Source: Gordius sp. MW1
Taxonomy: Eukaryota > Nematomorpha > Gordioida > Gordea > Gordiidae
Reading direction: 5' to 3'
Length of the DNA: 64,000 nucleotides
NCBI GenBank assembly: GCA_964036665.1
Contig: OZ038526.1
Span: forward strand, 5,704,001 to 5,768,000
Positions 1-64,000 of the stretch are shown in pieces. The notes below the pieces were generated by a model, which saw only the letters and a list, made by a program, of their open reading frames with translations, ran no database searches and had not been told where the DNA came from. The position numbers were made by a program, and so were the translations under genes. Numbering within the stretch: the first letter of the stretch is position 1; each line of letters starts with the position of its first letter.

Positions 1-8
1 CTGGCCAT

Positions 9-346
9 CTGGCGAAACGGGCATGTGACGAATTTACTAAAATTAGGCAACAATTAATCTAAAGTTAAGAAACATATAATATTATCACCAAATTCAGATT
101 ATTTTCTGTAAGGAATCTAAATAATTCTGTTTTGTAATTAACTCTTGCAAGTTATATATCATTGTCACACTTAGGTTCTCCATTGTATACTTAAGCACAC
201 AAATTTTGCATAGTCTAATTTAATATTACTATATATTGCAATTCGAATAAAAAGTATAATCTATATTGTATATATAAATCATATATTCTATATATATAGA
301 TAAGCACACTTTTTTGCAACTTTTATGACTTCGCCAGCTGTCCATT
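9..346. repeat. MITE-like unit with CTGGCGAAA ends
   Basis: The left end reads CTGGCGAAACGGGCA and the right end, read on the other strand, reads CTGGCGAAATGGACA. The roughly 310 bases between are AT-rich and non-coding. This fits a small non-autonomous DNA transposon with imperfect terminal inverted repeats. No clear target duplication was seen, so the class is open. Confidence 0.35.
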
Positions 347-940
347 TCGCCAGGTGGGCTGGATTCAAATTATGAATACAAGAACGAATGATGAATACAC
401 GTAGTATTTTAAGGGAATGGGTCGAGGGTTTTTCATTATGTAAAAGGCAGTAATTGATAGAGAATTATGATTAATAAATGGGATAATTTTTATTTTGAAC
501 TAAATATAAAGTAGGAGGATTTTAAGTCAGATGTGCTTCTATGGTTGAAAAAACTTTAACCATTGCTATTATATTTATTTAAATTAATTATAGAGTTTGT
601 CTCAATTCCAGCTTTGAGCGCCACTAGTTATGGGACTTTCAGTAATGCAAGTCTTATAGAAGAGAAAAGGACTAGATTAAAGCCCAATAAAATATTTTTT
701 TTATTTTTTAACGACCAAATTAAACTCTAATTTGTATGGGCCTTAGATTAGTAACTTTCTATAAATGTTTTCGTTATAAAAATAAAATAGTTCAAATTAA
801 AGTGGGCCTGTTTTTAATTAGTGGGGCCTGATGTGGCGCTATTTCAGTTTAAATCTGCGGGCTGGGTGCGGGCCGACAAAATATTTCGACCCGTGCAAAC
901 CTCTAATGTATGCTACTACCATTGGTAACGGTTGTAGCAT
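347..940. other. AT-rich intron sequence, no gene seen
   Basis: No ORF, RNA gene or clear repeat is recognisable. A short GGGC-rich stretch at about 835-905 (GGGCTGGGTGCGGGCC) resembles the G/C-rich ends of hAT-type relics seen at 13430-13655 and 41499-42118. By position it lies in intron 3 of the partial transporter copy A. Confidence 0.4.
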
Positions 941-1374
941 TTAAGCATATAGGCATCTCTAGAGTATTGAAATCGCGAAAAGCGATCTTTTATAAAATTG
1001 TTGATCAATTTGTGAGGAGAAAACGATAGGCATAGATATTAAAAGAGCGGACTTTAACACATAGAGCCCCGAGCTAGGCTGGCAGAAGCGGTTTTGCCTA
1101 TAGATGACCGCCCTCCTTAGGAGTTGATGGGTTTGGAGCACAACACTTCGGGGAGCGAGTGAAAGAGCTAGCCGGGCCCGTTATAGCTAGCTCCTCCCTT
1201 TGAGCCATAACTGCTATACTTATCGGTCGTCATAGACGTTTCAATCGCAGGCAAGCCAAGGCCGGCCAACGATGAACCGGCGATGATCAGTAGTCTGAAT
1301 TATGACTCTGCGTCAAACATAACCTCTAGCCAGAGACGTCCGATAGTATCTTGACTAGTAAGCCTCAAGTTCAA

Positions 1375-1582
1375 CTCTTTGTGGAACGGCCATGCACCAT
1401 CACCCATTGAATTAAAGAGGTATCAATCTGTTTATCCTTATAGTGTCCTGGCAGGGTGAGTTTTCCTGTATTGAGTTAGCCCCAGGCTCAACTTCTAACG
1501 GAACGGATGCACCACTACACTATTGAATCGTGAAAGAACAGATATCAATCTGTCAATCCTTACAATTTTCTAGCCGGGCGAT
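1375..1582 (-). rRNA. 18S rRNA fragment (3' part), partly duplicated, pseudogene-like
   Basis: Read on the minus strand, 1376-1490 matches the universal small-subunit region with ACAGATTGAT followed by GGTGATGGTGCATGGCCGTT, which forms helices downstream of the 1100 loop. The adjacent 1493-1582 repeats the same region in a diverged form (GGATTGACAGATTGATATC, then GTAGTGGTGCATCCGTTCC). A working 18S gene has this segment once, so this is a rearranged copy. The sequence left of 1375 is too diverged to assign. Confidence 0.75.
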
Positions 1583-1591
1583 TTTTTCGGG

Positions 1592-2028
1592 AGATAGACT
1601 GCTCATTAACGCACAAAATGTACCCTTTTTCCACCATTCTGAAAGGCACATTGTAAAGTGGTGATCATATATAAATTCGTAATTTTCGCTAATTAAATAA
1701 TCTTAAAAAGGTAAATAAAAAAATATTGAATTGGGTAGATATCAAAAACAGCATTTTAAAATAAAAATCATTTAAAAAATACATAAAAATTAAAAATGTA
1801 AAAAATGCGATTAAAGTTTGTTTAATTATTAGCCATCAATATTAATTACTATTTTGTATAATATTAATTTATTGACGTTCGTTTTAATTTATAAACTAGT
1901 GAGGAGGGTAAATTGACTGTCATAGGGCAAAATTACATGGTTAAAATACACCAGTTGCCCTCTTCAAAATGGAGGAAAATTTGACACACAATTAACCATA
2001 TGTAACATATGGCATGAGCAGTCTATCT
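1592..2028. mobile_element. MITE inserted in the 18S rDNA fragment
   Basis: A 437-base AT-rich block is bounded by a perfect 15-base inverted repeat, AGATAGACTGCTCAT at 1592-1606 and its complement at 2014-2028. It separates 18S segments 1375-1582 and 2036-2440, which would otherwise be nearly contiguous. No coding capacity was seen. The superfamily is unknown because the target duplication is unclear. Confidence 0.65.
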
Positions 2029-2035
2029 AGTCTAT

Positions 2036-2440
2036 GGTTAAGTCACATTTGGGCGCAAGCTCCAATTCTGGTGGTGCCTTTGTGTCAATTCCTTTAAATT
2101 TCAGCGTTGCAACCGTACTTCCCCCGGAACCCAAACACTTTGGTTTCCAAACGTCATTTACTGGGCCTTAAAAAGATCCGGAAATAATTAACGGTCGAGA
2201 TCGCTTATGGTCAAAACCATAGCAGTATCTGATCGCCTTTGAACTTTTGACTTTAGTTCTTGATTAATGAAAACTTTTTCGGCAAATGCTTTCGCAATCG
2301 TTCGCCTTGTGGCGGTTCAAGAATGCTACCTTTAGCGCCACAGTAAGGATGGCATGCCCCCCTTCATCTTAATTAGACCATTAATAACTTGATCTGACGT
2401 TGCTCGCTAAACTAACGGGTTTCTTTAGGTCCTTGAGATA
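2036..2440 (-). rRNA. 18S rRNA fragment (central part)
   Basis: The minus strand contains the universally conserved small-subunit core in correct order: GCGAAAGCATTTGCC, CATTAATCAAGAAC, CCGGGGGAAGTACGGTTGC and TTTAAAGGAATTGAC, then CACCACCAG. Between these the sequence is diverged and AT-rich, including an atypical GATCCGGAAATAATTAACGG segment. The 5' third and 3' end of 18S are absent. It is either a decaying rDNA insertion or comes from a lineage with fast-evolving rRNA. It lies within an intron. Confidence 0.85.
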
Positions 2441-3567
2441 AGCCAAGAGATTAAATGCGCATCATTGTTTAAAGCACTTTTGATATAATAATTTAAACCA
2501 TGATTAAAACATATTTTCTTACCTTTATAAAGCATTTTTAATTGTGTGATTTAAACCATGATTAATACATATTTTCTTACCTTTGATTATCGACTTGTTC
2601 GAGTCTCGAGCCAATAGGCCCCCAAAATTTCAAGTCGGATCCCTCAATGCTTTATTTACAAATTCAATTATTTTTGCAGACTCAAGGCAAAATACTGTGC
2701 AAATATTTACCCAGTGTCATTCGATCCGAAAGTTCCCCTCTCTCTGCCCCCCTAACTCTTAATGATAAGTTAGCCATCAAGGATTCGTAGTGTTTACAAT
2801 CTTAACAATCGATTTTATCAGAGGATGAAAGTAAACCGGAATGGGTAAAGGAAAGAATATCATAAAGGTCGAATGAAATTAAATTTTAATTTAATAGAGT
2901 GTCGTTGCATGGAGGTGCGGGAGGGGAGGGTTTTCATTCTAATTCGATATGTTTACACTAGTATCATGGGCGTAGTCGGATTCAATTTAAAGGGAAGGGG
3001 GGTGGCAATGTACTATTTTCAGAGTTTGATCATATATGGGGGGGGGGGGGGCGATAAGTAAGTCGACGAATATTATAATATAGGTAGACGGGTGTCTATG
3101 AAAGTTCAATTCAGGGTTGATCGATGAAATCATAATTTCATTAGTTTGGACTGAATTAAAAATTATAATGCTAAACAATATTCAGGCTTTTCATATGAAA
3201 CTCTGAAGACCCCAAAAATAATATCGCCATTTGCATGCAAGCGCGATAGACCACGTGTTATGATTTAAAACTTAGACCAATCCTTCAGCCAAAACAAACA
3301 ATTTTAACTGAATATGAAGAGCGGAAAGATACTTATGTAGTAAGCACATTAATACTACCACAACCTTGAAAACCCCAGCTGTATTTATACTGAAAAAAGT
3401 GCCCGAGTGAAATTTTAAAGTTTAGAGTGGGGTTTGAGGTCAACTGTGCAGAACTGTATGGCGTTCGTTCTGGAAAATTTGGCTTGAGGGGGGGTTGCTA
3501 TTTCGAAAATGGGAGGCATTTGCCCCTCCCAGGTATTTTGAATGCAATTTAGTATATAATTATTTAC

Positions 3568-3643
3568 CTATGCCTGCCTGTCCAACGATCCATGTAAGGC
3601 GGAGGAAGAGCATGACACCCCATATGTTAAGGACACAACGGAT
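3568..3643 (-). CDS. SLC12A2-like: Copy A exon 3 (TM1)
   Basis: The 76-base exon sits between TCTAG and GTAAAT. It encodes [16 protein letters not shown] then TWIVGQAGI plus the first base of Gly. Asn and Ile of the LNIW motif, which line the K+ site in NKCC1, are kept. It differs from copy B by only three residues. Confidence 0.92.
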
Positions 3644-6525
3644 CTAGATTGCAACGAGACACAATACTATAACATATTTTTTTGGTCATTGACATCAGAG
3701 TACCAAATAAAATTTTGTCCAGTAAAATTAGGCAACAACTTCTTTGTTAAATTACATTTTCAGTGATATAAATTTTTTTTAATTAACTGTATACAGTGAT
3801 GCAATTTATGACTCACTGTGACACCTTTAATCCAACCAAATTTAGCACCTTTAGAGATACCATGTTGCAAATCTTCTGTTGATGGGACATCACAAATTGG
3901 TTGCTTATATAAATAATATTTTGAATTAATCATCTCATACACAAATGATAGTTTTATATAATTAATAACAGATAATTGTTTGGATTTTATAAAAATTTAT
4001 GATTATATACAGTGGCGTTGCTAGGGGGGCCGTGGGGGCCGAGGCCCACCCCCCCCCCCCCCCCCAGAGCAAAAATCTGGCCCCATGCCCTCACCCCAGG
4101 GGAAACATTTTCAGCCCCTTGAGCAATTTTTTTAATTTTATCTTAATTAAGAAACAGTATGGTGATTATATTTGTTTCTGAATAAAACTTTTAATTATAA
4201 TATTACAATAAAGGTGCTGTATAAGAAAATAAAGGATGCAAATTTTATAATTGTTGAATCGACATAATTCCATAAATTTAACATTAATTTTTTAATTAAA
4301 ATCTGAGTTTTTAATTGGTTTCAAAATTGAGTTATATTATCCTACCATCGATGGAATAATAGCAGAATTAGACATAAGATTTTTAAATACTAATTGTAAT
4401 TCATATAAGTCTTTAGAAGGTTTAAATCCTTCATCTCCTTTTTTGCGATAAATCTCTTTTATCAGAAGTAATTAACCATTATGAATTACAACTGCAAGAT
4501 GCCGAAGTGATAATGGCAAAAGTATGTCATATTTTTTAATTCTTTACCGTCGAATAAAATAAAACGTAATGATAATTTTTAACTTATTAAAATTTTACCC
4601 TCAACAGTGTTTCCAAATTCTACTATTTTGATTAAAATAATTTTAACTATCCCAATAACTTCGGTTCTTGCGAAAAATTGTTCTCATTGCTAAAACGGAT
4701 TAAAATTTATCTTCGTTCCACAATTGGACAAGATTGGATATCGTCATTAGCTTTATTGAGCTTAAAACATGAGCATATAGATGTTATTCCCCCGGATGAT
4801 ATTAAACATTTATTTGCAACATCGAGTAAAAGGCGTAATGAAGTGCTATTATTTAAAGACTAATTCTAATATTTAATGAAGAAATATCTGGGCTTTGGAA
4901 CTCGCTTTGATCGCTTTAAAACTTTAAAAATATATTAAAATATTGTTAAATTCACAATAATTCCATCGTGGATTTAATTTATTTGTCCATCTCACATGCT
5001 TTTTGTTTAACCATGTTTTTATGGACCACATGCAGATGCACATATAAGTTCAATAATTTTCGGAAAATGGTTTGCTATAATTTTTCCCATTTATTAGAGA
5101 TACCCCATCATAAGTTTAATCAGCATACTTTTAAATTTATATTAATAAAAAATTCCTGAATTTTATCGACAATTGTTAATGCAACAAAACTTTCAAGGGA
5201 TAAAAATCAAAAAATTCTTTATGTGTGTCATTGGATTTAATAAAATGTACACAAACACTAAGTTGTTCTGTGAATCTCACATCTATTTCATCTAGAATTT
5301 TAAATAAAATTTTGATTCATTTAATTTTAACAGAATACTTTTAAGGTTCATTTTGCCCTTAAATTAGTTCATTTTAATTTTTAGGTGGTGTAAATGGGGG
5401 GGGGGAGGGGGGGGGGGGGGGGGGGTTGTGCAAATATATCTATAATATCATCAGTGGAATTAACTTCTAAATATTCATTCTCGTACGAATTTTTTTTTTA
5501 TTTTATTTTATGTTATAATTTCGTCTTTTGAGGATCTAACCTTAACCTTAAAAAAGGCTTTTAAATGTTGTCATTGTTTTCCTGGAAAATGCTGCTTGAA
5601 AATGCTGCCAATATCGTATTTAAAAAATTTATATATGGCCAAGATTTTTTTGGGTTGTGGCAATACAAGATTTTTATAAAAACTTTGTTGTATGGTTTTT
5701 TACTTTTTTTTTTTTAAACTTTTAAAATTATATTGTCAATATCCCGGTTCCACTTTGTGCCCTTACAATTCATTAGTGCACAAACTTACTTTACTGTGTG
5801 AAATTTTTTATATTGTCTTGATATAATTGTTTCAACTACATAAATTTGTTTTACTTATGAATAATTTTTTTTTTCATTTTATGCCCTTTAAACATATGAG
5901 GGATCTAAGACATGGACTTAATTATTTAAAGTTAAAGCGAATGTGATGAAATAAAAAATAAACAAAGTAGTAGCGAAATTTTAATTGACGAACGTTTAGG
6001 GGGAAAAAAATTTCCAAATGCGTTTGTCCCCTTCCAACTTGTGTAAATCAAAGCTCGCCCCCCCCCAAGGCAAAAAGGCTAGCTACGCCACTGATTACAT
6101 ATATATTTCTCATATTAAATAACAAAGTTTCAATTTTTTAATAGAAAATAAACAGTTATAAAACAATTATTTTAAAGGTAGCATTAAGAAAATAACACTG
6201 GTAGTAAAGATATTATTACCTGAAAAATTGCCTTTGGTTTGTGTAGATCATATAAACTTGGCCTTTTGCTAAATGATAAGTTATTTTTGTAATGTTCAAC
6301 CTTGGGTAAGGTTTCATGAAGGGACTCTTTTCTAGGAATGTAATTTTGGAAAGATAGTGCAGTCACCTTTTTTGAATTTAAGTTAATGCTATTGTTCAAA
6401 TTGATATGGCCATTTGTAGGGTTATCAATTTTATCCGACACAGATGAGACCATAAATCGAAAATCAGACCGTCCAATATTGTCATTAAAACCATCAAACA
6501 TTGTTCCAATTTTTTTAGCCTCCAT
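3568..6525 (-). CDS. SLC12A2-like: SLC12 cotransporter copy A, 5' exons 1-3 (continues beyond left edge)
   Basis: This is the second, partial copy of the cation-chloride cotransporter encoded completely at 28783-53329. Exon 1 (6525-6220, 102 aa) starts at an ATG preceded in frame by TAA and carries RFMV at residues 23-26, the SPAK/OSR1 kinase-docking type, plus [10 protein letters not shown]. Exon 2 (3903-3817, 29 aa) ends in GAKFGWIKGVT. Exon 3 (3643-3568) encodes TM1 ([20 protein letters not shown]). Splice positions and phases match copy B exactly and no stop or frameshift is seen, so it looks functional. Exon 4 in copy B lies 4 kb further downstream, which for copy A would be outside the window. 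Intron 1 contains a hAT transposon absent from copy B. Confidence 0.9.
3817..3903 (-). CDS. SLC12A2-like: Copy A exon 2
   Basis: An 87-base phase-0 exon (acceptor ATAAG, donor GTGAGT) encoding 29 residues. These start QPICDVPSTEDLQ and end GAKFGWIKGVT, the conserved segment just before TM1 of NKCC proteins. Confidence 0.9.
4010..6093. mobile_element. hAT DNA transposon with CAGTGGCG ends and 8-bp target duplication
   Basis: The terminal inverted repeats are CAGTGGCGTTGCTAGG at 4010 and its near-complement GCTAGCTACGCCACTG ending at 6093. They are flanked by the near-identical 8-mers ATTATATA (4002-4009) and ATTACATA (6094-6101), the hAT signature. The interior holds only relics: 4678-4863 (+) encodes IKIYLRSTIGQDWISSLALL, resembling the C-terminal dimerisation region of ZMYM/TTF-type hAT transposases. 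G-tracts lie near both ends. It occupies intron 1 of copy A. Removing it leaves an intron of about 224 bases, close to the 228 bases of copy B, so it inserted after the duplication. Confidence 0.85.
4678..4863 (+). pseudogene. hAT transposase C-terminal remnant
   Basis: The reading frame shows KRIKIYLRSTIGQDWISSLA followed by LSLKHEHIDV and KRRNEVLLF. This is the pattern of the hAT family dimerisation domain (short leucine-rich helix, then an Ile/Asp stretch and basic tail). The rest of the transposase is absent or decayed. A diverged relative is at about 12240-12400. Confidence 0.6.
6220..6525 (-). CDS. SLC12A2-like: Copy A exon 1 (N-terminal regulatory region)
   Basis: A 102-residue exon from ATG to a CAG|GTAATA donor. 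RFMV at 23-26 is an RFxV docking motif for SPAK/OSR1-type kinases. LPKVEHYKN and [10 protein letters not shown] correspond to the conserved PRIDHYR and RPSLAEL blocks of NKCC N-termini. An in-frame TAA lies about eight codons upstream, fixing the start. Confidence 0.9.
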
Positions 6526-6665
6526 TAATGCAGTAATTTGAGTATATATTTAATAATTTATTAAATGCATCCAGATATATATCGGCTGCAAGAAATTTAA
6601 ATTTTGCGTCACAATGTACAGCTGATTTAAAAGTATGCATGCTCCTAAAACTCAAAAAATTGGTT
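6526..6665 (-). promoter_or_regulatory. Conserved upstream block of copy A
   Basis: About 130 bases upstream of the copy A ATG align with 53330-53470 upstream of copy B and then similarity stops. The best-kept part (about 6580-6640) reads on the minus strand as CAGCTG, then TGTGACGCAAAATTTAAATTT, then a CAGCCG-type motif. TGACG is a CRE/AP-1-like half-site and AATTTAAATTT is TATA-like. Promoter or 5'UTR function is inferred from position and conservation. Confidence 0.4.
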
Positions 6666-6699
6666 ACCATTTGCTCAACTGGTCTATCGCTCAAAGGAT

Positions 6700-7545
6700 C
6701 TACAACCAATCAAAATGTAGTTCAAATTTGCAAAGCATGCTTATAACTAACAAGTTTTATATTTATTCATATTATAAACACTTTTAAAGGTTGCAAAAAT
6801 TTATATGAAGCACATAATATATGAAGATTAAATTTTTTATTGCTGCCTATAAATTTTCTCATAGTTTAAATTAAATGTTTTATAATAAACTATTATGCAT
6901 CTACAATATTTAATATTATTATATATAATAGATATAATTATATAATAAATCTTAAATTTATTTTGCAGTTTATGAATTGTGCAATAGACGAGTTGAGTAT
7001 AAAGCAACACTAATATTACACATTATAATGAAATCTATTAGGCTTTAAGTAAATAAATCTTACTAAGGAAAGAGCATAAAAATTAGAATTTAAGAAAATA
7101 TGTGCAGGTGAAATGTAATTTATTAGACCTTGTAATGTACACTGGATAAGATTATTAACGCAAATATACTTGTTGTATCCCTGCTGAATCCGGAGATTAT
7201 TTTTATTTTTATCCTTATTCTTCACGTGTGTTCAATATTTCATATTAAATTATAAAAATCGCATTCAAGAAGGGGCGAAATATAATTCCACTTCAGTGAC
7301 TTAGCTTGAGTTTTACCCTTGGGGGGGGGGGGGGGGGGGAAGCAATAATTATAATTAAATGAGGAGGAGTTCTGTACTTTTTGTCAAACGGGCTACTGTA
7401 TTTTATCCGTTTTCTCCCCTTATACCTCTACAGACATTAAATTACTTGAAATCGTACCTTTTCTTAGCATTATGTATCTAATCAGGTTAGGTCTTTCCAC
7501 TTTTGTTTACCTTTGGCTTGCACATTGATCAAACTAAAATATATA
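6700..7545. other. AT-rich intergenic stretch, no gene seen
   Basis: No supported ORF or RNA gene. A poly-G run of about 19 lies at 7321-7339. The stretch ends at the (CTT)n tract at 7549-7562 that marks the tail of the LINE relic to its right. Confidence 0.5.
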
Positions 7546-8370
7546 CTTTTCTTCTTCTTCTTTATCAGTTATTTGGTCCCACATTCGTGGGGTTTGTTTT
7601 GATAAGTTTCTTCCATCTTGACCGGTTGAGTGCCGTGTCTTAACTAATCTCTTAAGTTTTCATAGCTTTATCGACCTGCTTTTTCCACGTGACACGGGGT
7701 CGTCCTTTTCCTCTCTTCCCCGGTATCTTCATGTCCAGTACTTTTCGATTTACGTCATCCGTGTCCCTTCTTAGTATATGCCCGTCCCGCCTTAGCCGAT
7801 TTTCGTTAATCATGTCCACCATGAATACCCATTTTTGTCTTGAGAAAGTCATTCGTCATATGGTCGAGCTTAGTATACTTCAAGCTCCACCGTATCATTT
7901 TTATCTCTGTGGCTTGTAATAGCTTTCCTTCCGTGGTGTTTAATGCCCATGTTTCACTTCCATAAAGTAACACCGGTCTTACGATGGGTTTGTAAGCATT
8001 GCTCTTCAAACATATTGGCATTTTCTTGTCGAACATTACACCGGATATACTTCGCCATTTTAGCCATCCTTTTGGATCCGGGCATTAACTTTCGTTGCGC
8101 AACCTGCCTCTTGATGTAGCATCCAGCCGAGGTAACTCTTTGGTACTTTAGATGGTCATCAGCGATGGGTTGCCTAACCTTCATTTTCATGTATACCGTT
8201 TTTCGATCGTCGACCTTTAGACCATATCCAGCTAAGCGCTTTGACCACTTTTCGGCTTCTTCTAATACTTTCTCCCTTGTTTCCTCGCATAGTACTATAT
8301 CATCGGAATATAGCATATACCATGGCGATGACTTTTGAAAGTCCCTCGTTATCGTGTCGATAATTATATT
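7546..8370 (-). pseudogene. LINE reverse transcriptase C-terminal part (RTE-like), first segment
   Basis: Minus-strand fragments in order encode the RT catalytic box MLYSDDIVLCEETREK (about 8316), then GLKVDDRKT, then PVLLYGSETWALN (about 7960), and RRDTDDVNRKVLDM with GKRGKGRPRVTWK (about 7720). These are the usual landmarks of an RTE-like LINE RT. Frameshifts separate them. The 3' end runs into a GAA-type simple repeat at 7562-7549, as RTE-like tails do. The upstream part of the same ORF lies at 9796-9900, across an inserted element. Confidence 0.8.
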
Positions 8371-9795
8371 AAAACTCGGGCCTTCGGCCCTCGTGGGAAG
8401 GGGAAGAAGGGAAGGGAAGGGGAGAAGGGAAGGGGGGACGACTCATCTGTACTTCGTATAAATGTATCATATTTGCTATGCAATTTATGGGCGAGAAAGG
8501 TGGGAAGGGGCGAGAATGCCTATAGGGGGGTATTAAATGCCTAATGATTAATTAATTATTTATACAAATTTTCCATTATAGGCAAAATGTAATATAGGCA
8601 AGGGTTAGGGTTAGATTTAGTGTTTGCATCTAGTTGCGTATTACATTAGTGGCCGTTAGTGATTATGGGTCTAACAAACATTATATTATAAAACATCACA
8701 ATGTTAAGAATTTGCATAATTGTTGGGAGAAATTTTTTGTTGAATTTTAACAATTTTTAATTAAAAAAATCAAAAATTTGGCCAATGGTCATTTTTTCTC
8801 TATTGGTCAGTATCAACAGATACTCTATAAGTCAATGATAGCCAAAAAACGGGAAAAAAATTTTGGTGCTCACTTTGCCCAATGGTCATTTTTTTCCATA
8901 GGTCAGCAGCCAGCACACGGTAAAAGTGGATATAAATTCATATGAGTAAAAAAACGAAAAAAAAATTTTCGAATTACATTTTGGCCAATGGTCATTTTTT
9001 TCCATTGGTCAGCAGCCAGGACACGGTAAAAGTGGATATAAATTCATAATAGTCAAAAAAAAAACGAAAAAAAATTCTCGAATCACATTTTGGCCAATGG
9101 TCATTTTATTCCATTGGTCAGCAGCCAGCGGACGGCCAAAAAGTCATAATACCAATGGTAGGAACAGGAACAATCATAATAGTCAAAAAAAACGAAAAAA
9201 ATCATTTCGATTCACATTTTGGCCTATGGTCATTTTTTCCATCGGTCAGGAGATAGCGGACGTCCAAAAAGTCATAATAGCAATGGTAATAACAGGAACA
9301 ATCATAATAGTAAAAAAAACGAAAAAATAAACTCGGATTCACATTTTGGCCAATGGTCATTTTTTTCATTGGTCAGCAGCCAGCGGACGGCCAAAAAGTC
9401 TTATTATCAATGATAGTAACAAGAACAATCATAAGAGTCAAAAAAACTCCGGGATTCTAACCCAAAAACTAGTTAAATTGCATAGCAATTAAAAGTAAAC
9501 AACTTTAATTTATGTTTATTATATAACTAGTTAAAAATTGCATAGCAATTTAAAGTAAACAACTTTTATTTATGTTTATTATATAAAATTAATAAAATGA
9601 AACAATAATAGAACAAGCGGACGACCAAAAAGTCATATTATCAATGGGGCACCTTTTTCTTATGTATTAATTTAAAAAATCGATAACCTAATATACCCAA
9701 TGCAAATAGATAGGGAGGGTGTATGCGGACGCTGACGTGACAAGACATCGGTAAACAAAATCAAAAGCGAGCCCATAAATTGCATAGCAATTAAT
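8371..9795 (-). mobile_element. Composite helitron/helentron-like element, copy 1
   Basis: On the minus strand the element starts ATTAATTGCTATGCAATTTA (palindromic AATTGCATAGCAATT) and ends in the hairpin GGGCCGAAGGCCC followed by GAG and a T-run. Just inside the 3' end, GCTATGCAATTTATGGGC at 8476-8495 repeats the 5' terminus in inverted orientation. The middle is a six-unit minisatellite (8760-9440). It has no coding capacity. Subterminal inverted repeat, 3' hairpin and T|T insertion without target duplication fit helentron-associated (HINE-like) elements. It inserted inside the LINE RT ORF. Confidence 0.6.
8760..9440 (+). repeat. Minisatellite, six units of about 100-130 bp
   Basis: Units start near 8780, 8878, 8984, 9092, 9221 and 9347, each with GGCCAATGGTCATTTTTTCC then ATTGGTCAG. 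Later units add CAGCGGACGGCCAAAAAGTC and ACAGGAACAATCATAATAGT. CCAATGG and CCATTGG form a perfect 7-bp stem in every unit. The same six-unit array recurs at 16070-16750. Spacers are of variable length and also repeated, so it is not a CRISPR. Confidence 0.85.
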
Positions 9796-9900
9796 AAAAA
9801 GGGGACTTAAAGCAGATCCTTGATGTAAGCCAATATTAACCCGAAAGGGTTTAAAGTCTCCAACTGTCGTCCTAACGCAAGAATTTGAGGCTTAATAAAA
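9796..9900 (-). pseudogene. LINE reverse transcriptase, upstream segment
   Basis: The minus strand reads VRTTVGDFKPF then [13 protein letters not shown], the RT motif preceding the catalytic box in RTE-like LINEs. It breaks off at LF at 9796, and the frame resumes as NIIIDTITRD at 8370, directly ahead of the SDD box. The two pieces are one ORF split by the composite element. The upstream edge is an 8-bp-stem hairpin at 9901-9919. Confidence 0.75.
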
Positions 9901-11200
9901 ATACGCCCTTCGGGCGTATAGATAGCGTCTCTCAATCGTCGTCTACGTCCCTTTGCAACTTCTTTACCCAAGAGTGAGGAGGCTTACACTCAGCCATTAT
10001 TTTAAGTGAATTAAAATAACAACGACAATAAAAACGGCGATATTAAGACCAATTAACATTATTTGGTGTATATTAAATTTATAAAAATAATTTGTAAAGA
10101 TACAAATTTAATGTATGATTTTTTGATAATCATACAATTAATAAAACCAGTAAAAACAGCTTCGTAACTATAGGGTGTTTCATCACCCCTTTAGAATATA
10201 TAGCCACAACCATAACTAGTCAGCTTTAAAAATAATAATCCTCTCACTACTCTATACCCTTATGCTACATGCTTATGATTGAGTTTTTAGATGCGTTTGT
10301 TTCAAGAAAACCGTGGCAACATTCTAAAGCCTTTTTAAAACTCAAGGACTTGAAAAGCGAAATTTTGTTTATAGCTCAATAAAATTTTGATTATTTATAT
10401 TAAACTATTGGGATACGGCATGAAATGAAATCTATGTATGAATGTTGATTTATTATTATTACTAAGAAGTTGCATTATTAGTAGGTGTTTATTCGCTTTT
10501 CAATTTTTGTGCCTTTTTGTCCAATACAGCCCGGCATGCCCGATGGGATTTTAAAAAGTTCATGGACCCGAAGTAAAATAATAGGGCTAGGGCGGGCTGA
10601 TAAACCAGTTCAACCCAAGGTCACAAACTTCTAAGAAAACTCAAGCCAGCAAACTATGAAAAATGTATTCAAAATTAACAACTCTACTTTAAATCATAAC
10701 ATCCTACAGCGTTCCTTGTATTATTATTGTTGCTCAAATTTTGAAATTTAATTCTCATGTTTATGAATAAAATACACATATACAATAATGATTAAAACTT
10801 TATAAAATAATATAAATAACTATTCGAAAAGCTTATTGGACTTCTTTAAATTAAGGTTTACAATTATAAAGGTAGATTAGTATAAAAAATTGATTTTAGC
10901 AGGTAAATTTATCATGTCATATTTATTATTAATTTAGATTATCTTATAACAATTAATTAAATTGCGTAAACTTATATTGAAATTAAAATTAAAGTTGGGG
11001 GCCGCTCGGGTCTGGCTAATATTCAAAAGAGACTTCAGGATAGGGTCATGTAGGACATTTGTAACTGGTACTATTATTGGACGTTAGATGCGAAGGTAGT
11101 ATTTTTTTGTTTAACTACGCATAATTTAAATGAATAAAGACTAAATACCCTTTTCATAGCCTTTCAGAACTCATTTAAGTAATAAAATAAATTATCATAA
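9901..11200. other. AT-rich intergenic stretch with a terminal-type hairpin
   Basis: At 9901-9919 ATACGCCC-TTC-GGGCGTAT forms a perfect stem-loop at the LINE junction, reminiscent of the hairpin that ends the composite elements. The remainder shows no ORF or RNA gene. 10520-10630 has GGGC-rich text (AGCCCGGCATGCCCG) resembling hAT end fragments. Confidence 0.35.
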
Positions 11201-11204
11201 CAGT

Positions 11205-12420
11205 CAGTGGAGTAGCTAGGGGGAAGAGCAAAAACCAGGCCCCATGGGCCACCTCCAAGGAAAAATATAGGGCCCCTGGGCCCCTTAAGCCATTTTATAT
11301 TTGATCTTATTTAAGAAGCCATTTTATATTTTATCTTATTTAAGAAACAATATGAGAAGTTTATTTCCAAATAATTATGTATGTTATATGCTAAAATATA
11401 TATTTAATGAGCGGCATCGAGCCATGTATTGAGATTGTATTAGATTTTACAATTTCCATGGTGATTTTCTGCTTGATGTAAAATAATTCTTTGGGGTCGT
11501 GTGTAATGGAGGTTATATATTTTGATATTTGTTTGAGAAATTGGCTGCCCTCGGGACCTAAATTACCGAGGGTCTTGGCTACTACTGGTACAAAAATAAT
11601 ATTTCTGAGGTTTTGTATTTTTCCCCTTTCTTTCTCTCAGTAGCAGAGATGAGATCGGGAGAGGCGTTAGATTTGGCAAATATATCCACTGCAGTGAAGT
11701 CCCAACAGGCGCTTAGGCCACGAGCCCACGGGATGATTTTATTACACCGTCGGGTCTTTTACCGTCAGTGGAGCTTAGGCCAGTGGGTTCCATTGAATTC
11801 GTAAAGCCGGCTTTTTTCAAAAATTGTCCGATTATTTTATTTATTGTGGCATGACGGGGATGCCGCCCCTTGCTGTATTGGCACTGTAGGTAGAGGATGA
11901 TGGCCGTTTGCTAGAACGGGTTGGCGACAGAGGTCGTAGTGAATGGGGACACAATGTCACAGCTGAGGCGTAGGTCTACAGCTACATTATAATTATTTGT
12001 CTTTGAATAAGACTTTAATTATAATATTACAAATAAAGATGCTGTATAAGACAATAAAGAGTGAAATTTGTATAAAATTGTTGAGTTGGCGTAATTCCAT
12101 AATTTAGTATTAATTTTTTTAATTAAAACCTAAGTTTTTTTTAATTAATTTCTGCTTTATTTTCATTAATTAATTTGCAATGGAAAGTAATAGCAATTAA
12201 AGCTTAACATGTTTTTAAAGCCCTTAGCTCTAAGCAATAGGTTAAATCAAATAGGTATTCTTCCTTAGCTTTATTAAGCTTAGAACATGACTTTATAAAT
12301 GTTATTCCCCCGAATAATATTATAAATTCGTTTGCAACATCCGTAATGAACTACTATTAAAAGACTAATTATAATATTTAATGAAAAATTATCTGGGCTT
12401 TTAAACTTGTTTTAAACTTT
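11205..12420. mobile_element. Partial hAT transposon related to 4010-6093
   Basis: It begins CAGTGGAGTAGCTAGGGGG, the same terminal repeat as the element at 4010. At about 12240-12400 it repeats the transposase-derived text (GCTTTATTAAGCTTAGAACATG, TTATTCCCCCGAATAATATT). No matching right end is seen, so the 3' part is lost. The 11613-11804 segment, with an apparently open frame, is not recognised as anything known. Confidence 0.55.
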
Positions 12421-12429
12421 ATAACACTT

Positions 12430-13430
12430 TATTTCTTGGTTCAATCTAAGAAAAATGTAATATCTTTTATATTATCTTGCATTTTTATTACAATGAAAAG
12501 TCTCTTCAAACACCTTCCTGCGCACCAAGCATTTTTTCTTATAAAAAACTGCGATTCGGACCCATAATCACTAAAGGCCATAAAAACGAATGTATTCACC
12601 AACTAGACGCAAAAACATTACATTTTGCAAACATCCTAATTTAAGGATTTTAAGGATTTAATAATCATATTTTTAATATATTGGACCACAAATATTAGTC
12701 ATTTCGGGAACTATTTGAAACGGTGTATAAATACACGTTAACCGGCTCAATTCAACGTTAAATATTTTAAATTATAAATTAATTAGCAATGTAAAATCAT
12801 GGGCAGATATTAAAATTAACATATCTTTGCCTATATATACTGTCTTATATTAAACTCAAAGGTTCTGATTGGTTTCGGGATTTTGGCCATTAGTTTTTTT
12901 TGGCCAGGAGTGAAAACTGCTATTCAATTCCTAAATTAATGCACAGCTTCCGGTCCTTTGCAGTGTTTTACTGATGCAGATCTTAGGTCTTTAACAGAAG
13001 GCTCCACACAAGGGCAACAGGCTTGTCTTCCAAAAAAACTGGGGGGGGGGGCTTGGCTTAGGCTCAATAGCCTCCGTTACTCTCTCCGCATTTATATCAA
13101 GCCGCCTGTCCTATAAAGCATCATTTCAACATTAACCCCACAGCCTGACGACTTACTTAACGTCGACTCTACTTTTTCTAAGGTCAACATCAGAGACATT
13201 GGGACAACTGCCGTAAAATTAGACTTTTTTAATTATAAAAAGATTCGGACAATTCGGGCTTAACGACATTTTCTATAAAGTGTATTATTTTGTTTTGGTG
13301 TATATTTTGTCACGGGTTGATTGTATAATAAATATTAATCCTAGTTCTTATAAAAAAAAACGGAATTAAATTTCAAATTTTACCAAAATATATAATGAGT
13401 TATTAGTAAAAATAAAAAAAAAATTAATAT
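12430..13430. other. Intergenic stretch, nothing recognised
   Basis: AT-rich sequence without a supported ORF. A G-run lies at 13041-13050. No RNA gene, tandem repeat or transposon end could be assigned. Confidence 0.4.
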
Positions 13431-13655
13431 CGTGGCGAGCAGTTCGAGCAGCGCTAATGTTTCGGGCGTATTTGGGCTCGCATAAATTCGGGCCCAACGA
13501 TCAAATTTAATATTTTAGGCCGGACAGTTCGGGCAGCTCTAATGATTTGGACGGGCCCGGGCGGACACTTAAAAGGGTCCGGGCGGGCTAGAGCGGGAAA
13601 TGTAGTTAAAAAATTGAACCGGGCCGGGTTTGGGCATAAATTTTAACAAATCTGA
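13430..13655. repeat. GGGC-rich hAT-like end fragments
   Basis: Several CGGGC-rich pieces (GGACAGTTCGGGCAGCTCTAA, GACGGGCCCGGGCGGACAC, CCGGGCCGGGTTTGGG) look like eroded G/C-rich terminal repeats of a hAT-type family. The same style of sequence is at 835-905 and 41499-42118. No intact element can be delimited. Confidence 0.35.
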
Positions 13656-15390
13656 CCTCTGATTCCAATTACTAAGTCGTACATATGGACTACATATATT
13701 TCATCTTCTCAAGCAACACCATATAGACACGCGCAGGACCCAGTCATAAATTATGTCCAAGAAAGCCAAATATGAATTTATAAAAAAACTATTAAAATTT
13801 GAAAATATGTTTGTTTCTGTGCAATTTAGTCAGGTTATTATTAATGCCAATATTTTGGTCGTGCCTTAAGTACTTCATTAGTAAAGACTAGAGGTGTGCA
13901 CGGATCCAATTTTTTTGATCCGATCCGAGGAGTTTTTGAAAAATTTTATATCCATCCGATCCGAGTTTTTTAAAATCTAAATCCGATCCGATCCGAAATT
14001 TTTAAATTAAAATTTTACGAACAGAACTTTTTATTGATGATTAAATTCAAAATACATAAAAATAAGGTATAGCAATTTTAATAGACCTGAAATATAAAAT
14101 TTTATTTGACTAATTTCATATTATCATATAAAAAAAACTCGGGCCTTCGGCCCTCGTGGGAAGGGGGAGGGGAGAAGGGAAGGGGGGAAGGGGGGAAGGG
14201 AAGGGGGAAGGGAAGGGGGGGGGGAGGGAAGAGGGGACGACTCATCTATTCTACGTATAAATGTAGCTTATTTGCTATGCAATTTATGGGCGAGAAAGGT
14301 GAGAAGGGGCGAGAATGCCTATAGGGGGGTATTAAATGCAAAAGAATTGGACTGACGGGCATAGGGTAATTATCAATGTTAGCCAAAAAAAACGTAAAAT
14401 TTTATTATGATTTACAATTTGACGAAGCGGGAAAATATAAATGAGTTAAGTGTATAAATGTCGGCTGGATAAAGTATATAAATATCATCTTTATTATTTT
14501 TTAATAAATGAAATTAGGTTAAACATCATTCTAAAATTAATTTTAATCTTGCACAACTTGTTGATTTCGATTAGATATATAGACTTTCACATACTAAAAC
14601 ATTCTGGGCATAATTTATTCCATAACCGGAAAACGTTAAATTTTTAATTAAAATTTCAATTTGCAATAACAATTTTTATCGTACGTATATAAATTAAATA
14701 ATAGTTATTATTGTATTAAATTTTTCGTGGCTGCCTTCCACATTTGATTTTCTAATGTATCTAAAAAATAATATAACATAAAAATGTTACATTTATATGG
14801 TCCAATTCTACATAGCAAAAATAATAAAAAAAGTCAATATAAAACACACAAATTTTTGGTTGCCCCAGTATAGGTATGTTGAATTTAAGCTTTTTGGGGT
14901 CGGAACATAACCACACATAAGGTGAAGCGCTAACGCCTTCGGGTTTCTTTGTAATTAATAATATTCTCTTTAATTTATAACAATTTGATTTAAGATTTAT
15001 ATAGAGTATAAAAAAAGGGCGAATTTAATACTTAGATTTCCAACGCGCACATTTAAATTAAAGGATTAGAAAAAAAAAGTATCATTTAAAGCATTTAACG
15101 ACTAGATTATATAAAAGTTTTCCTTCTTTTAATCAAGTTAAATCCTAGTCCTTTTAATGATTTGACGAATGCATAGAACTACCATACTATTTCTAGACCC
15201 TATTATATTAATTTCTATCTTTCAATTAACCGGCCTCGAGTTATTGTGCGAGATTTAGAAAGAACAATTCCATCAGAAAGTTATTATTATTTATTGAGCT
15301 TCAACGTTCATACTATAGCATATGTAGGTATTGGTGAAAAAGTGGTTTTAATAAATTAGTATTTTATTTTAAATACTTATTCCGTTAAAA

Positions 15391-15608
15391 CTAAACGCTC
15401 ACACTACCCCCCCCTTCCCTCCGTTAAAACTAAACGCATATAATAATCAATAATAATAAAAAGGGGTTGAGGGATGATCTCCTCCACTCCCGCCCAAAAC
15501 TAAACGCTCACACTACCCCCCCCCCTTCCCTCCGTTAAAACTAAACGCATATAATAATCAATAATAATAAAAAGGGGTTGAGGGATGATCTCCTCCACTC
15601 CCGCCCCC
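15391..15608 (+). repeat. Tandem duplication, 109-bp period
   Basis: Two nearly identical units start at CTAAACGCTCACACTACCCC (15391 and 15500). They share AATAATCAATAATAATAAAA and GAGGGATGATCTCCTCCACT, differing mainly in C-tract length. Function is unknown. Confidence 0.85.
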
Positions 15609-16069
15609 TAATAATACCAACTCAGCGGAGGAAGGATAAGAGGGTAAGATAGGGCATCTTTATTTTATTTTTATATGAAATTAGGTTAAACATTTTAGGT
15701 TAGGAGGGTTGTCTCTTTTATTGGCAGCAGACTCACTAATTTACCACACAATCTGTAGCGTAGTAAATCATGGAGTTAACTAATTGTTATAAATTCTATA
15801 GCTATAAAAATATAGGGGGGTATTAAATGCCTAATGATTAATTAATTATTTATACAAATTTTCCATTTATAGGCAAAATGTAATATAGGTAAAATGTAAT
15901 ATAGGCAAGGGTTAGGGTTAGATTTAGTGTTTGCATCTAGTTGCGTACATTAGTTTTTACGGCCTTTAGTGATTATGGGTCTAACAAACATTATATTATA
16001 AAACATCACAATGTTAAGAATTTGCAGAATTGTTGGGAGAAATTTTTTGTTGAATTTGAACAATTTTTA

Positions 16070-16750
16070 ATTAAAAAAATCAAAAATTTGGCCAATGGTC
16101 ATTTTTTCTCCATTGGTCAGTACCAACAGATACTCTATAAGTCAATGATAGCCAAAAAAACGGAAAGAAAAATTTGATGCTCACTTTGGCCAATGGTCAT
16201 TTTTTCCATTGGTCAGCAGCCAGCACACGGTAAAAGTGGATATAAATTCATAAGAGTGAAAAAACGAAAAAAAAATTTTCGAGTCACATTTTGGCCAATG
16301 GTCATTTTTTTCCATTGGTCAGCAGCCAGGACACGGTAAAAGTGGATATAAATTCATAATAGTCAAAAAAAACGAAAAAAAAAATTTCGAATCACATTTT
16401 GGCCAATGGTCATTTTATTCCATTGGTCAGCAGCCAGCGGACGGCCAAAAAGTCATAATAGCAATGGTAGGAACAGGAACAATCATAATAGTCAAAAAAA
16501 AACGAAAAAAATAATTTCGATTCACATTTTGGCCAATGGTCATTTTTTCCATCGGTCAGGAGCCAGCGGACGGCCAAAAAGTCATAATAGCAATGGTAGT
16601 AACAGGAACAATCATAATAGTCAAAAAAAACGAAAAAATAAACTCGGATTCACATTTTGGCCAATGGTCATTATTTTCATTGGTCAGCAGCCAGCGGACT
16701 GCCAAAAAGTCTTATTATCAATGATAGTAACAAGAACAATCATAAGAGTC
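16070..16750 (+). repeat. Minisatellite, six units, second array
   Basis: It is collinear with 8760-9440. Units start near 16090, 16189, 16294, 16401, 16531 and 16660, each with the CCAATGG...CCATTGG stem. Unit order and unit-specific differences are preserved, so the two arrays are copies of one element rather than independent expansions. Confidence 0.85.
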
Positions 16751-16919
16751 AAAAAAATTCCGGGATTCTAACCCAAAAACTAGTTAAATTGCATAGCAAT
16801 TAAAAGTAAACAACTTTTATTTATGTTTATTATATAATAAAATGAAACAATAATAGAACAAGCGGACGGCCAAAAAGTCATATTATCAATGGTAGTAACA
16901 GGAAAAATATATTAATTTA

Positions 16920-17115
16920 ATTTAAAAAATAAAAAAAAATTTGCCCCCTCCGGGAATCGAACCAGCAATTCAGAACGTTCGCCGGGGTTCGAACCCACAT
17001 TAATAGAGGCATAAGCTGTTGTAGGGACACAGGGACCCATATCAGGAGAGGCATAGGCCCTTGTAGTGGAGGGCATAGGGTAATTATAGCAATTAATATC
17101 TATGATACCCAATTC
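16920..17115 (-). repeat. tRNA-like/SINE-like module
   Basis: On the minus strand it has GGTTCGAACCC and GGTTCGATTCCCGGAGGGGG, resembling tRNA B-box and T-arm/acceptor text. These are preceded by CTCCACTACAAGGGCCTATG and GGGTCCCTGTGTCCCTAC, followed by an A/T-rich tail. Related modules occur at 26310-26450, 27400-27530 and 58680-58800. Confidence 0.55.
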
Positions 17116-17418
17116 AAAAACGAATAGATATACTTATGCATTAATTTAACATAGCAATTGAAACCACGAATAGATATACTTATGCATTAATTTAACATAG
17201 CAATTGAAACCCGACCCCGCCCGGGGGCACCTCTTATGCATTAATTTAAAAAATAACACAGCGAGGGAGATAGAGATGAGGGGTGGGGCACCTCTTTCTC
17301 ATGCATTAATTTAAAAAATCGATAACCTAATATACCCAATGCAAATAGATAGGGAGGGTAGACGGACAACGGACAACGGACAACCAAAAACGAGCCCATA
17401 AATTGCATAGCAATTAAT

Positions 17419-17650
17419 AATAAAGAATCTAAATTTTCTAGTTTAATTCGCGTTCTTCTTTCTTCTAATGTTCTTCCAGCCACCGAAAGATTTCTTTCCG
17501 AAGTGGTAGCAGGTATAGCTAAAACTTTTTTGCCAGCTTATAAAGCCTTGGCAGGACTGTTTGATATGAAACTCACCATTTCAGCAAATCTTTTTTTGAA
17601 TCATATTTGCAATCTTCATTTCAAAGATAATTTTGAAAAAGTATACTAAA
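17419..17650 (-). pseudogene. hAT transposase C-terminal domain remnant
   Basis: The minus strand encodes DLLKWWVSYQTVLPRLYKLA-like text followed by ATTSERNLSVAGRTLEERRT and RIKLENLDSLLL. The SER-x-LSVAG and LENLDSLL motifs are diagnostic of the hAT dimerisation domain. A stop and frameshift precede it. The frame runs into the inserted composite element at 17418. Confidence 0.8.
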
Positions 17651-17934
17651 AATTATTAATTTAATTAATTAGAACTTATTAATGTTTATTTTAAATTTGA
17701 AAATCCGATCCGACTAAAATAAAATGTTGATCCGATCCGACTTCCAAAATTAAAATGTTGATCCGATGTCGGATCGGATTGATCCGTGCACACCTCTAAC
17801 CCACATCAGTAGAGGCATAGGCCCTTGTAGGGTGGAGCACAGTGTATTGTACTGAGGATGGCTTATTCGAATTCCAAGCGGTCTCAATGGTAAACACGAC
17901 GAAAAGCGTGACAAGACATTCGGTGCGTGACATA

Positions 17935-17976
17935 AACAAATTGAAAGTGAGCCCATAAATTGCATAGCAATTAATA
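17935..17976 (-). repeat. Composite-element 5' terminus fragment
   Basis: GAGCCCATAAATTGCATAGC followed by AATTAATAAT is the 5' end of the composite family read in reverse. No matching hairpin end is adjacent, so it is a solitary fragment. A similar fragment with GCATTGCAATT is at 28379-28404. Confidence 0.55.
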
Positions 17977-18117
17977 ATACCTTTATTGAAGTTTAGAAAA
18001 GTTGTATTAATTACACCTAAATAGAGATTAATTTTAAGCTACAAATTACTTATGCTTGTCATATATTATCATAATAAACGCTTTTCTATTTACTAAATAT
18101 TGTTTTATACCTCCAAA

Positions 18118-18475
18118 TATAATTATGAACTATTCACTTTATGCAAACTCCAACACAAATCAAATTCAAATTGCGTTGTTCACATAATACAAAAATGGTA
18201 TATCGTTTGTAGGGAAATTAATTAATAATTATATTCGATGATATTAACTCCTTTTTCTCTGATACGAATCTCTTCCTTTCTATCTCTTGCGCCAGTTGTT
18301 ATTATCCCTCGAGTCTTTTACGTTACTGCGCCAGTTGTTATATTTCCTTTGTTCCCCGCTTACTATCGTCTAGTATCTGGTAAATACCCCTTGTATCTGA
18401 CCGCTATCCTTCAACACCCCTCTCTCCCACACCACAGATATTTAAAACGTATATGAAAGACGACATATACGACAT
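18118..18475 (+). repeat. Inverted-repeat arm, left
   Basis: About 358 bases that recur almost perfectly as the reverse complement at 19866-20226. They include TTTCTCTGATACGAATCTC, two GCGCCAGTTGTTAT repeats and the end GACGACATATACGACAT. The 72-codon ORF within it is duplicated with the arm and has no recognisable product. Confidence 0.9.
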
Positions 18476-18558
18476 TAGTCTTTGTATACCATGTCGACAC
18501 TATTTTATTATATATATGTTACATGTTATTCTAAATTTATTATACTAATCAATGATAA

Positions 18559-18715
18559 AATAAAAAAAAATTAAAAAAAAATAAAATAAAATAAAGTAAA
18601 ATAAAAAAAAAATATAAAAAAAAATAAAAAAAAAATAAAAAAAAAGTAAATATATATATAAAAAAAATAATAACAAAAAAAAAGAAAAAAAAAATAATAA
18701 CAAAAAAAAACGGGG
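18559..18715 (+). repeat. A-rich (AAAATA)n tract
   Basis: Runs of A with scattered T and G, for example AAAATAAAATAAAATAAAGT. A second tract is at 19066-19195. They bracket the 18720-19065 loop sequence. Confidence 0.85.
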
Positions 18716-18848
18716 AGAGGAAGTGGAGAAATTGTATTTCTCATGTTTGTTTTGGAAATTGATTGTGGGTGTGGATAAATTGTATTGCGTTTTCGAAAAT
18801 AATTGTGTATTGATTTGGAGTATAAAATTGTATTGTATATCTCTCGGT

Positions 18849-19065
18849 TTTGTGTAGTTATCTATAAAATGTTTGTAAACTTTATATGTTTTAATTGTAT
18901 ATATTTTATATGTTATTGTGTTGTAAATGATTGTATTCCGCTTATGTTTAAAACCTTTTGTGTAGTTATCTATAAAATGTTTGTAAACTTTATATGTTTT
19001 AATTGTATATATTTTATATGTTATTGTGTTGTAAATGATTGTATTCCGCTTATGTTTAAAACCTC
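18849..19065 (+). repeat. Tandem duplication, 108-bp period, frame-preserving
   Basis: Two almost identical 108-base units, starting with TGTGTAGTTATC at 18851 and 18959 and ending with CTTATGTTTAAAACC. As 108 is divisible by three, an ORF across them (18803-19096) reads the same 36 residues twice. The predicted peptide is Cys/Ile/Tyr-rich and ends in a poly-Lys tail from the A tract. I do not regard it as a gene. Confidence 0.85.
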
Positions 19066-19195
19066 CCTTCCAAAAAAAAAAAATAAAAAAAAATAAAAAA
19101 AATAAAAAAAAATATATATATATAAAAAAAAATAATAAAAAAATAATAAAAAAAAAAAAATAATAATAATAAAAAACAAATAAAAATAAAATAAG
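19066..19195 (+). repeat. A-rich simple repeat
   Basis: A runs with T and TA steps (AAAAAATAAAAAAAATATAT, AATAATAATAAAAAAC). Partner of the tract at 18559-18715. Confidence 0.85.
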
Positions 19196-19865
19196 AAGGT
19201 GAAGTGAGGTATTATTGCGATATTATATGTGTACTCTGGTGCTATTTAGATGCTATATCGGTGTTCTCGTAATTAGTTATTTATATGTGGATGGATTATA
19301 ATATTTCCGTTTTATATTAATTTTATCATATTTTTATTATATATTTTATTTACATAATTTTTATTGTATATTTATATTATTATATGTTTGAGTTTGTAAT
19401 ATTCTCCTTCTATGTATATGTTTATATCACACCGTTCGTGAGGATTTAGTGGTTGTCGATGTAAAACCTTAAAGATGTATAACGGTGTATGTGAAATAGT
19501 GTGTTACGTCGTGATGTATATCAGAGCATGTACATTTATATTGTAATATTTTTTTTTGTATATTTATAGTCTTATATGTTGTATGGTGTATGTAAATTCT
19601 CATTCGGGTTATGTATGTGTATCACATCGTTCGGGTATCGTTAGTGAATATTGAGGGAAGTTGTCTAAGGAGGTGCAACGTTGAATGTGAAATAGCGCAG
19701 TTGTGTCGCTGTTTATATAACGGAAAGTGTTAGTATCGAATTATGATTATGTGATAATAATGTAGCTTTGTATATCGCGCACAATAACGGTACGGAAGAG
19801 GTCAACAAACGAAAGGGTGTGAAAAAGGTCAGCAAGAGAAAAAGAAAAGGAAGTAAAAAGGGGAG

Positions 19866-20226
19866 ATGTCGTATATGTCGTCTTTCATATACGTTTTAAA
19901 TATCTGTGGTGTGGGAGAGAGGGGTGTTGAAGGATAGCGGTCAGATACAAGGGGTATTTACCAGATACTAGACGATAGTAAGCGGGGAACAAAGGAAATA
20001 TAACAACTGGCGCAATAACGTAAAAGACTCGAGGGATAATAACAACTGGCGCAAGAGATAGAAAGGAAGAGATTCGTATCAGAGAAAAAGGAGTTAATAT
20101 CATCGAATATAATTATTAATTAATTTCCCTACAAACGATATACCATTTTTGTATTATGTGAACAACGCAATTTGAATTTTATTTGTATTGGAGTTTGAAT
20201 AAAGTGAATAGTTCATAATTATATTT
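19866..20226 (-). repeat. Inverted-repeat arm, right
   Basis: Reverse complement of 18118-18475 with very few differences, giving a potential 360-bp stem with a loop of about 1.4 kb. At its distal side a third, direct-orientation copy follows at 20220-20390. Confidence 0.9.
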
Positions 20227-20830
20227 GATGATATTAACTCCTTTTTCTCTGATACGAATCTCTTCCTTTCTATCTCTTGCGCCAGTTGTTATTATCCCTC
20301 GAGTCTTTTACGTTACTGCGCCAGTTGTTATATTTCCTTTGTTCCCCGCTTACTATCGTCTAGTATCTGGTAAATACCCCTTGTATCTTTATATAACGCG
20401 CACGATAACGATACGGAAGATGTCAGCAAAAGAAGGGGTGCGATCAAGGTCAGCCAAAGAAAAAGAAAGAAAAAAAGGAGGTGTCATATATGTATGACAT
20501 ATATGTGAAGATATATGTGAAGAGTAGCTAGCATGGCAGGGGATATGTGACAGAGGTTATACGATAGTAGGAGGTAGACAAAGGAAATCGAAGAAGAGCA
20601 ACGTAAGGGACGCAGGGAGAAGAGCAACTGGCGTGGAGCCTAACACGTATATGTCAAGAATAGCAGTCATAGATACAAGGGGTGTTTACCAGATGCTAGA
20701 CCATAGTAAGCGGGAGACAAAGGAAATCTAAGAAGAGTAACGTAAGGGACGCAAGGGAGAAGAACAACTGGCGTTAAAAACCAACAACTGAAACAAGACA
20801 CATAGAATGAGAGAGGGTCAGAAATAAAGG
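20220..20830 (+). repeat. Further copies of the arm sequence
   Basis: 20220-20390 repeats 18230-18400 in the same orientation and is therefore inverted to its neighbour at 19885-20103, a second palindrome with a 120-base centre. Diverged minus-orientation pieces follow at about 20565-20640 and 20675-20780 (GACAAAGGAAATC, GCAACTGGCG). 20485-20525 has tandem CATATATGTGAAGA. Confidence 0.75.
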
Positions 20831-21401
20831 AGTGAATAAAAATTCATTAATTAATTCGCGCTTCTTAATATAATATATTTAAAAACGTGAAATAAAAGCC
20901 GTGTATTTATATAACGAAGTCATACATAATATTGAAATAAAAGCCATACTTAATATTTTATATTATTATGTTTATATTAGGCTAACATGACATAACAAAA
21001 GCCTTTAGCAAAGAAGAACCTCATGATAAGTAAAATATTTGGAACTTCATTGTAAAGAGTTAAAAGTGTATACAACATTCACCTTTTGAGGAGGTAATAT
21101 GCTATAGTTAAACGTAATATTTGCGCCATCTATACTGTATTTTATTTAAGTTTTAAAAGTTATTGTATGTAATTTGAAATTGCACAAGTTGTATCATTGC
21201 AAACTAACCAATCAGTAAATCGCCAATATAAAAAAATGCAAAGCTAATAATAAGCCTTTTCAATTTCTGCATAATGTAAGTTTTTAATTTGATTCGATTA
21301 TTGAAAATTATAAAGTTATATTTTATAATTAACGATTAACTTAATTAGAATTTAATTAATATAATATGTTCTCTAAAACATTGAATCTAAGCCAATGAAT
21401 A

Positions 21402-21566
21402 CATGAGCGTAGCCAGGTTATGAATTGGGGGGGGGGGGGCAAAACGTTTAAAAGTTCAATTAGGAGGGGGGGGGGGGCAAAACATAATTTTTTTTTGATT
21501 TTTAAGGGTTTTTGCATTCATTTTTTTTTGCCATTTGGGGGGGGGGGGCCTGGCTACGCCCGTGAA
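21402..21566. mobile_element. G-tract MITE with GCGTAGCCAGG ends
   Basis: The ends are ATGAGCGTAGCCAGG and CCTGGCTACGCCCGTG, with G runs just inside each end and an interior of AT-rich sequence (GCAAAACGTTT, GGCAAAACATAA). One of at least seven related copies in the window. Confidence 0.7.
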
Positions 21567-21697
21567 TGAATAAGCATTTTGCTTTATGTCTTAATTAAGG
21601 CCTCATTTTAATTTTACTTTCAGAATTAAATATAGCTAATATCTTAATTTCATCGTTTTGCTTAAGGACTTATTATAGAGTTAATGTGTGTCTTTAC

Positions 21698-21740
21698 TAG
21701 AGGTGTGCACGGATCAATCCGATCCGACAAGGTCAAAAAG
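21698..21740. mobile_element. Truncated hAT end (TAGAGGTGTGCACGG family)
   Basis: TAGAGGTGTGCACGGATC followed by CGATCCGAC then unrelated composite-family sequence (AAGGTCAAAAAGTC). It is the same family as 13889/17798. Its left flank GTCTTTAC complements the left flank of that element. Confidence 0.65.
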
Positions 21741-21779
21741 TCATATTATCAATGGTATTAACCCGACAGGTACCAATGT

Positions 21780-23003
21780 AACTTTTAAGTTACACCTATT
21801 TAAATGATTTACGAAAACTCCATCCTGAATTCCATTTAATTGTCCATCAAGATATCTTGCATTTTTTGATGTACCACATGCACATATAAGGCTAATGATT
21901 TTCCAAAAAATAGTTAGTACACCATTTTTTCCCCTTTATTAGTGATATCCCACCATAAGTTTGATAAATTAATAATAATAACAAATTCCTGAATTTTATA
22001 GACAATTGTTAAGGCATCAAAACTTTTAAGGGATAAAAATCCTAAAAAATCCTTTTGGTGTGTCATTGGATTCAACAAAATATACATAAACGCTAAGTTG
22101 TTCTGTGCATCTCACATCTCTAATTTCATCTAAAATTATTAAATAAAATTTTGATTCGATTAATTTTGACAGAATATTTTTAAGGTTCATTTAGCCCTTA
22201 AATTTATTAGTTTATTTTAATTTTTAGGTGGTGTAAAAGGGGAAGGGGGGGGGGGGGGGGGTTGTGCAAATATACTATAATATCATCAGTGGAAATAACT
22301 ACTAAATATTCATTCTCGTACGAATTTTTTATACATTTATGTCATAATAACGCCTTTTGGGGATCTAACCTTAAAAAGGGCTTTTAAATGTTTTCATTGT
22401 TTTTATGATATAATAGCAGCCTGAAAACGCTGCCAATATTGCATATGTAAAATTAAAAATTTGATATATATATGGCCAAGATTTTTGGCGGTTGTGGCAA
22501 TAAAATATTTCTATAAAAACTTTGTAGTATAGTTTTTTTACTATTGTATTATTTTTTAAAATTTCATAGATTTCTTGTCAATATCCCCGTTCCACTTTGT
22601 GCCCTTACAACTCATTTATACAAAAACTTTTTATATTGTTTCAACTACATTACTTTGTTTTATTTATGAATAAATTTTATTTATTTTATGCCCTATAACA
22701 TGAGGGTCTGAGACATACCAGTGTGATGTTATTAGGAAACATACATAGCGGAATTTTAAGTTTGTCCAACATTTATGAGGGAAAAAATTTTCAATTGCGT
22801 TTGACCCATGGGCGTATTCAGGTTTTGGATTAAGGGGGGGGGGGGCGAAATTGTTTTAAGTTCTATTAGGGGGGGGGCAAAACATAATTTATTTTAATTT
22901 TTAAGGGTTTTTGTAGCAAACATTTTTTTGTCCCCCCTACCTAGGCCCAGAAATGACCATCCCAGCCCCCAGGGCAAAAAGGCTAACTAAGCCACTGATA
23001 ACA
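21780..23003. mobile_element. 5'-truncated hAT, right 1.2 kb
   Basis: Collinear with 4870-6093 of the complete hAT, including a G-tract block (GTAAAAGGGGAAGGGG), CCCGTTCCACTTTGTGCCCT and the right end CTAACTAAGCCACTG at 23003. The left end and transposase remnant are missing. A G-tract MITE is inserted at about 22807-22960. Confidence 0.75.
22807..22965. mobile_element. G-tract MITE inside the hAT relic
   Basis: Begins CATGGGCGTATTCAGG followed by GGGGGGGCGAAATTG and then GGCAAAACATAATTTATT. It interrupts homology to the complete hAT at 6000-6060. The right end is eroded. Confidence 0.5.
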
Positions 23004-23925
23004 GTATTTAATACACAAATTGCATGGCAATAAAACAACTTTTTTGATCCAGGCTTTATTTTGAGCTAAGTTATCGTATTGTGTGCTATGCAAAGCAAAA
23101 CGAACTAAAAAAAGAATACATCACTGGAAGAGAGTGGGCAAGGTCTGATTTAAAAATTAATAAAAAAATTATTATTAATTTACCAAAAATAATTTTAATT
23201 GGGCTAAAAATTTTAATTTGAAGGGCCATTGGGGCCAAGATCTTTCTCTTAAGGAGGCCGAAGGGGCTATGATTTTGCTCTTGAAGGGCCTTGGCCCCAC
23301 CTAGTTACGCCACTGTTACAGGCACTTTTCGTTTGATGTATATACCCCTTCCATCCTCCACTCCTCGTCATTTATATTTATTATTATAGCAGAAGGATAT
23401 TAAATCTTATAGCATTCGGTATGAAAATTAAATAGTGGAATAACATATTAAAGTTGTAAATTTATTAATAAATTCATTTTCCCACAAAAGCGTTTTATCC
23501 ATATCATTCAATTTTCTCGCCTTATTCGTTGTGTTTATAATATTGGCTTTAAATTCTCACAAAATAAATAAATATTACAACAATTATCCACGCTCCGCAA
23601 ATCCTTAGCAGACTCGATAATACTATGCTTTTATAAAACATAAGTTGTTCAGTAAAAAGCTAGTTTTTTCTTATAAATAATCCTATAAGGTCTGATGAAT
23701 CTTAAGCAAATACACAGGACTCCGGTGTTCAAATCGTGATATTATGCGTAATCGCCCTCAGATTAGGTACTAAAGTTATCAATAATATCATAGCAAAAAT
23801 TGTAAAAATGAAATAGATAGTATGCTCCTTACCCAGTCCATTGCCAGCTTAACGATTATCGGTCTATACACCATCAAAAGATAAAGGACCATCCGATTCT
23901 TCTTTAAACGGTAGGATGTGTTTCC

Positions 23926-25290
23926 TCCGAGCATCTTTATTCTCATGGGGGGGGGGGGGGGGGGGGGTAGAGTTCCTGGCTTTGGATTTCACTTGCATTA
24001 ATATCTATGCCCCATCTAAAAAAAAATTTGGCGGAAAACTGCTGGCTATCAATAAACCCAACGGCTCAATTCGTCCCCTCGCTGTAGGGTTAGTTTTACG
24101 CAGATTTGTTTCTAAATTAATCACGATTAAAATTTGCGCCTCTTTGGCTTGTTCCTTTCTCCCTACTTAATTAGGTTTCGGGAGTCAAGGGAGGTTGTAA
24201 AGCAGACGCCTAAATGGCCCAAATCCTGTTTGAATCATCACCCCAGGCAGAACTTTTAGTTAAACTCGACTTTAAAACCGCTTTTAACAGCGTAAACAGG
24301 ACTGGCGTTTCTTGCACCCTTCCAGTAAGCATACCCACATTTTTACTCATACGTGCTCAATAGTTATCGAGCCCTATTATTTCTTTTATTTTGGGACAAG
24401 ATAATCCACTCCTCCAGAGGGATACAGCAAGGCGATTCCCTAGGCCCAACGCTTTCTGGCCTAGCCATTTAGGACATTATCCAAAAACTGTCTAACACAG
24501 GAAGCTTTTCCTGTTATCTATGATACACGGAGGGCGGTTTTATGGTGGGCTCGCAAATAAGTAAAATACTTTTTTTAATCCAGCCTATACATAAAATTTA
24601 GTCCCGTCCAGGGGCTCCAAGTATCCCTCCCTTCTAAGAGGGGGGGAATTGGTAGTAGATTTCCGTGACAGATATCATTAGCGGGTTTATACCTTCGCAT
24701 GAGTACGGACCCACTTATCACTGGCATGACATCCTTCCCAGATCCGCACCTCCAGGAGGCTCTCCATAGGTGGGAAGCGGACAAGTTCGAGTCGGCTTAA
24801 CGACCAATCAAACTGACTCAAGAGGAATGGGACCTTCCCTAGATAGCACGTTCCGTAGCTTATCTTTCTTCGAGCGAACATGTCTTGGGAGGAGCTACGC
24901 ATTGTCATAGGCCTCCGTCTCGGATGTGACATCGTATCTCCATTCGTATGCGATCTTTGCAAAGGTCCAAACCAATGGGCATCATAAGGCTGCATCCCCA
25001 GGCACACGGCAATCAGCAAAATCATGGACCAGTACCATTGAAAGGCTGGCTATCCAAACACCTTGAAGCCCGTCGGCCTTAGCACAATAAACGGAAAAAG
25101 ATCAGACGGTGTCATATTCATTCCATGGTTCCGTGGACAAAACCTTATTTGAAACTTAACCACGTTCGACATATTTCCCCTATCCAACACCTCTCTTGAA
25201 CTTGTAAGTGCAGAGAAAAAAAAGTCAGCAAAATATTCCTCCCTCGCGGACACGATATTCATTTCTATAGTGGCAACCAGAAGTAGAAAC
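23926..25290 (+). pseudogene. Non-LTR reverse transcriptase relic
   Basis: In order on the plus strand, with frameshifts and stops between: NKPNGSIRPLAVGLVLRRFV (about 24050), LDFKTAFNSVNR (about 24270), IIHSSRGIQQGDSLGP (about 24400), a post-RT region with GLRLGCDIVSPFVCDLCKGP (about 24920) and GCIPRHTAISKIMDQ (about 25000). These are followed by AGYPNTLKPVGLS then GKRSDGVIFIPWFRGQNLI (about 25060-25160) and KKKSAKYSSLADT. This order matches the C-terminal half of a non-LTR RT family common in invertebrates. The exact clade is uncertain. A G-run lies at 23947-23967. Confidence 0.75.
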
Positions 25291-26048
25291 TTAGGTTGAA
25301 GCTCTGGTTTTCTTGAAACAAATAGGAAAAGCGATTTCTAACGTCTCATTCGATTTAAAAGAGTACTTTATTATCAATCAAAAGATCACAATAGAAATAG
25401 TTAAATCCAACACGTTTTCCCTAAACGGATCAATGCCATCCACCTAGTTTTAGCGCGTTTATATTTTTTAGTCGTACATGTAAAATAATATTTAATATTA
25501 AATATGAATCGATATTTATTGAATAAAAGGAGTAACAAAAAAGGAAAACATTTAAATACCAAGATATTTACCATTATAAATATTTATTGGTGACCGCCAC
25601 TTTTGGCAAAAATGTATTGGCTTTTTTTAAACCGATAGGGAAGAGATTCCCGAAGCCAAATACTCACTCCACTTTATTTTAAGTCAACAAATATTTTAAT
25701 GGCGATATTTTATTATAAATCTTTAACTGACACAGAGCTCTTGGGTCTTAATGAATCTGAAGAAAAGTATCTTATTAATATTATATTATATTCGTTTATT
25801 GTCCCTCTTATTCTAATGTATTATTTTTAAGTATCTTAGTATAAAAAGTAAAAATAATAGAAAACTCGTGCCTTCGGCCCTCGTGGGAAGGGGTAGGGGG
25901 GAAGGGAAGGGGGAACGAAACTCATCTATACTCCGTATAAACGTAGCATATTTGCTATGCAATTTATGGGCGAGAAAGGTGGGAAGGGGCGAGAATGCCT
26001 ATAGGGGGATATTAAATGCAAAATAACTAGTTAATTATTCATACAAAT

Positions 26049-26290
26049 ATTCGGGAACCGGTCAAAGGAGCACAGAAATAGGAGCGAAACTCGTCATATT
26101 TGCTCAGGATGAACTTAACATATTGTCTTAGCACAAAATATTTTATATTAACATGTCCTAATGAAATCATAACAAGTAAATATATGGGTTAGGGTAAGTA
26201 TTAGGGCCAGGGTAAGGGTTAAGGTTAGGGTTATAATAACAAAGTGTGCTCCTTTCCTGATGAGCTCTGATGAGCTCCTTTGACCCCCAC
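26049..26290. mobile_element. MITE with GGTCAAAG ends and TTAGGG-like interior
   Basis: The left end GGGAACCGGTCAAAGGAGCA is mirrored by GAGCTCCTTTGACCCCC on the right. The interior holds GGGTTAGGGTAAGTATTAGG and GGTTAAGGTTAGGGTT at 26185-26233, degenerate telomere-type repeats. The closest relative is 30597-30831. Confidence 0.55.
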
Positions 26291-26309
26291 TCAAATATTC
26301 CATATAATC

Positions 26310-27075
26310 AAAAAAAAAATTGCCCTCTCCGGGATTCGAACCCACATTAATAAAGGCATAGGCTTTTGTAGGGGCACAGGGAACCATATAAGTAGAGGCA
26401 TAAGCCCTTGTAGGGGAGGGCATAGGGTTATCAATGTTAACCAATTCAAAAACGAAAATTTCGATCACAATTTGGCCATTGGTCATTTTTTTCATTGGTA
26501 AGTAGCCAGAGGAAGGTCAAAGTCATATTATCAATGGTATAACAAGAACAATAAATATTAGAAAATAATTTTAAAAAAAAATCGTCCTCTCCCAGGATTG
26601 AACTCGAACCTCCTGTTTACAAACCGTGCGCCATAAACAACCATACTGGTATTAATATGGTAGAAGCTTTTATGGTATTTATATAACTAATGAAATAAAA
26701 AAGCAGTGTACATAGGCCACATTAAATACAAGCTTATTCTTATATCCATTGATGACGAGAACACCGGCGCTGCCATATAAAGAGATGGTTTTAAAAAATT
26801 AATTATTCGGTACTTAAATCTTAATGTTATATAAATAGAAGAACTAAATACAAATTTTTATTTATGTTAACGTAATTATAATCATGAAACGATGTATAAA
26901 AAATCAATTTCATTGGTCAATAACCAGCGGACGGTCAAAAAGTCATATTATCAATGTTATTAACAAGAACAAAATATAAATTTAATTAAAAAAAAATTTG
27001 TCCTCTCCGGGGATTGAACTTTAGACCTCCAGGTCACAAAGCTGGCGCCAATAACTTGGTAGACATCAACGGACA
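26310..27075 (-). repeat. Three tRNA-like modules
   Basis: Minus-strand B-box or T-arm-like text occurs three times: GGGTTCGAATCCCGGAGAGG at about 26320-26345; GAGTTCAATCCTGGGAGAGG at about 26585-26610, preceded by GGTTGTTTATGGCGCACGG; and AAGTTCAATCCCCGGAGAGG at about 27000-27020, preceded by CCAAGTTATTGGCGCCAG and TTTGTGACC. The spacing between D-arm-like and T-arm-like parts is tRNA-sized, but acceptor pairing is poor. Confidence 0.5.
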
Positions 27076-27299
27076 ACAAGGGACAACAAAAACGAGCCCA
27101 TAAATTGCATAGCAATTAATAATTTGCACATTAAAATTGTGTTATAAAGGTTTACAAATAAAAATTTTATTTAGCTATAATTTAAATAAATTAGGGGAAA
27201 AGTTTTATGTAAAGTCGAGACATTGAGATTTCTCGTCGATATGAGACAGAGTCCGCGATAACTAGAGTTTAACCTGCTTACATTATTTAGTTTTAAGTT

Positions 27300-27851
27300 G
27301 GAATTCTTATTAATACCATTGATAATATGACTTTTTGACCTACCGCTGGCTACTTACCAATGAAAAAAATGACCAAATTTTAATTTTCGTTTTTGAATTA
27401 ATTAACATCGATAATTACCCTATGCCCTCCCCTAGAAGGGCCTATACATCTACTTATATGGGTTCCTGTACCCCTACAAAACACTATACCACTACTTATA
27501 CGGGTTCGAATCCCGGAGAGGGCAAAATTTTTATTTTTTTTAAAATTAAATTAATATATTGTTCTTGTTAATACCCTTGATAATACGACTTTTTACCCGT
27601 GTCCTGACTACTAACCAATTTTTAATCTTTTTTTCGCATTTAAATTAGTAAACATTGATATTTACCCTATGCCCGTCAGTCCAATTATTTTGAATTAATC
27701 CCCCCTATAGGCATTCTCGCCCCTTACCACCTTTCTCGCCCATAAATTGCATAGCAAATATGCTACGTTTATACGGAGTATAGAGGAGTCGTCCCCCCTT
27801 CCCCTCCTCCCCTTCCCTACTCCCCCTTCCCACGAGGGCCGATGGCCCGAG
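27300..27851 (+). mobile_element. Composite helitron-like element, 3' part
   Basis: The plus strand runs from TACCATTGATAATATGACTT through a tRNA-like GGGTTCGAATCCCGGAGAGG (about 27485-27505) to GGCATTCTCGCCCCTTACC, GCCCATAAATTGCATAGC and the terminal hairpin GGGCCGATGGCCC then GAG at 27851. The expected 5' terminus is missing. Confidence 0.55.
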
Positions 27852-28780
27852 TTTGTATATAGACTTCAACCAACTTTGTAGTCGTCGTTTTTTAGGTTTA
27901 TTACAAAAACTAGGTACTTCAAACCTCACGGGAAAGGGCTCCGTCCCTGCACCCCGCAAAGGGCGCAGTACGGCCTTAACCCTAGGCTATTGTTTGTACA
28001 CTTCGTATTAAACTAGTTCATTTGCTTAGCATTTTAAGTGTAAATTGAGGGTTGAAGGCCAGGCTATGTCCATACTGGTACCTGTGCCTTAAGCTGATAA
28101 ATGTATAGGCAAAATTGGTTAAAATTAGGGCCTAATCTCAAAGGTTCGGCTTGCGATCAAAGATTTATTTATAATACTAGCCTAAAATGTAGGCAAAATT
28201 GTAGTTTAGCCTTATAAGCGACTAGTGAAAGAGCACAAAAAGTAAAAATGGATTTTGGCCTCGGGCGGGGTTTAGAAAAATCAAAGTAAACTAGCGGTAT
28301 TATTTATCTTTATTCGAAGACAAAAATATTTTCCAAAATTGTAATTTTCCATTATAAGCCCAAGGTGGACAGGACAAAGTGAGCCCATAAATTGCATTGC
28401 AATTTTTATCGTAAAGTATGTACATATAGGTATTAATATAAGCCAAAGGTATAATTTGAGGCTGAACGATGTATTTTTGAATAACAAAGAGTAAAACAAT
28501 AACGAAAACAAAAGAGGTAAAGAGAGATTCCAACACGTTACGATTGCACCTTTGTGCCCGAACACCGAGGAGATATTGCCATTAGGTGTTTGTTAGATGG
28601 GTTAGTGGTAATATGCGCTTTCTTTGCCCATATATTGTAGTATAAATAAATAATAAAAATTTACACAAAAAAATCTTATCTCGATTAGCTGTATCTATAT
28701 ATGTGTTATAAAAATGGACGTGTTATGGTGACATAGGATGACTTTTTAAACTTTTTTTTCCCGAATATAAACGCCATCTA
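27852..28780. other. Region downstream of the transporter stop codon
   Basis: No supported gene. It should hold the 3'UTR of copy B. A minus-strand AATAAA lies at 28314-28309, about 470 bases after the stop, and another near 28165-28160; either could be the poly(A) signal. 28379-28404 is a composite-element end fragment. 27895-27975 is a short GC-richer patch of unknown origin. Confidence 0.35.
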
Positions 28781-28782
28781 TT

Positions 28783-28921
28783 TCACGAGTAAAAAGTTAG
28801 GACGCTTTGCTGATTGCCCCTGAGCAAGAGGATTGGAGGTTTCAGATCGCTCGTGATCATTTCCAGCCACGACATGTAAAGGGCTGAAGGGCACGAACCC
28901 TTACGTGGAATGGGTAAAGTC
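28783..28921 (-). CDS. SLC12A2-like: Copy B exon 25 (C-terminus)
   Basis: 139 bases including [23 protein letters not shown], then [18 protein letters not shown]. The near-invariant NKCC/NCC tail establishes the gene end. The acceptor is TTTCAG. Confidence 0.97.
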
Positions 28922-31900
28922 CTGAAATGTCAATTTAAAAAGATCAATTTTTTTTTTTTTTTACTGAAGCAATTGTTTATTTTATTATGCAAGATTTACA
29001 TTAAATGAAACTAAAAACAACATAAAAATCATAGAGGTAAACATTCAAAAATTGCCATAGCGTTGTAATGGCAAATAATCATTCCGATTTTCTGTTTTAT
29101 AAAAAAAGTTTCCCTCCTAAAACCCAAGCCCTCCTGAAGGAATTGGGACGCCGCATAGCTGCCAATACCCTTGACAAAAGATCAATTGTAAAGAAGAATA
29201 GAAATTTAGGCTTAGAAAAATAATTTGTCCTACTAAATACCTTTTGGAAAATAATTTAATATGTGGCGAAATAATGACAAATTCAATTTGTCAACCATAA
29301 TAATATTTAGATTTTCGGGGGTTTAGGATAGGGGATAGTCCATTGCGCCAGTGCGTCTGCAGGTGTTCATATAAAGTGATTATACCTAAGCAGCACCCAT
29401 GAGCAAGTTCCCTATTTATTCGTAGATGGATTTGTAAAAATCGTTCATCCTAAACGGCTGTCAAATGATAAAGCTGGCCCATAAATTTAATTTTTTGTTG
29501 TCTTAGTTTAGAATGTAAATGAGATTAAAATTAATTTTAAAAAGGATCGGGTATGGGATTAAAAACACTCCGGCTACTCATTCCATACGAATTGAATGCC
29601 CAAAACGGGTTTATTATAAAAAAAAGAAGACCTTTATGTACTAGAAGACACATAGGTAAAAAACATCAAATGGGCATTCTTTAATTGAAAGCAATCAGTT
29701 TTAAAAGTATCTTTTAGATTAAAAAAAACTTGGAATGTATGTCGAAAATCGACATTTTAAAAATTACAATTAAAAATAAAGTTTTCATCACCTAATTATG
29801 TATCACTATAAAATAACAAGTTATGAAAAAATAGATTAAGACCCCATACAAAATATCATCGCCAAACATTAGCTATATTAAAATAAATATTATAGAGGGG
29901 ATTAACATGAAAATTATGTTGGCGTTGGATGAATGCTGCATTAACATTTCATGTAAGCGAATGTGACGGAACGTTTTGCCCAGGTTAGCTGCGTATTCAG
30001 TGTCCGTTATTAAACCTGGTTGGTAATCGGGATTGTCCGTTGTGTCGACGCGATACTTTTCCACGATATTTTCGAATTTGGTAATCCTACAAAAAAATTG
30101 AGCTCGCCAATTACACAAGTCCACATAAAAATAGCCAGCAATCGGATACATATTTCGTATAGCGAATTTTACGATGAACAATATATTTTTAGTTTTTTTC
30201 ATAAGTAATGAGGTTTAAAGGTGCAAAATGGATTTTTTGACGTTTTTTAAGGCTATATTCCCACGTTATTTTAAACTTATTTTCAATAATATTTAAAATG
30301 ATATAGGTCCACAATATTATATTTTGTCCCACCTCTACTTTTAGTTTTGTCTGCGTTTATCTCAACCCTTTTCCCGCATCCTATTATGTCTGGGATAATA
30401 GAGTACATTAACGTATATTTTACATAAACATATGCGATGTTCATGAGCCATTCACTATCTCCCTACACTTACTCTCTCTCCATCTCCTACGCTACCGCTT
30501 CTCTTTAGGGCTTGGTTAGATATGAGGGCAAAAGTGGAAGAGAAGGATAAAGGGAGGGGAGAAAGAGGTGAAGGGAGAGAGGTAAGTGTTACTAAAGGGA
30601 ACCGGTCAAAGTAGCAGAAAAAAAGCAGCCAAATTGGTCAGTTAACTGATCAAGATCAAGATTAGTCAGGAGGGTTAGGGTTAGTGTTTTAGGTCAGCGT
30701 TTTAGGTTAAGGTTAGATGCACATCAAATTCTCTCCCAATTTGAGATTTAATTCTAATTTGTTGATTATCTAAAATTCATATTTTTCTGCTACTTTTCCA
30801 TCATTCTGTTACTTTGACCCCTATCCGTTACTAAACACCGCATATGTAGTAGAGTATGTAGTCTACTTACTCTGTTTTCCCCTTAGGTTTTCCCAGACAT
30901 AGTGGGAGGACTTTTAATGCGGGGAGGGGGTTCAGATAAACGCATAAAATTAAAAAGTGGATGAAACTATAAGATTAAAATTATGTTCCCTTAGATCAAT
31001 AATTAGGACTGTATTAATTTACTAAAAATATTTTTTAAATGTCGTGGGAAAACAGCCTCAAAAAACATTAAAAAGACCATTTTTTGCATCTCAACCTCAC
31101 TTATCAAAAATTAAGGACTATCTGGGAAAAAAACTAAGAACTTATTACAGCGTAAAATTCTCTATAAGACTTATTTGTCAGATCACGGGGTGCAATCACA
31201 AAGTCAATACTTGTAGACCTGTGAATTTTTAAAATCGGCGAGCTTATTTTAAGAGTGATCGGTAACTCTACGTTTATATAAAGCGAAATAATTTTCTGGA
31301 AATAAAGCGACGGTTCCAAAAGCTGGTAAAAGGTTGAAGCATATTTTGAGTGTCCACAAGGTTAAATATTAGAGTGGCTACACAGAGGTGTCGGGATACA
31401 TTATAAATATAGGCCACTCAATAACATATTAATTTATCAAGAAGTATTGTCTGTGAAAAAAATAGCTTAAACCATATGGACTTGACGTCTGATCACTTAG
31501 ACTAATCGTGTATATGAAAATAATTACGATGTTGGGTAGGGTGATTTGTGGATATCCGGCACCACGATAACGTGCGAATATTCGATGCGAAACTTGGTCA
31601 ACATAGCTCCAAAACTAGTATTAAAAAATAATTATGGCTTAATAAAACTATTTGTGGTGTTAACGATCGGTTTGCTGGGTATGAGGAAGTTAATTTTTAT
31701 TTAGCGTTTCAACTTGACACGCATGTATGCCTTTTTATTGAATTAAAAAACACGTAGTCTGTAATCGTTAATGAACAAAAGGTAGGAGAACCGCCCAACA
31801 AATTTATAATATTAACAATGCTATCTTTTATGGGATTAATGCAATTCTTAGAAGGGAACAGATATTAGAAATTCAATATGCTGATTTACTTTTGGTGTAC

Positions 31901-34900
31901 CAAATCGAGTTGCTTTTTGTCTTTCGTGATGGCAAAAACGCGCATTTCGCAATTCCTCCAAATCTTCCTCTGCGACATGATGAAGGGTAGCAAGATGGTC
32001 AAGCCTAAAAGTGTAATATCGCAACATATTATAATCATTAAAAATAGCATACACGCTATATTCAAAGATATCCAAATCATATATACCTCCGTCATCGAAA
32101 AGCCACCAAACGTCAATCGTTCCATGCGTATTTTTGTGGCGAAACCGGTTAATGATAGCCCTTTTTTCAAAACCCCGTAGGGCTAGGGTCGTTGCTTTAG
32201 GAGGTAAATTTTCGGCCGGCGAATTATCATGATTCCCTTCACCTTCGGCCTCGTGGATGGCGTCGATTTTTGAGACGATCGCTTTCGAGCTCGCGCGGGA
32301 ATTAGATAGTTGTGGGTCTGGTTTGGCTCTCAACCCCTTTCTTATCATCAAATCGTCGGAGCGCCGACGCAAGAACGAAGCCATTCTACCCCGCTGTTCC
32401 GCCTTAGGTTGATTCGCGCTCGGGCCGGCCACCTTAAGAGCGGCCAGGTTTAGCATGCTGGTCGTTTTGGGATTTAGGCCATCGGACCTGAGTGACGCCT
32501 TTGTGGTATTTGGCTCGTTAAACTTTTTGGCCAACACCAAATTCGACAGCCCCACATCCTTCAAACTTAAGCCCGATTTAAAACCGTTCACAGACGCTAG
32601 CTCAGATTCGACACCATCTATCGTTTCAATGGCGGCCAGCGGCGGAGGGTTCATATAATCTGGGCCCAGGCCGTACCCTACCAGCTGATCAGCTTGAGTG
32701 TAACGTGACCGACTAGGCACGAGGTCGGTTTTGAGCGAAGGCTTAGACTCGTGGCGATCCTTTACCTTCGTATTACCTTGGTCTGTTTCTTGGTCAGATG
32801 GGATGAAATAATCGTTATCGATACCCTGAGCAAAGTCAAGGTTAAGTTCATCGTTGATGTCACCTAGCGATAATGTGATAACAAAAGGATATGAAACAAC
32901 TTTTGTGCCTTCTTAAGTTAATGAAATTAAAAGTATTTGTTTAGCTCAAATAAAAATTATGGCTAATATCACCAATATAATGCCATAGATAGAATATTAT
33001 ATTTTTAATAATTATAAAATACCTTTAACGATTGATTTATAATCCATATAATTTTATTTATTTAGCATCTATGTATAAATATTAAAATCGCACTAAATCG
33101 TGATAAAATTAGCCTTATATGCAATGCTGCTTGCCAAATGATAAGCTATAATGAAATCTGCTAAAAACCATGTTTAGTTTTAAACAACCTTGCTCATGGG
33201 CGTAGCTAGCATTGGGATTAGAGGGGGGCAATAATGATTTAGGGAGGGGCAAAATGAACATTTTTTGAAATTTTAGCCATAATTTTAATAAATTTCAACA
33301 AATTTTTGGATTTAGAGAGGGGCAGCCGCCCCTCCCTGCCCCCCCCCTTTGGCTACGCCTATGACCTTGCTAGATATCACGGTGTATTTCAAGCAACTCT
33401 GCTCGATGCCAGGTTAATTTTTATCTCACTCGATCAACAACCATAAGCACTTTAATCAAACAGCCAGGGCTTCAACCGGGTTAAAGTGCCATGTGCACGT
33501 TAGACTTGATGGGAATGGTGCGAGATGTATGCCTACCACCAGGGTAGAGCACAATGCAAGCGCAACCATATTGAGCGATTTAACAACGCTAGCCCTAACT
33601 TTCACAAGTTTGGATTACTTATTGTTCCCATTCGTTTAGGCTATTTAGTTTGGCCTTTATTTAAAATAAATGAGTGCTTCTAGTCGATCAGAACAAAACA
33701 AAGATCATTAAAAAACATTGGAAGGAATCCTAAAATATTACTTTATTCAACTGACTCGCACTATAAATAACATAGCCTGTCAGTGTATTAGCTTAGAAAC
33801 CCGGCAATGTTGCACGGTAGCAGTGCTTGAGACATCTACAACTCAGCTTGGGATTACTTGAACTGTCTTAGAGCTAAATTAAACCATTTTTAAATATAAG
33901 GATTAATTAAAACTTCATCCAATCTTTAATTCAAAAATGACAAATGCTTTATCCCATTTAAAGACGAGCCCAAAGTTGTTTTGTGACATCGCTACCTGTT
34001 GAGGACATGGAGCTTGAAGATGATGAAGTTTCGGCAAAGAAAGTCGAAGCGGGCAAAGACTTGCGTCGGCTTCTCTTGGCTGGCTGATGTTCGTGGTGCG
34101 TGGACCGCTTGAAATATTCGACCGTCGATTTAAGCCTATTACGCTTGGCTATGGGCCACCCATGGGTCGTAGGCAAGGTTGAGGGCTTTCCTTGTTGGCT
34201 CCTCGCCACGGTACTTTTCTGGTTATCCGGGCTTATAAGGGTTTCATTTTCGCTTCTTCTATTGCCTCCCCCGACCCCCAAAATCTGACCGACCCGTTTT
34301 ATGGTGGTGTGCAGGGGTGAACGAGATCTTGAACCTGATACATACATTTTACATTTTGGTCAAAAAAAGCATAGACACCTCTAAACTAAATAAACCTTTA
34401 TAGGCCAAACTACTAATAACATTTGCAAAACAAGTTTAAAGTTTTAGAAATTAATAAATATAACTTTAATTAACGTTAAAGCATATTACCAGGCGTCTGA
34501 AACGCGATTCCAGGGTTGTCAGTAACGCCGTTGGCATTAATTTTCCTGTGGTCGGGCGATGTTTCCGAAGATTTCACTTCAAAATTAGGATCGCTCGTGC
34601 TGTTACGCTTAAGTTGGGGCTTGGTTTGCATTAGAGTTAGGAGGGAATGGCCCAAGCTGGAAGTGGGGCGGAGTTTAGACAGTCCGAAGGAAGTATGAGT
34701 TGGTTCGCCGACCTTGCCCACATCTTTTAGGCACCAAGTCGAACCGGGGAATAAGCTTATTTTGCTGCCGGTCATGAGTTGTTTGACTAGGTTGGAGTTC
34801 GATTTTCCGGCCGAAACGACCGATTTCGAATCGTTAGGGTCTCCCTCTCGGATGACAACGGCGGTGGGCAGGTAGGCTGCTGTTTGGCTCTCCATGTCAT

Positions 34901-37900
34901 CCAGTTGGTGACTTTCGACATCTTTGTCGCGGTTGTTATTGGATAACGCCTTACCCGATGGCCAAAACAGTCCGAAACCCTTCTTTTTGGGGATAGCTCC
35001 TGGCTTAGTTGATGTCTCAGGATTCGATCTCGAGATAATCCCTAATTAACAAACGCGCAATGCTTAAAATATCATCTTCGAGGGATAAACTCTTTTTCAC
35101 AGCAATAAATGTCATTTTGTCATATACTTACCTGAGTCCTTAATTATGGTTTAATAAATGGATTATGTAATTAATTTAAACTTCTTCTTCACCTATATTG
35201 CACGAAACACTAGTGATAATATTCGACTAAACTGGCTTTTCCTTACTTAATATTATAATTGAGCTCTAACGCGTGTTTGTGACATAATTAAAGTAGCTTG
35301 AACAGGCTCACTAAAAGCGATCCTACTAGACCAAGTTTCGATTGGCGTTATGATTAAAAATTAGAATGCTCTCAAAAATCGCTTTGAGCATATAAAAACT
35401 GAGACCTTCAACGCAGCCTAGGGCTCACCTCCATTTTGGGGAATATTCTTAAGTTGGGTATCAAGGGTTGCATCCCCCTCGACTAGGGTGGTTGGGCCCA
35501 GGTCTTTGCCCAAATTAATTTTATCCGACATAGCTTCGTCATCTTGAACGAAGGAAGCGTTATAATAACTCTCTTCATACTGACTCGCATCGACGTGAGT
35601 GTTGCGACGCAACGGGACCACCCTTTTCGCCTTTTCGCCAAACAGCAAGGATGAACAGTCCAGACCTTCTGACACCCTGAGGATCCCAACTGCTAGCCTC
35701 ATGTCGAACGCGTCGCTTTTAATCATGAATAGATAGATTTTATACTTTAATGTATAAAATATGTTAAGAGTAGGAACAATTAGACCGAGGGATGAAAAAC
35801 GTAAAAGAGTTGTGAGAAGTAATGCATTTTTAAGCTTCCAAAACAAAAGTTACCGCATATCGTTATTTTTGGCCAAGCAATAGTTAAGTAATTCTACGTT
35901 GTCATAAAAACTTAAAATCCGACACAACACAAAGATTAAATAGTGGTGATAAAAGGGGTGTTAAACAGTTTATAGCCTATTTAATACAAAAATAAGCATT
36001 CTAGGCCTGTTTAATCAATCGAAATCAAAAATTTACTTCAATAGACAATCTAAGAAGTTCAACAAGTTTGGGTTAAGCTCATTTCAAGAATTTAAAAGGC
36101 TAAAAACGAAATTTAGTTAGAAAAGTTAATGGAGGGAGGCCTCAAATTGTATGCCACTAAAATTAGGGTTTATTTTGCATGCTAAAACTGATGATCTGAT
36201 TAAAGCTAGATTGTTCATACTGTATAACGCTAAAGTATTGTTCCACGTCCTTAATGTCGACCGAACGCCAGTCATTTTTGAAGCCCATCATGATGATATT
36301 AGGAGTCAAGCGCCCCAGTCCGGAAACCTAATATACACACAAACGTTTTAAAATGTAATAATAAAATTGTATGAGAAAAAAATCACTACATTTACAACAT
36401 TTTATACAACTGCCCATGAATATCAAATAGATTAAATTTATATTTCAAAAATCCAGACCGATTCTTAAATTTAAAGTCTATTTCATATACAAATACAATG
36501 TCATTGGTGATAAAACTTAGTAAAATATTGATAAAGTATTTTTTATGCTGGCTCAGTTTATACTTCCATTAAAGAACGCACACCGGTTTTGAACGAAGGC
36601 GATATGGTGCAATTGTAGAGGGCCTTAAGACGCCTGTTTTTCAGAGAGGTGTAAACGGCCCTAGTGTCTATGGAGAAAACCTCGTCGTCTATGTAAGGCT
36701 AACCAACAAACAAACACAAATTGAAATTATAATATTTAGTGTAGAAAATCTGGTATCTTTATTAATTTGTCATCATGGGCGTAGCCAGGGGGGGGGAGCA
36801 AGGAGAGGCGGCTGCCTCCTCTAAATCCAAAAAATTGTTGAAATTTATTAAAATTATGGCTAAATTTTCCAAAAAAATGATCATTTTGCCCCTTCCCAAA
36901 TCATTATTGCCCCCCTCTGATCCCAATGCTGGCTACGCCTGTGTTTGTAACCCTTATTTGCGGGAATTATATTCCAAAATATTTCTAAAATGTTATAAGG
37001 CTAAATCTTTAAAGTAATGAAAAATGGTCTCTCAATCGAAATATGTTACTTTGATAACGTGCCCACATATGAGGAGGCTGATGTTTTTGGTGAACAAATT
37101 TGCGAAGTCGACAAACGAAGGTCTAATCCTCGGGTCCCCGGTCAAGGCTAAGATTTGAGGCCTTCGATATTAAAATTATCATTAAATACGAGAAAAATTT
37201 AAATATAAGTTCAGAGCTCATTTCATAAAAAAATTGACGAGAAAATATATCAATTTCTCATTTATAATGGGTGAAAAAACCAACCGTTTTTGATCCGTTT
37301 TTCTTGATCGACCTTTAGGCTTAGTCGAAATTTTAAATTAGACCAAATGTGTTAGTGTACTTTTGTTTAGTCGAGCCTTTAGCCTTAATCACAATTTTTA
37401 TAATAGATAGGTCAAAAGTTTTTTATCTGTAATTAGTCGTTAGTTTGGTTTAGGTGTAATGGGTTGGGGAAAAAATGGTATAATTTAATATTTTGAATTT
37501 TTTGTACAAAGAACACATTTAGCTTTATGAGTGACAATTATGACAATTGTCACCACAATAAGTTTGTGAGAACTTTATGACACTTTAAGCAATCATTTTT
37601 TGTTAAAGGGTCACATTCGACTCCATTAACGACATTAGTCACCAAGTTTGACAAATTTAAGTTTTGTGTATAATTTCATTTTATGACACCTCAACCCACC
37701 AATTTTCGTTGGAAGTTGTTATTTTCCTCTATAAATGTCCCTTATGACAATTGTATCAATTTGACAAAATTAATAGAAGGGTTTCTCAAATTTGATTTAC
37801 ATCCAGGGGGGTAAATATTAAAAATTGCACTCAACAATGATAATAATCGTAACATTACTATCGTAGAAAATGGTGCCTCCATATATGCCACTTATTTTCA

Positions 37901-40900
37901 ACGTCACTATATGATCACCAGATTCAAAATATTAAATTTAAGGCCAAAATCCTTTGCTCTGGTTTTCAAATCTTGACTAACCCTAATAAGAAAAATAAAT
38001 TGAAAAACTTCGGTCTATTTTGTTTAGCGGACTAACACCAAAGGCAAGGCCGACTAAACAAAACCCACATCTTTCAATAATACTACTCCATTATTTTATT
38101 CTTATAATTTTTATTTTTTTTAAAGATGAAGTTAGTTTATTGATATATATCTAAACATAATATTAAATGATACAATTATATAGACACACACGACTTCTCA
38201 TTTAAATTAGATAGATGATTTTTAATATTAATATTGCAATACTTATTTATTCCATTTTCTATTTACTATCAATGATATTGTACGTATAAACAACAAACAA
38301 AAAACAAAAAATTAGTTAAAAATTAGCATTAAAATCAGACGAATGGAGGGAAAAACTTAACACATAAATATGTAAAAATATTTAAAATAGCCCCAAAATT
38401 AATAAAATAAAGAGAAATCATTTAAATACCTAAATGTTTTGACGTGCTCCTCAGTTTCGTTCAGCCGAAAGATGGCATCCAGTGCCGCCATGTACACGTG
38501 AGCCTGGGTAGAGGACCCCCAATTTACGTCTATTTAGGGCATAAATATTGCGAGGATAACAAAAATTAAGCCAAAACCACGCAACAAAAATAAAAATTTC
38601 GACAATATTTTCCCATATGAAACGTTTCACTTTGTTAAATATTGTTTGCTTTTTTCAATGGTATCGTTTTTTAAATACGTTGGAATGCTTTTCATTATAA
38701 AAATAGTTCCAAACTTGTCGCAAAAAATCAACGAGACCAACGAGTCTCAAATTAACTAACAGTATTGAAAAAAGATACCATCATTTTTATAAGGAATATT
38801 AATGAATAGTCATACATAATTTCTAAAAAAAAAAAGGTCCCTTAATAATTCTGGCAATCAATACGATTCAATCAATAGCTTCAAAAATGAACCCGGTTTT
38901 TTGATGCGAATGTAGAAGTAAAGGAAGACGACGGCAACGATCGTGACCAAGGCGGCCCACCATTTGATAAGGAGCATAGCTATCACGCATAGAATTCCAC
39001 CGATTAGACTGATCCAACGATTATAATATTTGAAGCCCGGTCTAAAACCTAAGTCCATCCGTGGATGCAGAAATCATTTTTACAACATTCACGCAAGAGG
39101 TTTGGCAAATGTCAATTTCAAAAGCTCGACCCCAGGCTAGCTAGCTTTTATATTTAGCCGGCCTGGGTCCGTCATCAAATTTCAATTTTTTATTCACATC
39201 AATCCGCTTAAGAAAAATTTTATTTGATAATTAATGCTTCTGAGCAATATTACGATTTTGGTTTAGATAATGTTGCATTTCGTGATTAATATTTAAAAGT
39301 AATATATCTTTGAAAAATATTTTGATCAAGATTACATTTTCCTACATAAATTGACTAGCCCCAGTTCATGTAAAATTGAATTGCATTAACCGATTCGAAA
39401 GATGGTAAAATGTCAAATTTTATGAGACTATTAATTTATTGCTGCTTACGGAAATATACATACATATATAATTCGATTAAAACTCATGCATACCAACGGA
39501 TTTGGATATGGAAGCGTGAAAGCAGGAATAATTGATCAGGGCATAAGCCATGAGGAAAAAATTGGAAATGATGGGCGCGATCACGTTTAAATCACCTTGG
39601 TAAAATACAAAAACATCAAACTTGAAATGACAAAGAATCGATAAAAATAGTAGTTTTTACTGATATAAACGGATTTATGATGAATTTTTATTCAACAGCA
39701 AACCTACCTAATAGTACGAAGAGTATGCCTATGATAAAGGCTAGAAAGTAAGCCCGGAACGGATCGTCGTTCTTCTTGGACCCAACCGCGAAAAAGTGAA
39801 TAAACGGAAACAACTTGTCGCGACAGAGGGCCTTAAAAATTTAATAATAATAATTAAATTATAAGCGAAATTTAATGAAATTTTACTAGCATCATATGTA
39901 ATATAAAAGTCAGTATTTTGTTATGAGTGTACTTGGAAAACTTTGGATGAACCGATGAGGCAGGCCATGGCCGAGGAGAGGGTAGCAGAAAAAATGCCAG
40001 CCATAATAATCCAACTCGCCCCGCTTGCCAATTCAACGAACTGTTTCCAAGATCAATTGAAAAGTTTAGTTTGTTGTGAATTTTTTCGTAATTGTGAAAC
40101 AATGATTAAAAATTCATTTATATTTAAAAAAAACCACCATTTATATTAGTAAACATATCCATGGGCATACCCAAGGAGAAGAGAAGTGCAGATGCTCCCG
40201 TTAACCCTATATCCTATTACAACTATGAAAAAAATCTAGCCTTGCACCGCTACATAGATCGTTTTATAACCATTCCTGACTACGCTTATGTTCGTAAGAA
40301 TGTTTTCAACGTTACATCGCATATCTAAACTTACGTGATAATCGTACAGGAGTCCGAATTTACAATTTTGGGTCACATCGCAAGACCTGAGTTCACTTCC
40401 CTTCTGGTAAAATGGCACACTGCTCTGTGGGAAAGAAGTATTTTGTGGGGGCATGAGTTGGGCAACGGATCCCGAAGCAGCTCGAAGCCCGCAGCCGCCG
40501 ATAGTCCAAATCATGGCGAGGTAGGATACGGCCGTTATAAATATGGCTATGAAAGTTCCTTTTGGAATCGCCTTTTGAGCGTCCTAAAAACATGTCGCAA
40601 AGTAAGTTTAAAGTAGTTTAGATTCTCTTTATAAAAATTAAAAAATGCAGTTTTGGGGGATGTTAAATCGTTTTTAAAGGGAACTAATGGGAAATTAAAA
40701 TCCCTAAATCTAATTGCAATCTTGGGTTAATAATAGATTTGTTGAAATAAATCAATAAAAAATTTAACCAAAATTTCAAATAACATTTTTATTAAATGTT
40801 ATGCAACTTATAAGCTCACTTTTAGTGAAAAATGTCGTGTCCTCTGTTTAAATTTGGGTTTATAATAGAAAATTAAAATATTTTAGAAAGATTTTTACCC

Positions 40901-43900
40901 TCTGAAAAAGAATTTTTACTCGAATAAAAACTAGTTAATGACCGCAGCCAACCTTTTTTAACCCCGCCCGAGGGCAAATTCCGTTTTCATTTTTGTGCCT
41001 CATAGGATTCCCTTTTTGAATCTCAATTAATTCTTCTTGAAGCTTGTCAAAATTTGAGGTTTAAAATCGAAAACTAGGCTTCTGACTTAATATTTGCCCA
41101 AACAAAAGTAATGATCGCTGTTTACATTTAATTTTCCGACCCCGGCCCGAGGCCGCAATACCTCATTATTTGTTGAGGCCTCAACTAATCCCTCCTGAAA
41201 TCTTTTTGATGTTTTGTAATGGAAAACTAGGAACATGTGGCTAAATTTTTGCTTAAAAATAAATGATGACCGCAGTTTGCATTAATTTTCTCAATCGAGC
41301 CAAAAATATAGACAAAAAAACAGCATGAAAACCAGGCCCTAGCGTTGCACTTAAGTGACACGCGCGTTTCTCGCCTGGAATGTGAATAATAAACGAAGGC
41401 AGAGCCATAAAAGATATGTAAAAGGGAAATAGAACGTAGGTTAGAACCACAGTGGGAACTACAAAGGATTTCGTCATTAATATTCGAGTCCATCTAAAGC
41501 CTTGCACGGGCAGCCCGACCCGGGGCAGAATTTTATAACATAATCGGGCCTAGGGATCGGGTCGGGCCTGATGCGGCAGCCCAACCCGAGGCTCGAGCGC
41601 CGCCCGAATTGAACCAAACAAATTAATCTTTTATAAAATAGGATTTAAATAAAACTGGATATTATATAATTATTTTTCGCACAGCGTACATTAAATAGCT
41701 TTCAAACTTCAGCATTTTTCCCTTGTCTATTATAATATAACTGACCTGCAAATCTTATTCTAGTATTTAAATAGATTTATAGTAGCTGCTTTAGAAATAA
41801 AGTAAATATTTCAGAAGGTTTTTTATTTTGTTTGAACTCTTAACAATATATTTTAAAAAGTCAAATTTTTAGTAAATGATTAACCGAACGAATTGTAACG
41901 AGTGAACAATTTTTTATTTTAAACTCATCCTAGCCGTAAATACGATTAATAATAATCTATTTTATATTTTCATGATAAAATTATTTTTTTTCAAAAATTT
42001 CATTTAAAAAATCTCGTCGGGCTCGGGCTCGGATCGGGCCAAAAATAAAAAAATCTTTCGGGCCGGGCTCGGGCAGAAAAAATTTCTTTACGGGGCTCTG
42101 AGTCCATCAGGGTTCGGCTCTTAGTCCCTTTCTATTCATAATGATAACGAATATTATTACAAAGGATTTGGGCGAGGAAGCTCCTTGGGCACTGATCTTT
42201 CCAGTTGAGGTGGGTAAATGCAATAGAAGAAAGTGATCTGAGGGTAAATCAAAAGAAAACAGAACACATAATGAAAAGCTTTAAATCAGATCAAAATCAG
42301 CAATGTTCAACCCTTACTTTGAGCGAATAAGAACATATAGGCGCGGAGTTCTCTAAATATCTAGGATCAACGCTTCGAGCGAAGGGTGGAATGGACAAAG
42401 AAATTTTAAGCAAGGATAAAATCAGGTGGCTTAAATGGAAAGATTTAACAGGCGTTTTCATTTACGAAAAGATCTTAACAAGACTCAAAGTTACGGTCCG
42501 TCATACAGCCAACAGTCCTGTATAGCTCGAAATCGTGGACTATACGTAAGGGCTTGTCTTAATATCGGATGCAGATTCAAATGGCGCGAATTTAACTTTA
42601 TCAAATATCCGATTTCATGTTTCAAACTCGGTTGTAATTATTAATATTTTCTTTTTTGATAGTTAAAACCGTTTTTTGTTTATTTCAGCTCTTGAGATTA
42701 ATCGCTGTTATGTTATGCGTCTGAAATGTAAATTTGCTGTGAATTCGAAGTTAAGACACGGCTATGTTATAACCCGTACAACGATTTTTGCTGCGCATCA
42801 AAATCCGATATTAAGACAAGCCCTAAGATGGAAGAGCAATGCTGAGCGTCAATGGAGATGCAGATGAGAATGCTAAGATAGATGTTAAAAGTAAGAAAAA
42901 AGAACATAAACGCAATGAAAAAATAAGCAGTATATACAGAGACAAACTAATGCTAAAACGACTGACCACCAGCCTAGGTGATAAAGAGGCATAGAAAGAG
43001 GTTTGCCTTTAAATTATCTAACCCGGCCCGAGGCCAACCCTTTTCTCAGCCGATTATTTTTAAAGCTTGTCCAACTTGATGCTTTATAATGGAAAATTAA
43101 AGTAGTTGCCCAAAAATAAATAATGACCGTTGTTTGTATTTAATCCGTCAGACCCCGGCTCGAGGGCAAAATTCTCTTTAATCGACAGTAAAATAATTTG
43201 ACTAACGCTTCGTTTGTTTGCTAAACTTAAAATCTTATATAACTTAAAGCGATTCGTGTAAATTTCATTTATTTAAATATTAATTTTTGTTAAAATGTTA
43301 ATAACAGTAAAATATTGCAGATTTTTCAGGGCACATTTAAAAATAACAAAATTTTATTGTAGCATACCTTTAAATCACCCGAGATATTGGCACCGGCCAA
43401 GATCCCTGTGGCCGAGGGGAAGTATATGGCAAAGATGGAAAAAAAGGATTCGCCTTTGCGGAAATCGGGCTTAAAATTTTCCCGGAATAGATAGGCTAAT
43501 AATAACAAAAAATTGAAAATTATTTGCGAAAAAATCTTTAATAAATCAATAATGAATTTTTTATAAATCCCTCCCCCTTATCAAACAAGAAGGTTAATAA
43601 CTTTTGTATCCTGCGAAGCCCCTGGCTTCCTTGTACTTGGACGGACCAGTCAAGCTTCCCACAAAGTAATTGGCGAAGGAGACCAGCAGTATGATCAAAA
43701 ATACGATTTGAGCCTATAGTTTGGGAATAAAAACAATGACCGGCTCATTAATTCAAATATTTTAGCATTTATTTTTATTAGTGATTTGAAAATAAATTAC
43801 ATATTTAATTATGAATTTAAATATTAATATATTATATACAATTAAAAATAAATTAGAAACTAACAAATTCTTTAATAAAATCTGTAAACATACATGACCA

Positions 43901-46900
43901 CTAAAGTATTCTGTTGTAAATTTAGAAATTAATATTACTTTTGATTCCCATTCCATACCAGCCAACGCAACTCCCAGTAAGAACACGACCGCTATGCAGC
44001 CAACGATGCGGGTCCAATTGATCGGGCTGATGCCGTACAAAGTTCCAGTGCTTGTCTTAAGTTACAAACACAACAATCCAATATTAAATGGGTGGGGTAA
44101 ATGTGACCTCAATCATGTTGATATAAACTGTAAAATGGTCATAAAATGGACAAATTGAGATTAAACTTAATTCCTACGATACAAATGATAGTTTAATTTT
44201 ATAAAACTTAGCAATCGTACTTTGCATAAGCGGAGCAAAATACAAGAGAGTGCTAAAATTCTTGAAAAGCTATGCATTTCGGCTAAATTTCTAGCGACTT
44301 TAGGGCCAAGGGGGAAGAACAGCTACCCCATAGTGCTATACCCTGACTACACGTGAGGTCTTTTAAAAAACTAATCTATAATCCCGCACATCCCTAGTAA
44401 ATTAATATTAACTCCGCTACAAATTTTCGTAATATGTTTCTCTTAATTTTAAGATCTTTTTTCCAACGATGTAAGGGTAAAATGAGAGATGTTACTTGTA
44501 TGATTTCGACGACGGCCTCAGCCAGGCCCACAACATTCATGGAAATGGCAATGGCGTTGGCCAGGGAAAATATGACGCCTATCGCACCACCAAACTCCGG
44601 CCCAAGGCTACGTGATATCATAAAGTAGGCGCCCCCTTGTATTTTTGAGTTAAAAAAATAGTTATTTTTAACAAAAAATATGAAATATTTTTTAATAAAA
44701 AAGGTATAACACACGAGTCATATAAATTAATCAGACCATTAATGAGCCACTTATTGATTGGAAATTACAGATAGATAGATACTCATGGGCGTAGCCAGGG
44801 GCGGGGCAGGGAGGAGCGGCTGCCCCCCTTTAAATCCAAAAATTTGTTAATTTAGTAAAATTATGGACAAAATTTTAAAATTAATCATTTTTCCCCTCCC
44901 TAAATCATTATTGCCCCCCTCTAATTCCAATGCTAGCTACTCCCATGTAGAAACTAGTTTACAAAAAGTTTTCAACCCACTTTTTTCCAATAATACCTAC
45001 AATAAATGTGAAAACTTATTTCTTTAGAGAGCCTAGCAAAAGCGAAAGTAAACAATTACCCAAATAATCACATTTTTTAAAAAACTAAGTTTTTAAAAAC
45101 CGCAATAGGCGATTCGATTTTTCCTCACGCAATAAGTCAAAGAGCGCTAGGTATTGTTTAGGCTTCAATTAGTACTAATAATCAATAAAATACCCTAAAT
45201 TTTAATTAGGCTATCGATTTTAGAGTTAACGATAATATGATTTGAACCTCTAACTAATTGCTCCCAACCAACGCAGCAATTCCAGAGGGGTAAAACAAGA
45301 TCAAATTACTCTGGAGAAAGCGAAGACATTTCCTAACCAAATATTTGAGGGAAAAATGAAAATTTAGTTTCACATTTTGACAGCCTTACCAGCAGCCACA
45401 CGCTACGGCATAAATAACATTATTTGTCATCACCACCACCGATGTGTGAGCGCGCGCTTTGCGAAGTAGGGGACCAGGGTCGTGTATAAAATTAGCACTG
45501 AAATATCAAGTTTTGCACATAACATAGTCTTTAGAGATAACTATGAGCGTAGGTGTGAAAAGCGCCTGCCACCCACCTCCCTCATATTAAGTAGTAAAAT
45601 TTAAAAATTTGAAAGTTTTTATATTTTATTCCACAATTTTCGGAGTTTGTTTAAATATTGTACACATTGACACACCGACGACCTTCCCGAATGGATAAAA
45701 TTGTTCTTTTGAAATAGCCTTGGCATTTTTACCGATATCCGTCATTTTTATTTTAACTAATTTAAGTCAGGATTCTAATGACTAGATCAAAATAAATAGG
45801 CACTGATAAACAAGGGTAAGGCTTTACACCTAAATAACACTACTTGGGACTACATGTCTTAAGGGTGACCGAATTAGTGGATTTGTTGAAATAAGAGGAA
45901 ACATTCTGAAATTAAAGGAAAGCTAAGCAATTCCCAACATTATTCCAACTTTATCCAATCCATTACAAAAAAATATAGTGATTATAAGAAATTAGTAGAG
46001 TTATTAAATTGCTAACTTTTTTCAACTCCAGCTACCATCTGCTCAAGTTTCTGCTCGACCCTCGAGCATTTTTATAGGCTACTGTTTTGCCTAGTGCACC
46101 GAACAGCGAGCACATATTGTGCTAACGCGCATATTAAGCAACTCAGTGTGCGTGCTCGGGTCTGGAGTTTGAAGAAAGTTAGCAATTTAACATCCCTAAA
46201 TTAGCTTAATTGTAAACCATTAAGCACGTTGTTAAAGGCAAGCTCATGCGGTAGGACAAAGTAAATTTTTCTAGCCTAAATATATCCATGTGGATCCAAA
46301 TGAGCTGCTAATTCTTCTTTATTAAGATAAAACAAATTTTTCTAGATCAGCCAATAAATCGTTGGGTAGTTGTTGTTGTTGTTGAGGTGTAAGTAGGTGA
46401 GCGTACATAAAATAATGAAAATTTAGCAATTTTGCACCTTTTATAAATTAATTATATTATATCGAAAGTGCGAAGCGCATTTGAAAATTTTATCACTGCC
46501 CGCCATAAATAATTTAGATTATATACGTGAAAAGATGTTGTCGCTTTTATTGTTGATATTAGATTGGGATCGTTACTTTAACGCTAAAAGCCAATATCAC
46601 GACACCATTAACAAAGCGAAACGTTGAATAAGCATTATAAAAATTTGATCTTAAGAATTCCTACAACGATACGTAATATAATCTGTCATGTTATTCACAT
46701 CCCGTTTAAAAAAGATATACAGTCAAAACCGTTTAATTGCAAAGCCTTGGGCCTGAACATTTTTCGCGATTAACCGATATTTCGCGATTAAACGATGGAA
46801 ATAAAAGTATATGTACATTATATTAAATATTCATTTCTGACGCTTCGCAATAAAACAATATTATATATAATTATCTGGTTGATTTAAGGACTCGAAAATG

Positions 46901-49900
46901 TTTGTGAATATTTAATATTGTACTATTAAGCGCTTTGTCAATAAACGATGTTTTTGTTGATATTATCGTTAAAAAAAACAAAATGGCGGTTAACTTCGCG
47001 ATTAAAAGATTTTTGCGATAATCCGATTTGCTATTAAGAAGTTTCGACTGTAAATATTGGGTTAAAATTGTGTGCAGCATTTATTGAAGGTATGGCTTAT
47101 TTTGAAAATTAGATACAGCTCAAGTATAAAAACCGGGCTTAGCTAGAGCAAGACCGGAAAACCCATGCGATGTCATACACGTATTCAAGGCAGGCTAGGA
47201 TGGCGTGCAACTTTTACGAAAAGGTAAAGCGATGTATTAATTAAATTATGGCAACTAATATATTTTGTGGTTTAATTTACCGGGGACATAAAAATCACAC
47301 TTTATATTGATCAAAACCTAGTGGGAACAGAGAGAGCATCGCCTAGAGTTAAGCTATTTAATACGACTTCCGCTCTCGATTGATGTCTGGGGGGGGGGGG
47401 CATAATAAGTGCTCAGATAAGCATTAGTTCCACAAAAGGGCCAGGAGATCAAATTTCCAAGAAAGTACGTGTTAAATTTGATAGCAAAAAACGGGTCAGA
47501 TCCGCATTGTTTTTGCAGGTTTTTCATTCCTAACAATATATCGTGTAAAAAAGTCTAAATAGTTTTTCTCAGCAAAAAAACTGGAATTCTTATTCTTCGA
47601 ACTTTTATTTGAGGGGGGTTTCCGGCCAGACCGGGTTGAAATTTATAGAACGTTTTCGGGAAAAATTTAGAGTAGATAAATTTTTCGACCCTGGTAGCGA
47701 ATGAAACTTAACTTTTTGCTTGTAGGCTGACCGCAAACATTCCAAGCATATTTGACAAACACAGAGCGCGCGTTCGTGACCGAATGTCATATTCAACTAT
47801 CCCGCCAGTTACATAAATGTGTTAGACATGCTAGCCCTGTCCTAAAGGCATCGAGAAAAACGGAGACGACAAAAGACAACCGTATTAAATGGTAGAAAAT
47901 CGAGGCACTTTGCAGCTCAATCTTAAAATTGTACACCACGCTGTCGAACGTGACGGTCCTTTAATGGCGGCGCTTAGTTAATACTGTACTTTTCAGTGAT
48001 TAATGTTGCCTTAAATGGATCGATTTTTCCCTAGATCAATTAAAAAATTGAAAATTTTACGACCAATTTTTAAGCTAAAGCATTTGCTTTCGAAGGAAAC
48101 TTCTGCACAATGCCCCCGATAGCTGGGAATTAAGTTCCTATATATTGGCTTGAATTTAAGATTCACATTTAAAATTATTTTGAATCAAGTGGGAATTGAC
48201 ATTTTGGGGCCAAGCGTTGTAAAACTATACTTCGCATACATTTTTATCAGGATATATTTATAATAAAAATCCCCAAAAAGTAGTTTTTACATTATGGGCA
48301 AAGTTTAATTTTGTCATACATACCTCCCTTGACTTCCCCGTTCGTGCATATGGCAGACATGGACATGGAAGTTATCATGGTGACCGTCACCGAAAGAAGT
48401 ACAATAACGCTCGCCAATCCTAAGGCCAACCAACATAAAATTAATATTTTAAATATTCTGACGCGTAATAAAATGTAAAAATATAAAACGCTCTTAATTA
48501 AACAAGAAACTAGTAAATTTTCTTTTTTCTAAAAATATAATAATGGCAAGCCCATGATAACCCTGTAATTTTGGTCGAATTTGCAGTCGATAATTAAGAC
48601 GAGGGTTATCAATTTAAAATAGCTGTAAAAGTTGAGAAATTGGAGGCTAGAACGAAGCAGGCCAAACTACTATGGGTAAAAGGCCAAGCCAGAGGCCCGG
48701 CTGGTCCTAAATTTTCAATTTTTTGTTAAATAAAAATCACACCTCCGAGGGGAATCAACTATGTTGGCACACGCGACTCATATTAGGGTAGAAGTTATTC
48801 CATTTAACCGATGAAGTTTGTTAGCAACAATTATAAAATCGCTATTCGCGTCGCAAATTATGGGATCGGCAACTTATCGATAAATCAGGTGTATGCCTCT
48901 CAACCGATTTTTACCTTGAAATTAATAATGGCGCTGCAACCTCTCACCCCCCCCCCCCGTTCCCTACTCAACAAGTTGAAGGTTATATTTAACGCTGGGT
49001 GGTGTTGGTAATTAGGGATTATATTTATTTGGAGAGGTGGATTAATTAATTGACAGATACTACTTACTTGTATATACACTCCAGGCGCACGCATCTATAT
49101 ATAATTATATTTGATGTTTTCGCGATGATTGTTACAACAGAGTAGTGGAATCGCGGTAAGGGATCTTTTATTAAAAAATTGGTAATCAGTTATTGAGGAG
49201 AAATCGATAGGCATAAATATTATTGGTAGAGCGGACAATTAAAAATTGATTTGACCTTGCCCGCAAAACTAACGATCGGGTGAGTCTGGGCCCATCTGAT
49301 AAGCGCCATAGATATTATAAAAGCGCCTCGGGCCTGACATTCAATAAGGTTATTAGTGAAGCACGTTTTTGAAATATAATGCTGTTAATTTAAAACATGA
49401 TTAATCCACAAATTTCCTTATCTTTGAACATCGACATATTAGAGTTACGAGCTAATACCCTGCCCCCCCCCCTGAATTTTAGGTAAAACCGGTTAATCAC
49501 CAAAGGTATACTTCCAAATTCAATTATTTTTGCACTTAAAGCAAAATTCAGTGCAAATTTTTAAACTATTCACATTCAGGGTATTGCGCGTCTTATTTGC
49601 AACGTGTCCTTAAGTGTTATTTGACCCTAAAGTCGCCTTCCCTTTGCCTGCCCCCCCCACCCATGTTTTTTACAATAAGTCGGGCGTTTAGGATTTGTCG
49701 TTTTTACAACGTTAACAATCGATTTTATTAGGGGATGAAAGGATTAGGGATATGGGTATGGGAAAGAATGTTGTTATAGAGGTCGAATGAAAATTGCATT
49801 GTAATTTAATAAAGTGTCATATTGGGTAGGATTGAGGCCCTGCTAATTTAATTTATCTCGGACCCGACAATGACAAATCCTCCATGGGCGTAGCCAGGTT

Positions 49901-52900
49901 TTGGATTAGTGGGGGGGGGGGGGGGGGGTTTGCATTTAAAAAAAAAAAATTTCGCCATTTAGGGGGGGGGCTCCTGGCTACGCCCATGAAATCCTCTAAA
50001 GAACGATAAATTCAATATTTTTAAACCAGGCGACCATTGCAATTCATTATATACCTATGAATTCTCTTGGTGTAGATTAATGCTGGCAAACACCTCGATC
50101 GTTACTTATTTTTGCTGTTAAATAAACCATTAATCCTAAAATTCAATGCTGATTATGTAATGGGACACGGGGTGACAAAGGGTATTAGCCCTTATTTTTT
50201 GGCTCAGGTAAAGGGCACAAGTCGGTCTGCTGCTAGTATAGAAAAAAAAATTACCACAGATTACGGACGCGACACATATGAGCATCGTAAAAAAGGGGAA
50301 CAATAACATTTTCGAAGAGGATTTTGATAAGGAGTTGTGATCGCGACAAAATTAAAGTACAAAGTGTAAGTTAGAGGGCCATTCCAGGACAAATCAAAAC
50401 GGTTTCGACCGACCATTTCAGATCAGGATAATTTTTGGTGAGGGTGTAGGTCTCATTTATTAGATTAATTTCTGAAAGTTTTAGCCATTTTGGGCCAATA
50501 CTTTTTAAGTTATGGACGTTTAAAGAGCCAAAATCACGTTCGGGAGCGTTTTATGGATTTTACTATTTTTGTCATATTTTTGAAAGTAATTCCGTTATTC
50601 ACTCAGATTTTGGTGCATTTTGTTTTTAAAAAAATTCTCTATCGAACTAGTTTAACCAAAAACCTCAAACTTTTGCAGTTAATTTTTTGTGGTACAATTA
50701 GTGAAAAATCATAAAAACATATTTCTCCGGTATATGAAATCACCAATTTCACAATGTGAACTCCTTTATGACCCATTATCATATTTCAATCATAAAAAAT
50801 TTGGACGCGGTTACGAGATTGTCAAAAATTCAAAAAATTGCATTTTCAACAAAAATATTTATAGATGGCGGTATAATCAATTATCACAAGAACATATTAT
50901 GGTGTTTATTTTTTATCAAATTGCAAATTTATAAAGAATATATGGTAAATAATTAATATTGGAATAAAAATAAACTTAAATTTGATTTTTTTTTCTGCGC
51001 AATTGGCAATTATCCGAGTTTGAAAATTAGATCTTGAATTTTAACTTAAATGATATAGGGGTATGCTAAAATTAATGTGAGGTTGAAAAAATAAATAAAT
51101 ACTAATATGATGGCAAAATTGCTCATATATTTTTATTTTTATACTGATAATCCATGCTAAAAATAAAAAATTTATGCAGGATGAAAGGTATTTTAAAAAA
51201 AATTTCTTGCTAGTTGTGACCATTTTTTATCTTAATTAAACCTAAAGTTATTTTCAAACTCGGTTACTTGCCCACCGCGTAGATAAAAGTTTAAAATTTA
51301 AGTTGATTTTTAATCCAATATTATTTATTTACCACATATTTTTTAAAAATTTGGAATTTGATAAAAAGCAAACACCATAATATGTTCTTGTGATAATTGA
51401 TTATACCGCCATCTATAAATATTTTTGTTGAAAATGCAATTTTTCGAATTTTTGACCATCTGGTAGCCGCACCCAAACTTTTTATGATTGAAATATGATA
51501 ATGGATCATAAAGGAGTTCACATTGTGAAATTGGTGATTTCATATACCGGAGAAATATGTTTTTATGATTTTTCACTAATTTTACCACAAAAAATTAACC
51601 GCAAAAGTTTGAGGTTTTTGGTTAAATTATTTCGATAGAGAATTTTTTTAGGAACAAAATGCACCAAAATCTGAGTGAATAACGCAATTACTTTCAAAAA
51701 TATGACAAAAATAGTAAAATTCATAAAACGCTCCCGAACGTAATTTTGGCCCTTTAAACGTCCATAACTTAAAAAGTATTGGCCCAAAATGGCTAAAACT
51801 TTCAGAAATTAATCTAATAAATGAGGCCTACACCCTCACCAAAAATTATCCTGATCTGAAATGGTCGGTCGAAAATCGTCTTTTTTTTGACGAATCGACT
51901 GGCCCTAGACTTATAACGAATCAAGCTTGATAATTGAAATGGGCTTGGTTAGAGCTTATTACTGATAAACCAACTCAGCCTTTTTGGTAAATTAATTAAG
52001 TCCTTTTGTCATCAATACGTATCTGACCTAGTTACTTTACATACAAACTAGTATCACTGGAGTAGCCAGGAAAAGGGGGGGGGGGGGGGGGGGGGGGCAC
52101 TAAGCTGATGATTAGCATTATTTAGGTAATTTGATGTCTATGAACGATTCAATTAATGGTGGTTGTTTGGTGAAATCACCATTTTCATTTGTTGGGACGG
52201 GATATATGGGGTTTTGAAGTTTCTATGTTAAATAAAATTCACGAATAGCAAATGAAACTCGAAGTAGACCCCGAAAAATTTTAGGGTCGGGTTGTCACCC
52301 CTGCAGGATTGTAGGGGGGAGGGGGGCGCTCGAAATTTCGGATGGGTTAGGTATTTCCCCCCCCCCTCAACACTTATTTTGAATCTAATCCTGGCTATAA
52401 TTATTTACCTATGCCAGCCTGCCCAACGATCCACGAAAGGCGGAGGAAAAGCATGACACCCCATATGTTAAGGGCGCAACGGACCTAGTTTGTGATGATA
52501 CACAATAATATAACATATTTTTTTGATCATTGACATCAATTAAAAAAAAATTGTTCAATAAAACTAGGCAACAACTTTAATTGTAACGTGGAATTATTAT
52601 AAAAATTTCTAATAACCCATTTGGAATAAATATTTATTTAATTTGATACAATTCATATAACATCTAGTGACATAATGATTTTTATAATATATGACTTACC
52701 GTAACACCTTTAAACCAACCAAATTTAGCACCTTTAGAGATACCACGTTGCAAATCTTCTGCAGGTGGGACATTATAGGTTGGTTGCTAAAATAAATTAG
52801 ATATGAAATTAATTTATTATATATACTAATGAAAATTTTGTATTTAATAAATAACAAACAATAATATTATTTTTATAAAAAACACTTTATCAATAACAAT

Positions 52901-53329
52901 TGATTTTTTTATGCCAAATAATAGTGATAAATTGTTTTATTAATTAAGCATAAATATTTATACAATTTTAAGGGCATTATTAAGAAAATGACACTTGAAT
53001 AGAAATCCTAATACCTGAAAAACTGCTTTGGGTTTGTGTAGATCATACAAACTTGGCCTTTTGCTAATTTTGTTCAGTGAGAATATATCTTTGTAATGTT
53101 CAACCTTGGGTAGGGTTTCATGAAGTGACTCTTTTCTAGGAATGTCATTTTGGAAAGATAGCATCGTCGCTGTTTTGGAATTTATGATAATGTTATTGTC
53201 CAAATTGACATGGCCATTTATAGGGTAATCAATTTTATCCGAAACAGAAGTTACCATAAATCGAGAATCGGACCGTTTAATATTGCTATTAAAACCATCA
53301 AACATTGTTTCTGATTTTTCAGCCTCCAT
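28783..53329 (-). CDS. SLC12A2-like: SLC12 cation-chloride cotransporter (NKCC/NCC branch), complete 25-exon gene
   Basis: This gene should encode a plasma-membrane electroneutral Na+/(K+)/Cl- cotransporter. Twenty-five exons with compatible phases sum to 4701 nt (1566 aa). The N-terminus has RFMV (residues 23-26) for SPAK/OSR1-type kinases. TM1 is [29 protein letters not shown] keeps the Pro and Thr of the K+ site, and ATLSSAM keeps the Na+-site serines. An N-glycosylation sequon (NTS, about residue 405) sits in the TM7-8 loop. The C-terminal domain has [34 protein letters not shown] and the end [12 protein letters not shown]. Oddities: Asn225 at the position of the K+-coordinating TM3 Tyr of NKCC1, and about 613 extra residues (782-1394) before GTIDVWW. 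Vertebrate NKCCs are about 1100-1200 aa. NKCC, NCC or a Na-selective CCC activity cannot be told from sequence alone. The start is fixed by an in-frame TGA five codons upstream. Confidence 0.95.
29907..30086 (-). CDS. SLC12A2-like: Copy B exon 24
   Basis: 180 bases, phase 2 to 2, acceptor TTTTGTAG and donor CAT|GTTAAT (weak). [36 protein letters not shown], then [19 protein letters not shown]. Matches the ITDxEL...RQ(I/L)RLNELLxEHSxxAN(I/L)IVM block. Confidence 0.93.
30353..30949. mobile_element. Inverted-repeat element in copy B intron 23
   Basis: GCGTTTATCTCAACCC and CCGCATCC...ATGTCTGGGA on the left are mirrored by TCCCAGACATAGTGGG...GGGGTTCAGATAAACGC on the right (imperfect). Inside is a pyrimidine-rich then purine-rich stretch (30470-30590) and a nested MITE at 30597-30831. 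Confidence 0.5.
30597..30831. mobile_element. MITE with GGTCAAAG ends, second copy
   Basis: GGGAACCGGTCAAAGTAGCA at the left, TGTTACTTTGACCCC at the right. Interior GGTTAGGGTTAGTG at 30672-30685, as in the 26049-26290 copy. Nested in the 30353-30949 element. Confidence 0.55.
31171..31218 (-). CDS. SLC12A2-like: Copy B exon 23 (48-bp small exon)
   Basis: [15 protein letters not shown] between acceptor TTCACAG and an unusual donor AA|GTCTTA. With it the next exon joins as [16 protein letters not shown], aligning with the family's DIxxK...FxxLI.xFxVD. A donor 22 bases further (GCT|GTAATA) would break the phase. Confidence 0.75.
31890..32004 (-). CDS. SLC12A2-like: Copy B exon 22
   Basis: 115 bases, phase 1 to 2, donor [26 protein letters not shown], then [17 protein letters not shown]. 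It directly continues WLFDDGG-LT(L/I)L(I/L)P of the family. Confidence 0.95.
32087..32863 (-). CDS. SLC12A2-like: Copy B exon 21 (linker end and GTIDVWW core)
   Basis: 777 bases, phase 1 at both ends, donor GGAG|GTATAT. About 245 linker residues ([35 protein letters not shown]) lead into [20 protein letters not shown] and WLFDDGG, the hallmark C-terminal core of NKCC/NCC. Confidence 0.93.
33193..33364. mobile_element. G-tract MITE in copy B intron 20
   Basis: CATGGGCGTAGCTAGC at left, GGCTACGCCTATG at right. The interior (GATTAGAGGGGGGCAATAAT, TTTTAATAAATTTCAAC) is the reverse complement of copies at 36774-36946 and 44784-44945. Confidence 0.75.
33996..34334 (-). CDS. SLC12A2-like: Copy B exon 20 (linker cassette)
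   Basis: 339 bases, phase 1 at both ends, acceptor [25 protein letters not shown], basic [11 protein letters not shown] and a serine run. I chose the donor CAACAG|GTAGCG; a weaker GCTC|GTCTTT at 33972 would keep the phase and add eight residues. It is probably disordered and phosphorylatable. Confidence 0.8.
34490..35041 (-). CDS. SLC12A2-like: Copy B exon 19 (linker cassette)
   Basis: 552 bases, phase 1 at both ends. A Ser/Lys/Asn-rich, probably disordered segment including [37 protein letters not shown] and [19 protein letters not shown]. The open frame over the full exon and consensus ends (TTAG, GTAATA) support it. No domain was recognised. Confidence 0.85.
35429..35715 (-). CDS. SLC12A2-like: Copy B exon 18 (start of expanded linker)
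   Basis: 287 bases, phase 2 to 1, donor GAG|GTGAGC. The first 27 residues ([27 protein letters not shown]) are family-conserved. The next 69 or so ([26 protein letters not shown]) start a low-complexity linker without recognisable homology. Confidence 0.92.
36221..36327 (-). CDS. SLC12A2-like: Copy B exon 17
   Basis: 107 bases, phase 0 to 2. [20 protein letters not shown], then [12 protein letters not shown]. Matches AGLGKMKPNTLVMGFKKDW. The His codon is completed in exon 18 (HDAFD). Confidence 0.95.
36564..36698 (-). CDS. SLC12A2-like: Copy B exon 16
   Basis: 45 codons, phase 0. [20 protein letters not shown], then [19 protein letters not shown]. This corresponds to the KRKIKAFY...VHSDDLREGAQ stretch of NKCCs. 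Confidence 0.9.
36774..36946. mobile_element. G-tract MITE in copy B intron 15
   Basis: CATGGGCGTAGCCAGGGG to CTGGCTACGCCTGTG. Internal text AAATCCAAAAAATTGTTG and CCCAAATCATTATTGCCCCC is shared with 44784-44945. The ORF across it is fortuitous. Confidence 0.75.
37050..37161 (-). CDS. SLC12A2-like: Copy B exon 15
   Basis: 112 bases, phase 2 to 0. [20 protein letters not shown], then [15 protein letters not shown]. This matches the RPQ(x)LVLTGPP...RPALVDF block of the C-terminal domain. Confidence 0.95.
38430..38529 (-). CDS. SLC12A2-like: Copy B exon 14 (start of C-terminal domain)
   Basis: 100 bases, phase 1 to 2, donor [25 protein letters not shown], then [21 protein letters not shown] begins the cytosolic domain. 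Confidence 0.95.
38893..39048 (-). CDS. SLC12A2-like: Copy B exon 13 (TM11-12)
   Basis: 156 bases, phase 1 to 1. [18 protein letters not shown], then [18 protein letters not shown] and RIKKP. The donor CCGG|GTTCAT is non-consensus. Joining here gives KKP-D-VNWGSS exactly as in NKCCs, so I accept it. Confidence 0.93.
39494..39595 (-). CDS. SLC12A2-like: Copy B exon 12 (TM10)
   Basis: 102 bases, phase 1 to 1, donor [26 protein letters not shown], then [24 protein letters not shown] and [12 protein letters not shown] are near-invariant in the family. Confidence 0.96.
39708..39831 (-). CDS. SLC12A2-like: Copy B exon 11 (TM9)
   Basis: 124 bases, phase 0 to 1, donor [23 protein letters not shown], then [18 protein letters not shown]. 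Confidence 0.95.
39933..40040 (-). CDS. SLC12A2-like: Copy B exon 10 (TM8)
   Basis: 36 codons, phase 0. [19 protein letters not shown], then [17 protein letters not shown]. The Ala and paired Ser of SATLSS, Na+ ligands in NKCC1, are present. Confidence 0.95.
40158..40292. mobile_element. Short MITE in copy B intron 9
   Basis: CATGGGCATACCCAAGG and CTGACTACGCTTATG are diverged versions of the GCGTAGCCAGG terminal repeat. The G-tract is lost. It lies between exons 9 and 10 and mimics an exon on the minus strand. Confidence 0.5.
40335..40583 (-). CDS. SLC12A2-like: Copy B exon 9 (TM7 and extracellular loop)
   Basis: 83 codons, phase 0. [20 protein letters not shown] leads into TM7. A loop follows with [11 protein letters not shown] (N-glycosylation sequon) and two cysteines in [11 protein letters not shown], then LLYDYH. 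The donor is GTAAGT. Confidence 0.95.
40935..41290 (+). repeat. Diverged tandem repeat, about 186-bp units (part 1)
   Basis: ACCCCGCCCGAGGGCAAATTC at about 40960 and GACCCCGGCCCGAGGCCGCA at about 41138 head two units sharing AAAATCGAAAACTAGG-type and GACCGCAGTTTGCATT text. The same units resume at 43015-43190. Confidence 0.55.
41499..42118. mobile_element. GGGC-rich hAT-like element in intron 8
   Basis: CTTGCACGGGCAGCCCGACC at the left, with CGGGTCGGGCCTGATGCGGC. At the right TCGGGCTCGGGCTCGGATCG, GGCCGGGCTCGGGCAG and GGGGCTCTGAGTCC. An AT-rich interior without an ORF. G/C-rich inverted ends are typical of some hAT MITEs. Boundaries are approximate. Confidence 0.4.
42195..42970 (+). pseudogene. 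LINE RT fragment (RTE-like), split by a MITE
   Basis: Plus-strand pieces read [16 protein letters not shown], then [20 protein letters not shown] and [11 protein letters not shown]. After the MITE at 42550-42823 they continue with RRKNEKI-type text ([10 protein letters not shown]). This is the post-RT region equivalent to 8240-7700 of the other LINE. Stops and frameshifts are present. Confidence 0.6.
42550..42823. mobile_element. MITE with GGGCTTGTCTTAATATCGGA ends and TAA target duplication
   Basis: 274 bases with terminal inverted repeats GGGCTTGTCTTAATATCGGA and its complement, flanked by TAA on both sides (42547-42549, 42824-42826). A 3-bp TWA duplication is the PIF/Harbinger hallmark. 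It sits inside the LINE fragment. A second copy is at 59550-59904. Confidence 0.8.
43015..43190 (+). repeat. Diverged tandem repeat (part 2)
   Basis: Two unit starts (ACCCGGCCCGAGGCCAACCC at 43020, GACCCCGGCTCGAGGGCAAA at 43150) match 40935-41290. The array appears to have been split by the hAT-like and LINE insertions between. Confidence 0.5.
43368..43495 (-). CDS. SLC12A2-like: Copy B exon 8 (TM6)
   Basis: 128 bases, phase 1 to 0, donor [20 protein letters not shown], then [15 protein letters not shown] and [11 protein letters not shown]. Pro and Thr of FPSAT correspond to K+ ligands in NKCC1, and the unwound TM6 motif GANISGD is intact. Confidence 0.96.
43602..43713 (-). CDS. SLC12A2-like: Copy B exon 7 (TM5)
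   Basis: 112 bases, phase 0 to 1. [20 protein letters not shown], then [14 protein letters not shown]. The donor is AAAA|GTTATT, a weaker consensus, but phase and homology to the next exon agree. Confidence 0.92.
43939..44055 (-). CDS. SLC12A2-like: Copy B exon 6 (TM4)
   Basis: 39 codons, phase 0. [17 protein letters not shown], then [20 protein letters not shown]. The AGMEWE motif at the end of TM4 is diagnostic of NKCC/NCC proteins. Confidence 0.95.
44496..44635 (-). CDS. SLC12A2-like: Copy B exon 5 (TM3; K+-site residue changed)
   Basis: 140 bases, phase 1 to 0. [17 protein letters not shown], then [20 protein letters not shown]. The codon AAT (44537-44535) gives Asn225 where NKCC1 has Tyr383 (AMYVVGF) and NCC has His. 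The ends are ACAAG|GG and CAA|GTAACA. Confidence 0.95.
44784..44945. mobile_element. G-tract MITE in copy B intron 4
   Basis: CATGGGCGTAGCCAGGGGCG to CTAGCTACTCCCATG. The interior matches 36774-36946. Confidence 0.75.
46008..46186. mobile_element. piggyBac-like MITE (TTAA target)
   Basis: ATTGCTAACTTTTTTCAACT and AGAAAGTTAGCAAT are inverted ends of a 179-base unit flanked by TTAA at 46004-46007 and 46187-46190, the target of piggyBac-type elements. Non-coding. In copy B intron 4. Confidence 0.65.
46720..47050. mobile_element. pogo/Tigger-like MITE (TA target)
   Basis: CAGTCAAAACCGTTTAATTG at the left and CTATTAAGAAGTTTCGACTG at the right, flanked by TA. Interior repeats such as CGCGATTAACCGATATTTCG follow the Tigger/pogo MITE style. 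In copy B intron 4. Confidence 0.7.
48324..48419 (-). CDS. SLC12A2-like: Copy B exon 4 (TM2)
   Basis: 96 bases, phase 1 to 1, acceptor CCTTAG and donor [25 protein letters not shown] then [13 protein letters not shown], matching the TM2 and ATNG(x)V(R/K)GG loop of NKCCs. Confidence 0.95.
49100..49830. other. rDNA-associated block in copy B intron 3
   Basis: Homologous to the flanks of the 944-2880 block (TTGAGGAGAAATCGATAGGC, AACATGATTAATCCACAAAT, GATGAAAGGATTAGGG). The clear 18S core is missing; instead about 200 bases including ACGATCGGGTGAGTCTGGGC are present. Its orthologous position in both copies shows it predates the duplication. Confidence 0.55.
49883..49989. mobile_element. G-tract MITE in copy B intron 3
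   Basis: CATGGGCGTAGCCAGGTTTT to CTCCTGGCTACGCCCATG, with poly-G runs. A short version of the family, with perfect outer ends. Confidence 0.75.
50373..51907. mobile_element. Foldback element with about 660-bp inverted arms
   Basis: Arms 50373-51033 and 51247-51907 are near-perfect reverse complements around a 213-base centre. The outer ends are AGGGCCATTCCAGGAC and its partner GACTGGCCCT. Each arm contains CGACCGACCATTTCAGATCA. The parallel ORFs in the two arms are simply the same sequence and resemble no known protein. It is absent from copy A intron 3, so it inserted after the duplication. Confidence 0.8.
52409..52484 (-). CDS. SLC12A2-like: Copy B exon 3 (TM1)
   Basis: 76 bases, phase 0 to 1, donor [22 protein letters not shown] then SWIVGQAGI. 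Leu-Asn-Ile-Trp of TM1, which carry Na+ and K+ ligands in NKCC1, are intact. Confidence 0.95.
52700..52786 (-). CDS. SLC12A2-like: Copy B exon 2
   Basis: 29 codons, phase 0 at both ends, acceptor TTTTAG and donor GTAAGT. It encodes [15 protein letters not shown] and [11 protein letters not shown] just ahead of TM1. Confidence 0.93.
53015..53329 (-). CDS. SLC12A2-like: Copy B exon 1 (N-terminal regulatory region)
   Basis: 105 codons, donor CAG|GTATTA. RFMV at 23-26 is the kinase-docking motif; LPKVEHYKD and [10 protein letters not shown] are the conserved NKCC blocks. It is highly similar to copy A exon 1, with small indels only. Confidence 0.93.
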
Positions 53330-53470
53330 TAGAGCAGTAGTTCAGGCAAAAATTTCATAATCTAATAAATGCATATACGCCTAATCTCGGCTGCAAAAAA
53401 TTTAAATTTTGCGTCACAATGTTCAGCTGATTTAAGAGTATGTATGAACCTAGAACTCAAAAATTGGATA
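53330..53470 (-). promoter_or_regulatory. Conserved upstream block of copy B
   Basis: Aligns with 6526-6665. The best-kept core, about 53387-53443, reads on the minus strand CAGCTGAACATTGTGACGCA then AAATTTAAATTTTTTGCAGC. Similarity between the copies ends beyond about 53470, marking the duplication border. Proximal promoter or 5'UTR is inferred. Confidence 0.4.
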
Positions 53471-54265
53471 TACATACACATTCTTATCATAAATCTTTCA
53501 AGGCTATAGGTAAGCAAAGGTTGCTAGGAAAGGAAAATGAGAATCAAACATTAAGGCTGTAGAGAGTTGGTGGTACCTCGGGTTGTAATGAAATTACCCT
53601 TAATTGTTATTAACGTATACCATCGCAAGTTTATACACCAATTATTTGGTCTTAGTCTATACCCCACTTAATGGTAATCATACCATTATACCGCTCCTAA
53701 CAGTAGCGTCATGAGTAGGGTCCTACGTGGTGATGCACAAACATAAGCTCAAGATAACATCAAAATATTTTTAACATACTTTTGTAAGAATTTTAATTGT
53801 CCACCTAAATTCATGTTTTAATTTTAATAAAAATATTATGTAATAAAGATAGATAAGATCTGTGGTAAATGACAAATGAGCAAAGTACAATACAAAAGAA
53901 TCTCCAAATACGCGTGGTTCAATAACTGTGGAATATTTATATTAAATGTGATTATGCAAAATGAGCTGTAAATGCTAATATAGTGGATAAAATAAATATA
54001 TGGAGGAGTGGAACATAGTTGAAGTAGTGATGTTAAATAAAGTGGTGTGGGATTGACATCTCTTTAATTGAATTGTTTAGGGCTATACCCAGTTGAAGAA
54101 ATTTCGAGATGCCAATTGGCGGAAAATACGTTGAAATCGAGAGAGGCGGAAAAATTCGCTGTCAATTACATGGGAAAAAGCGAAGGATACAAAGATCCCA
54201 AACCATCACGTTATAAAGCAATGGGAGAGTTAGAAGAACGAATTCCCAAAAGCAATACGGGTAAA
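53471..54265. other. Upstream intergenic stretch
   Basis: No recognisable gene. It may include eroded LTR or gag sequence of the Ty3/gypsy relic that follows; a 71-codon frame at 54068-54283 is Lys/Glu-rich but unassigned. Confidence 0.3.
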
Positions 54266-54269
54266 AGTA

Positions 54270-56320
54270 CATTTAAAAGATGAGATAGATCCCCTATTTA
54301 TGACTTGGAAGATAGAAGTGGAAGCAGAACTTAATAAATGTGTCAGAGATCGCTTTTTTATGGTGAGCCAGCCCCGGTGATATCCGTAAAGAAAAATCAT
54401 GGGATTCACATGTTTATGCATTGATTATAGGATTATCATAAATAAATACGCACAAGGATTAATGTATATTATACCCATAAGCGATTATTTGTTAAATAAA
54501 CAGAACAACGCGTATTTTCCTCCAATTTGAACTTGAACAAAGCTTATCTACATTTTGAGCTAGGTTCGAGACAAACCAACGTTTGACGATCTCCACACTG
54601 TTAAAGTCAACCATATGCCTTATTGCGCCGCGGCTATTTTTAAAAAAACAATGGATAAAATTATAAGGGATGGATTGAGTATTCGTATATAGACGATATA
54701 TAAATCGCGGGTGAAACTTAAGAAGTCCACAGCGAGCCACTATTCAAAGCACTAACTTTACAAAAATGAGGGTTTAAGCCAAATATGACAAAGAGCGTGT
54801 TATGTGCTAATAAAATTACATTTTTAGGATACTTAATCAGCAACAAAGGGATTCAAATCAATAGTAATAAAGCCGACTAGTAGTGCGATGCAAAATTTGA
54901 CAAATAATAATAAAACGTTTTGGGTGAACATCATAAAAAAACTAGGCCAAAATCGAGGGTGGAGAACAACAAGCTACATTTGACACTCTTAAGTCTGGAC
55001 TTACTAAGACCCCCGTGCTTGCATACTTTAATATAGATGGACACAAGCCTGCTCGTAGATGCGTCAGGTACAGGGCTAGAAGTTATGTTACAACAACGAG
55101 CGCCGGGGAGAATTGGAGAGTAGTGGCATATGTTTTAAGGGCGTTAAGCGAAAGTGAAAGCCGATATTTAATGATTGAACGGAAAGCGGTGGTGTTATAG
55201 TTCAATTAATATATACAATAACGAAGCGTTGCTATAATGACATAGACCTTTAGTTTATATAATTTTCCAAAACAAAAAGGGCAAGGAACATTAATACCAC
55301 GACTAGACGGGTCCTCATGGTAACAGGTTACACGACAAAGTTTGAGTACAACAAAGGATCATAGAACGCGGCAGATTTCTCGTCCAGAAAGCTAAACATA
55401 TACGAATTAGCTAGGAAATTTTAAAAGAAGCTATATCACTGGATAAATGCGACAACATACCTTAGACGATCCAGGGTTAAGTCAGTTAAAAGAGTAGATA
55501 TGAGACAAACAAAATACGATCGTTACTATTGGCTAAAACGCCACTACAAAAAGCACTTGCCAGAGTTACCAAAAAAACATATTTTTTTACAAGGGCGACG
55601 AAAACTTTGTGGCTAAGACAAGAGGAGCGTATTTCTAAAAGCTATATAGGGACCAACTGGGTATCAAACGAGTGCAAGAAGTGGCATGGCAGTATATATT
55701 AAGGCCTACTCACGACAATGACTTATTATGCGAAGGGTGTCGGAGTTGCAATTACACGGCCGCAGCGGTGAAGACGGCATCGTTGATAGAGTGTCAACCA
55801 AGGCACAGTCATTTGATTAGAGTACATATGAATATTTTGGACTATCTCAGACGTTAATCATAACTGGTTATTGTAGACAATAGCTCAAAATGGGTAGAAG
55901 TCTTTAAGTTAGAAGACACCACATCGAAGATCATAATTAAAAACTTTCCAGAATGTTCACGAGATTCGGGAACCCATTTTTTAATATATAACGGGCCGCT
56001 ATTTAAGGTCAGGACTCAGGAGGATGAGAGTGATTTAGCCATGGACAGGCCCCTTGCCATCCTGCTTCCAACCGGCTGCCAGAAAAGTTTATACGATTGA
56101 TCAAAGAAGCCATTATAAGAAACGAGAAGGTGGGTCTAAGTAACTTTTTGAAAAATTAAAGCCAAGGTGATGTTAAAAAGGCGAATGCTATCCGAATGGG
56201 AGGTACTAAGGGAAATGGTACCGCAGCAATGTTAAGAGATCGGAAAACCGCGTGTGTTCGACCTAGGAGAGATGGTTTGGGTGGGATGTTCTTGGGGCTA
56301 AGCAACTGGGATAGAAGGCT
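54270..56320 (+). pseudogene. Ty3/gypsy retrotransposon pol relic
   Basis: Domains in normal order, with many stops and frameshifts: reverse transcriptase (LCIDYRIINKYAQGLM at about 54420, YIDDI at about 54690, ITFLGYLISNKGIQIN at about 54810), RNase H (PVLAYFNIDGHKPARR at about 55010, VAYVLRALSESESRYLMIE at about 55125), integrase zinc-finger part (CEGCRSCNYT at about 55735), integrase core (VIVDNSSKWVEVFKLEDTT at about 55870) and a C-terminal RVFDLGEMVWVG (about 56250). No LTRs were identified. Not functional. Confidence 0.85.
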
Positions 56321-58149
56321 CTATAACAGCCAAGTACGTAGTCGCTCCTATAATGTGTGAGCTCAGGGAACAATGCACCACCGACACTTGGATTAAGTAA
56401 GAGAACTGAGAATCTTTAATTAGGCCGCACTGGGACAAGAGAACGGGTGGCCCTAAAGGCTGATACCAGAAGAGGAATCGGTGTAGCAACCGGGCCACAA
56501 CTAGAAAATTTAAAACCACGTTGGGACGTCTAATAGCATTTGTTATTTCGATCTCGTCCCGGTATCGAAAGCAAAATCTCGTTTAGTCTTGGGTGCCATT
56601 GTGAGATGCTTATCTCACCTCGAATTAGCAAACGGCATCGTCTTAACGAGAATTCTCGACATGTCTCTATTTTTGAAATTTTTTAGACTACTTAAGTTTT
56701 TAGCCAATTTTTTAAATTATAATATAACAAAATTGAAATGCCAAACTTGTTTTTGTTGGAAAACTTTATGATAATATTTTATCTCTTGTGCACTACTTTA
56801 CTTTACTACATCGCTACCTGAGAATTTGAGTGCTCTATCTGCAATTTTTAAAAATTTTAAAGTAAAAGTGCTATTCGGTAGATTTTTTTTTATTTTATCA
56901 TAAACTTTTTAAGAAATGTGGAAAAAAAATTTCTGGCTTCGCTATTAAGATTCTTATTTCGAATAAATCGCAAATATCAATATTTTTTAGAATTGTTTGC
57001 TCTATCTGCAATTACCCAATCGCAAGCGCTCATTTAATCACGTGAATAAATCGTCTGCTTTTAAATTTTTATTCGAATATTATCTCTACATTTAATTTTT
57101 AAATTGTGGTATGTCAAACATTGATAAAATAAGAACTATTTCGGATGAAGATAAGTAAAATTAATATAAAACACATAGCCATAACTTTTACACTAGTTTT
57201 AAGGGTCCAATCAAGAAATTGATAATGATGGTTACAAGACAAAATTAATAAATGAAACTATGGTAGGGAAAAAAATTTAAGAGAAAAAGGAAACGAGTAT
57301 GTTAATATCAAACGAAATTTTATGATAAAAAAGAATTGTTAAGGAAATATTAAGAATTGTAAAAATGCAAAAAATAAATGATTAAAAACAGATGGAAATT
57401 CATAAAAGCTTTTGGGAGATGCCTGATACAAAATAGGCTTGTATTATAGCAAATTTATAGTATGTCTGCCGAGTAAAAGAAGGCAATTATTTTTCCGAAA
57501 AACAAACACATTGCAATATTATTTTGAACTAAATGATGTCAGAATCATTTTTTTGTTTCTGTATATCATTTATATAATAATAAATAAATTGTCTAAAACT
57601 AGCATGAATTTAGCTGGGTATAATAATGCCTTTCAAAGGGGTAGCATTTATATGTAATAAAAATAATATTAACCCCGGTATAAATTGACCCCGGTTAGGG
57701 TTTTAGAGCTTAATAAAGGATATTAATCATGATTGTGTTAGAAATTTAATTATATACATTGATCACCTTATAAGTTTTAATTTTGATAAATTTTTCCGCT
57801 TACATAGCCTTAATTTACCTTAAAATTGTTTATACTAGTAAAAATTTGAGTTATTGGAGTATCATAGTCATAATAATAAATAACTAGTTTTATAATCTCA
57901 TATTTATTTTATCATTTAAATTTATAAGCCATGATTTTATTTTTAGTGTCTACAAAATCGTAAAACTTGCCGTTAAAATGCATATATAGCAAACAAGATA
58001 AATACAATCGCAAAAAATTTAGAACTTTGCGCTATCTGAAATTAAAAAAAATCTATTTTTTTATTGAAAAAAAAAGACAAAATCCAAATTTTTGGCTAAA
58101 ATACTACAGATTCTAATAGTCTACACTATCAAACGTAATTTCAAGTCAT
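56321..58149. other. AT-rich intergenic stretch, nothing recognised
   Basis: Reduced GC, scattered short ORFs without family resemblance, no tandem repeats or transposon ends seen. Confidence 0.45.
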
Positions 58150-59257
58150 ATTAATTGCTATGCAATTTATGGGCTCGCTTTTTGTTGTCCGTCCGTCGGT
58201 CCGTCCTCCAAGTTATTACACCGTCCTTCAATTGTCTGACTTGCCGGTTCAATCCCCGGAGAGGACAAATTTTTTTTTTAAATTAAATTAATATTTTGTT
58301 CTTGTCAATACCATGATAATATGACTTTTTGACCGTCCGCTGGCTACTGACCAATGAAAAAATGACCATTTGCCAAATTGTAATTCAAAATTTTAATTTT
58401 TTTTTCGTTTTTGAATTGGTATATTAGGTTAACATTGATAATTACCCTATGCCCGTCAGTCCTCCAACGTTCTTACATCGTCATTCAACTTTCTGACTTG
58501 CTGGTTTAATTCCCGGAGAGAACAATTTTTTTTTAATTAAATTAATATTTTGTTCTGGTTAATACCATTGATAATATGACTTTTTGGCCTTCCGCTGGCT
58601 TCTGACCAATGAAAAAATGATTATTGGCCAAATTGTGATTCGAAATTATTTTTTCGTTTTTGAATTGGTATATTAGGTTAACATTGATAATGACCCTATG
58701 GCCTCCCCTACAAGGGCCAATGCCTCTACTGATATGGGTCCCTGTGCCCCCCCCCCCACAAAAGCCTATGCCTCTACAAATTCGAATTCCGAAGAGGACA
58801 AATTATTTTTTATTATTTTTTAAATTAAATTAATATATTGTTCTTGTTAATACCATTGATAATATGACTTTTTGACCGTCCGCTGGCTACTGCCAATAAA
58901 AAAAATGACCATTGGCTAAAGCGAGATTAAAATCGATTTTTTTTCTTGATTATAATTATAGGCTAGTTATTTGGCTGTCAACCATTAGTAAAGATCACCA
59001 CTGGCCAAAGTGATGGAACATTTGTAAAAATAATTAACTAATTATTTTGCATGTAATACCCCCCTATAGGCATTCTCGCTCCTTCCCACTTTTCTCGCCC
59101 ATAAATTGCCTAGCAAATATTTTTTATACGGAGTATAGATGAGTTTCGTTCCCCCTTCCCTTCCCCTCTTCCCCTTTCCCCCTCCCCTTCCCTTTCCCCT
59201 TCCCTTCCCCTCTTCCTCTTTCCCCCTCCCCCTTCCCACGAGGGCCGAAGCCCCGAG
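58150..59257 (+). mobile_element. Composite helitron-like element, copy 4 (most complete)
   Basis: 5' terminus ATTAATTGCTATGCAATTTA then TGGGCTCGC (58150). Three tandem units of about 265 bp (58200-58930), each with a tRNA-like module and a minisatellite unit. Then GGCATTCTCGCTCCTTCCC, the inverted subterminal repeat GCCCATAAATTGCCTAGC (59099), a pyrimidine tract, and a terminal hairpin GGGCCGAAGCCCC then GAG (59257). No ORF for a Rep/helicase. Confidence 0.6.
58197..58800 (+). repeat. Tandem tRNA-like modules
   Basis: Three units with T-arm-like GCCGGTTCAATCCCCGGAGA (about 58240), GCTGGTTTAATTCCCGGAGA (about 58500) and a diverged ACAAATTCGAATTCCGAAGA (about 58778). The first two are preceded by about 45 bases (TTATTACACCGTCCTTCAAT) where D- and anticodon-arm equivalents would be. 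Pairing is incomplete, so they are not called as functional tRNA genes. Confidence 0.5.
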
Positions 59258-59549
59258 TTGATTAATAAGTTTAGATTTTACATTCAAACTTTGAACTCAA
59301 TTATCTCAGTTTGGAGTTTTGTGCAGATAGAGCACTCCAATGCTCAGGTAGCGATATACTATCCGTTTTTATATTTTGTATCTGTTTTTATAATGTTTAT
59401 AGCTTCGCTTCAAGTAAAATTAAATAATAAAATACATGTTTTTATAAGCTGTCCACTAAAATAAATTGTATAAAGTCATTTATCTAATTTAAAAATAACA
59501 TTTTCTATAATACGGGCCGATTAAAAAAAATATATCATTAAATGTCTAA

Positions 59550-59904
59550 GGGCTTGTCTTAATATCGGATTTTGCTGCGCAGCAAAAATCTTCGTACGGG
59601 TTAGAACATAGCCATGTCTTAACATCGAATTCACATGAGATTTACATTTCAGACGCCTAACATAACAGCGATTTTGTAAGATGCAAAATTTTTCCTAGGC
59701 TTAAATGTTGGATGTTTTTACATTTTTAGGTGTCAGCAAAGTTTGGATCTAATCTCAAAAGTTGAAATAAAAAAAACGTTTTTAACTAGCAAAAAACAAA
59801 AAATGAACAATTACAACCTAGTTTGACGCAGGAAATTGAATCGGGTATTTAGACAAAGATAAATTCGCGCAATTTGAATCTGAATCCGACATTAAGACAA
59901 GCCC
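59550..59904. mobile_element. MITE with GGGCTTGTCTTAATATCGGA ends, second copy
   Basis: 355 bases, identical left end to 42550, right end TCCGACATTAAGACAAGCCC, flanked by TAA (59547-59549 and 59905-59907). Internal blocks (TCTTCGTACGGGTTAGAACA, TTTCAGACGCCTAACATAAC) match the other copy in reverse orientation. Confidence 0.8.
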
Positions 59905-59907
59905 TAA

Positions 59908-62900
59908 AGCTATCCTGTCTGCCACTACATATAAAAAATTTCGTAGCTTAAAATTTTAGACACATAAAATTTTGGGTTTTATATTAAACCTAATTGTGTA
60001 ATTGAACTGGCTGGGACCCTTAGTTAGCATCGTCAAAAATAAGTAATACTTTCTATCAATGTTTTAAACATATACTATAACTATAATCAGTTCGTTTCTA
60101 AAGAATTATTTGCATTTTATTATTAATATATTGTCATAGCAACCATAAAGCTGCGCATAGGCGTAGCCAGGATTGTCTCATGGGGGGGGGGAGGTTTAAA
60201 AGATTTTCTTTGATACTATTACAATTTTTTTTATAAAGCTTTATATACAGTAGTGACGGAGGTAGGACTATCTAATTAAGGGGGGAGGGGGGGGGGGTAA
60301 ATTTGGTGTCAAAGAATTTCGATTAAACATAAAACTATAAATTCAATATCTACGATGGGTTTTTGGTTGAAAATGCATTAACAATATCTTCAGAGACGCA
60401 ATTGCAAAGACCTCTTTTCAATTTTTATGTTAGCGCTAATTAGGGCCATTGTTTAAACGAAACACTTGCATTGGCCTTTTAGGCTTAAATTTCCCACCAG
60501 AGCCAATAATTGTCCCGCCCGGGACCGTTAAAATGAAATTATAAGCCCAAGTTCACCCCGCTGCTATTTGGCGTGCAGCATCTTCCTGATTTAATTAAGA
60601 GGTTGAGCTTGAGATAGTTTTTTAGATAAATAATAAAGAATTAAATTTCTTTTAATAGAAAACACGCACTCGGGAAATAAATTTTTTGTATAATTAATGT
60701 TATAATTAGTATATTATCTAAAATTAAATATAATTAAGATAATATATTGATTCTATATGCGCAACATACACAAGACTCCTATTAATATTTTTTCCGTATA
60801 ATTTGAAAAAAATTCATTATTTTTTTGTCAATGAGAGGGGGGGGGGTCTTAACCCGAAACCCCCCCCCCCTTCCCTACCCTAATGAAGGTGCGTTATACT
60901 TCTCATCACTATTCACAATATAAATATAATTATAATTAGATGTACACAATAAAGCTGTAAAAAAACCAATAAAAGTAGCATTGTTACTAAATTAGTACCA
61001 CACAAAATTCGAAATTTTAATAAAATGCACGTATATAATTTTATAACAAATACTTTTCAAAAAGTAATCGATTCTGTTATAGTGTAAAACCTATTATATT
61101 ATGTCCTAAAATAACTTGTACTATTTTTGATTACTCCGCCATAAAATATTTAGTTATTAATAAAACTTAGGCTCATATAATTTGAAGATGTTTTAGTATT
61201 ACTTACTATCAGAACTTATGTTTGTATGTTCATATTGTATTAATTGACATTATATATGTTAAAAATGTACATTTTACTAAATGATTGTAAAATAGATAAT
61301 AACTTTAGACAACGTTAATCCACTTATGGGTTGCTAGATAGATGGTAAAAACCAAAGCTCGTTTTCATGATCGCCCAAAAAGATTTTTAAATATACTTGT
61401 AAATGTAGAGTTGATAGTGGTAGTAGTTATAGCATAAAACCTTTTAAGTATTACTAATAGCTATAGAAGCTTTTGATTTAATTTTGCTTTAAATGATTCA
61501 CAAACAGGATGTTAAATGTAATTTAATATAATTGGGATTCCATTAAAATTGGATATTTATAAACACACAATTTAAATAATATTAAATCTATATCAGTGTA
61601 AAATTTAAATTTTAGTAATTTTAGCTTGTTTAATAAAATATGAGTGGCCCTTAGGAATTGAATAATTAATTATTATATTTTTTACCTATTTTTATCTTGA
61701 GCATTATAATGTGTAAATAATATTGTGGTATTTATTTGCATACTACATGTATTTGTGTATTATATTTTGTTTTTGTGTATTAAATCTAGGATAAACATCC
61801 TTTTTTCTTTCATCATATAATATTTGTTAATCATAGCTTCTATCAAAACATAAAAAAAAATCATAGTCGTCATAGATAGACTAATATTTTTTTCTTAAGA
61901 GAGTATGTTAAATTATAAAATAAATACTTTCTTTATTAAAATTTTCAGGAATCTCCGTGTCAAAATCTAGGTCCCTCCCTCTATTATACTTTTTAAAAAA
62001 AAAATTCCGTCTTTTTTTTAAGGTACATAATCTTTTGAGGGTTTCGCATAGCTGCGACTCACTGATTTGATGAGAGCTTCACAATTTAATAACTTTTGTG
62101 CCAGTGACACAATCACTCTTGCAACCGTTGGCCTACAAGTTGAAATTATGATAAAGTGAGGAAACAAATTTATTTCTCTTGATAATCACGAATCCTTTCA
62201 TTTAGAGTTAAAATTGTAATAAATTTAACGTAAAAATGTTTTCATTTATTTAAAATTTTATAATGCTTTTATCTGTTTTTGATTATTTTTATATTAAAAT
62301 TATTAATTCACATAAAAAGGAAAAAATTGAGTTAATATTTTTTAAATGTAACAAGTTTATACCCCTGAGGCATTGTAAGCCATCAATAAAGACTTAGCAT
62401 GAGAAAGCCCATCATTTAAACCTTTGTAGCGACAATGACATATTAATGAATTTTCATTTTTTTACAAATAATACATCAAATTAAGACAGGAAAAAAAATT
62501 TATAACAAACATTAGTATATAGAAGTAAATATTTATTAATTAACAATTCTTAAGTGTTAACTATTACACAAAGCAGTTTAAAAAGTTAATTAAAGTCTAT
62601 CCATAAGTGGCATGGTGTATGGTCCTACATCGTCGGTGCTAGAAATACCATTTTTAAAAGATTAACAGCTTAGCATTTACTCTAATGTACTTTGCGTAAT
62701 TTGAATAATGGGTCCAAGTAATCATTTATGGGACCTGTGCATCCAAATTAACGACGTGCATATGTTTGTGACGAGTTAATAAGCCTTTATTTTTTATAAA
62801 ATTTTGTATTCTAATTATAACTTTAAATCAATCTAGAGGGAAACTATGCTTTTATTGAAATTAAGTTAGAGCAAAACTACCTAACCATTTTATTTATTAA

Positions 62901-64000
62901 ACCTTTTGTTTTATAGCAAAAGATTATATAAGGAGTCTAAAATGTTATCTCACACTTACTAAATGACTTTTGCTTGAGTGGATGGGTTTAGAGAATACAT
63001 TTAAAATCATCAGTAGACTTCTTGCTTTAAGATCAATTTATAAAAAGCTTTAAGAGTTTAACAAATGGAAGAAGAATTAAAACAAAACATGGATTTTATT
63101 TTATTAAAACAGAGAGGGTAAACGATTTAAATAGATGAGAACCCTATACACACAAACAAATTAAATTTATTTGCTTCGAGTGCTGAAATAATTCTCTTCA
63201 AGAAATTTTACAATTTCGTAAATGACCTCTAACGACTAATTTTATTCATAATATCATGCTAAGGGGTCACTTACGATATGATCTAACAGCCTAGGGAAGT
63301 ATTTTTGTAAAAAAAAAACATTATTTTAAATATATTGTCTTTTATTAAAAATGACGATCCCTTTCCCCCTTTTAACCCCCATAATCTCATATAAACATTA
63401 ATAAATTCAATATTTGAATCATAATTATATAATATTTAGTATAACAGTATGTATATATATATATTGATAAAAACTATTTACATAAGTCATACACGGTAAT
63501 TATTCCTGCAATTAACCATTAGTACATTTGCAACGAGCAATGGTCATTAACTGGAAATTGCCTACTCCCTTTACAGTAAGCTATATATCTTATTAGTTAT
63601 CAAACAAATTCCTAATCTTTCATCATTAAAAAATATTTTAATAAAATAAAAACCATATATACAGTTGAAAAAATGACGGCATTATTTTTATCTTCCATAT
63701 TGGAATAAACATAGTATTGTGTATCTTAGAGTCGCACAACTGTAGCATACCTGTAATTTATTTGTCTACAACATTTATTAAAGCATACACAGTAAAAAAC
63801 CGAATTAAATAAACATAAAGTATATAACCTTCATATAAATTTATTTAAAGAATCTTCTATATGGGATAACTTATTTAAAGTCTGAGTTTACTTATTTTGT
63901 ATATTTTTACAGATCTTTTAAAAATCGGAACTATGGTACTACTCAAGGACTATTTTAAACAAATAATTAATGTACACATTTAATATTAATTTGTCAGATT
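59908..64000. other. AT-rich region, no gene seen
   Basis: Contains a G-tract MITE left end (CATAGGCGTAGCCAGG at 60158) and G/C homopolymer patches at about 60183, 60280 and 60835-60870. From 60900 to the window end there is only AT-rich sequence, with no supported ORF, RNA gene or transposon end. Confidence 0.45.

Follow-up and report, generated by a model that had tools for sequence, protein, structure and literature searches.

A 613-residue, probably disordered linker in the C-terminal domain of an N(K)CC-type cotransporter of Gordius sp. MW1

The window, a stretch of 64,000 nucleotides from Gordius sp. MW1 (contig OZ038526.1), carries on its minus strand a gene of the N(K)CC branch of the SLC12 family, here called A. 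Its joined conserved exons match NKCC1 with an E value of 6.7e-213 and NCC with 2.2e-203, against 5.3e-78 for the best KCC; Pfam SLC12 matches of its exons exceed the cut-off, and the closest solved structures, with the conserved exons aligned, are those of NKCC1. Judged by sequence, gene A is an N(K)CC-type cotransporter, predicted to carry Na, K and Cl. The exons for the membrane domain and the first part of the C-terminal domain (CTD) are spread non-contiguously over positions 36220..48423 and were located by tblastn against the paralogues D, E and F of the same genome and by alignment with NKCC1, while the last homologous exons, placed by homology to the paralogues and NKCC1, lie at 28786..30094 and end in a 15-residue segment. 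An open frame at 52961..53341 (exon ends approximate) is the putative N-terminal tail; it holds RFMV, which we take to be a SPAK/OSR1-type docking motif, and a 13-residue segment leading on to KRPSLYDLH. This frame, which contains RFMV and a stretch running from KVEHYKDIF to RPSLYDLH, matches the N-terminal tail of paralogue D with an E value of 3.3e-4; N(K)CC-type tails are characterised by a conserved phosphorylation region together with such a docking motif. A pseudogene was ruled out for gene A, as the conserved exons that were compared are open, with a dN/dS of 0.15.

The two halves of the CTD are set far apart. Exactly 613 amino acids separate LLFG and GTIDVWW, the span that the earlier note had given between a conserved ten-residue segment and GTIDVWW, and they are encoded on the minus strand by four exons, the first starting at 35715 and the last ending at 32087. 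The names e18 to e22 used here are working labels rather than the numbering of a full gene model. Exon e18 (35429..35715), defined by splice sites and translation, encodes the end of the first CTD half (a 26-residue segment) and then a first linker piece of approximately 70 residues that includes RRNT. Exons e19 (34490..35041, 552 bases) and e20 (33996..34334, 339 bases) are linker throughout, the latter holding RRKSLP and a serine run. Exon e21 (32087..32863, 777 bases) supplies linker with RRRSDD and two long islands of identity with a second gene copy, followed by a conserved end and a 12-residue segment. The second CTD half begins in e22 (31889..32005, outer exon ends approximate) with a 19-residue segment, assigned from a TTTTAG/GC acceptor and homology to the paralogues. 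The introns between e18, e19, e20 and e21 and before e22 are all GT/AG and all in phase 1; e19, e20 and e21 are thus symmetric 1-1 exons, and e19 and e20, both multiples of three in length, form in-frame cassettes within the CTD linker.

The frames are open, as had been noticed from the letters, and longer than chance would give: the four longest sense frames of this 5-kb stretch are 354, 189, 143 and 133 amino acids long, and among 2000 first-order Markov sequences a frame of at least 354 residues occurred in none, of at least 189 in eight and of at least 133 in 166. The four exons have a GC content of 0.50–0.52 and the three introns 0.24–0.35. A richness in Ser, Lys, Pro and Asn is also borne out, at 11.7, 8.0, 6.5 and 6.4% of the linker compared with 8.4, 5.3, 4.0 and 3.6% of the conserved exons. 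Codon usage in e20 prefers other frames, which we count against the interpretation given below. The description of the region as a 613-residue insertion held only in part: the figure is right for the whole linker, but human NKCC1 already has approximately 87 residues at this place, so the net gain is approximately 525. Nor is it a single insertion: two of its exons are new cassettes, two others have been lengthened, and its end is conserved. No direct repeats of at least 18 nt were found as a source of the linker's length.

A tandem paralogue, B, lies approximately 60 kb from A and retains the same four exons with a stop-free coding stretch. Between A and B (codons with gaps or stops excluded, the first membrane exon being absent for B), the linker has a dN/dS of 0.447 (bootstrap 0.35–0.55), compared with 0.15 in the conserved exons that precede it. 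By exon, the values are 0.345 (0.17–0.69) for the linker part of e18, 0.436 (0.29–0.69) for e19, 0.426 (0.25–0.75) for e20 and 0.507 (0.34–0.76) for the linker part of e21, the upper bound being below 1 in every case. The earlier note had named a dN/dS near 1 across relatives as evidence against its reading; a value of 0.45 is not near 1, measured here between two paralogues of one genome with copy C left out. All eight exon indels are multiples of three, no stop codon is seen where 10.3 would be expected without selection, and identity is 82–85% in the exons and 61–71% in the introns. These signs of purifying selection in both copies support the linker as protein. They rule out retained introns as an explanation for the four exons, and they leave little room for a gene-model artefact in which e19 to the 5′ part of e21 would be wholly or partly intronic, or confined to rare transcripts, and the main protein short-linkered. 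The phase-1 junctions would permit such a product, with e18 joined in frame to e21 or e22, but given the comparison with B we consider it very improbable. A minor or tissue-specific use of these exons may nevertheless occur.

Searches for a known fold were consistent with the claim that the linker holds no recognisable domain, except at its end. Pfam returned nothing besides SLC12 for e19, e20 and e21; e19 had no match in the PDB, and e21 matched only NKCC1 chains and, weakly, one ribosomal protein (E 0.5). The exception is the conserved end of e21, where residues 191–257 match Pfam SLC12 (E 1.8e-6) and residues 210–257 a solved NKCC1 chain (E 0.00022). The mean AlphaFold pLDDT was 43.7 for e19 and 37.2 for e21, which is weak evidence of disorder since only two input sequences were available for each, and the charge–hydropathy balance of the linker falls barely on the disordered side. 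Composition and low pLDDT agree, at the level of prediction, with the disorder proposed earlier, and suggest that the linker is mostly disordered. Symmetric 1-1 exons suit exon shuffling, and AlphaFold draws short helices in e21, both of which would fit a folded domain acquired in that way and not recognised by our searches. Against this stand the Pfam and PDB results, the low pLDDT and the lack of a second genomic source: genome-wide, once A, B and C and the conserved end shared with D, E and F are set aside, the best matches had E values of 0.136 for e19 and 0.314 for e21, with none for e20. An acquired fold therefore seems a very slim prospect.

The distribution of the long form was analysed among the paralogues of the genome, whose 12 contigs total 211.8 Mb; one contig of 14,798 bases encodes mitochondrial proteins, and TTAGGG repeats stand at five of the six contig ends that were read. 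Genes A, B and C form a clade with a support of 1.000, in a tree built without C3 and C4, two other SLC12-like genes of the genome. In C, compared exon by exon in e18 to e20, e19 is missing and the gene itself is decaying. Paralogues D, E and F show 63–68% identity with A across the exons used for the comparison and apparently share the same flanking-exon ends, with a single phase-1 intron at this point, and their linkers, counted from visible exons, appear to be approximately 101, 177 and 101 residues long, similar to that of A only at the GTIDVWW end. The lengthened linker of E is unrelated to that of A; a single exon of 834 amino acids in E, hinted at by an open-frame listing, is not supported by the actual frames. 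Since D, E and F appear shorter, the long linker looks, from these sequences, to be a derived form confined to one subfamily in this genome. It would predate the A/B/C duplications, and the simplest course would be that an ancestral phase-1 intron acquired two symmetric 1-1 exons and that both flanking exons, e18 and e21, grew longer.

Whether selection acts on particular sites is less clear-cut. Identity between A and B is clustered in islands (one of 1000 shuffles was equally clustered), with uninterrupted identity over stretches of 16, 15 and 14 residues, of which the 14-residue one lies in the conserved end, and 83% of the linker's Lys and Arg residues are kept. The three RRx[ST]-type sites of A (RRNT, RRKSLP and RRRSDD), presumably PKA/PKC- or 14-3-3-like motifs, are all identical in B, and in C two are exact and the third reads RRSSED; the chance of the three being kept jointly is approximately 0.04, a post hoc estimate. 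Yet Ser and Thr residues are 64% conserved against a linker mean of 69%, and the suggestion of a phosphorylatable regulatory module was not confirmed. The islands include the three basophilic sites, from which a phosphoregulatory role can only be inferred. No SPAK/OSR1, PP1, SH3 or WW motifs were found in the linker of A or B; a dileucine motif occurs in A only and a YxxPhi motif in B only, while the calcineurin-type motif found once in each has differing strings. A ten-residue peptide in the linker of A resembles YTNPAFVRDD of the N-terminal tail of D.

Such data could also describe a disordered spacer indifferent to sequence, grown by exon gain and drift and tolerated in a solvent-exposed loop, with any function residing in its length or entropy. 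The threefold higher dN/dS relative to the conserved exons, the unexceptional Ser/Thr conservation, the absence of e19 from C and the unrelated lengthened linker of E all fit this picture, whereas the clustering of identity in islands does not, nor does the dN/dS, which falls clearly short of 1 in all four exons. We regard the spacer as a possible but doubtful account. Somewhat better than even, in our estimation, are the chances of a real, translated, mostly disordered linker of 613 residues between two folded CTD halves that acts as a regulatory arm. Selection has maintained this stretch of protein in both A and B, so the linker probably represents a control arm specific to the lineage and not an error of gene prediction. 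It would be flexible and positively charged, and its short conserved islands may serve as docking and basophilic-kinase sites that alter either the coupling of the domain-swapped CTD dimer to transport or the destination of the transporter; in-frame skipping of e19, e20 or both could tune the arm. A bolder version, which we think unlikely, is that in one NKCC subfamily much of the control has passed from the N-terminal tail to a very large CTD arm of positive charge, equipped with docking islands, two skippable cassettes and an N-tail-like peptide. The transporter would then not only carry ions but also act as a signalling scaffold anchored in the membrane.

Two known systems offer partial parallels. 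In vertebrate NKCC1 (SLC12A2), exon 21, of 48 bp, is alternatively spliced in the CTD linker, according to PMC7159186. NKCC1 belongs to the same transporter branch and has an in-frame linker cassette at the same place in the CTD, but its human linker, counted on the alignment, is of approximately 87 residues rather than 613, and no similarity to the linker of A was found by Pfam or PDB past the conserved end. In KCC2 (SLC12A5), a 134-residue disordered region between α8 and α9 holds six of 10 known regulatory phosphosites, as given in PMC9355526. This is likewise a long disordered CTD loop (in A by prediction), although KCC2 is of another SLC12 branch, its loop has 134 residues compared with 613, and the sites in A are motif matches only. 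Further precedent for the linker reading is found in PMC7889885. Among the matches listed in literature searches, there was no paper on such a linker.

The linker is short in vertebrates; in this genome, it is approximately sevenfold longer in some gene copies, and their sister copies, judged by the visible exons, have a much shorter one. The control of NKCC-type transporters by the CTD is still unsettled, and long and short linkers in paralogues that are 63–68% identical provide a direct contrast for the role of the linker. The locus also illustrates clearly how a protein segment, here a probably disordered one, can be gained by way of symmetric exons within a single intron and subsequently be retained by selection.

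The conserved exons of the cotransporter gene in the window (gene A), when joined, match NKCC1 best (E 6.7e-213) with NCC close behind (2.2e-203), while KCC matches are far weaker (best 5.3e-78). Splice sites and translation place exactly 613 residues between the conserved LLFG segment, which ends the first half of the cytoplasmic C-terminal domain (CTD), and GTIDVWW. This linker is encoded by four minus-strand exons: e18 (35715–35429), e19 (35041–34490), e20 (34334–33996) and e21 (32863–32087), which carries the conserved end. The introns among them are all GT/AG and phase 1, as is the intron that follows e21. The length and coordinates proposed in the earlier note from the sequence alone were exact to the residue. 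Its description of an insertion holds in that 613 residues do intervene, but the net gain is only approximately 525: human NKCC1 has a linker in the same CTD place, of approximately 87 residues between equivalent points (our count on the NKCC1 alignment), making that of A some sevenfold longer, and the linker end is not new because e21 residues 191–257 match Pfam SLC12.

The longest sense frames in the 5-kb stretch are 354, 189, 143 and 133 aa; among 2000 first-order Markov sequences, frames of at least 354 aa arose in none, at least 189 in eight and at least 133 in 166. GC content is 0.50–0.52 in the exons versus 0.24–0.35 in the introns. Codon usage gives weak support for the frames, the true one topping all six in e19 and e21, and being beaten by one antisense frame in e18 and by three frames in e20.

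Selection was estimated (Nei–Gojobori, codon bootstrap) against B, a tandem copy on this contig approximately 60 kb from A, and thus for a paralogue pair within one genome. The dN/dS ratio is 0.149 (0.11–0.21; 556 codons) for the conserved exons preceding the linker and 0.136 (0.05–0.26; 182 codons) for the second CTD half. For the linker, where a value near 1 had been set beforehand as refuting, this pair gave 0.447 (0.35–0.55; 602 codons), with 0.345 (0.17–0.69) for the linker part of e18, 0.436 (0.29–0.69) for e19, 0.426 (0.25–0.75) for e20 and 0.507 (0.34–0.76) for the linker part of e21. All eight A–B indels in e18–e21 are multiples of 3 (9; 3, 9, 9; 6; 12, 3, 3); intron gaps are of many sizes. 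Aligned identity is 82–85% in exons and 61–71% in introns. Under the observed substitution table, the four-exon coding stretch of A is expected to acquire a mean of 10.3 stops, with no stop-free run in 2000, whereas that of B has none. Given the ratios below 1, the in-frame indels and the missing stops, we conclude that the linker is translated and has been kept in A and B since their split.

Across the conserved exons compared, A, B and a third copy, C (contig C6, approx. 2.52–2.54 Mb, stretches L006/L007), are mutually 89–90% identical and group as one clade (support 1.000). The more distant paralogues D, E and F, on the same contig as the window, are 60–69% identical to these and among themselves. 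The comparison covers A–F, two further SLC12-like matches (contigs C3 and C4) being left out. The stretches compared did not yield the first membrane exon of B; a second N-tail-like peptide (window 6241–6333, minus strand; E 0.003), which includes RPSLYDLH, probably marks the 5′ end of this copy, whose body falls outside the window. A short repeated intronic element (window 33195–33352, 36772–36943 and 44779–44947) recurs within the introns of a number of paralogues.

C is a decaying copy, with one stop and one missing codon in conserved exons, no e19 detectable by sequence comparison, approximately 1 kb of foreign sequence close to the end of e20, and a shifted middle of e21 that contains stops. 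The damage is either recent or in part assembly error, because its conserved exons remain constrained against A (dN/dS 0.134 and 0.166). Since B and C group together (support 0.985), the long linker is older than the A/B/C split and e19 was lost in C.

In D, E and F, the first flanking exon apparently starts (SDAFD) and the second ends (DDGG) at the positions seen in A. By our counts from predicted splice sites, which leave room for small unseen exons and include weak donor scores for D and E, their linkers are of approximately 101, 177 and 101 residues and are each interrupted by a single phase-1 intron. Most simply, that intron gained two symmetric 1-1 exons, e19 and e20, while e18 and e21 lengthened. 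Apart from the conserved end, which D, E and F also match, the linker exons had no good genome match outside A, B and C. E (C8:6.38 Mb, L030/L031) seems to have a moderately lengthened linker of its own, which is Pro/Thr-rich, includes RKLSARRNS and is unlike that of A. A peptide in e18 (window 35429–35715) that B and C retain is similar to YTNPAFVRDD of the N-tail of D (C8:0.77 Mb, L028/L029); the pattern used, made after the fact, gave four matches in 431 382 residues scanned, all within these genes.

Other features were noted in passing. Three frames at window 18229–20497 carry a near-identical peptide (LYSMILTPFSLIRISSF...) on both strands, and so represent a repeat present in both direct and inverted orientation. 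The 14.8 kb mitochondrial contig (C12, L046–L048) has LLLPYYYLTIT peptides repeated near 3.7–4.0 kb, and its ND5-like peptides (AAMAAPTPVSSLVHSST) apparently occur again in inverted orientation, possibly reflecting assembly trouble. One contig end (C8:37430497–37431996, L041) has a GGACAACGGAC-type repeat; the other five ends read carry TTAGGG repeats.

The earlier note read the linker as a disordered, phosphorylatable regulatory module, a reading that holds in part. The linker's retention as protein and low mean AlphaFold pLDDT (43.7 for e19 and 37.2 for e21, from alignments of just the A and B copies) agree with this; the most confident part of e21 is the conserved end. Disorder-promoting residues make up 55% of the linker versus 43% of the conserved exons, and its charge–hydropathy value lies barely on the disordered side. 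The linker carries a net charge of +19 in A (613 aa) and of +44 in B (615 aa). Phosphorylation fares less well, as A–B identity is 64% for Ser/Thr against 69% overall (Lys/Arg 83%, Asn 82%). That deficit, like the loss of e19 in C, favours the strongest rival, in which the linker is a spacer that is tolerated and matters more for its length than for its sequence. Such a spacer is harder to reconcile with dN/dS below 1 in every linker exon, or with the islands of A–B identity, which include identical runs and are as clustered in only one of 1000 shuffles. B carries all three RRx[ST]-type sites of A unchanged (p approx. 0.04 for key positions kept by chance, examined after the fact); C retains RRNT and RRKSLP, and has RRSSED for RRRSDD.

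Among the best-ranked results of a literature search of partial coverage, nothing described such a linker. In structural studies, NKCC1 and KCC2 are described as having a domain-swapped CTD dimer, which activation is proposed to release (PMC7889885). According to PMC9355526, six of 10 known regulatory phosphosites of KCC2 fall within a disordered stretch of its CTD that spans 134 residues, compared with 613 here. Human NKCC1 exon 21 sits in this linker, its inclusion varying among tissues, and skipping or mutating it lowers chloride influx in cultured cells (PMC7159186). The linker of A is a CTD linker of the kind known from NKCCs and KCCs that has become much larger in a single subfamily. By analogy with these precedents, it would most likely act as a flexible, positively charged regulatory arm bearing docking and basophilic-kinase islands, which in-frame skipping of e19 and e20 may tune.
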